Shown one piece after another: positions 1-34,437 of a DNA stretch of 34,437 nt (position 1 is the stretch's first letter; the number at the start of each line of letters is the position of its first letter). The notes under the pieces are model-generated. The model was not told where the DNA came from and did no database searches. It saw only the letters and a program-made list of their open reading frames with translations. The DNA is from Candidatus Methanomethylicaceae archaeon (GTDB lineage Archaea > Thermoproteota > Methanomethylicia > Methanomethylicales > Methanomethylicaceae). Made by a program: the position numbers and the translations under genes. Location: positions 1 to 34,437 of the forward strand of contig JACTUC010000013.1 of assembly GCA_015660995.1 (NCBI GenBank). Reading direction: 5' to 3'.

Positions 1-1
1 T

Positions 2-1174
2 TTCAGAGAGACTGAAGTAGTTGGAGTGCGGGAGGCATGGGGTAGGGTACTGGAGGAAGACGTTGTATCCACTGTCAATGTTCCGCCTTTCGACAGATCC
101 GCTGTGGATGGCTATGCCATAATCTCGATCAATAGCTTCAGCGCTTCAAAATCCAATCCTGCGGTCTTCAAGGTAACTGGGGTTTCAGAAGCAGGCAGTG
201 CGATGGGCAAGATAGCAGCTGGGGAGAGCCACGAGATCTATACCGGAGCCCAGGTGCCTAAAGGGGCTGACGCGGTCGTAATGGCTGAAGATTGCGAGAG
301 GAAGGGTAATGAGCTACTCGTCTTCAAGGCCGCCCCCAAGTTCGCTAATATATCCCAGATGGGTGAAGACATGCAAAAAGGCAGCATTGTCTTAGAAAGG
401 GGCGAGCTGCTTAGGCCCTGGCATGTGGGCATCCTTGCCTCGATAGGGCGTGGGGAGGTGGCTGTAAGAAAGAAGCCAGTCGTTGGCATATTCTCCACAG
501 GATCCGAACTTGCAGATATTAGCTGCGGGAAACCGACTGAAGGGAGGACAACCGACTCCACCAGGCCCATGATCGTTGGTCTGGTGAAGGAACTGGGTTG
601 TGACACATTAGATGGCGGAATAGTAGAGGACGACCTGGGCAAGATCTGCGTCAAAATCGAGGAGCTTGCCAGAGCTGCTGACATGGTGGTCTCGATTGGC
701 GGGACGTCTGTCGGTGGCAAGGACCTGGTTCCCGAAGCCTTCCAATCACTAAAAGGATCTAGGCTGGAATTCCACGGACTGGCGATCAAGCCCGGAAAAC
801 CTGCGGGGTTCGGGTTGCTAGGCAGAAAGCCATTCTTTATGCTGCCAGGGTATCCAGTATCAGCGCTGATAGGGTATGAGCTGCTGATAATGCCCTTGCT
901 GTCCAGGTGGAAGGGCAGAAAGCCAACGGAGAGAAAGAGGGTGAAAGCCATCCTTACAAGAAGGGTGCCGACGACTCCTGGGATAAGGCACTTCCTCCGC
1001 GTTATCCTTGAAAAGAAGGATGAAGTTTTGTATGCCGCGCCTATTGCCATAACAGGCTCGGGCCTGCTCTCATCCATAACCAACGCGGACGGGCTCGTCG
1101 TTGTGGGAGAGGAGTTGGAAGGACTTGAAGAAGGGGAGGTCGTCGACGTGGAGCTGCTTAAGGAGCTGTCTTGA
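2..1174 (+). CDS. moeA: Molybdopterin molybdenumtransferase MoeA, first copy (5' partial)
   Basis: Inserts molybdate or tungstate into adenylylated molybdopterin, the last step of the pyranopterin cofactor pathway in the cytosol. The reading frame is open to the window edge and the first residues (FRETEVVGVREAWGRVLEED) are typical inner MoeA sequence, so the true start lies upstream; an internal GTG at 26 is not a likely start. MoeA motifs seen are PPFDRSAVDGYA, YTGAQVPKGADAVV, FSTGSEL, the GGTSVGGKD loop, KPGKP and LPGYPVSAL, followed by a short C-terminal beta domain. The stop overlaps the start of the second moeA (TGATG), so the two are translationally coupled. Archaea often carry two MoeA proteins, proposed to favour Mo or W; which this one prefers cannot be told. 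The AOR about 8 kb downstream is a likely client. Confidence 0.95.
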   Translation, partial: FRETEVVGVREAWGRVLEEDVVSTVNVPPFDRSAVDGYAIISINSFSASKSNPAVFKVTGVSEAGSAMGKIAAGESHEIYTGAQVPKGADAVVMAEDCERKGNELLVFKAAPKFANISQMGEDMQKGSIVLERGELLRPWHVGILASIGRGEVAVRKKPVVGIFSTGSELADISCGKPTEGRTTDSTRPMIVGLVKELGCDTLDGGIVEDDLGKICVKIEELARAADMVVSIGGTSVGGKDLVPEAFQSLKGSRLEFHGLAIKPGKPAGFGLLGRKPFFMLPGYPVSALIGYELLIMPLLSRWKGRKPTERKRVKAILTRRVPTTPGIRHFLRVILEKKDEVLYAAPIAITGSGLLSSITNADGLVVVGEELEGLEEGEVVDVELLKELS

Positions 1175-3126
1175 TGCCCGCTGAAAAAGAGAGGAAGATC
1201 TTCCACAAACTTGTCTCCATCGAGGAAGCGATTGACACCCTAGAGAGGGAAGCGACAGCTACCAGTTGCACCGAGAAGGTAGCTGTGACAGAGGCTGGGG
1301 GAAGGGTTCTCGCACGATCGGTGTTCTCTGGCATCGATCTTCCCCCTTTTGACAGGGTGGAGATGGATGGCTATGCCGTGATCTCCGAGGATCTCGAGGG
1401 TGCCAAAGACCAGTCCCCTGTCAAGCTGAAGATTGTTGGCGAGGTTAGGGCTGGCGAAAATACGGGAAGGGGGGTCAAAAAGGGGGAGTGCATTGAGGTT
1501 GGGACTGGCGCGCCGGTGCCGAGAGGTGGCGATGCAGTAGTTATGGTTGAGTACACGGAGAGGTCGGGGTCATTCATCAGGGCTTACAGGCCGACCACGC
1601 CAGGGGAGAATGTTGCGTCTGCAGGTTCAGACATCCAGGTGGGTGAGATGATCCTTAGGGAAGGCGCCATCATCGGAACGAGGGAAGCGGGCATCCTCTC
1701 AGCTGCAGGCGTAGCAAAGATAGAGGTTGTGAAAAAACCTGTAGTTGGGATTATATCCACAGGGGACGAGCTGGTGGATCCTGGGAATCGCCTTCCCCCA
1801 GGGAAGATATTCGACGCCAACTCCTCTTTCCTCATGCTGGCTGTTGAGGAGGCTGGGGGAGAGACGAGGTACATCGGGAGGACAGGTGACGACTACCTCA
1901 AGGTGAAGGAAGCAATAGCAAAGGGCGTTGCCCAGAGCGATCTGCTGATCATATCAGGGGGGACCTCTGCGGGGGCAGGAGACCTCGTCTACAGGGTACT
2001 CGGGGAGTGCCGACCCGGGATCCTTGTTCATGGTCTCAATGTCAAGCCGGGCAAACCCACAATAGTCGCGGTCCATGACGGAAAGCCCATCTTAGGGCTT
2101 CCTGGCTACCCCGTTTCAGCACTGATGATCTTTGACCAGGTTGTTAGGCCTTACCTAGAGAGGCGGGGAAGAAGACCAGCAAGCACGAAAGAGGCCTTGA
2201 GAGCGAAGTTGGCAGAGAGAGTTAACGCCGCAAAGGGGAAGAGGTGGTTCCTTCCCGTGCATGTCATAAGCAGCGGGAAGGAGGGGAACGCTGCATATCC
2301 AATTATCTCAAGCTCAGGTGCGATAGGTACCTTGGCGAAGTCGGACGGCTATATCATTGTTCCCGAGGATGCAGAGTTCCTCGATGCTGGTGAGGAGGTT
2401 GAGGTCCACATCTTCGCGGGGCGGGTGGAGCCTGATCTTGTGGTGATGGGTAGCCACTGCCCTGGTGTAGACATCCTGCTGGACATACTCTTCAGGAAGT
2501 ATGGCATCAGGAGCAAGACAGCGAACGTTGGATCGATGGGAGGGTTGAAGTCCGTCGCACGGGGCGAAGCAGACATCGCAGGGATGCACCTTTTGGACGA
2601 ACGTACGATGGAGTACAACTTCCCATATATCAAGCGAGAAGGGCTTCCTGTTGGGAGCCTGGTAAAGGGGTACAAGCGCCTGCAGGGTATCATGGTGAGC
2701 AAGGGGAACCCGAAGAAGGTAAGAGGGCTAGAGGATGCCCTCCGTAACGACATAGTGTTTGTCAACAGGAATAGGGGCTCCGGGACGAGGATGCTCGTGG
2801 ACAATTATCTAGCAGGAATGGCAAAGAAGAGTGGAGAGGCTCCTGAAAAACTAGTAGGAAGGATCAAGGGGTACAATTGGGAGGCAAAGACCCATTCCGC
2901 AGTGGGTGCAGCGATACACCAGACTAGGGCAGACATGGGGGTCGGAGTAAAAAGCGTTGCGGCGAACTATGGGCTTGACTTCATCCCAATGGAGTATGAG
3001 GAGTACGATTTCCTTGTGAACCCGGCGAGCAGGGAAAAGCCAGCGGTCAAGCGCTTCCTAGAATGCCTCGGATCGCAGGAGTTCAGGGACTCATTAGAGA
3101 AGCTACCAGGCTACAAGGTAGGCTAA
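1174..3126 (+). CDS. moeA: MoeA fused to a C-terminal periplasmic-binding-like domain
   Basis: Second molybdenumtransferase-type protein, 650 residues from the ATG at 1174; a TTG at 1171 would add one residue. Residues 1 to about 410 form a complete MoeA (PPFDRVEMDGYA, GTGAPVPRGGDAVVMVE, ISTGDEL, GGTSAGAGD, KPGKP, LPGYPVSAL). From about residue 415 a second domain begins (DLVVMGSHCPGVDILLD, then GGLKSVARGEADIAGMHL and RGSGTR) that matches the PBP-like/LysR-substrate-type domain fused to MoeA in many archaea and some bacteria. Such a domain could bind an oxyanion such as molybdate or tungstate, but this is inferred. The gene overlaps the upstream moeA by one base and is a likely partner in cofactor maturation. 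Confidence 0.93.
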   Translation: MPAEKERKIFHKLVSIEEAIDTLEREATATSCTEKVAVTEAGGRVLARSVFSGIDLPPFDRVEMDGYAVISEDLEGAKDQSPVKLKIVGEVRAGENTGRGVKKGECIEVGTGAPVPRGGDAVVMVEYTERSGSFIRAYRPTTPGENVASAGSDIQVGEMILREGAIIGTREAGILSAAGVAKIEVVKKPVVGIISTGDELVDPGNRLPPGKIFDANSSFLMLAVEEAGGETRYIGRTGDDYLKVKEAIAKGVAQSDLLIISGGTSAGAGDLVYRVLGECRPGILVHGLNVKPGKPTIVAVHDGKPILGLPGYPVSALMIFDQVVRPYLERRGRRPASTKEALRAKLAERVNAAKGKRWFLPVHVISSGKEGNAAYPIISSSGAIGTLAKSDGYIIVPEDAEFLDAGEEVEVHIFAGRVEPDLVVMGSHCPGVDILLDILFRKYGIRSKTANVGSMGGLKSVARGEADIAGMHLLDERTMEYNFPYIKREGLPVGSLVKGYKRLQGIMVSKGNPKKVRGLEDALRNDIVFVNRNRGSGTRMLVDNYLAGMAKKSGEAPEKLVGRIKGYNWEAKTHSAVGAAIHQTRADMGVGVKSVAANYGLDFIPMEYEEYDFLVNPASREKPAVKRFLECLGSQEFRDSLEKLPGYKVG

Positions 3127-3172
3127 GGTTCATTTAGAAACAGAGCAGATGTAGATACTGGAAAGGATGTTT

Positions 3173-4276
3173 ATGGGCAGGAGAACTCCACTATACAGTT
3201 ACCACTCCGAACACGCACATCTGGACAGTTTTGCTGGTTTCGACATGCCGATATGGTACGATGGGATAATGCAAGAGGTGATGGCAGTAAGGGAGGATGC
3301 AGGTCTCTTCGACATAAGCCACATGGGAAGGGCGATCTTCCGCGGGGCTGACTCGGGAAAATATCTTGACATCCTCACCACAAATGAGATCTCATCGCTC
3401 GAGCCTCTGCAGGCAAAATACACCCTCATGTGCGATGAGAGGGGAGGGATACTCGACGATATGATAGTCTGCCGGCTCGGGGAAGACAGCTTCATGGTGG
3501 TCTGGAACGCTGCTAACAGTGAGAAGAACTTTAGGTGGGCTGGGGTGCACAAGTGGGAATGGGATGTCGAAGTCGAGTTGCTGACTGAGAGGTCATTCAT
3601 GCTGGCAGTCCAGGGGCCTTCGGCGCAACGGGTGCTGCAACCTCTCTGTGACGCGGAGATCGGCGGGATCAAGAGGTTCAGAGGGGTGAACTGCAGGGTA
3701 TCGGGCACCGAGTGCCTTGTCACAAGGACGGGCTATACGGGGGAGGATGGTTTTGAGATCATCTCGAACGACGCGGGGAAGGCGGAGAAGGTCTGGGCGG
3801 GCATACTCTCTGCCGGGGCGGTCCCTGCCGGTCTGGGTGCAAGGGATGTGTTGAGGCTTGAGGCGGGACTTCCCCTTTATGGCCATGACATAAACGAGGA
3901 GCACAACCCCTTCGAGGCGAGGCTCGAGTTTGCCGTCAGGCTCGAGAAGCCAGAGTTCATCGGGAAAGACGCTTTGGTTGGAATCGCAAGAGGGGGGGTC
4001 GAGTTCAAGAGGACGGGAATAAGGATGGCGGACAGGGGCATCCCGCGCGAGGGGTTCAAAATCTCCTCGGGAGGCAAGGAGATCGGGCGTGTGACAAGCG
4101 GCACCTATTCGCCTACTGTGAAAGCGGGTATAGCGATGGGATACTTGAAGGGGGCATTGCCGTGTGGCACTGAGGCCTCGGTCGACATAAGGGGGAGGGA
4201 GGGTAGGGGCATCATCTCCGATACACCCTTCTATGACGAGACAAAGTTCGGGTTTAAGCGCCGAGTGCCCGCATAA
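3173..4276 (+). CDS. gcvT: Glycine cleavage system T protein (aminomethyltransferase)
   Basis: Moves the methylene group from aminomethylated H protein to tetrahydrofolate (or a pterin analogue) and releases ammonia. The protein is about 367 residues, the usual GcvT length. It starts with the typical TPLYSYHSEH and GFDMPIWYDG, has the FDISHMG motif, and keeps the catalytic aspartate in GGILDDMIV (about residue 95). The C-terminal half has GLGARDVLRLEAGLPLYGHD and the final barrel domain with the TSGTYSPT motif. A GGAAAGG sits six bases before the ATG at 3173; the ATG at 3167 touches it and is less likely. No gcvH or gcvP is in the window, so the rest of the system must be elsewhere, or this copy may have another C1-transfer role. 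It follows moeA by about 45 bases. Confidence 0.9.
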   Translation: MGRRTPLYSYHSEHAHLDSFAGFDMPIWYDGIMQEVMAVREDAGLFDISHMGRAIFRGADSGKYLDILTTNEISSLEPLQAKYTLMCDERGGILDDMIVCRLGEDSFMVVWNAANSEKNFRWAGVHKWEWDVEVELLTERSFMLAVQGPSAQRVLQPLCDAEIGGIKRFRGVNCRVSGTECLVTRTGYTGEDGFEIISNDAGKAEKVWAGILSAGAVPAGLGARDVLRLEAGLPLYGHDINEEHNPFEARLEFAVRLEKPEFIGKDALVGIARGGVEFKRTGIRMADRGIPREGFKISSGGKEIGRVTSGTYSPTVKAGIAMGYLKGALPCGTEASVDIRGREGRGIISDTPFYDETKFGFKRRVPA

Positions 4277-4307
4277 AGCTAAAAGCCAGCCTGCCTAAGG
4301 GTTCTGA

Positions 4308-4733
4308 GTGGTGCTTCCATTGAATATTAACATCAGTCTCAACCAACTCTCCGGCGAGAGATTCCAGGATCCCGAGAGGGGAATGATAAACATTCAGGTT
4401 ACAACCAATATCAGCGTACTGAAGGTGACCCAATCGGAAGGCCTCCTCGATTTTGGTTTCATTTTCTCCGTCAACTATAACCCATCAATTGCAATGCTGA
4501 CCATGAAGGGTTCTGCTAAAGTTAGCGGCGAGAAGAAGGAACTCGATGATCTGAAGAAGTCTTTCGATGAAAAGAAGGCGCTTCCGCCAATGATTCTACA
4601 AACTATTTCGAATGTCGGGTTCGTCGAGGGCGTAATTCTGGCTAGGTCACTGAACATACCGCCACCGATTCCGTTACCGACTATAGCGCAGCAACAAGCC
4701 GAGCAGCCAAAGAATCCTAGCTACATCGCGTAA
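4308..4733 (+). CDS. Uncharacterised 141-residue protein, possibly SecB-like fold
   Basis: I do not recognise this firmly. The start is GTG at 4308, six bases after an AAGGG; a second GTG follows at once. The sequence alternates hydrophobic and polar residues in several predicted beta strands (residues 5-80), then a short charged helix (KKELDDLKKSFDEKK), then a second helix that ends in a proline-rich tail (NIPPPIPLPTI). The pattern of beta strands with an FxFxVxYxP segment, a charged helix and a C-terminal PP(I)PLP tail is reminiscent of the SecB-like chaperone fold, but the match is weak and from memory. There is no signal peptide or membrane segment. It lies 31 bases after gcvT and could be read with it. 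Confidence 0.6.
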   Translation: MVLPLNINISLNQLSGERFQDPERGMINIQVTTNISVLKVTQSEGLLDFGFIFSVNYNPSIAMLTMKGSAKVSGEKKELDDLKKSFDEKKALPPMILQTISNVGFVEGVILARSLNIPPPIPLPTIAQQQAEQPKNPSYIA

Positions 4734-4884
4734 ACGGATGGTCAAGGGGTCCTAGGTGCTATTGGCAGTATCTTTCCACATATTTCTCTACGCCAAATTT
4801 TGATGTCGATCCGCTGCTCAATAAGTATAAGTGCCGTGGTTTTGAGAATATTCTCGGTGGCCATCCCTGCAGACGAGGATTGTC

Positions 4885-5961
4885 ATGCTGGTAGACCTCG
4901 ACTATTTCTATGCGCAGGTTGAGGAGAGGAGGGATCCCTCCATAAAGGATAAGCCAGTCGTGGTCTGCGTCTACTCCGGGCGGACAGAGGAGAGCGGCGT
5001 AGTGGCAACCGCGAACTACATCGCAAGGAAGTACGGCGTGAACTCTGGCATCCCCATTGTACTGGCTAAAAAGAGGCTTGATGGAGTGGATTCTGTATTC
5101 ATTCGCATGGATCACGACTACTACAAGCAGGTGTCGGACAGGATCATGGTCATACTGAAGTCCGGCTCGGATAGCTTCGAGCAGATGGGCATTGATGAGG
5201 CCTATCTGGACATTAGCCAGCGGTCGGGGTTGAGTTATCAGAGGGCAGCTGAAATTGCGCGGTCGATCAAGGGGGAGATAAAGGATCAGGAAGGCTTGAC
5301 CTGCTCTGTGGGAGTGGGGCCTAACAAGCTGGTTGCAAAGATCGCCAGCGATGTTGAGAAGCCGGACGGGCTGATGGTAGTGAAGCCGGAAGAGGTCCTG
5401 CAGTTCCTGTACCCCTTGCCCGTGGACCGCGTCGTCGGCGTTGGCAGAAAGACCTCCGAGAGGCTGGAGCTGATGGGCATAAGGACCATTGGGGAGTTGG
5501 TTGCCCTAGATGTGCAGAGGCTTATGGAGGAGTTCGGGGATAGTTTAGGGACCTACCTCCACAATTCCTCCAAGGGGATGGACGAGGACCCTATAAGGGA
5601 AAGGGGGGACGCAGAGTCCATAAGCCGGATAGCGACGCTCAAGCAGGACACCCGGGACATCGACCTGATACTGCAGAGGGCAGATCAGCTGTGCCTCGAG
5701 GTCCACGAAAGGCTTCTGCAGAGGGGGCTAGGCTTCAAGGTTGTAGCGGTGATTGCAGTGATGGAAGATCTGGCCATCAGAAGCCGTTCTAAGACCTTCG
5801 AAGGGGCCACCGACGACTTGGGGGTGCTCAGAAGGGTTGTGGCGGAGCTCTTCGGGAGTCTGTTGGAGAATTCGAACCGCAAGGTGCGGAGGGCGGGGGT
5901 AAAAGTCTCTAACCTAGTCGCTGCGAAGAAGGTCCAGCGAGAGCTGACGAGTTTCTTCTGA
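4885..5961 (+). CDS. dinB: Y-family DNA polymerase IV (Dpo4/DinB type)
   Basis: Lesion-bypass DNA polymerase of 358 residues, close to the Sulfolobus Dpo4 length. The N terminus has the first metal-binding aspartate in LVDLDYFYAQVEE and the SGR...SGVVATANYIARKYGV finger segment; the catalytic pair Asp-104/Glu-105 lies in IDEAYLDIS. A helix-hairpin-helix region (VVGVGRKTSERLELMGI) and the little-finger domain follow. The last eight residues, QRELTSFF, are a perfect PIP box (QxxLxxFF) for docking on PCNA. The ATG at 4885 follows GAGG by six bases; upstream in-frame codons offer no ATG, GTG or TTG at a sensible place, although the N terminus is a few residues shorter than Dpo4. A 148-base gap separates it from the gene before, with an AT-rich stretch near 4821-4832 that could hold its promoter. 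Confidence 0.96.
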   Translation: MLVDLDYFYAQVEERRDPSIKDKPVVVCVYSGRTEESGVVATANYIARKYGVNSGIPIVLAKKRLDGVDSVFIRMDHDYYKQVSDRIMVILKSGSDSFEQMGIDEAYLDISQRSGLSYQRAAEIARSIKGEIKDQEGLTCSVGVGPNKLVAKIASDVEKPDGLMVVKPEEVLQFLYPLPVDRVVGVGRKTSERLELMGIRTIGELVALDVQRLMEEFGDSLGTYLHNSSKGMDEDPIRERGDAESISRIATLKQDTRDIDLILQRADQLCLEVHERLLQRGLGFKVVAVIAVMEDLAIRSRSKTFEGATDDLGVLRRVVAELFGSLLENSNRKVRRAGVKVSNLVAAKKVQRELTSFF

Positions 5962-6055
5962 TCTCTTAAACCATAGTCCTCATGCCCCATCCGCCCATAA
6001 CGGTGTATTGGCAAGGCTTATCTTTCTCTGGAGGAAGTCTCAAATTAGTGGTATT

Positions 6056-6793
6056 ATGTCTTATCAAGAATGCTCTAAAAAGCTGACAGAGATCCTCGGG
6101 TTGAGCGTACCTCCAGTAGGGGTGAAATTGCTCAGGCCAGGCGAGCCAGTGCCAGAGGTTTTTGATCTGCCCCCCCGCAAAATGAGGTTCTGCCAAGCGA
6201 TAATGGAATCTAACTGGGGCAAAATCAACAATATCCTACCAACTGATGTATCCTGTGGACCTGGACCAGGCTACTTCGGAGCACCAATGGGAGAGAAGGT
6301 TGTCAGGGGTGATTCGGGGGTTGCAACTGGCGTCTTTGGGAAGCCAGAAGCCACTAGGAAAGCCATAGGTGCGAATACCAGAGTTGCCGCAGCATCAGTC
6401 ACCAATATCCTCGTGGCACCGGTGGAGAAATTCCCAATCCAGCCTGACTCCATAGTGGTAACGGTGAATTCGGAGCAGGCAATGTGGATCCTTCACTCGC
6501 GGGTTTATGAGGAGGGGAGGCGCATAACCGTCGACATTCAAACCGAGGGTAGCTTCTGCTCAGGAGTAGCCATTGCCTCAGCCATGAAGAACGATGTCCA
6601 GATAGGTTTTGGTTGTTTTGGATCCAGAGGCAACACCGACATGGGGCCCAACGACATAGAGGTTGGCATTCCGACATCTATACTTCCAGAGGTTGTGGCG
6701 ACGCTGGAGAAGCTGAAGGGGCCTATGGCTACTGTCAAGGCGAAGAAGGGGTTCTACGCCACCTATCCTGATAAGAAACCAGCTACGACCTAG
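6056..6793 (+). CDS. DUF169 family protein
   Basis: A 245-residue protein of the DUF169 family, whose biochemical role is not known to me. Family-like segments are LGLSVPPVGVKLL near the N terminus, RFCQAI, the SCGPGPGYFG loop, GSFCSGVAIASA and the glycine-rich FGCFGSRGNTDMGPNDIEVGIP near the C terminus. Five cysteines lie in or near these conserved segments, which would allow metal or Fe-S binding, but no classic cluster spacing is present. No signal peptide or membrane helix is seen. An upstream TTG at 6008 would extend the protein by 16 residues of unrelated character, so the ATG at 6056 is preferred. It stands alone, followed by a good terminator at 6809-6831. Confidence 0.85.
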   Translation: MSYQECSKKLTEILGLSVPPVGVKLLRPGEPVPEVFDLPPRKMRFCQAIMESNWGKINNILPTDVSCGPGPGYFGAPMGEKVVRGDSGVATGVFGKPEATRKAIGANTRVAAASVTNILVAPVEKFPIQPDSIVVTVNSEQAMWILHSRVYEEGRRITVDIQTEGSFCSGVAIASAMKNDVQIGFGCFGSRGNTDMGPNDIEVGIPTSILPEVVATLEKLKGPMATVKAKKGFYATYPDKKPATT

Positions 6794-6808
6794 ATATTCG
6801 CAGGCAAT

Positions 6809-6831
6809 CCCCAATCACGGGGCTTTTTTTT
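6809..6831 (+). terminator. Hairpin plus T-run after the DUF169 gene
   Basis: CCCC at 6809-6812 can pair with GGGG at 6819-6822, and eight T residues follow at 6824-6831. It lies just after the DUF169 stop and before the DJ-1 gene on the same strand. The T-run by itself would suffice for archaeal intrinsic termination. Confidence 0.6.
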
Positions 6832-6892
6832 CAGAAATGTTGTTATGTCAGTTCATATCAGATATAGCAGGTCCCAAAGCGGTGAGAATCGG

Positions 6893-7402
6893 ATGAAGAA
6901 AGTTTTAATCATGGTGGACGATGGAGTGGAGGACTCGGAATTCATATACCCCTATTATCGGTTCCAGGAAGAGGGTTATAGGGTAGATGTTGTGGCCACC
7001 AAAGGAAAGGAAACATACACTGGCAAGCATGGCGTCCCAATAAGATCTGACCTCTCCCCGATTGATGTGGAAGTTGCAGAGTATGAAGCCGTGATCATAC
7101 CGGGAGGACGCGCACCAGACAGGATGAGGATGAATCCAGGGCTTGTAAAGATCGTGAAGGATGCTTTCATGATGGGCAAAGTCATAGCTGCGATATGCCA
7201 TGGGCCACAGATGCTCATAGAGGCGGACGTGTTGCGGGGCAAGAAAGCGACCTGCTGGAAGTCAGTATCGACGGACCTAAGGAATGCCGGGGGCAACTAC
7301 CTGGACGAAGCAGCGGTTGTAGACGGCATGATGGTCACATCGCGCTCGCCGGCTGATCTGCCGCTCTTCTGCAGGGAGACGATAAAGCTCCTCAAGGAGT
7401 AG
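6893..7402 (+). CDS. DJ-1/PfpI family protein (intracellular protease/deglycase-like)
   Basis: A 169-residue member of the DJ-1/PfpI superfamily, about the length of Pyrococcus PfpI (166). The nucleophile elbow AAICHGPQML carries Cys-102 and His-103, and Glu-13 in DDGVEDSEF is the conserved acid; the YEAVIIPGG strand-turn is also typical. Family members act as proteases or as glyoxalase/deglycase enzymes, and the sequence does not decide which. The ATG at 6893 follows GGTGAG by six bases; the ATG at 6845 would add 16 residues not found in the family. It is separated from the DUF169 gene by a terminator, so it probably has its own promoter. Confidence 0.92.
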   Translation: MKKVLIMVDDGVEDSEFIYPYYRFQEEGYRVDVVATKGKETYTGKHGVPIRSDLSPIDVEVAEYEAVIIPGGRAPDRMRMNPGLVKIVKDAFMMGKVIAAICHGPQMLIEADVLRGKKATCWKSVSTDLRNAGGNYLDEAAVVDGMMVTSRSPADLPLFCRETIKLLKE

Positions 7403-7441
7403 ATTTTTCGTCGGCATCTGCGCTAAGGAGGTGAGACTGGC

Positions 7442-7591
7442 ATGGATGTGAGGCTTACTGTGGACGGGAAGGATGTGCCCCTCAACGAATTCGTTGTGAA
7501 GATGCTGGGCGGCACAGTCAAGGGGGCTGTGGAGTCCCTCAGGGGGATAGAAAAGGACTGGGAGAAGATCGTTGTAGAAGTCAGGCAGTAG
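7442..7591 (+). CDS. Small conserved-looking archaeal protein, 49 residues
   Basis: A short gene with the best ribosome binding site in this part of the window: AAGGAGGTGAG ends six bases before the ATG at 7442. The product starts MDVRLTVDGKDVPLNEFVVK and ends in a charged helix and strand (KDWEKIVVEVRQ). The pattern VxLxVDGxxxPLNEFV...SLRGxxxxWxxI resembles a family of 50-65 residue archaeal proteins of unknown function that I recall. It would fold as a beta hairpin, a helix and a final strand. It follows the DJ-1 gene by 39 bases, so the two may be read together. Its last 11 bases overlap the end of the convergent metallophosphoesterase gene. Confidence 0.8.
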   Translation: MDVRLTVDGKDVPLNEFVVKMLGGTVKGAVESLRGIEKDWEKIVVEVRQ

Positions 7592-8354
7592 GAACCTGCC
7601 CCTCATCATAATTGAAGACGGATCGCATGAGACCTATCTGGGGGAAGCGGAATACCCCCAAGCCCTCTTCCACAGCTATCGGGGTGAACTTGTCGATATC
7701 TGTCCTCCTGAGTATTGGGGAGAGCAGGTCCTCTGGCCGAGTCTCGTTGATGCCTACTCCCGAGGAGAGTGGGGATAGGGCAGGCATGACAACAAGCCTA
7801 TATTTTTCGTATTTCCCGACCAAGAAGCACTTGAACTTATACCTTGACCCGGAGATGTCCCTAGAGGAGACTGCCGGGTGCTCATGGGCCATTATGACCG
7901 TCTTCGCGTCCTTTGGTATCTCAACAAGCTTGTCGCCATGGATCAACACGAAATCGCCCAAGCGCATCATGGGGTCATGGAGGCCGACATTGAACCTGCT
8001 AAGGATCTTAAGGATATAGTTGTCATGGTTGCCCCTGACCACATGCACCTTGACTCCGAGGTTGATCAACGTGGCCAAGAGGCTCTGCACCTCAACCCAC
8101 TCCTGTGCTGACGGCTTTCCAAACTCGTGTTTGAGGTCGCCCAGGAAGACCACACCCTCAGGTGAGGTGCTTTCGATCAGCGATTCCACAACGTGTTTGA
8201 TGTACGGGAAGGAAGCCTGCGGCAGGTGCACCCCCTTCTGCTTCAGGGCGCTCTCATAGCCTATGTGGAGGTCCGCTAACAGAAGAATGCGGTGCTCGTT
8301 GAGGTAGAGGGCAGGCAGGGAGCTAGGAATTGAAACCCCCTTTACTATGATCAT
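7581..8354 (-). CDS. Metallophosphoesterase (archaeal MJ0037/TIGR00024 type)
   Basis: A 257-residue calcineurin-like phosphoesterase. All metal-site motifs are present: Asp-28 and His-30 in LADLHIG, Asp-73 in FLGDLKHE, GNHD at 108-111, His-139 in LIHGD and the HEH motif at 157-159. The length and the opening (a short N-terminal strand before the DLHIG motif) match a family of archaeal phosphoesterases often found near the Lhr-type helicase and thought to act on nucleic acids or nucleotides; the substrate is unknown. The start is the ATG at 8354. It is transcribed divergently from the ferredoxin/AOR operon and overlaps the 49-residue gene at its 3' end. Confidence 0.93.
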   Translation of the reverse strand: MIIVKGVSIPSSLPALYLNEHRILLLADLHIGYESALKQKGVHLPQASFPYIKHVVESLIESTSPEGVVFLGDLKHEFGKPSAQEWVEVQSLLATLINLGVKVHVVRGNHDNYILKILSRFNVGLHDPMMRLGDFVLIHGDKLVEIPKDAKTVIMAHEHPAVSSRDISGSRYKFKCFLVGKYEKYRLVVMPALSPLSSGVGINETRPEDLLSPILRRTDIDKFTPIAVEEGLGVFRFPQIGLMRSVFNYDEGQVPTA

Positions 8355-8456
8355 AATTAATCAGCAGAAATGGGATGATGTCTATGGTTTTTATTGTTTT
8401 CCTCTTTCGCGGATTAAGCCTCGCATCAGTTCCTTTATGGTGCAGCTCTCCCACAA

Positions 8457-8469
8457 CTTTTTAATAAAG
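8457..8469 (+). promoter_or_regulatory. Probable TATA box of the ferredoxin/AOR operon
   Basis: CTTTTTAATAAAG lies about 40 bases before the ATG at 8505. A start of transcription about 25 bases after it would leave a short leader holding an AGGG ribosome site. It sits in the 150-base divergent region shared with the phosphoesterase gene. Confidence 0.45.
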
Positions 8470-8504
8470 CATGACTATCAGATTTTCATATTGCAGGGAT
8501 CGCC

Positions 8505-8945
8505 ATGAGCGTCATTGTGACTCTGGAAAAAAAACCATTAATAAAGTTCGATGTCCAGAAGTGCGCCTTCTGCAAGATCTGCGAGCTGAGCTGCTCGAAG
8601 TACCATTACGGGAGATACGCAGACTCACTGGCAAGGATAACGGTCGTGAGGAAGAGCCCGCTGATGCTAAGGTGCCACATATGCACCCGGTGTGAAAAGC
8701 GGTTCTGCATCGCTGCCTGCCCCAAGAACGCCCTCTCCTACAGGGGTGGCAACATAGTTGTCGACGAGAAGTTCTGCGACTCATGCGGAATCTGCGTCAA
8801 GGCATGCCCGTTCCATGGCATAAGACTCCATCCGGAGACGAAGATGCCTTTAATATGCGACCTCTGCGACGGGGATCCCAGCTGCATCAAGGCATGCCCC
8901 AAGAGCGCGTTGAGCCTAGTGCTGCTCCCAGAGGCAAGGAAGTGA
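8505..8945 (+). CDS. Polyferredoxin, four [4Fe-4S] sites, AOR-associated
   Basis: A 146-residue electron carrier. Seventeen cysteines fall in four groups: 20/23/26/30 (CAFCKICELSC), 57/60/63/68/72, 91/94/97/101 (CDSCGICVKAC) and 118/121/127/131. Sixteen can serve four [4Fe-4S] clusters, leaving Cys-57 spare. Each later group ends in the C-P pair typical of ferredoxin domains. The order resembles the ferredoxin-like small subunit that accompanies many AOR-type enzymes. It lies two bases ahead of the AOR gene, so the two are almost surely one operon and one electron path, with electrons from aldehyde oxidation passing from AOR to this protein. Confidence 0.93.
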   Translation: MSVIVTLEKKPLIKFDVQKCAFCKICELSCSKYHYGRYADSLARITVVRKSPLMLRCHICTRCEKRFCIAACPKNALSYRGGNIVVDEKFCDSCGICVKACPFHGIRLHPETKMPLICDLCDGDPSCIKACPKSALSLVLLPEARK

Positions 8946-8947
8946 TT

Positions 8948-10810
8948 ATGGTGAAGTACAGTGGCTATAAAGGTAGAATTTTGAGGGTAAATCTTACCAA
9001 CAAGAAAACGACAACGCTCGACTTTACCGACGAGTTCGCCAAGAAGTACCTCGGCGGGAATGGATTTGCTGCCAGGTACATCTGGGACATGGTCGATCCC
9101 AGAATGGCGGCGTATGATCCGACAAACGTTGTTGCAATGATGACAGGGCCGTTTCAGGGGATCAACATTCCAACTGCTGGCAAGTATTATATGGCCACGA
9201 AGTCTCCGCTCACGAATGGCTACTTCGATAGCGTCAGCGGTGGCTACATCGGCGCCCAGATAAAGTATGCGGGCTACGACGGCCTTCTCATAACAGGAAA
9301 GGCTGAGAAACCGACCTATATCTTCATCGAAGACTCAAAGGTCGAGTTCAAGCCTGCTGAGAAGATGTGGGGCAAGTTAACAGGGGAGACCCAGGAGATG
9401 ATTAAGGAGGAGATTGGCGATCCCAACCTGTGCGTCTCTGCGATCGGGCCAGCTGGCGAGAATCTGGTCAGATATGCCTGCGTGATAACCGAGTATCGGG
9501 CTGCTGGGAGGGGGGGAGTCGGGGCCGTTATGGGATCTAAGAACCTCAAAGCAGTGGCGGTTAGGGGCTCAGGATCGAACCAAGTGGCAGACCCAGCGAA
9601 GTTCGAGGAGTGGCTGGACTGGTACAGTGTAGAGGCAAAGAAGATTCCGTCGCTAGTAGCAGGCCTGCCTATCTACGGTACACCAGTTCTGGTTGCGAGC
9701 ATAAACAACATGTTTGGCGCCATGGGCACAAGGAACCACCAGACAGAAGTCTTTGAGGGGTGGGAGGGCATCTCAGGCGAGACCTTGAAGAGGGTCTACT
9801 GGAGCAAGGACACTGCTTGCCCGGCTTGCCCAATAGCGTGCAGCAAGGTCTTTACCGTCAAGGATGGCAAGTGGAAGGGCGCTATCTCTGAAGGCCCAGA
9901 GTATGAGACCATCTATGCCTTCGGATCGATGTGCGGAATCAGCGACTCTGGTGCGTTGATAAAAACGGACAGCCTCTGTGACGAGTGGGGGATTGACACG
10001 ATTACATACGGTGTGACGCTCTCGTTCCTAATGGAATGCTACCAGAAAGGCCTTATCAATAAGGATAACACGGATGGGGCAGAATTCAAGTTCGGAAATG
10101 ACGATGTGTTAGTGGGGTTCGTCGAGAAGACAGCGAAGAGGCAGGGGATAGGGAATCTCATGGCTGAGGGGTCACTCCGTGCATCGAAGGTGATAGGCAG
10201 CGACTCAGAGCGTTTCGCAATCCAAGTCAAGGGGTTGGAGATACCAGGTCACTCCGCTCGAGCGCTCAGGGGGATGGCTCTGGGCTACGCGACCGCCACG
10301 AGGGGCGGCAGCCATCATGACCCGAGGCCGACGGGCGAGTATGCCGGCGTCTCCGACAGGAAAGCGGTAGAAGGCAAGGCTGCTTGGGTGATTGGAACCC
10401 AGCAGATGACGACAATAGGTGACAGCCTTGTCCAATGCCACTTCCTGGAGAGGCTGCTCGGGTTCACCCTTACGCAGAAGTTCGTTGATATGATCAATCC
10501 AGTTACAGGATTCGGCTACAACTTGCAGGAATTGGTCGACGTGGCGGAAAGGATTCTGGACCTTGAGAGATCCTTCAACGTGATGGCAGGTATAAGGAGG
10601 AAGAACGACACCCTCCCGAAGAGGTTCCTAGAGGAACCCATACCCGACGGACCGTCGAAGGGAATGAACACCGACGAGGCGACGCTGAGCAGGATGTTGG
10701 ACGAGTTCTATGGCATAAAGGGCTGGGACAAGACGACAGGCATCCCTACTAAGGATAAACTTGTAAAGATGGGCCTAGAGGATGTTGCTTTGGCTCTGGA
10801 AAAGCTGTGA
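8948..10810 (+). CDS. aor: Aldehyde:ferredoxin oxidoreductase (tungsten-type AOR family)
   Basis: Oxidises an aldehyde to the carboxylic acid with ferredoxin as acceptor, using a bis-pyranopterin W (or Mo) cofactor and one [4Fe-4S] cluster. The protein is 620 residues, close to Pyrococcus AOR (605). Evidence: the N-terminal GYKGRILRVNLTNKK and YLGGNGFAARY, the pterin-binding GRGGVGAVMGSKNLKA (residues 188-202), the cluster motif CPACPIAC with Cys-291, 294 and 298, and the distant fourth ligand Cys-497 in DSLVQCHF. The open frame runs upstream to 8783 through the ferredoxin gene, but the ATG at 8948 gives the family N terminus and follows a GGAAG. The exact substrate (formaldehyde, acetaldehyde or other) cannot be read from sequence. 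The moeA pair nearby would supply its metal cofactor. Confidence 0.97.
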   Translation: MVKYSGYKGRILRVNLTNKKTTTLDFTDEFAKKYLGGNGFAARYIWDMVDPRMAAYDPTNVVAMMTGPFQGINIPTAGKYYMATKSPLTNGYFDSVSGGYIGAQIKYAGYDGLLITGKAEKPTYIFIEDSKVEFKPAEKMWGKLTGETQEMIKEEIGDPNLCVSAIGPAGENLVRYACVITEYRAAGRGGVGAVMGSKNLKAVAVRGSGSNQVADPAKFEEWLDWYSVEAKKIPSLVAGLPIYGTPVLVASINNMFGAMGTRNHQTEVFEGWEGISGETLKRVYWSKDTACPACPIACSKVFTVKDGKWKGAISEGPEYETIYAFGSMCGISDSGALIKTDSLCDEWGIDTITYGVTLSFLMECYQKGLINKDNTDGAEFKFGNDDVLVGFVEKTAKRQGIGNLMAEGSLRASKVIGSDSERFAIQVKGLEIPGHSARALRGMALGYATATRGGSHHDPRPTGEYAGVSDRKAVEGKAAWVIGTQQMTTIGDSLVQCHFLERLLGFTLTQKFVDMINPVTGFGYNLQELVDVAERILDLERSFNVMAGIRRKNDTLPKRFLEEPIPDGPSKGMNTDEATLSRMLDEFYGIKGWDKTTGIPTKDKLVKMGLEDVALALEKL

Positions 10811-10816
10811 TAATCC

Positions 10817-10839
10817 TTTTTTATTTTTTTGAAAAAAAT
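10817..10839. terminator. T-run/A-run terminator between AOR and the receiver gene
   Basis: Six T residues (10817-10822) and the short palindrome ATTTTTTT-G-AAAAAAAT (10823-10839) fill the 37 bases between two convergent genes. On either strand the transcript ends in a U-run, so it can stop both. Confidence 0.6.
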
Positions 10840-10847
10840 GAGAATTA

Positions 10848-11243
10848 TCAGTGCGCGGATGGCTTGACCTTCTGCAAGAGTTTCTTAACAGCATCCACTA
10901 GATTGTCAAGGTCCTGAGATCGCATGGGCTTGCTCAAGAACATGTCGGCGCCTGCCTCTATGCTCATCCTAAAGTCTGCCTCCCGTCCAAGCACCGTGAA
11001 TATCACAACAGGTATGGCTTTCGTCTTCTGCTGGGATTTTAGGATCTTGCAGATCTCGAATCCGCTCTTACCGGGCATTACAACATCCATCAAAATCAGG
11101 TTGGGGGCTTCGGAATCGGCTTTTTGGAGCGCTTCCTCGCCGCTTGAGGCAAGAATAACCGTAAAGCCTGCGTTCTCGAGGTGCATCTTTGTTAGGTTCC
11201 TGACGTCGGTCTCGTCGTCAACCACTAGTATTTTTTCGGACAG
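10848..11243 (-). CDS. Response regulator receiver protein (CheY-like)
   Basis: A single phosphoacceptor domain without output domain. The acidic pair is in VVDDE, the phosphorylated aspartate in LILMDVVMPGKSG, the switch residue in VIFTVLG and the lysine in FLSKPM. The first usual start, GTG at 11225, would begin at VDDE and cut away most of the first beta strand. Reading upstream gives SEKILVVDDE, the classic family N terminus, preceded by CTG at 11243, with GGAGGA seven bases before it. I therefore place the start at CTG 11243, giving 131 residues. The gene overlaps the 3' end of the histidine kinase gene by 26 bases in another frame. The kinase is its natural partner. A one-base frameshift that would fuse both into a hybrid kinase is the alternative reading. 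Confidence 0.88.
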   Translation of the reverse strand: MSEKILVVDDETDVRNLTKMHLENAGFTVILASSGEEALQKADSEAPNLILMDVVMPGKSGFEICKILKSQQKTKAIPVVIFTVLGREADFRMSIEAGADMFLSKPMRSQDLDNLVDAVKKLLQKVKPSAH

Positions 11244-14200
11244 ATCCTGATCCTCCTGTTGTCACTACTTCTTTGGGCAGGACGAAGATAAGTCTTGCAC
11301 CCATTCCCTCGCCGGCAGACTCTGCCCATATCTTTCCGCCATGTGCCTCTACCAATCCCCTTGTAACGCTAAGCCCCAGACCAGTTCCACGCACATAGCT
11401 AGTCTTTTTGATCGCGGTAAAGGGTTCGAAAACCCTCTCTAGATCCTCGCTTTTTATGCCTATTCCTGTGTCTGAGACGATGATGCGCACCGTCGCCCCG
11501 TCATCGTAAGTCTCGATGGATATTTTCCCGTGTTCTGGCGTGAATTTGGATGCGTTGCTGAGAAGGTTCGTGAGGACCTGCGTGAGCTTAATCCTGTCGC
11601 CTTCTATGATCAATGGGGCTTCCTTACCAAGGAGCTCGAAAATCTGTTGCTTTTCGATCAGAAACGGCTCAAGCTCATTTCTGCAACACTTGATTATCTC
11701 TCTCACGTCTATTTTCTCGAGTTCTAGTTGGATCTTACCCGCCTCGATTCGCTTTACATCAAGTATATCGTTAGTGAGGCTGATCAGCCTATCTGTGTTC
11801 CTTTTTACTATCCCGAGGTTCTCCCCAATCTTCTCAGGTACCTCTCCCATCTTCCCGCTGAGGATGTAGTCGAGGTAGCCCATCATCGCCACGAGAGGAG
11901 TCCGCAACTCATGCGTGATGTTCGAGATGAACTGTTCCCGCATCTCCATAACTCTCTTCAGTTCCGCCTCTGCCATCTTCCTCTGGGTTATGTCCTTGAT
12001 TATTAGCACCACTGATCCCAGTTTGGAGGAAGATTCCTGAATAAGGCCAGACGAGATCGAGACGGGGATTTCATCCCTGTATTTTGTGAGTACGCTGAAC
12101 TCTAGGTCCTTCATGAGACCAGACACATATGTGTTGGTCATGGAACCTACTGCAAGCGGCTTGTCCCTTGTGATGATAAAATCTAGATAGTTCCTGCCAA
12201 GCAGATTCTCTTTACCCTCAAGCTTCAGCAAGTCAAGAGCTGCCTGATTACACTCGGTTATTGTTCCATCGTCCTCCACTACCATCATTGCGTCTGGTGA
12301 TGCTTCTATTATCCTGCGGAAACGTTCCTCGCTGACCTGCAGCTTTGCCGCCCTATCATCCACCAGGTCTGCCAGATGCTCGGAAAAGAGCTTGAGAGCA
12401 TCCTCCATTCTTTTCCTCTCTGTGATGTCAGTAAGGGTGCCTTCGTAGTAGAGGATTTTTCCACCATGGTCCTTGACTATGTGGGCGTTCTCGAGGACGT
12501 GTATCTGCTTCCCGTCTTTTCGCTTTAGTACAAGGTCCGAGGTCCGTATCTCGCCATCCTGATTCAGCTTTTCGATGGCAGACCTCCTTTCTCCAGGATT
12601 GGCATAGAGATCGTCTGCAATGTTGGCATTAAGCAGCTCTTCCTTTGAGCCATAGCCCAGAATGTCCACGAGTGCTTGGTTTACTGTGATCAGTTTCCCC
12701 TGCGCGGTGCTCTGGTAGATTCCATCTGGGATATTCTCGTAAAGGCTCCTGTACTTCTCCTCGGAAGCGAGTAGCGCATCCTCTATTCGCTTCCTCTCTG
12801 TGATGTCCCTAATTGACTCGATGGCGCCCACGACGTTCCCGTCGTCGTCGAAGAGCTGTGAAGCGGTTGCCCATAGGCACCTCTCGGCGCCGCGCAGCCT
12901 GACAAGCGTCTCAGTGTAAAAGGTATTCCCTTCCTTTTGGATTGCTTTATACATTTTTTCGATCCCTTGGTCGGGATGCATTACCAGATCTATTAAGCCA
13001 GGCCTCCTCAATCCATAGAAAGGTAAGGAATATTCGTAGTTGCCCTTGCCTATCATTGCTTCCTTTCGGACTCCGGTCATCTCTTCGATGGCTTTGTTCC
13101 AGGCTATTACCACACCTTCCTTGTCCATCACCATTGTGGCATCGGGCAGGAAGTCGATAATATCCTGCAGCTGCTGGTGAGCTAATCTAAGTCTCTCCTC
13201 GTCCCTCATCCTGTCGCTAATGTCCGTTCCTACGGATAGCATCGCAATGACTTCCCCATCTTTGTTCCTCAGGGGTTTGTTGGTCCAGTGGATCCATACC
13301 CGCTCCCCGCTCTTCTTTACGTTCTCATTGACATTGGTGGAGTACTTCTCATCCGAGATGATGAGTTGAACCAGATTGCTGATGTCCCGCCCACTGGACT
13401 CTGTTTTCGGGATTATGGTTTCGTGTAAATTCTTCCCTACGACTTCTTCCCGCGAAAATCCAAAGAACCTCTCTGCGAATTCGTTGAACGATAGGACATT
13501 ACCCTTCAAGTCCCACTTGAATATGATGCTGTTTGCGCTTTCAACAAGCTCGCGGTACTTCTCCTCGCTCTCTCGCAGCGCCTCCTCCATCTTCCTGCGA
13601 CTGGTGATGGGTATGACGATCTCCAGTGCAAATATGACATCCCCTTTGCTGTTCTTGATCGGAGTTGTTATGATCTGCGACCATACTTTCTCACCCTTCG
13701 CGTCTATGCTTGCCTGCTCAAGAGTGTGCATAGACTTCCCCCGGAAAACCTTCGCTATGCCACAATCGCTGCAGGCGTCGTCCAGTTGGTGCATGGCAGA
13801 ATAACAGCACTTACCCTCTATGTTGCCGAAAAGATCCTTCAGCACACTGTTTGCCCAGACAACCTTCCTGTCCCTGAGAATGATGGCTACGCCCACTCCC
13901 ATATTTTTTGTGATTAGCTCTAACTTCTCATTCTCATTCCGGAGATCCTCCTCCATCTTTTTCCTTTCAGTAATGTCCGCGATTATGAGAAGGATCCCTG
14001 AAAACTGCCCTTGCTCATCAGTGAGCGGAGAGGCATTAACTATGGCTTGCATCCTAGTGCCATCCTTCCTTATGAACTCCAGATCATGCTGCCCTCTGAG
14101 CCCCTGCTTCTGCCGATCAACGTAACCCCTAGCAGCCTTTTTATCATCCTTATCGAAAAGATCGAAGATGGACTTGCCCATCATTTCCCCTATTGGGTAA

Positions 14201-16119
14201 CCAAGCATCTCAGCCAAGCGTTGGTTGACGAAAGTAATGTTGTATCCAGTGTCACAGACTCCTATCCCGTCATAAGCGAGTTCCACCAACTGTTGGTACT
14301 TTGCCTTGCTCCGGGTCAGCTCCCCCTCTATCCTCTTCCTCTCGGTGATGTCGCGGAAGATAACTTGTAAGGCAGGTTTGCTCTTGTAGGTGAAGGGAAG
14401 CGCGGTCACTTCAATATAGATTGTCTTGCCATCCATTCTGGTCATTTCCCTCTCTAGAATGGGCTGCGAGACCTTGGTCAGCGTCCTCGCGCTCTCTTCA
14501 AGCAGTGCTATATAGTCAGGGTGCAGAAAGGCGGGTATCTCCTTCCCCAACAGCTCGACGGGTTTCTTCCCACCAAGGATCTTGGCGCCTGCTGGATTGA
14601 TGTATGCGACCTTGCCTTCCTGCTGTATGACAACGCCATCTGTTGAGGATTCTACGAGCTGGCGGTACTTATCCTCAGACTCTTGAAGAGCGCTCTCCAT
14701 CCTCAGCCGTCTTAGGGCGAGGGCGTAAAGCTCACCCATTCTGATTATGGCTTCAAGATCCCTCTCAGTATAGTCCCTGTGGGAGTTTGCCAGTGCAATC
14801 TGGCCTACAAGTTCTTCCCCCATCATTACAGGGACTGAGAGGAACCGCTTCAATGCTATATGGCCTTGGGGCGTTCCCCTGGACGAGATGTGGGAGGAGG
14901 GAGAGTTGGTATAAAATGGGATGCGGGTGTTCAGGGCATACCCCCAAAGCGTGTCGTAGAGACCATCTGGTCCCCTATGGAAGCGTGGCAAGGAGCCTTC
15001 TTCGCTTGTCTGGCACATGCCCTTCTCCATCATCTCCGTCTGGGCGTGCCCGACGTTATCGCCAGTCTCTGGGTCGATTATGGTGACATAGCCATGTTCG
15101 CTACCGGTTATGAACTTGGCTTGAGCCAGAATGCTGGAAGTCATGATGCTGATGTTTGAGGAGCTCGAGAGCAACGGTTTTAATAACTTGGCTAGGGAGG
15201 TGTTGACAGCCAGCTCCCAGATCAGGGAGTCCTGGGCTTTCTTGCGCCTTGTGATGTCCTCGACCAGACACAAGCACCGATCATACTTCCCAGCCTTGTT
15301 CTTCAGCGCAGAGGAGTTGATATTGACATCTATGATGGTGCCGTCCTTGTGGACCATCCTGTACTCCTCATTATTGAGGGAGCCCTTGTTCATTATTTCC
15401 TTGAGCGATTTTTGGGCCTTTTCGATGTAATCCTGGTGGAATATCTTGGCCATCGATTGGCCTATTATCTCCTCGGGAGAGTAGCCCAAGAATTCCCGAA
15501 CACGGCTATTGGAGTCGACTATCAAACCTTCTCTGCTGATAGAAACTATGAAGTTCGCTGCGGTCTCGAAGATCGTGCGGTACTTCTCCTCGGAGCTCTT
15601 AAGGGCATCCCACATCTTGTTACGCTCGCTTATGTCAGTAAGCGAGACGAGTGTCCTGCAGAGATCGAGCTCACAACCTGGAACAACATTCCACTTGAGG
15701 AGGGTATAGATCATCTCGCCGTCAAGCCGCATGTTGATGCCTTCGGCTTCGAAGGATGTCTTGCCCTCGGAGATGGCGATTATTTCTTCCATCAATCTAA
15801 GGTAGCTCTCCTTCACGTACCATTGAGAGATCCCCCTCTGGGCTTTCTCCTTGTTCGAGGCTCCCAGCAACTTGATAGCAGCATTGTTAACGTCCAATAT
15901 CTTCACGAGGTCGGCGCATTTCAGCAGCTCTTCGGGGTGCTTTGCAAAAAACGCGCGGAGGTTTTTCACTCCAGAAGACATCTTTTCGTTGAGGTACTTC
16001 TTTACACCCGAAAAGTCCTCCTCGAGGAGTGCTACTGGGGAGTTCTCGAAGATAGCGCGGTACCTAGCTTCATTATCGAACATCGCCTCTTCTTTTTTGC
16101 GCGGCACTTCTTCGGTCAT
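11218..16119 (-). CDS. Giant soluble multi-PAS/GAF sensor histidine kinase
   Basis: A 1633-residue kinase without membrane segments, so it senses cytosolic cues. I read PAS 1 at about 15-165, PAS 2 at 175-290, GAF at 300-472, then PAS 3 (478-592), 4 (600-717), 5 (725-838), 6 (848-968), 7 (976-1108), 8 (1114-1232) and 9 (1258-1380); most end in a DITERK-type PAC tail. HisKA follows with His-1403 in ITHELRTPL, then the ATPase with NLLSNASKF (N box), DTGIGI and GTGLGL. PAS 5 holds Cys-771, 772, 783 and 786. It diverges from the corrinoid methyltransferase operon 238 bases away and ends in the receiver gene. In Methanosarcina, PAS/GAF kinases such as MsmS are linked to methylsulfide methyltransferase genes, so control of the adjacent operon is a fair but unproven inference. 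Confidence 0.96.
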   Translation of the reverse strand: MTEEVPRKKEEAMFDNEARYRAIFENSPVALLEEDFSGVKKYLNEKMSSGVKNLRAFFAKHPEELLKCADLVKILDVNNAAIKLLGASNKEKAQRGISQWYVKESYLRLMEEIIAISEGKTSFEAEGINMRLDGEMIYTLLKWNVVPGCELDLCRTLVSLTDISERNKMWDALKSSEEKYRTIFETAANFIVSISREGLIVDSNSRVREFLGYSPEEIIGQSMAKIFHQDYIEKAQKSLKEIMNKGSLNNEEYRMVHKDGTIIDVNINSSALKNKAGKYDRCLCLVEDITRRKKAQDSLIWELAVNTSLAKLLKPLLSSSSNISIMTSSILAQAKFITGSEHGYVTIIDPETGDNVGHAQTEMMEKGMCQTSEEGSLPRFHRGPDGLYDTLWGYALNTRIPFYTNSPSSHISSRGTPQGHIALKRFLSVPVMMGEELVGQIALANSHRDYTERDLEAIIRMGELYALALRRLRMESALQESEDKYRQLVESSTDGVVIQQEGKVAYINPAGAKILGGKKPVELLGKEIPAFLHPDYIALLEESARTLTKVSQPILEREMTRMDGKTIYIEVTALPFTYKSKPALQVIFRDITERKRIEGELTRSKAKYQQLVELAYDGIGVCDTGYNITFVNQRLAEMLGYPIGEMMGKSIFDLFDKDDKKAARGYVDRQKQGLRGQHDLEFIRKDGTRMQAIVNASPLTDEQGQFSGILLIIADITERKKMEEDLRNENEKLELITKNMGVGVAIILRDRKVVWANSVLKDLFGNIEGKCCYSAMHQLDDACSDCGIAKVFRGKSMHTLEQASIDAKGEKVWSQIITTPIKNSKGDVIFALEIVIPITSRRKMEEALRESEEKYRELVESANSIIFKWDLKGNVLSFNEFAERFFGFSREEVVGKNLHETIIPKTESSGRDISNLVQLIISDEKYSTNVNENVKKSGERVWIHWTNKPLRNKDGEVIAMLSVGTDISDRMRDEERLRLAHQQLQDIIDFLPDATMVMDKEGVVIAWNKAIEEMTGVRKEAMIGKGNYEYSLPFYGLRRPGLIDLVMHPDQGIEKMYKAIQKEGNTFYTETLVRLRGAERCLWATASQLFDDDGNVVGAIESIRDITERKRIEDALLASEEKYRSLYENIPDGIYQSTAQGKLITVNQALVDILGYGSKEELLNANIADDLYANPGERRSAIEKLNQDGEIRTSDLVLKRKDGKQIHVLENAHIVKDHGGKILYYEGTLTDITERKRMEDALKLFSEHLADLVDDRAAKLQVSEERFRRIIEASPDAMMVVEDDGTITECNQAALDLLKLEGKENLLGRNYLDFIITRDKPLAVGSMTNTYVSGLMKDLEFSVLTKYRDEIPVSISSGLIQESSSKLGSVVLIIKDITQRKMAEAELKRVMEMREQFISNITHELRTPLVAMMGYLDYILSGKMGEVPEKIGENLGIVKRNTDRLISLTNDILDVKRIEAGKIQLELEKIDVREIIKCCRNELEPFLIEKQQIFELLGKEAPLIIEGDRIKLTQVLTNLLSNASKFTPEHGKISIETYDDGATVRIIVSDTGIGIKSEDLERVFEPFTAIKKTSYVRGTGLGLSVTRGLVEAHGGKIWAESAGEGMGARLIFVLPKEVVTTGGSGSVRKNTSG

Positions 16120-16209
16120 GGCTTTCGGCCTTTCCTGTCACCAGTAATCTGCAACACCGTTGAGCGCGATCAGGTCGCAGGCATTGGAGCCAGAAGGCTC
16201 GACTGTGAC

Positions 16210-16248
16210 CTTTATTACATTAAAGCGGGCTTCTGCCTTTAAAAAGGC
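16210..16248 (-). promoter_or_regulatory. Two AT-rich palindromes upstream of the kinase gene
   Basis: CTTTA/TAAAG (16210-16225) and GCCTTT-AA-AAAGGC (16235-16248, perfect six-base arms) are TATA-like and symmetric. They lie about 90-130 bases before the kinase start, and about 110-150 bases before the corrinoid gene on the other strand. They may be a kinase promoter, an operator, or both. Confidence 0.3.
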
Positions 16249-16310
16249 TTGTAGTTTTGGCGACCAGTTAAACCGAAGAACCGACCTAACAGAAAAACCA
16301 GTTATAGCAA

Positions 16311-16342
16311 ACTATTAAAACAACGTGAGGAGACCTTTCCTC
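16311..16342 (+). promoter_or_regulatory. TATA-like box and inverted repeat before the corrinoid operon
   Basis: ACTATTAAAA (16311-16320) is a TATA candidate about 40 bases before the TTG start at 16358. Right after it GAGGA (16327-16331) and TCCTC (16338-16342) form an inverted repeat with a six-base spacer, ending near the expected transcription start. The position fits an operator. A GAGGGA at 16344-16349 serves as ribosome site. Confidence 0.4.
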
Positions 16343-16357
16343 GAGGGATAATTTAGG

Positions 16358-17020
16358 TTGAGCCAAGAGCAAATGCTTGATGATCTTGCGAATTCTGTTA
16401 TCAGTGGAGATGCTAATAGGGCAGCAGAAGCTGCAAAGAATGCTCTTACAGGAGGGGTTGATCCGTTGAATGCCATCACAAACGGCTTGAATAGGGGGAT
16501 GAAGCAGGTGGGGGAGGACTTCAGCAAGCTGAAGGTTTATCTGCCCGAGGTCATGATGGCAGCAGAGGCGATGAAGGCTGCTCTCGCCATACTCGAGCCC
16601 GCCGCACTGAAGAAGGACAGCACTAGCATCAAGAAGAGCAAGGTTGTCATAGCCACCATTGCGGGTGATATCCACGATATCGGGAAGAACATTGTGTCAC
16701 TCCTCATGAGAGCAAACGGCTTCGAAATTTACGATCTCGGAAGAGACGTGCCAATAGACGCTATGATCAGCAAGGCAATGGATGTGAACGCGGAGATTAT
16801 TGCAGCATCGACCCTGCTCTCAACCTCAATGCCGTACATGGAGGACATGATCGCTCTGCTCAAGGAGAGGGGCCTGCGCGGAAAGTTCATAATAATGGTC
16901 GGCGGTGGACCCGTAACCAAGGAGTGGGCAACCTCGATAGGGGCCGACGGCTACGGCGACGACGGTGACGAGGCGGTCAAGGTAGCCTATGAGCTGCTCC
17001 AAAGGGTGAAGCCAAATTGA
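16358..17020 (+). CDS. Methyltransferase cognate corrinoid protein (MtmC/MtbC type)
   Basis: A 220-residue cobalamin protein that carries the methyl group between two methyltransferases. Residues 5-85 are the helical cap (B12-binding-2) and 92-215 the Rossmann-like B12 domain. The cobalt ligand is His-106 in GDIHDIGKN, and the SxxLS-like (STLLSTS, 151-157) and VGGGPV (181-186) segments that hold the nucleotide tail are present. The length is typical of MtmC, MtbC and MttC. The start is TTG at 16358, eight or nine bases after GAGGGA; an ATG at 16373 would trim five residues. The stop overlaps the TTG start of the first MtmB-like gene (TTGA), so the pair is coupled and this is the natural methyl acceptor of both downstream enzymes. 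Confidence 0.96.
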   Translation: MSQEQMLDDLANSVISGDANRAAEAAKNALTGGVDPLNAITNGLNRGMKQVGEDFSKLKVYLPEVMMAAEAMKAALAILEPAALKKDSTSIKKSKVVIATIAGDIHDIGKNIVSLLMRANGFEIYDLGRDVPIDAMISKAMDVNAEIIAASTLLSTSMPYMEDMIALLKERGLRGKFIIMVGGGPVTKEWATSIGADGYGDDGDEAVKVAYELLQRVKPN

Positions 17021-18384
17021 ACTCCATATGGGAGGTAATAGACAAGGCAGAGACCGGCCAGTATATGGAAGAGAGAGACTTCGACCTGAACGTCGTGGCC
17101 AAGCTCTGCAGGGACCTCGTTAAGGAGTACGGGATCAAGTTTGACCCGGCTCAGATAATCACTTCTGACGACTCTATGGTTGACAACGTCTTCGAGGCCG
17201 GCCTCAGGCTTGCCTTGGAGGCGGGGATATTCTGCATTGACACCAAGAGGATAATACGGTTCGACGAGCGCGACCTCAGGGAGGGAACCTCGTCCGCTCC
17301 CACAAGCCTGATAATAGGGCAGGGGAAAGACTCGAGGATCCTTTACGCCAGGGGCGTCGAGGACGAGAGAGACCCGATCATATGCGGGGGGCAGGCGGGC
17401 GCCGCTATACCCGAGGAGTGGTACCTCCCCATGGCGCTGTCTTTCATGAAGGAGCCGCTCGTTGACATGATCAACAATGGAGGGCTGGCTGTCGTGGAGG
17501 GGAGGAAGGTCAAGACCAACACACCACTAGAGATACAGGCCACGCGGAGGGAGCTCAGGATGCTTAGGGAGGCGGCCGACAGAGCGGGCAGGCCTGGCAT
17601 TCACCTGCTCGCGGGCGAGAGCAGCGTCTCAGCGCTCGGTGACTTAGCGATAGCCTCGGACAAGTACATGAGGACGAGTGATGCCCACTTGGTGGCGCTG
17701 CTGAACGAGCTAAAGACGGACAACCAGCGGATCTCTAAGGTAGTCAATTTCACGGAGTACGGGGCGCACAACGTCACCCTTGTTGACCCGATAATTGGAG
17801 GGTATGCCGGGGGACCTGAGGGAGTCGCTGTCTGCTTCATCGCGTCATTCCTGCTGGGGAGGGTGATGTATGGCTCGGAGTACCATGTGATACATCCCAT
17901 ACACTTTAGGTACATGAGTACGAGCGCGGTGGAGTGCATGTGGAACCTGAACATAGTTGGCCAAGCGATGTCGAGGAACGCTCCCTACATCCTGATGGGG
18001 GATGTCTGGACTTCAGCTGGCGCCGGGAGCGAGATGGTCTTCTATGAGATAGCGGCCAATACCATAACAAACGTCGTGACAGGGTCCCATCCTCTAGGCT
18101 GCTCTGCCACCAACGGAAAGTACCCCCACGCGAGCGGGTTGGAGACGCGATTCATGGCCGAGGTCGCGCTTGAGACAGCACGCTCAGGCCTGAAGAGGGA
18201 GAATGCAAACGAGATGGTTGTGAAGCTGGCGAGCCTTTACAAGGACAGGCAGGCGAAGCCGGACATAGGCAAGCCTTTCCCTGAGCTCTACGATATGGCA
18301 AGGGTGGTGCCAAAGCCCGAATGGAATGCAACCTATCTGAAGATGAAGAGAGAGATTGCAGAGATGACTGGCCTGGATCTTTGA
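17017..18384 (+). CDS. MtmB-family methyltransferase without pyrrolysine, paralog 1
   Basis: A 455-residue homolog of monomethylamine:corrinoid methyltransferase, nearly the length of M. barkeri MtmB. Collinear family segments include FDLNVVAKL, DDSMVDNVFEAG, IFCIDTKRII, AGRPGIHLL, LLNELK, GGYAGGPEG and FPELYD. There is no in-frame UAG: the pyrrolysine site after GRPG is Leu-198. Against MtmB as I recall it, Glu-229, Glu-259 and Gln-333 correspond to Leu-225, Leu-255 and Asp-329, with no gap needed between them. The enzyme therefore probably demethylates something other than monomethylamine, or by another mechanism. His-196 in GRPGIHL is near the missing residue and is kept in the sister gene. 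The start is TTG at 17017 overlapping the previous stop, with AAGGGTGAAG upstream; no in-frame ATG gives the family N terminus. Confidence 0.93.
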   Translation: MNSIWEVIDKAETGQYMEERDFDLNVVAKLCRDLVKEYGIKFDPAQIITSDDSMVDNVFEAGLRLALEAGIFCIDTKRIIRFDERDLREGTSSAPTSLIIGQGKDSRILYARGVEDERDPIICGGQAGAAIPEEWYLPMALSFMKEPLVDMINNGGLAVVEGRKVKTNTPLEIQATRRELRMLREAADRAGRPGIHLLAGESSVSALGDLAIASDKYMRTSDAHLVALLNELKTDNQRISKVVNFTEYGAHNVTLVDPIIGGYAGGPEGVAVCFIASFLLGRVMYGSEYHVIHPIHFRYMSTSAVECMWNLNIVGQAMSRNAPYILMGDVWTSAGAGSEMVFYEIAANTITNVVTGSHPLGCSATNGKYPHASGLETRFMAEVALETARSGLKRENANEMVVKLASLYKDRQAKPDIGKPFPELYDMARVVPKPEWNATYLKMKREIAEMTGLDL

Positions 18385-19769
18385 TGGTGACGAGAATGCA
18401 GAGCTACCGGATGGACGATATGACAAAGAGGGCCCTCGAAGGTCCCTACATGGAGGAGGCAGACTTCGACCTCAAGCTGATCAAGAGGACGAAGGAGATT
18501 GTCAAGGAGCATGGCATTAGGTTCGATCCCCAGGTGATCATTCCTACGGATGACACGATGGTGGACGAGGTCTTCAACGCGGGGAGGCAGCTGCTACTGG
18601 AGTTGGGATTCTACTGCCAGACCACCAAACGTATAATCAAGCTCGAGGAGTGGGAGATAAACCAGGTGATCCGGTCCCTGCCCACTGCTTGGACATTGGG
18701 GGAGGGCAAGGACTCCGTTGTCATGCATATGCGGCGGGTCGAGGATCCCACGCCGCCGGTGATCCATGCTGGCCCTACCGGGACGCTTACGACCGAGGGC
18801 GATGTCTATGTGAAGACCCTCAGGAGCTATGCCCAAGAACCATCTATCGATTCTGTTGGGGCCGGAACCTTGGCCACCATAGATGGCTTCAGGATAAGGA
18901 AGGGCACTCCCCAAGAGTACAGGGCAGCCAAAACCCTGGCTGGCTGGGCCCGGGATGCCATAACCCAGGCAGGTCGACCAGGAATGCACATCAACGACGT
19001 GGCCGTGGTCAGCCCAGAGGCAAAGATCTGTGCCCTTAGCCCCGAGCATGGTCTGAGGCCTACCGACGGGATGCTGGTCGCCCAAATGATAGAACTGAAG
19101 ACGAGCCTTGCCCACCTTTCCCTCATAGAGCACATGTTGAGCTATGGCTGCTTCGTGGGCAACCTTATGACACCCATCCTCGGTGGCTATTCGGGGGGAC
19201 CCGAGGGTACAGCCATTTGCACCGTTGCTGAGCACCTGGCTGGAGCGGTATGTTACAATGCAAGTTATCACTACCTCAGCCTGACCAACGTAAGAAACCT
19301 TAATGGCACAGACAGACTTGGCCTCTGGACCATAAGCATTGTGGGGCAGTCGCTAGCTAGGAACTCTAACCTCATGAGCATCTACGACTGCTACTGCGCA
19401 GCAGGTCCTGGAGAGGAGATGCTGCTGAGGGAGGCTGCTGCTGGTGGCGTCACCGCCTCAGTAAGCGGAATGAATCTCATGGGTTGTGGCTCTTGCGGGG
19501 GCAAGCTCCAAGACCACCTCACCGGTGTTGAGGCAAGGATGCTCAAGGAAGCAGGCGTGGCCGCAGCGGGTATGAACCGCGAAGAGGCCAATGGATTCCT
19601 GAGGCAGTGGCTCCCACTCTATGAGGGGATGGTGGACATATCCAAGTCACCCAAGGGAAAAACCTTCCAAGAGCTCTACAGTCTGAGCGCAGCTAAGCCA
19701 AATAAGGAGTGGGAGGATAAGTACCGGAAGGTCATCGGAGAAATGGCAGCGCTGGGCATCGAGATTTAG
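18384..19769 (+). CDS. MtmB-family methyltransferase without pyrrolysine, paralog 2
   Basis: A 461-residue sister of the preceding protein with the same family segments (FDLKLIKRTKEIV, DDTMVDEVFNAG, FYCQTTKRII, AGRPGMHIN, MIELK, GGYSGGPEG, TFQELYS). The pyrrolysine position is Asn-204 and there is no in-frame UAG. The other MtmB active-site positions are Leu-231, Leu-261 and Asp-335, the same Leu/Leu/Asp set as in paralog 1, while the residue at the pyrrolysine site differs. His-202 matches His-196 of paralog 1. The ATG at 18384 overlaps the previous stop (TGATG); the ATG at 18396 has a better ribosome site (GGTGA five bases before) and would shorten it by four residues. The two may form a mixed oligomer or handle two substrates with one corrinoid protein. 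Confidence 0.93.
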   Translation: MVTRMQSYRMDDMTKRALEGPYMEEADFDLKLIKRTKEIVKEHGIRFDPQVIIPTDDTMVDEVFNAGRQLLLELGFYCQTTKRIIKLEEWEINQVIRSLPTAWTLGEGKDSVVMHMRRVEDPTPPVIHAGPTGTLTTEGDVYVKTLRSYAQEPSIDSVGAGTLATIDGFRIRKGTPQEYRAAKTLAGWARDAITQAGRPGMHINDVAVVSPEAKICALSPEHGLRPTDGMLVAQMIELKTSLAHLSLIEHMLSYGCFVGNLMTPILGGYSGGPEGTAICTVAEHLAGAVCYNASYHYLSLTNVRNLNGTDRLGLWTISIVGQSLARNSNLMSIYDCYCAAGPGEEMLLREAAAGGVTASVSGMNLMGCGSCGGKLQDHLTGVEARMLKEAGVAAAGMNREEANGFLRQWLPLYEGMVDISKSPKGKTFQELYSLSAAKPNKEWEDKYRKVIGEMAALGIEI

Positions 19770-19853
19770 AATTTAGGAGGAAGAGCGGAGTTGGGCCTTC
19801 CCCTTTTCCACACCTGCTCTTACCAGTCCGAGATGCAGGAGGTCAATCCCATT

Positions 19854-19907
19854 TTTCTATATATTTGACATTACATTTAAACAAATTGAATAGACAGTAT
19901 ATAGAAA
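19854..19907. repeat. Inverted repeat in the convergent gap, AT-rich
   Basis: TTTCTATATA (19854-19863) and TATATAGAAA (19898-19907) are perfect ten-base arms with a 34-base spacer, 84 bases after the end of the second methyltransferase gene. The setting between convergent operons suggests termination or transcript end formation. Confidence 0.5.
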
Positions 19908-19936
19908 TATATTTCATATTCCAGATTCGAGACCAG

Positions 19937-19980
19937 GATCCATCCATAGGACTTTTCATATACAGATGTGTGGATGGATC
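19937..19980. terminator. Inverted repeat at the end of the ABC importer operon
   Basis: GATCCATCCA (19937-19946) and TGGATGGATC (19971-19980) are perfect ten-base arms, extendable by a wobble and an A-T pair, with a 24-base spacer. The right arm reaches the last permease stop codon (19979-19981). No long T-run follows directly, though the next 80 bases on the minus strand are AT-rich. Confidence 0.45.
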
Positions 19981-20917
19981 ACTCTTTGGCGTAGGGGGCT
20001 CCTAGAGCCGATGGCCCTTTAGACATCCTTCCCCCAACCACTAGTGCCACAAGCGTTGTGACATAAGGTAAGATTGTCAGAAGCTGAGCCAACGAAGAAG
20101 CCTGCGGGCCTGTCAGGAAGGCTGTGCCCCAAAATGAGAGTGCCTCGGTTGACCCGAATATCAGGGAGCCGATAAGCGCACCAGCCGGGTTCCACCTCCC
20201 CAGTATTACTATCGAGACAGCTATAAAGCCCAGCCCCGTTGTCAGCCTCGTGTCGAAGGTGTTGAACTGCGAAAGGGTGACGAACGCGCCAGCCAGACCC
20301 ACGAGGGCGCCCTCCAGCACGAGCGAGGTGTACCTGATGCGCGAAACGTTGATCCCGACGTAGGAGGCTATCCTCGGGTCCTCCCCGACCGATCTCAGCC
20401 TGAGCCCGAAGGTCGTCCTGTAAATCAGGTAGAAAACAATAGGGACAAGCACTATCGCAAGGTAGAAAAAGCCAGGCTGGTTGAACACGATAGGGCCAAC
20501 GACAGGTATCTGGCTCAAAAGCGGGACTGCGAACGGTTGGAAAAGGAAGTTCAGGTGCGGATAGCCGCCGCCAGGGAAGGCAACCCTGAGGAAGTACAGC
20601 GCGACACCGCTCGCGAGGAGGTTTATGGCGAGCCCGCTCACCACCTGGTCCAGGTTGAACCTGACCACCAGCACGCCAAACAGCAATACCGATGCTATGC
20701 CGCCGATCATCGCCGTCAAAAGCCCGACCCACAGTACGCCGGTGAAGTAGGCGCCAAGGAAGCCGGAGAAGGCGCCGATCAGCATTGCGCCCTCGATGCC
20801 CAGGTTGAGGATGCCGCCCCTCTCCACGACCGTCTCGCCCAGCGATGCCAGGAGGAGCGGGCAGGCGAAGGTGACGCAGGAGGCCGCAAATGCTATCGCT
20901 ATCGTGAGTCCGGTCAT
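19979..20917 (-). CDS. ABC importer permease, BMP/nucleoside type (second permease)
   Basis: Integral membrane protein of 312 residues in the BPD_transp_2 (RbsC/YufQ-like) family, with about eight or nine hydrophobic helices. The GEDPRIASYVGINV segment is the cytoplasmic coupling loop that contacts the ATPase; the N-terminal LASLGETVVERGGILNLGIEGAMLIGA is characteristic of the nucleoside-type permeases. Its ATG overlaps the stop of the first permease by four bases (ATGA), so both are made together as a heterodimer. It is the last gene of the importer operon and converges on the methyltransferase operon. An overlapping 323-residue frame is GC-driven shadow. Confidence 0.93.
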   Translation of the reverse strand: MTGLTIAIAFAASCVTFACPLLLASLGETVVERGGILNLGIEGAMLIGAFSGFLGAYFTGVLWVGLLTAMIGGIASVLLFGVLVVRFNLDQVVSGLAINLLASGVALYFLRVAFPGGGYPHLNFLFQPFAVPLLSQIPVVGPIVFNQPGFFYLAIVLVPIVFYLIYRTTFGLRLRSVGEDPRIASYVGINVSRIRYTSLVLEGALVGLAGAFVTLSQFNTFDTRLTTGLGFIAVSIVILGRWNPAGALIGSLIFGSTEALSFWGTAFLTGPQASSLAQLLTILPYVTTLVALVVGGRMSKGPSALGAPYAKE

Positions 20918-22098
20918 CGCTTGAATACCCCCTTCCTCTCAAGGAATCGCATGATGTACTCGGAGCCGAGGACGAAAATGATGAGGACACCCTGGATGAA
21001 GGAGACTATACCGGAGGGCTGCCCGAGCTGGATTGAAACGTTCACCGAGCCGTTGTAGATGCCCGCGAGGAAAAACGATGAAAGAAGAATGCCGATGGGG
21101 TTGTTCCCACCCAGCAAGGCAACAGCGATGCCTGTGTAGCCGTACCCTGGCGATAGCGAGGTCATGACGCTGAACTGGATGCCCTCAACCTCGAAAAGAC
21201 CGGCGAGTCCCGCGAGCGCGCCACTTATAATAAGTGCAAGGAATATGGTTTTTTTCACGTTAATCCCGCCGTACTTTGCTGCCTCAGGGTTCTCGCCCAC
21301 TACCCTCAGCTTATAGCCGAAGGTCGTCTTCGCCATCAGGAAATATACGAGCGGGAGCGCAGCGAGCAGCGCTATCGCAATGCCCAGGTGGAAACGGGTG
21401 TGCGGGATGAGGATAGGCAGCATGGCTGATGCGGGGATTGTCGCGGACTGCGGGAAGTCGGCTGTGGTGCTGCGGAATGGATATGAAACGAACCAGGTGA
21501 CGAGATCGATTGCCACGAAGTTCATCAGGAAGGTTGTTATGACCTCATTGATGCCGAGCTGGGTTTTCATCAGTGCAGGGATTGCTGCCCAGCCCATGCC
21601 GCCAAGGATTGCTAAAACGATTGATGCCGGGAGCGCCAGAGGGGAGTTGCCAAGGAAAATAGCGGTCTCTGCCCCCAGGAAGGCACCTATGTAGAGCTGT
21701 CCCTCAGCCCCGATGTTCCACACCTTGCACTTGAAGGCGATGCCCAGACCCAGAGATACGAACAGGATGGGGGACATCCGCACCAAGGTCTCGATGAGGA
21801 AGCTGGTGTTGCCAAACGCCCCGTAGAACATGTAGTAGTAGGCGACGAGCGGGTTGGCGCCGGTTATTATGAACAGGACAGAGGTGACCACCAAGGCGAG
21901 GAGGATCGAGATTGCTGCCTTGTATATGGAGCGGAGCCTCGACCTCGAGAGGATGCCACGGGACAGAGGCTGAGCGGCATCAGGAGCTGTAGCTGAAGAC
22001 GGGGTAGGAGCTGGAGCTAGAGCTGGAGAAGCTGAAGTCTGAGTCTGCGCTTGAGTTTCCTGCCCCATACCACAATAGCCCCTAACACATTCATTCAT
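20914..22098 (-). CDS. ABC importer permease, BMP/nucleoside type (first permease)
   Basis: Integral membrane protein of up to 394 residues, YufP-like. The first 50 residues or so are a hydrophilic Ala/Pro/Thr/Gln-rich tail, followed by a helix (AAISILLALVVTSVLFII) and seven or more further membrane segments. GENPEAAKYGGINV is the coupling loop and matches the one in the sister permease; WNIGAEGQLYIGA is the family segment before it. The ATG at 22098 is used here; the ATG at 22065 (MGQETQAQ) is also possible because AGGGG lies about ten bases before it. The gene follows the ATPase gene after 20 bases. The low-complexity tail is unusual for the family and its role is unknown. Confidence 0.92.
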   Translation of the reverse strand: MNECVRGYCGMGQETQAQTQTSASPALAPAPTPSSATAPDAAQPLSRGILSRSRLRSIYKAAISILLALVVTSVLFIITGANPLVAYYYMFYGAFGNTSFLIETLVRMSPILFVSLGLGIAFKCKVWNIGAEGQLYIGAFLGAETAIFLGNSPLALPASIVLAILGGMGWAAIPALMKTQLGINEVITTFLMNFVAIDLVTWFVSYPFRSTTADFPQSATIPASAMLPILIPHTRFHLGIAIALLAALPLVYFLMAKTTFGYKLRVVGENPEAAKYGGINVKKTIFLALIISGALAGLAGLFEVEGIQFSVMTSLSPGYGYTGIAVALLGGNNPIGILLSSFFLAGIYNGSVNVSIQLGQPSGIVSFIQGVLIIFVLGSEYIMRFLERKGVFKR

Positions 22099-22118
22099 TT
22101 CTTATGCTACATTACCGG

Positions 22119-23744
22119 CTAGGTCGTAGAGCCGAGCATCATCTTCGCGAGCCTCTGCATGTCGAGGCTTCCCGAGAGGAACTCCCCGACTATCCTCCCG
22201 TCGTACATCACTGCTATCCTGTCGCTGAGCTTCACGATCTCGTCCAAATCAGCAGAGAATAGGAGGACCGCGACCCCCTTAGCCCGCAACTCGAGCAGCT
22301 TCGTGTGGATCGCCTCAGATGCCTTCACGTCGAGCCCGGCTGTTGGCTGCTCTGCGATTATCAATATCGAACCGTTCGAAAGCTCCCGCGCAACCATGAG
22401 CTTTTGTATATTGCCCCCAGAGAGGCTGCTCACGTTGGCGCAAGGGTCGGACGCCTTAATGTCGAACCTCTTGATCAGGTCCTGCGCCCTGCTTTCAACC
22501 TTCCTCTGGTTCACGATCATGTTCTTGCTGTAGGGCTCCTGCTCAATACATTTGAGCGCTAGGTTGTCGGATATGCTCAGGTTGAGGATGACGCCCCTTT
22601 TCATCTTGTCCTCGGTGATGTAGGAGACGCCCTTCTTGATTATGAACTGCGGCGGGCGATTGGCCAGGTTGCAGCACTTCATGATGGAGGTGCCGGACTC
22701 GGTCTTGCGCAGGCCTGTCAAAGCCTCGACTAGCTCCTTCTGCCCGTTCCCGGCAACGCCTGCGATGCCCAGTATCTCGCCAGACCTGACAAGGAAGTCT
22801 ACCCCCTTCACAGCGAGCCTGCCGGAGTTCCCCTTGACGTTAAGCCCCTTTACGATGAGCGCTAGCTCGCCCGGCTGACCCTTTGTGCCGTTGGTTGAAG
22901 GTACGAAGCCCTCCACCACGAGCGACGCAAGCTCCCTCTCGTTCGTGTTGCTGGCGTTCAGCGTTCGGACTACCTTGCCTAGCCTCATTATCGTGATCCT
23001 GTCGCTGACCGCAAGCGCCTCCTTTACCTTATGGGTAATAATGATAACGGACTTCCCCTTTTCCTTCAGACCACGGACTATGCGGAAGAGCTCGTCCACC
23101 TCTAAAGGTGTCAAGACGGAGGTTGGCTCGTCGAGGACCAGGATATTAACGTCCTGGCATAAAAGTCGGATAATCTCTACCCTTTGTCTGAGACCGACGG
23201 GGAGCTGCTCAATCTTAGTGTCGGGATCGATCTCCAGGCCAAGGTTCTTCGACACCGCGATGATTTTTTCCCTGATTATGTCCAGCTTGAGGCGACCGGG
23301 GAGGGGGATGCTCAGGGCTACGTTTTCGGTAACCGTGAATGACGGGATAAGCGATAAGTGCTGGTGGACCATGCCTATGCCAAGCTTCACCGCCTTCATT
23401 GCATCGTCGATATGAACCTTTTTCCCGTCCACAAAAATTGAGCCGGTGTCAGGCGAAAGGCACCCCGAAAGAATCTTCATTAACGTGGTTTTGCCGGCTC
23501 CGTTCTCGCCCAGAAGCGCATGGACCTCGCCCTTGAGCACGCCGAAGGTCACGTTGTTGTTGGCGACCAGGCCGTTCGAATATGTTTTGGTGATACCCTC
23601 GACATAAATGGCATAATTCGGATTTGCCATAGAAACAGAAACTTGAGTTTTGTCTTCCTTTACAGTATCCTCTACAGCCATGGAATCACCAATAGGCTGA
23701 TTCTTCGCGGTGGATTCAACCAAAAAAAAGTTAAAGAGGGGCAT
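22119..23744 (-). CDS. ABC importer ATPase with two nucleotide-binding domains (BMP/nucleoside type)
   Basis: A 541-residue double ATPase like YufO/NupA and RbsA. Domain 1: Walker A GENGAGKTT at 79-87, signature PVGLRQRVEI and Walker B LVLDEPTSVLT. Domain 2 has a degenerate Walker A (GVAGNGQKEL, no lysine), as is normal for this family, a canonical LSGGNIQK signature and IIAEQPTAGLD. The protein powers uptake through the two downstream permeases. The ATG at 23744 has GAGGTGG five bases before it and lies nine bases after the stop of the binding-protein gene. This gives a 40-residue N-terminal extension before the first domain (NYAIYVEGITKTY); an internal ATG at 23681 also has a GGTGA and could be used. 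Confidence 0.95.
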   Translation of the reverse strand: MPLFNFFLVESTAKNQPIGDSMAVEDTVKEDKTQVSVSMANPNYAIYVEGITKTYSNGLVANNNVTFGVLKGEVHALLGENGAGKTTLMKILSGCLSPDTGSIFVDGKKVHIDDAMKAVKLGIGMVHQHLSLIPSFTVTENVALSIPLPGRLKLDIIREKIIAVSKNLGLEIDPDTKIEQLPVGLRQRVEIIRLLCQDVNILVLDEPTSVLTPLEVDELFRIVRGLKEKGKSVIIITHKVKEALAVSDRITIMRLGKVVRTLNASNTNERELASLVVEGFVPSTNGTKGQPGELALIVKGLNVKGNSGRLAVKGVDFLVRSGEILGIAGVAGNGQKELVEALTGLRKTESGTSIMKCCNLANRPPQFIIKKGVSYITEDKMKRGVILNLSISDNLALKCIEQEPYSKNMIVNQRKVESRAQDLIKRFDIKASDPCANVSSLSGGNIQKLMVARELSNGSILIIAEQPTAGLDVKASEAIHTKLLELRAKGVAVLLFSADLDEIVKLSDRIAVMYDGRIVGEFLSGSLDMQRLAKMMLGSTT

Positions 23745-23753
23745 TTAGCCACC

Positions 23754-24860
23754 TCATGGAACTGGTGTTGCGAAGTCAGGAACCCAGAGCGGTGTTGTGG
23801 CGCCGCTAGCTATGGTGCCGTTGATCTCCATTATGCCAGTTATCACCGTGCTGTTCTGCAGACCGCCCCGTATGTTTCCCCACATGACAGTGCCTGCGTC
23901 TATTTGAGCTACAAGGTTCTGCGCTGCTGCATAGGCTGCCGGGTAGTGTGTGATGAAGTACGGGTTCCAAGCGAAGTAGGTGTCATTGTTTGCCATCCTG
24001 CAGTAGTAGTCGCCTGCAGGGAAGTTGCCGCTCTCTGCGCCCTGTATCATTGCCTTGAGCATTGGGTAGTTGTTCCACACGACGCTGCCGACAACAGTGG
24101 TGTTTGCCTCGGCATTTTGGTTGACATAGTCGCCGAATGCCACAGCTTTCTGCACCCCATTAACATTGCATGCCTGGAAAGTACCCTCACGCTCACCGTA
24201 GATGACGTCGACGCCTGATGCTATCATTGACTGCGCCACGGTCTGTGCTGCTGCAGGGTCATACCAGCTGTTAATGTAAGCGACGGTTATGTTGCACGAC
24301 GGGTTCTCCGCCCTAGCGCCAGCTATGAAGCCGTTAATGAGATCATCGACATCGCCCGCGCTTTGGTATGCTGCTACAACGCCGAGCTTGCTAGTGTTTG
24401 AGACCATTGCGCCGACATAGCCCGCAACGTAGGATGACTCCTGCAGGTACGAATCGAAGAGCAGGAGGTTGCCCTTGGAGAAGTCTGTGCTCAGGCCAGA
24501 GCCCTCGCCGAAGTAGATGGCAGGATACACCCTTGAGAGATTGTCAGTGGAGCTCCAGAAGCCCCAGCTGTCGGGGATCACGAGGTTGTAGCCATTGTTG
24601 ATGTAGTTGAGGGCAACGCCGGGCTCATCGGATGTCCCAACGTTTTCAACATATGTGAAGTTGATGCCGAGCTGGTCTTGAGCCTGGACCAGTGCCTGGT
24701 ACATTATGTTGTTCCACGGTTCCTCGAGAGGGGTGGTGAATATTGCCGCGACCTTGAACTGCTTTTGCGCTGGCTGCTGGGTACTAACATAATAGTAGGC
24801 ACCGGCTGCCACTACTACAACGAGAACGATCACTATTGCTGAGATATACGATGTTTTCAT
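23754..24860 (-). CDS. BMP-family substrate-binding protein of the ABC importer
   Basis: An extracellular binding protein of 368 residues in the basic membrane protein (BMP/PnrA/Med) family. A hydrophobic N-terminal helix (ISAIVIVLVVVVAAGAYYY) without a lipobox cysteine suggests it is tethered to the membrane by this helix. The mature part opens with FKVAAIFTTPLEEPWNN, has the GVALNYINNGYNLVI and SYVAGYVGAMVSNTSKLGVV segments and the family-like VDVIYGEREGTFQA loop. Characterised BMP proteins bind purine nucleosides, but the substrate here is open. Several Asn-X-Ser/Thr sites would suit archaeal N-glycosylation. The ATG at 24860 has GGGG four bases before it and is preferred to the ATG at 24878. 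Confidence 0.93.
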   Translation of the reverse strand: MKTSYISAIVIVLVVVVAAGAYYYVSTQQPAQKQFKVAAIFTTPLEEPWNNIMYQALVQAQDQLGINFTYVENVGTSDEPGVALNYINNGYNLVIPDSWGFWSSTDNLSRVYPAIYFGEGSGLSTDFSKGNLLLFDSYLQESSYVAGYVGAMVSNTSKLGVVAAYQSAGDVDDLINGFIAGARAENPSCNITVAYINSWYDPAAAQTVAQSMIASGVDVIYGEREGTFQACNVNGVQKAVAFGDYVNQNAEANTTVVGSVVWNNYPMLKAMIQGAESGNFPAGDYYCRMANNDTYFAWNPYFITHYPAAYAAAQNLVAQIDAGTVMWGNIRGGLQNSTVITGIMEINGTIASGATTPLWVPDFATPVP

Positions 24861-24892
24861 AATACCCCACAAAGTCAAGAGTGGGTTAATTG

Positions 24893-24905
24893 ATTATATA
24901 AATTT
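24893..24905 (-). promoter_or_regulatory. TATA box of the ABC importer operon
   Basis: On the minus strand the stretch reads TTTATATAATC, about 35 bases before the ATG at 24860. Transcription would begin near 24870 and leave a leader of roughly ten bases holding the GGGG ribosome site. Confidence 0.5.
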
Positions 24906-24942
24906 TTGCATTAATGGTAGAAGAAATTGCCATAAATGATGA

Positions 24943-25698
24943 TTAATATTTACCGAGCTTAAAGAATTGGATCGCATTTCTAGTGGTGACTTCCATGACC
25001 GTTTCGACAGGAACCCTTTTGATTTCAGCGATCTTCCTGGCCGAATAGATCAGGTTGGCTGGCTCGTTTCGATCTCCCCTGACAGGTGCTAAGACCGGAG
25101 AGTCCGTCTCGAGCATCAGGGCTTCAAGGGGTAGATGCCTAACTAATTTCTGCTTCTGCTCCGAATAGACCACCGAAGTGGGAATAGAGAAGAAATATCC
25201 CTCCTTGACTGCCTTAAGGGCATCCCCAGCTTTGCCGTCAAATGCGTGCATCAGTACCCTGTCAGCACCTTCGGAGTAGAGCACCTCTAGAGCATGACGT
25301 CCGGCGCTCCGGGAATGGATCACCAGGGGGAGACCCATTGAACGGGCCAAGCAGATAGTTGTCCTAAAAAAGGACTCCTGGAGCTCCCTTTCAGCATGGT
25401 CTTTTATGTAATAATGATCAAGCCCGACCTCACCTATTCCTACCATTGTGAAGGAGCGCTGGTTGACAAGCCCATAGAACATTCGATACTCATAGGTGCT
25501 GAGTATGGTAGGGTCTAAGCCTACTGTTAATGAAATGCGATCAGGGTACAATCCGATAAGTTCCAGCGCTCTGGCGAACTCCCCAAGACCGGTCGTGGAC
25601 ATGATGACCCTTTCTACGCCCTGTGACTTTGCGCGATCTAGCACTTGATCGACGTCAGTGAAGGAAGAATCGGTCAAGTGGGCATGGACGTCGATCAA
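24943..25698 (-). CDS. tatD: TatD family metal-dependent hydrolase
   Basis: A 251-residue TIM-barrel hydrolase of the amidohydrolase superfamily. The metal ligands are His-5 and His-7 (DVHAHL), Glu-90 (GIGEVGLD), His-128 (VIHSR), His-151 (LMHAFDG) and Asp-199 (LETDSP). Relatives are 3'-5' exonucleases/DNases active in DNA repair. It is divergent from the sulfur-relay operon; a minus-strand AT box (TTTTATATTC near 25745-25754) may be its promoter. The start is the ATG at 25698, directly before the conserved first strand. Confidence 0.95.
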   Translation of the reverse strand: MIDVHAHLTDSSFTDVDQVLDRAKSQGVERVIMSTTGLGEFARALELIGLYPDRISLTVGLDPTILSTYEYRMFYGLVNQRSFTMVGIGEVGLDHYYIKDHAERELQESFFRTTICLARSMGLPLVIHSRSAGRHALEVLYSEGADRVLMHAFDGKAGDALKAVKEGYFFSIPTSVVYSEQKQKLVRHLPLEALMLETDSPVLAPVRGDRNEPANLIYSARKIAEIKRVPVETVMEVTTRNAIQFFKLGKY

Positions 25699-25755
25699 TG
25701 GCTCACCAAGTCACTCTCTGCGAAGCCAATGATAAACCCTTTCTGAATATAAAAC

Positions 25756-25765
25756 TTAATATATA
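25756..25765 (+). promoter_or_regulatory. TATA box of the tusA-dsrE-iscS-iscU operon
   Basis: TTAATATATA lies about 35 bases before the TTG start of the tusA-like gene. The transcript would begin just upstream of the GGTGGAG ribosome site. Confidence 0.5.
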
Positions 25766-25793
25766 ACAGAGTTATATTATTGGATGGTGGAGT

Positions 25794-26021
25794 TTGTTGG
25801 AGAAGGAGCTTGATCTGACGGGATTGTATTGCCCCATGCCCATCATGAGGACAAGGGAAGAGATAGACAAGGCCCAATTGGGCGACGTGCTCAAGGTCAA
25901 AGCAGACGACCCGGCCGCTGAGGAGGACCTGAAAAGGTGGGCGAGCAGGTCAGGGCAGGAGATTGTAGGGATAATGAAGGAAGGGGAAGTTATTACAGTA
26001 ACGATAAGGAGAGTGAAATAA
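25794..26021 (+). CDS. tusA: TusA-family sulfur carrier protein
   Basis: A 75-residue SirA/TusA-like sulfurtransferase. The cysteine of the CPMP motif (GLYCPMPIMRTREEID) carries the persulfide; the two-layer alpha/beta pattern with KVKADDPAAEEDLKRWA is typical. Two TTG codons, at 25794 and 25797, precede GAG AAG GAG; the second is better spaced from GGTGGAG (four bases), giving MEKELDLTG. An ATG at 25784 is in another frame. The stop overlaps the ATG of the DsrE-like gene (TAATG), so they are coupled. It probably hands sulfur between the DsrE-like protein and the IscS-like protein downstream. Confidence 0.94.
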   Translation: MLEKELDLTGLYCPMPIMRTREEIDKAQLGDVLKVKADDPAAEEDLKRWASRSGQEIVGIMKEGEVITVTIRRVK

Positions 26022-26404
26022 TGTCAAATATCGAGAAAGTTCAGAAGAAAAAAATACTGTATGTCCAGACTTCTGGAATCGACACGCCTGAGAGGCTCTA
26101 TGCGCCTTTCATACTGGCCATGACTGCAAAGGCGATGGATCTGGAGCCGGCAATATACTTCCTGATAAAGGGAGTTACGGTCCTCAAAAAGGGAGCAGTA
26201 GACAACATCAAACTAGGGGGCTTCCCCACAGTGAAGGAGGTCATGGATCAGGCGATCAAAGCGGGCGTCAAGATCTATGCTTGCACGCAGAGCTGCGAGA
26301 TGATAGGTATGCCCAAAGGGGACCTTATTGAAGGCATCACTGTCGCAGGGGCGGCAACTGTGAACGATCTGGTTTTAGAGGCGGACGGCGTACTATACTT
26401 CTAG
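26021..26404 (+). CDS. DsrE/DsrF-like family protein
   Basis: A 127-residue cytosolic protein of the DsrE-like sulfur-transfer superfamily. It has the N-terminal strand KKILYVQTSGIDTPERLYAP, and the family cysteine in IYACTQSCEMIGM (two cysteines, about residues 86 and 90), ending with the DLVLEADGVLYF strand. Proteins of this family accept or donate persulfide and often pair with TusA. A strong AAGGAGAG lies seven bases before the ATG at 26021. It is followed after 12 bases by the iscS-like gene. No heme or membrane motif is present. Confidence 0.92.
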   Translation: MSNIEKVQKKKILYVQTSGIDTPERLYAPFILAMTAKAMDLEPAIYFLIKGVTVLKKGAVDNIKLGGFPTVKEVMDQAIKAGVKIYACTQSCEMIGMPKGDLIEGITVAGAATVNDLVLEADGVLYF

Positions 26405-26416
26405 GGAGATACGGAA

Positions 26417-27592
26417 ATGTCGGAAGTCGTTTATTTAGACTACGCGTCGTCATCGCGCGTTGATCCGAGGGTGGCAGAAGCCATGCTACCTTACTTCAAG
26501 GAGCTTTATGGCAACCCTTCCTCGCCTCACGCCCTTGGGACAAGGATGAAGGGCGCACTGGAGGAGTCGAGGGCCAAGGTTGCCTGGCTGATAAACGCTG
26601 AGAAGCCATCTGAGGTCATATTCACATCTGGCGCAACGGAGAGCACCAACATGCTGCTGAGAGGTGCAGCGTTCAGGAGCAGAGAGAAGGGGAACCACAT
26701 TGTGGCTTCAAAGATAGAGCACATCTCGGTACTTAACACGCTGAAGTACCTGAGCAAGAGTGGCTTTGAGGTCACCTATCTTCCGGTTGACAGCACAGGT
26801 ATCCTCGATCTGGAGGCGCTGAAGGCGTCGGTCACCGATAAGACTGTGCTGGTCACAGTAGGCTATGCGAACAACGAGGTCGGAACGATTCAACCGGTGA
26901 AGGAGATAGCTGAGATAGTCCACTCGAAGAGAGCCCTCTTCCACTCTGACGCTACCCCGGCTGTGGGAAAGATCCCAGTCGACGCGCAGAAGGACGGAAT
27001 AGACATCATGACAATCTCTTCATGGGACATGTATGGTCCGTACGGGATCGGTGCAGCCTACGTGAAGAAGGGAAGTAGGATGGAGCCTCTGATCCTTGGC
27101 GGCGGGCAGGAGTTTGGGATGAGGTCCGGGACAGAGAATGTGGCCGGAGCGGTTGGGATGGGGAAAGCCTCAGAGCTTGCAAAGTTGGAGATGGCGGGCG
27201 ACGCCGAGAGGATAGCAGCGATCAGGGACAAGATGGTAAGCAGGATACTCAGCGAAGTCCCCTACTCCTTCCTGAACGGCCACCCAACGAAGAGACTCCC
27301 CAACAACGCTAGCATAAGGTTCAACTACGTAGAGGGCGAGTCAATGGTGCTGACACTGGACATGGAAGGGATAATAGTCTCGAGCGGTTCAGCGTGTTCA
27401 TCGAAGACGCTGGAGCCATCGCATGTGCTCATCGCGATGGGAATCCCGCATGTGGAAGCCCAGGGATCGCTTCTCATGGCGCTAGGCAGGTTCAGCAAGC
27501 CTGATGATGGAGACAGGGTGGCAGATGTGCTGCCAAGGATAGTTAAGGGACTGAGGCAGATGTCCCCCATCGCACCACCGGAGGTGAGATGA
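26417..27592 (+). CDS. iscS: IscS/NifS-like protein lacking the PLP lysine (Asp variant)
   Basis: A 391-residue cysteine desulfurase homolog. It keeps His-102 (SKIEHISV), the NNEVG motif, Asp-178 (HSDAT) and the persulfide cysteine Cys-327 in SSGSACSSKTLEPSHVL. However, the normal SGHK before YGPKG reads SSWD before YGPYG: the Schiff-base lysine is Asp-204 (GAC at 27026-27028) and the histidine before it is Trp-203. Gln of the DATQ motif is also Pro-181, and the usual SIRFS segment near the C terminus reads SLLMA. I recall that Archaeoglobus fulgidus IscS has the same Lys-to-Asp change and that its cysteine can help ligate a cluster on IscU. The frame is intact and is followed directly by iscU, so it is a maintained gene, not a decaying one. 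Confidence 0.95.
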   Translation: MSEVVYLDYASSSRVDPRVAEAMLPYFKELYGNPSSPHALGTRMKGALEESRAKVAWLINAEKPSEVIFTSGATESTNMLLRGAAFRSREKGNHIVASKIEHISVLNTLKYLSKSGFEVTYLPVDSTGILDLEALKASVTDKTVLVTVGYANNEVGTIQPVKEIAEIVHSKRALFHSDATPAVGKIPVDAQKDGIDIMTISSWDMYGPYGIGAAYVKKGSRMEPLILGGGQEFGMRSGTENVAGAVGMGKASELAKLEMAGDAERIAAIRDKMVSRILSEVPYSFLNGHPTKRLPNNASIRFNYVEGESMVLTLDMEGIIVSSGSACSSKTLEPSHVLIAMGIPHVEAQGSLLMALGRFSKPDDGDRVADVLPRIVKGLRQMSPIAPPEVR

Positions 27593-28024
27593 ATGGGCAT
27601 GTACTCGGAAAAGGTGATGGACCACTTCAGGCACCCGAGGAACGTCGGCGAGATACCTGACGCTGACGGCATAGGCAAGGTTGGCAACCCAGTCTGCGGC
27701 GACCTTATGTGGATCTACATAAAGGTCAAGGATGGCAGGCTTGAGGATGTCAAGTTCAAGACCTTCGGGTGCGGCGCTGCTATTGCAACGAGCAGCATGA
27801 TAACGGAGATAGCGCGGGGAAAGACTATCGATGAGGCGCTTAAGATCTCACGGCAGGACGTCGCAGATTCGTTGGACGGACTGCCGCCGATCAAGATGCA
27901 CTGCTCCAACTTGGCATCTGATGGCCTAAAAGCGGCGATTCTTGACTACATGAAGAAGAATAACATAAAGCCACCAGACTGGGTGAAGATCGAGTCCGAG
28001 ACAGAGGAGAAGTGCGATACGTAA
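27593..28024 (+). CDS. iscU: Fe-S cluster assembly scaffold IscU
   Basis: A 143-residue scaffold protein on which [2Fe-2S] and [4Fe-4S] clusters are built. All ligand motifs are present: Cys-35 and Asp-37 in NPVCGD, Cys-60 in FGCGAAIA, and Cys-104 in PPIKMHCSNLA with the preceding Lys-101. The length and the N-terminal YSEKVMDHFRHPRNVGE are typical. The ATG lies immediately after the iscS stop, with GAGGTGA five bases before it. The C-terminal tail (WVKIESETEEKCDT) is somewhat longer than in bacterial IscU and holds an extra cysteine. It is the last gene of the tusA operon. Confidence 0.97.
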   Translation: MGMYSEKVMDHFRHPRNVGEIPDADGIGKVGNPVCGDLMWIYIKVKDGRLEDVKFKTFGCGAAIATSSMITEIARGKTIDEALKISRQDVADSLDGLPPIKMHCSNLASDGLKAAILDYMKKNNIKPPDWVKIESETEEKCDT

Positions 28025-28031
28025 CACTCCA

Positions 28032-28071
28032 TTCCTCTTTTTTCAAATTGCACCGTGTAAAAAAAAAGGAA
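28032..28071. terminator. Bidirectional terminator between iscU and psmA
   Basis: TTCCTCTTTTTT (28032-28043) can pair with AAAAAAAAGGAA (28060-28071) with one mismatch, around a 16-base loop. Each strand ends in a U-run, which suits the two convergent operons. Confidence 0.6.
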
Positions 28072-28075
28072 AATT

Positions 28076-28768
28076 TTAGCTTGGGTAGAGTTTCAGTGCC
28101 TCGTCCAGGCTCATCTTCTTAAATTTGGGCCCTTCCGCGATGCCTATCTCCACGGGGCTATCCTTCTCTTCTGCCTTGGAAAGCGCCTTCATGGCGAGGT
28201 CCAATGCCTGTCTTATGCTAAGGTCAAGCTTATACTCCGACCTGAGCATATCAGTTGCTTCTTGGCTGTTCTTGCCGATGGCCACCGCTTTGCCACTCAG
28301 TATGAGCCCCCTCGGGTCAAGAAGGAAGACGTGCCTGCCTGCTTTGTCGCTGCCTATCAGGATGAGCGCAGCACCTAGTGGTCGAACACCACCGTACCTC
28401 GTGAACTCATACATGAACTTGCCGATGTGGTTGACTACAGATTTTACGTCTATTGGGTCTTCGAATACGAGCCTGTGCCTCTGTGCCTGTATTCTAGCCT
28501 GGTCTATCAGCAGATTGATGTCGCCTGTGAAGCCCGCGCCTGCAGCGCCGATGTTCTCGTCGATCATATGTATCTTCTCGATCGGGTCAAGGAGAGGATC
28601 CGTGTCCTTTGTTCGTGTCACGCAGACCGCAAAGTCCTTTCCCCGTATTGCAACGACCAAAGAGCCGTACTTGACTGCTTCCGAGGCATACTCCACCTGG
28701 AGCAGCCTGCCGTCAGGCGTGTACATCACTATTGCCCTGTCGTATCCCATCTCTCTTGAAGACATCAT
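28076..28768 (-). CDS. psmA: Proteasome alpha subunit
   Basis: Structural outer-ring subunit of the 20S proteasome, 230 residues. It shows the alpha signature GYDRAIVMYTPDGRLLQVEYA at the N terminus (gate region and H0 helix), then YGSLVVAIRGKDFAV and the conserved alpha/beta sandwich. There is no catalytic threonine, as expected. The frame is open to 28795, inside psmB, but the ATG at 28768 overlaps the psmB stop by one base (TAATG) and has GGGGGTG seven bases before it, so it is preferred. The next codon is also ATG (28765). The beta subunit comes first in the operon. Confidence 0.97.
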   Translation of the reverse strand: MMSSREMGYDRAIVMYTPDGRLLQVEYASEAVKYGSLVVAIRGKDFAVCVTRTKDTDPLLDPIEKIHMIDENIGAAGAGFTGDINLLIDQARIQAQRHRLVFEDPIDVKSVVNHIGKFMYEFTRYGGVRPLGAALILIGSDKAGRHVFLLDPRGLILSGKAVAIGKNSQEATDMLRSEYKLDLSIRQALDLAMKALSKAEEKDSPVEIGIAEGPKFKKMSLDEALKLYPS

Positions 28769-29358
28769 TACTGGGCACCCCCGAAATCGCGCCACTCGAC
28801 GCCTTTTTCATCAATCATAAGCACCTGTATCCCGTTGCCTGAGTTTGGATCCCTCTCCATTGCTGCCTTGACTGCCTTGGCTGCCAAGTCCGCGGCTTCG
28901 GCCGTGGAGAGTCCATCCTTGTAGCTTGCCTCCAAGACACCGAAAGCCATGGGGGATCCTGATCCTGAGGATGTGAACTTCTCTTCGGTGACTGCACCGC
29001 TTATGTCAGCCTCGAAGAGCTGCGGGCCTGTGTCGTCGACGCCAGCTACGAGCATCTCGGTTATGAACGGGGTATAGCTGCGCATGCCCGAGTACAAAAT
29101 GTTGGAGAGCAGCTTTGCTGCTTCCTTGACGGAGAGAGGAAAGCTTCTCTCGAATTCCATCAGCTTTGCCTCCGCCTTAACGAGGTTTATGAGGTAGTTG
29201 GCGTCTGAAAGCTGTCCAGCGATCGCGACTGCTTTCGTGTCATCAAGCATGTAGATCTTCTTGACCGCTTTTGAGCCTATCATGCCGCCCTTGCTCGCCC
29301 TTCTGTCCGAGGCAAGGACGATGCCATTAGCGCACTTTATGCCGACTGTTGTTGTCAT
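28768..29358 (-). CDS. psmB: Proteasome beta subunit
   Basis: Catalytic inner-ring subunit of the 20S proteasome. The active-site Thr-1 is the first threonine of TTTVGIK; Asp-17 lies in SDRRAS, Lys-33 in SKAVKKIYMLDD and the supporting serine in SSGSGSPMAFG. The ATG at 29358 directly precedes the threonine, giving 196 residues and no real propeptide, so removal of Met would expose Thr-1. A GTG at 29367 would add only Met-Glu-Ile. The gene lies between a winged-helix gene and psmA on the same strand. Confidence 0.96.
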   Translation of the reverse strand: MTTTVGIKCANGIVLASDRRASKGGMIGSKAVKKIYMLDDTKAVAIAGQLSDANYLINLVKAEAKLMEFERSFPLSVKEAAKLLSNILYSGMRSYTPFITEMLVAGVDDTGPQLFEADISGAVTEEKFTSSGSGSPMAFGVLEASYKDGLSTAEAADLAAKAVKAAMERDPNSGNGIQVLMIDEKGVEWRDFGGAQ

Positions 29359-29430
29359 AATTTCCACTGATGTACAGTGCGCCGCCGTCAGTATTATTGA
29401 CCAAGAAGAACTCTACCGAGTCACATCAGC

Positions 29431-29982
29431 TTAGCTGTCCTGGCCTAAGCGAGTGTAGAGGGCGTTCGCCACCTTCGCGTGGAGCCTCAGCGCAACCTCC
29501 CTTGCCCTGGACTCCTCTTCAGGCGGGAAGGAGATCAGCGATACTTCCAGCGTACGATCTTTGAACGATGCGCTAATCTGGATCTCGCCGTCGTCGGTAA
29601 CCCACTTCAGATCACAACCTTGGGGCGTGGGCGAGCTTCCAAGCCAACGCATTCCGCTGAACCACTTGCCCTTGAGTGCGATTGGCGCCGTTGCCAGGTC
29701 CACGTCATTGGGCAGGTACGATGATCCAACAACCAGGGCTTGGTTTGCCAGTGAGGCGGCGCCGGTGACCTTTATGCCCTTCTTTGTGATAGTGTAGCCC
29801 TCGCCGGTCTTGCCTACCATCCCCGTGGTCACCAGCCGGTTAAGGCTGCGGGACAGCTTCTCCTGATGCACCTTGAGGCTCCTCTTCATTCCCTGGAAGC
29901 TGAAGCTCGTCTCAGAGCTAGATGACAAGAACTGCATCACCTTAGCGTCAACTTCACCAAAGTACTGGTAATCCCTCTGCAA
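29431..29982 (-). CDS. Winged-helix DNA-binding protein upstream of psmB
   Basis: A 183-residue protein that I cannot name. Residues 10-75 form a likely winged helix (KVMQFLSS, SFQGMKRSLKVHQEKLSRSLNRLVTTGMVGKTGEGYTITKKG), with the recognition helix around EKLSRSLNRLVTTG. Residues 80-175 are a beta-rich domain (GKWFSGMRWLGSS, DDGEIQISASFKDRTLEVSLISF) and a C-terminal helix, perhaps for ligand binding or dimer formation. The start is TTG at 29982, eight bases after GGAAGG. It is 73 bases upstream of psmB on the same strand, and diverges from the metallo-beta-lactamase-fold gene. It may regulate itself and the proteasome genes, but nothing in the sequence proves it. Confidence 0.85.
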   Translation of the reverse strand: MQRDYQYFGEVDAKVMQFLSSSSETSFSFQGMKRSLKVHQEKLSRSLNRLVTTGMVGKTGEGYTITKKGIKVTGAASLANQALVVGSSYLPNDVDLATAPIALKGKWFSGMRWLGSSPTPQGCDLKWVTDDGEIQISASFKDRTLEVSLISFPPEEESRAREVALRLHAKVANALYTRLGQDS

Positions 29983-30028
29983 GGCAAAGACCTTCCATAT
30001 ATTTCATAGCGATATAATCTAGAGCGTA

Positions 30029-30038
30029 ATATATAGTT
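30029..30038 (+). promoter_or_regulatory. TATA box of the MBL-fold gene
   Basis: TAATATATAG lies 68 bases before the ATG at 30106, leaving a leader of about 40 bases with GAGGGGG as ribosome site. On the other strand, ATTATATCG near 30010-30018 may serve the winged-helix gene. Confidence 0.45.
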
Positions 30039-30105
30039 TTTGTTCCTGGAGAAGGGACTGGGAACGGATATATCTTCGGTCAGACTACTCAAGAGGGGGT
30101 CTCAA

Positions 30106-31017
30106 ATGCAGGTAAGCGGATTTTCCGTGCCATTCCCGAGCGAGTGGGGGCGTGGCGAGTCCACCAACGCCTATATATTGAAGGGGAAGATGACGGCGCT
30201 TGTCGATGCTGGGCTGGACAGCCCCAACAACAGGGAGTACATCAAGGGGCAGCTGAAGAAGTTGAGCTCTTGGAAGGTAGACCTCCTGCTGATAACCCAC
30301 GGGCACATCGACCACTTCGGGCTTGCATCCTACATACAGGGCGAAACCGGCGCGGAGATCTACATACACGAGGACGATTCCCCCGCGCTCAAGAATTACA
30401 GGAAGGCGCTGACCTGGCTGGACGAGGTCTACGCACTGGCCATAGAAGGAGGCTTCAGCGACATCGATCTCAGGGAGGCGAGGATCAGGCAGTCCGTGGC
30501 GCTGGATATCATGGGTGTGCCGAAGGACTTCAAGACCTTCAGGAAGCTGGAGCTAGACATGGGCGACCAGAAGCTGAGCACGATCCACCTGCCCGGGCAC
30601 ACGCCAGGTTCCGTCGGGTATGTGCTGGGCGAAATTGTATTTTCGGGGGATGTGGCGCTGGACGGATCCACCGTCGTTGGCGACCTCAGGGGCGAGCTGG
30701 AATCGATACAGAAGCTCAAGACCTTCAGGGAAGTCTACACTGGTCACAGGAGGACACCTATCAATGCGATGGACCTCGAAGCGCTTGAGGCACACATCGC
30801 ACAGCGACTGGAGGAGGTGCTCAGGGTTACCAGGGAAGGGAAGACGCTGAGGGAAATCGTCAGCGCGATCTACCCCGCGAGCATGATGCTGGAGGAAAAC
30901 TTCATCAGAAAGATCATTCCGATAAGGCAAGTAGTATCCTATCTGAGGTATCTTGAGGAAGAGGGGTACATCGTCAAGAATGGGGCTATATGGCGCTCTT
31001 TCAAGGAGCACCTCTAG
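30106..31017 (+). CDS. Metallo-beta-lactamase-fold hydrolase with C-terminal winged helix
   Basis: A 303-residue cytosolic zinc hydrolase. The metal site is complete: THGHIDH (His-65, His-67, Asp-69, His-70), His-165 in LPGHTPGS, Asp-182 in FSGDVAL and His-214 in YTGH. The last 90 residues form a small winged-helix-like domain (REIVSAIYP...RQVVSYLRYLEEEGYIVKNGAIWR), the arrangement seen in LACTB2-like and related MBL proteins. The substrate may be RNA, a thioester or another compound; this cannot be decided. The ATG at 30106 follows GAGGGGG by about seven bases. The frame is open upstream to a TTG at 30040, but those 22 residues lie before the family N terminus. Confidence 0.92.
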   Translation: MQVSGFSVPFPSEWGRGESTNAYILKGKMTALVDAGLDSPNNREYIKGQLKKLSSWKVDLLLITHGHIDHFGLASYIQGETGAEIYIHEDDSPALKNYRKALTWLDEVYALAIEGGFSDIDLREARIRQSVALDIMGVPKDFKTFRKLELDMGDQKLSTIHLPGHTPGSVGYVLGEIVFSGDVALDGSTVVGDLRGELESIQKLKTFREVYTGHRRTPINAMDLEALEAHIAQRLEEVLRVTREGKTLREIVSAIYPASMMLEENFIRKIIPIRQVVSYLRYLEEEGYIVKNGAIWRSFKEHL

Positions 31018-31034
31018 ATTGGAAAAACGTGCGT

Positions 31035-32783
31035 TTATGCGCGCACGATTTTTATGAGAGCGGGGATCACCAGTGCTATTGCAAAGCACGCGCCCATCAC
31101 GAAGGCTCCCCACGCGAAGATGAAGTAGCCACCTGAGACGCTGATCAGGGGGGTTAGCCAGAGGTAAAGGCCAATCGCGGTCACTGCGAGAACAAGGCCA
31201 CCGATCCACATCCTGATCGCGAACCCAGCGAGGGCGACCAAGAGACCTATGAACAGGACATAGACGGGCAGCATATCGACAGCATATCTATCCCATAGTT
31301 GCATCAGGCTCATAGTAGCCCTACCGGGTATTTCGACCCAAGGTAATGTTATAGACATGGCAGCGACGAACCAGATTATTATCCCAAGCGCGAAGAGAAT
31401 GGAACCTCTCACATCGCTGGATATGTAGGCGGATATATCCGCCCTCAAATTTGATGCTAGCACGATGATTACAAGGACGAGGAAGATTACGAGGATGAAG
31501 AAGTACGAAGAGATCGTCTGTATCTGGTAGACTGGCGATGTTGAGACAATCGTGCCGTTGACTTCTGCAGCAGTGTAGTACTCGATGTTGGTCGGGATCG
31601 GCAGGAGCGGAACGTTCTCGCCCCGGCTGAGGTTGGTCTCAGCCCAGAGGGCGCCAGGGACAGAATACCTGTAGAAGAGAGAGGTGCTGTAATTATCGCT
31701 TAGTGGCACTGAGACGTTAACTGACGTATAGAAGTTGATGACCTCTGCACTTGGGACTGTTTGGGCGGGCAGAGACTGGCCAGTGCCCTTGAGGTAGTGA
31801 TCCAGCCACAAAACACTTGAATTAATCCAGTCCTGGGCAAATGCATGCCCTAGGTTGGGGATCAAGTCGAGGGCCTTCTCAGACGGGATGATCGAGTATG
31901 TCCTGTTGACTGCCTCCAAGAAGAAGAACTCGTCGTTGGTCCCTATGAGCATCAGGGTCGGTACCTTCAGCTCCCCTGCATAGGCCCTGCAGTCAAAGTA
32001 CATCCCAAAGTCCTTGACCAGGGGGTCACTTATGCTCGCGTTAAGGGGTATCACAAAATTAGCGAAGCTTCCTTCCTGTACAATCTCATCGAAATAGCCA
32101 GCAGCTACCACGGGGATGGCGACCTTGACGCGGTTGTCGATCGCAGAGAGTATGAACGTCGTTACACCGCCCATGGAAGCACCTGTCACAGCTATTGCGC
32201 TTCCATTCACCCCATTGAGCTGGGAGAGAACGGTTATTGCCGTCGATGCAGCGATAACGTTTTGATAATAATAGGAGCTGTACGGGCCATTTGAGAAGTC
32301 AACATTGTTGGCGTCCGTGCATTCTGGACCAGTTGAATTGCCGCATCCGGGCGAGTCCATCGCCAGCACCGCGTATCCATTGGATGCCAGCTTCTCACCG
32401 TAGCCAAGCATATCTTCCGCAGAGCCATTTGTCCCGTGCAGGAGCAACACGCCAGGGATTTCTGCCGTCGGCAGCGCGTTCGGTGTGTAAGGCTCGACAA
32501 ATATGGAATGGATCCGCGCTATGGAGCCGTTGTTGTATAGGGAGCTATCAAACCATATGTCGTAGATAGTAAGCAGGTTCCCGCCGATCGTGATGTTCCC
32601 CCTGTAACTAGATGTAAGGTTCAGAGGCGGATAGTTCTGGTTCAGGTCCCAGAATGTCGTATTGAAAGTTGTCAAAATTGGCTGGGGCGCGCTGTACCAG
32701 CCCCCGCTTAGTGAAACGTATGAGAAGAAGGCGGTCGCAATAAGGATGAGACCCGCAATTTCGATAAAGTGAAGCTTGTTCAT
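31035..32783 (-). CDS. Membrane-anchored alpha/beta hydrolase with C-terminal membrane domain
   Basis: A 582-residue protein with a signal-anchor helix (residues 6-26), an extracellular alpha/beta hydrolase domain (about 60-335), and about five membrane helices at the C terminus (about 425-580). The catalytic triad is visible: Ser-203 in the nucleophile elbow GASMGG, Asp-284 in IGTNDEFF and His-313 in LGHAF; LLLHGTNG (114-121) supplies the oxyanion hole. The domain is close to dienelactone-hydrolase and acyl-peptidase-like enzymes. Many Asn-X-Ser/Thr sites in the outer part fit an S-layer side location. A likely role is scavenging of an external ester or peptide, but the substrate is unknown. 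A minus-strand TATA (CTATATATTA near 32818-32828) sits about 40 bases before the ATG. Confidence 0.92.
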   Translation of the reverse strand: MNKLHFIEIAGLILIATAFFSYVSLSGGWYSAPQPILTTFNTTFWDLNQNYPPLNLTSSYRGNITIGGNLLTIYDIWFDSSLYNNGSIARIHSIFVEPYTPNALPTAEIPGVLLLHGTNGSAEDMLGYGEKLASNGYAVLAMDSPGCGNSTGPECTDANNVDFSNGPYSSYYYQNVIAASTAITVLSQLNGVNGSAIAVTGASMGGVTTFILSAIDNRVKVAIPVVAAGYFDEIVQEGSFANFVIPLNASISDPLVKDFGMYFDCRAYAGELKVPTLMLIGTNDEFFFLEAVNRTYSIIPSEKALDLIPNLGHAFAQDWINSSVLWLDHYLKGTGQSLPAQTVPSAEVINFYTSVNVSVPLSDNYSTSLFYRYSVPGALWAETNLSRGENVPLLPIPTNIEYYTAAEVNGTIVSTSPVYQIQTISSYFFILVIFLVLVIIVLASNLRADISAYISSDVRGSILFALGIIIWFVAAMSITLPWVEIPGRATMSLMQLWDRYAVDMLPVYVLFIGLLVALAGFAIRMWIGGLVLAVTAIGLYLWLTPLISVSGGYFIFAWGAFVMGACFAIALVIPALIKIVRA

Positions 32784-32864
32784 ATTGGCATCAAGCGATC
32801 TAGGTCTATCCCTTTCATAATATATAGTATTTTCGAAGCTAGATGCGCGTAGCCAGGCAATTAG

Positions 32865-32872
32865 TTTTAAAA
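32865..32872 (+). promoter_or_regulatory. TATA box of the Lrp/AsnC gene
   Basis: TTTTAAAA is centred 30 bases before the ATG at 32898, which places the transcription start at or just before the start codon. No ribosome site is seen there, so the message is probably leaderless. Confidence 0.55.
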
Positions 32873-32897
32873 GGCAGTGATTTTATTCCAAATACGA

Positions 32898-33356
32898 ATG
32901 GTGTCATCTTTGGATATTGATGAGATCGACATAGCGATACTGAAAGAGGTTCAGAATGATTCCAAGACGAGCTACAGGGACATAGCCAAAAGGCTGGAAC
33001 TGTCGGTGGGCACAGTTCACAATAGAGTGAAGAAGATGATGGACCTGGGCGTAATCAGGAGCTTTGCAGCGGTCCTAGACCCCGAGAAGCTGGGCTTCGA
33101 TCTGACGGCCGTGATCCTCCTTCAAGTCGAGGGAATGCACATAGTGGACGTGGAGAAGGCGATATCCAAGTCCAGGTCAGTGATAGCGGTATACGATACA
33201 ACAGGCGACTACGACATCGTGACAGTAGCGAAGTTCAGGACGAGAGAGGAGCTGAACGTGTTCATAAAAGAGACCCTGAAGATGCCGTACGTCAAGCGTT
33301 CGGTCACCAGCATAGCTCTCAACGTCGTGAAAGAAGACAACAGGCTCAACCTGTAG
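32898..33356 (+). CDS. Lrp/AsnC family transcriptional regulator
   Basis: A 152-residue regulator. The N-terminal helix-turn-helix spans IDEIDIAILKEVQNDSKTSYRDIAKRL through SVGTVHNRVKKMMDLGVI, and the C-terminal RAM (ligand-binding, oligomerising) domain holds DTTGDYDIVTVAKF. Such proteins sense amino acids or other small molecules and control local or global genes. The ATG at 32898 matches the leaderless start predicted from the TATA box; an ATG at 32877 would add seven residues ahead of the expected transcription start. It diverges from the alpha/beta hydrolase gene and converges on the acyl-CoA synthetase gene one base away. Confidence 0.94.
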   Translation: MVSSLDIDEIDIAILKEVQNDSKTSYRDIAKRLELSVGTVHNRVKKMMDLGVIRSFAAVLDPEKLGFDLTAVILLQVEGMHIVDVEKAISKSRSVIAVYDTTGDYDIVTVAKFRTREELNVFIKETLKMPYVKRSVTSIALNVVKEDNRLNL

Positions 33357-33357
33357 C

Positions 33358-34437
33358 CTAAAGCCGCTCCTTTCTTTTTTTGTACTCAGCGTATCGGACC
33401 ATCTGGGCGGCAACATCAACTGCTGACCGGACTGTCTTAAAGACCGGGATCCCTGATCTCTCGAAAGCCCTTGCACTCTCGCTCTGGTCTGGGCCTAGCA
33501 CGTCGACAACGTAAAGTGGCTTCCCGTACTTCTTCACGAGCGCGGCGATCTTCAGGGCGAAGCTAACATCACCCGTGTTCAGCGCGGGAATGGCTATCGA
33601 GGTTAAGACACCATAGCCTATGAGAAACGCCATGTCGAAATCCGGTGACGCTAGTAGCCAGTCAATCGCAAGGTAATATGCCTCGGAGTTTGAAGACGCG
33701 ACCGTATCTATGGGATTCTTCCTCGACCAAAAGGATGGGAGGGCGCCGTCCAAAAGCTCCACTGCCAACGGCGGCAGGGGGGGCAGCGCCAACCCCTTGA
33801 TCTCAATCAGGTCGGATGACTCGACAGCCCAACCACCGCCCGAGGCTACGACGGCTGCGGATCTCCCTTTGGGCAGAGGCAATGCGCTGAAGGAGGTGGC
33901 AAGCTCGAACAGCTCTTCGGTATCCCTCGCCCTGATCACGCAGAACTGCTTGAAAATTCCATCTATCACATTGTCCTCGACCGCCATGGCGCCAGTGTGG
34001 GAGAAGGCTGCCTTTGCACCAGAAGACGTGACTCCGACCTTCATCACGATGAGCGGCTTCTTCAAGGAGGCGGAACGCATTGAGGCAATAAGCACCTTCC
34101 CGTCCCTGACAGACTCCATGTAAACGGTGATGACTTTCGTTGATGCGTCGTCCGTGAGGTAATCGAGGAAATCCGTGAGCGAGAGATCAGCCTCGTTGCC
34201 TGCGCTAGCGAACTTGCTGAACCCTATACCCTCTTTTTTCGCCCATGCTAGCATCGTGGTCCCAACAGCGCCGCTCTGCGAGATGAATGAGACCCCGCCC
34301 CGCTTTGGGACGAGGGAGGTGAATGTTGCCGTCAGGTTGTTGCCAGAGTTGTAAATACCCATGCAGTTGGGTCCGAGAATCCTTATGCCGTTCTCCCTTG
34401 CGATCGCGAGGACCTTGCTCTCGAGTGCCTTGCCACT
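33358..34437 (-). CDS. ADP-forming acyl-CoA synthetase, alpha-type subunit (5' partial)
   Basis: Catalyses acyl-CoA + ADP + Pi to acid + CoA + ATP, the energy-yielding step of archaeal fermentation of peptides and sugars. The frame is open to the window edge (359 residues seen), beginning within ENGIRILGPNCMGIYN at the end of the CoA-binding domain, so the start is outside; the ATG at 34362 is internal. The succinyl-CoA-ligase-like part follows (FISQSGAVGTTMLAWA, SAGNEADLSLTDFLDYL), with the phosphorylated histidine in AFSHTGAMA and a final lid domain (FSALPLPKGRSAAVVASGGG). No ATP-grasp domain is fused at its C terminus, so this is the separate alpha subunit; the beta subunit is not in the window. 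Acetate is the usual product, but chain length is not certain. Confidence 0.93.
   Translation of the reverse strand, partial: SGKALESKVLAIARENGIRILGPNCMGIYNSGNNLTATFTSLVPKRGGVSFISQSGAVGTTMLAWAKKEGIGFSKFASAGNEADLSLTDFLDYLTDDASTKVITVYMESVRDGKVLIASMRSASLKKPLIVMKVGVTSSGAKAAFSHTGAMAVEDNVIDGIFKQFCVIRARDTEELFELATSFSALPLPKGRSAAVVASGGGWAVESSDLIEIKGLALPPLPPLAVELLDGALPSFWSRKNPIDTVASSNSEAYYLAIDWLLASPDFDMAFLIGYGVLTSIAIPALNTGDVSFALKIAALVKKYGKPLYVVDVLGPDQSESARAFERSGIPVFKTVRSAVDVAAQMVRYAEYKKRKERL

Follow-up and report, generated by a model that had tools for sequence, protein, structure and literature searches.

A conserved pair of pyrrolysine-free MtmB homologues beside a BMP-type importer in Ca. Methanomethylicia, with methylated purine-like compounds as candidate substrates

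The locus described here raises the question of what two methyltransferases of the MtmB family, neither of which contains the pyrrolysine (Pyl) of the monomethylamine enzyme, act upon. Pyl-free MtmB homologues are numerous, and a function has been reported for one of them, MtqB, which to our knowledge is the only characterised Pyl-free MtmB. The window, meaning the whole stretch of 34,437 nucleotides that was analysed, comes from a member of Ca. Methanomethylicia (Verstraetearchaeota) whose named relatives belong to Ca. Methanomethylicia / Methanosuratincola. Its two genes, P1 and P2, follow a corrinoid protein gene in one operon.

Gene map, family membership and active site

The operon and the codons of the altered active site are located as follows.

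16358..17020, forward strand: corrinoid protein gene of the MtmC/MtbC type (PF02310 + PF02607), first gene of the operon, with a 4-base overlap with P1
17017..18384, forward strand: P1, Pyl-free MtmB-family methyltransferase of 455 aa (PF05369, 1NTH alignment, conserved in the order)
17608..17610, forward strand: P1 Leu198 codon, equivalent of Pyl202 (alignment)
17689..17691, forward strand: P1 Leu225 codon, equivalent of Glu229 (alignment)
17779..17781, forward strand: P1 Leu255 codon, equivalent of Glu259 (alignment)
18001..18003, forward strand: P1 Asp329 codon, equivalent of Gln333 (alignment)
18384..19769, forward strand: P2, Pyl-free MtmB-family methyltransferase of 461 aa (PF05369, 1NTH alignment, AF2 model)
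18993..18995, forward strand: P2 Asn204 codon, equivalent of Pyl202 (alignment)
19074..19076, forward strand: P2 Leu231 codon, equivalent of Glu229 (alignment)
19164..19166, forward strand: P2 Leu261 codon, equivalent of Glu259 (alignment)
19386..19388, forward strand: P2 Asp335 codon, equivalent of Gln333 (alignment)

The corrinoid protein scores 209.5 bits against TIGR02370, slightly below the cut-off of 215.3, and carries at residue 104 the cobalt-ligand motif DIHDIG, which matches DxHxxG. The start codon taken for P2 is the ATG at 18384, which lies in a TGATG overlap; an alternative start lies at 18396. The original prediction, that both proteins align to MtmB over their whole length and that neither gene has an in-frame UAG, is borne out: both match Pfam MtmB (PF05369, curated cut-off 25 bits) at full length, P1 with E 8e-108 and 361.5 bits and P2 with E 3e-97 and 326.9 bits, and phmmer aligns them with M. 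barkeri MtmB (1NTH/1L2Q) over ~445 residues (E 1e-67 for P1, 5e-66 for P2); both reading frames are complete, and the sole in-frame stop in each is the terminal one. TAG is the terminal stop in 8 of the 28 genes of the window, and no PylS over cut-off was found in the window genome. Among Methanomethylicia genomes, PylS over cut-off and a TAG-containing MtmB occur in two bins only (G004 and G007), where they may reflect transfer or contamination. The modelling on MtmB that had been proposed as a check worked for P2, for which AF2 gave a model of pLDDT 88 that matches 1NTH at a TM of 0.93, but the P1 model was weak (pLDDT 67) and was left out of the structural comparison. It is nearly certain that P1 and P2 are a pair of Pyl-free corrinoid methyltransferases. 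They resemble MtmB of Methanosarcina barkeri in Pfam family, length, TIM barrel and adjacent corrinoid protein; unlike the Pyl-dependent monomethylamine methyltransferase, they lack the UAG at 202 and Glu229, Glu259 and Gln333, are accompanied by no genomic PylS and stand outside the Pyl-MtmB clade.

The PDB sequence of M. barkeri MtmB has Pyl (X) at 202, Glu at 229, Glu at 259 and Gln at 333, as the original prediction stated, and its residue numbers for the two paralogs, with P2 counted from the ATG at 18384, are exact: H196, L198, L225, L255 and D329 in P1, and H202, N204, L231, L261 and D335 in P2. In MtmB numbering, position 259 is an invariant Leu in both the P1 and the P2 clade, and position 333 is an invariant Asp in both, except for Ala in two P2-type copies from Chloroflexota; Leu259 and Asp333 are clade features. 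The Leu at 229, the first of the predicted Leu/Leu/Asp set, is not uniform among the relatives: archaeal P1 proteins have Leu there, Chloroflexota P1 proteins have Phe, and P2 proteins have either Leu or Ile. Position 202 is Leu, Ile or Val in the P1 clade and Asn, rarely Gly or Glu, in the P2 clade. All TAG-containing MtmBs that were found retain Q333 and E229; E259 is likewise retained, the sole exception being a copy that has a second TAG at this position. The His two residues before the Pyl site, likewise proposed as common to the pair, is present in both window proteins but invariant ('HIND') only in the P2 clade; since His, Ser, Gly or Pro occurs at this position (200) in the P1 clade, the His common to the two paralogs here is not a shared clade feature and was rejected as a signature for P1.

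Conservation, phylogeny and selection

The gene order corrinoid gene-P1-P2 is found in ~18 of the 23 genomes of the order, a count that takes in the window genome and two genomes whose copy is interrupted by a contig end. In an MtmB tree built without MtqB, P1, P2 and Pyl-MtmB each form one side of a branch (SH-aLRT 99, 99 and 100), while P1 and P2 as a single clade are not rejected (p-AU 0.47). Chloroflexota members are present in both clades, and these bacterial relatives show about 41-47% identity. The dN/dS of ~0.05-0.12 (with dS high or saturated) places both P1 and P2 under strong purifying selection, and the active-site pattern, seen in ~18 independent assemblies at this dN/dS, lies far beyond chance. 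Decayed or misassembled copies of Pyl-MtmB have next to no probability: the separate clades show that these are not isolated decayed copies, the agreement of the assemblies rules out an error that removed a UAG, the selection is that of working genes, and nothing was found in favour. The predicted functional pair with an altered active site is thus upheld as an ancient one with clades of its own.

Two smaller points concern the paralogs themselves. At residues ~31-70, P1 and P2 are 72-77% alike within a genome and 60-67% alike between genomes, and hardly so elsewhere in the sequence; the permutation p is 0.0005, with permutations that ignore the tree, and partial gene conversion is the simplest reading. 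In G009, a 961-aa frame that looks like a P1-P2 fusion is an artefact, produced by a stretch of Ns.

The linked importer and its gene neighbourhoods

On the opposite strand, beyond P2, lie the genes of an ABC importer.

19979..20917, reverse strand: BMP-type ABC importer permease 1 (PF02653; linkage conserved)
20914..22098, reverse strand: BMP-type ABC importer permease 2 (PF02653; linkage conserved)
22119..23744, reverse strand: BMP-type ABC importer ATPase (PF00005; top NCBIfam model ABC_ATP_B6 at 456.8 bits, cut-off of 670 not reached)
23754..24878, reverse strand: BMP/PnrA-like substrate-binding protein, the only one of the genome (PF02608, E 1.9e-31; nearest solved structure AtzT, 6pi5)

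A new finding is that the pair adjoins the sole BMP-type importer of the genome in nearly all relatives, and that the linkage recurs in Chloroflexota together with purine enzymes. Where a Methanomethylicia locus has sufficient flanking sequence, the importer almost always adjoins the operon; in an Aegir archaeon (L067) it is near the pair in another position, and an 8.5-kb contig with P2 at its end (L073) has none. Genomes of the order hold at most one BMP gene; G004 and G005 have neither the pair nor a BMP gene, and G001 has the BMP gene without the pair. In Chloroflexota, P2-type operons run MtmB-corrinoid-BMP-ATPase-permeases (L187, L188 and L197; L193 is similar, and L190 has the same order as far as its contig reaches). 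P1-type operons (L069-L071) combine the importer, xanthine dehydrogenase (XDH), adenosine deaminase, the corrinoid protein and MtmB. Adenine deaminase and XDH subunits adjoin a P1-sister gene (L202), and XDH, a 5'-deoxyadenosine-deaminase-like enzyme and a methylTHF:corrinoid methyltransferase adjoin P2-type copies (L072). Within Chloroflexota, an importer lies within 10 kb of ~7 of 12 P1/P2-clade loci (the near-identical L187 and L188 taken as one) and of 0 of the 10 remaining Pyl-free MtmB loci, and the Fisher p of 0.005 is indicative only, because the maps were already known when the groups were drawn, the loci are non-independent and there are short contigs among them. In the archaea, no purine enzymes were found beside the operon and no adenosine deaminase (PF00962) in 23 Methanomethylicia genomes, so the case for a purine is drawn from the bacterial relatives; the absence of PF00962 from the order led to the rejection of an adenosine-deaminase step in archaea.

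The closest solved proteins to the linked BMP protein are AtzT and a Brucella BMP protein. The reported affinities of AtzT are 110 nM for guanine and 2.5 µM for adenine, and the stacked guanine is sandwiched by Tyr45 and Trp194 (PMC6834077). In the linked BMP proteins, position 45 is aromatic, position 220 is acidic and Trp194 is kept, as is Ser97 except in one second copy (L069), which has Ala; the window protein has the equivalents of Trp45, Ser97 and Trp194, and in archaeal BMP the residues corresponding to 45, 98 and 194 are all Trp. The importer thus resembles the AtzT / BMP-PnrA purine-binding importers in its top solved match and its stacking aromatics, but the homology is remote and several hydrogen-bonding residues differ. 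On this remote alignment, the conserved pocket residues would suit a flat heterocycle; an aromatic pocket of this kind could equally hold a quaternary amine, and BMP proteins carry other ligands too. Vitamin B6 was considered as the ligand and rejected, as B6-transporter models match far below their cut-offs.

Candidate substrates and a proposed pathway

In an enzyme without Pyl, an N-methyl group that is cationic or activated in some other way is favoured on chemical grounds, and the gene neighbourhood favours a purine-like compound. The nucleosides that the original prediction mentioned in passing are the best-supported lead. We tentatively prefer, at somewhat less than even confidence, the reading that P1 and P2 are a pair of corrinoid methyltransferases for an N-methylated purine-like heterocycle and supply methyl-reducing methanogenesis. 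The neighbouring importer would bring in an N-methylated substrate, most likely a purine base or nucleoside or an N-heterocycle of similarly flat shape, which would occupy the TIM-barrel site of pyrrolysine and the Glu/Glu/Gln ligands, held by the more hydrophobic wall and the conserved Asp. If the methyl group were carried on a cationic or protonated ring nitrogen, a pyrrolysine adduct would be unnecessary, and the cob(I)alamin of the corrinoid protein could attack the methyl group. An MtaA/MtbA-type enzyme would then transfer the methyl to coenzyme M, Mcr, which the lineage leads one to expect, would reduce methyl-CoM to methane with H2-derived electrons, and a RACo/RamA-type activase would repair the corrinoid. 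Candidate genes for the coenzyme M transfer and the corrinoid repair are present: the window genome has two TIGR01463 MtaA/MtbA-type genes over cut-off and three RACo-type genes (PF14574). As the archaeal genomes have no adenosine deaminase, the demethylated purine would presumably be salvaged or released. The wider proposal, that an unrecognised Pyl-free MtmB branch demethylates methylated purines or nucleosides (e.g. from RNA turnover) to yield methane in methyl-reducing archaea and C1 units in Chloroflexota, is possible at a lower level of confidence. A literature search that combined methylated purines with corrinoid methyltransferases gave no relevant result. If the proposal is right, methylated purines would be new as a substrate of methanogenesis, and two clades with a conserved transporter and bacterial purine-degrading enzymes make this a concrete, testable substrate class.

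Monomethylamine (MMA), used by a Pyl-independent route, is a rather unlikely substrate but a serious rival, because M. petrocarbonis LWZ-6 uses H2 to reduce methanol and MMA, and not DMA, TMA, betaine or methanethiol (PMC12244365). L066, a MAG that bears the name M. petrocarbonis and has the same contig as G009, has this pair as its only MtmB and no PylS over cut-off, as do the genomes of its genus, and MtqB is weakly active on MMA (PMC13044021). An earlier paper considered methylamine use unlikely in Verstraetearchaeota because Pyl genes and mtbA were missing (PMC6783470). In a variant of this explanation, methylamine is perhaps freed from N6-methylated purines by the deaminases of the bacterial relatives. 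Some adenine- and adenosine-type deaminases do act on N6-methyl purines. However, the Pyl-coordinating residues are all lost, leaving no obvious means of activating methylamine; the linked importer type serves larger ligands; and another enzyme may use MMA in LWZ-6, the genomes compared being others of its genus. A substrate other than that of MtmB, as originally predicted, remains probable, but the growth of LWZ-6 keeps MMA in contention. If MMA is the substrate, Pyl-independent activation of methylamine would overturn a basic assumption, and either outcome, MMA or methylated purines, bears on the livelihood of Methanomethylicia, for which an isolate (M. petrocarbonis) is available.

Less probable again is a pair of choline- or quaternary-amine-type methyltransferases whose importer carries a quaternary amine. 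Pyl-free MttB enzymes act on quaternary amines, and that superfamily (MtgB etc.) shares with P1 and P2 the Pyl-independent corrinoid methyl transfer from N-methyl compounds, but it is another protein family with a weak structural match (TM ~0.5). The Trp residues at the 45/98/194 equivalents of archaeal BMP could build a cation-pi cage. The statement in the original prediction that no characterised Pyl-free MtmB enzyme was known no longer holds: in 2026 such an enzyme, MtqB of Methanococcoides methylutens Q3c, was characterised. It demethylates choline and tetramethylammonium and has a Met/Cys signature in its active site (PMC13044021). Like P1 and P2, MtqB is a methanogen's Pyl-free member of the MtmB family that has a corrinoid protein of its own, but it is a single gene, and neither purine-enzyme nor BMP linkage is seen in the accessible part of the report. 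The purine deaminases and XDH beside the relatives of P1 and P2 do not fit a quaternary amine, and betaine is unused by LWZ-6, for which the paper gives no choline result (PMC12244365).

The methylated purine-like reading, like any other substrate, is compatible with a division of labour in which catalysis falls to one paralog and its partner has a structural or regulatory role, the two forming a hetero-oligomer on one corrinoid protein. Two methyltransferases with one corrinoid gene in conserved order point this way, as does the within-genome likeness at residues ~31-70, as if both were held to one interface; such an arrangement nevertheless appears quite improbable, since each paralog keeps its own conserved pocket residues and P1- or P2-type genes occur singly in Chloroflexota.

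Stretch shared by the two paralogs

Across residues ~31-70, P1 and P2, the pyrrolysine-free MtmB-family paralogs, match each other more closely when both come from the same genome than when they come from different ones, and this stretch lies in the window at the following positions:

17107-17226, + strand, P1, residues ~31-70
18489-18608, + strand, P2, residues ~31-70

The sequence pattern resembles that left by partial gene conversion; concerted evolution of mtmB is already known in Methanosarcinales (PMC6053082).

Pyrrolysine-type and further pyrrolysine-free MtmB

PylS and TAG-containing MtmB are present in two bins of one Methanomethylicia genus, G004 and G007, where they may reflect transfer or contamination; the sites are:

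G004:C34 (L034)
G007:C78 (L051)
G007:C81

A further pyrrolysine-free MtmB group, with His229/Phe259, occurs at loci L078, L087, L089, L113, L193, L197, and L199; its hosts are gut Bacillota and Chloroflexota, and its gene adjoins a P2-type gene in L193 and L197. On one Chloroflexota contig, the gene directly after the P1-type gene (L070:11500-12480) encodes a Rieske oxygenase that carries a VanA_C domain.

Other genes in the window

Upstream of the corrinoid protein-P1-P2 operon lie:

8783-10810, aldehyde ferredoxin oxidoreductase, kept beside the operon in several relatives
11218-16119, sensor histidine kinase of 1633 residues with many PAS domains and a GAF domain, divergent to the operon

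A GCV_T (glycine-cleavage T-protein-like) gene is located at 3167-4276, in this genome of a methanogen lineage.
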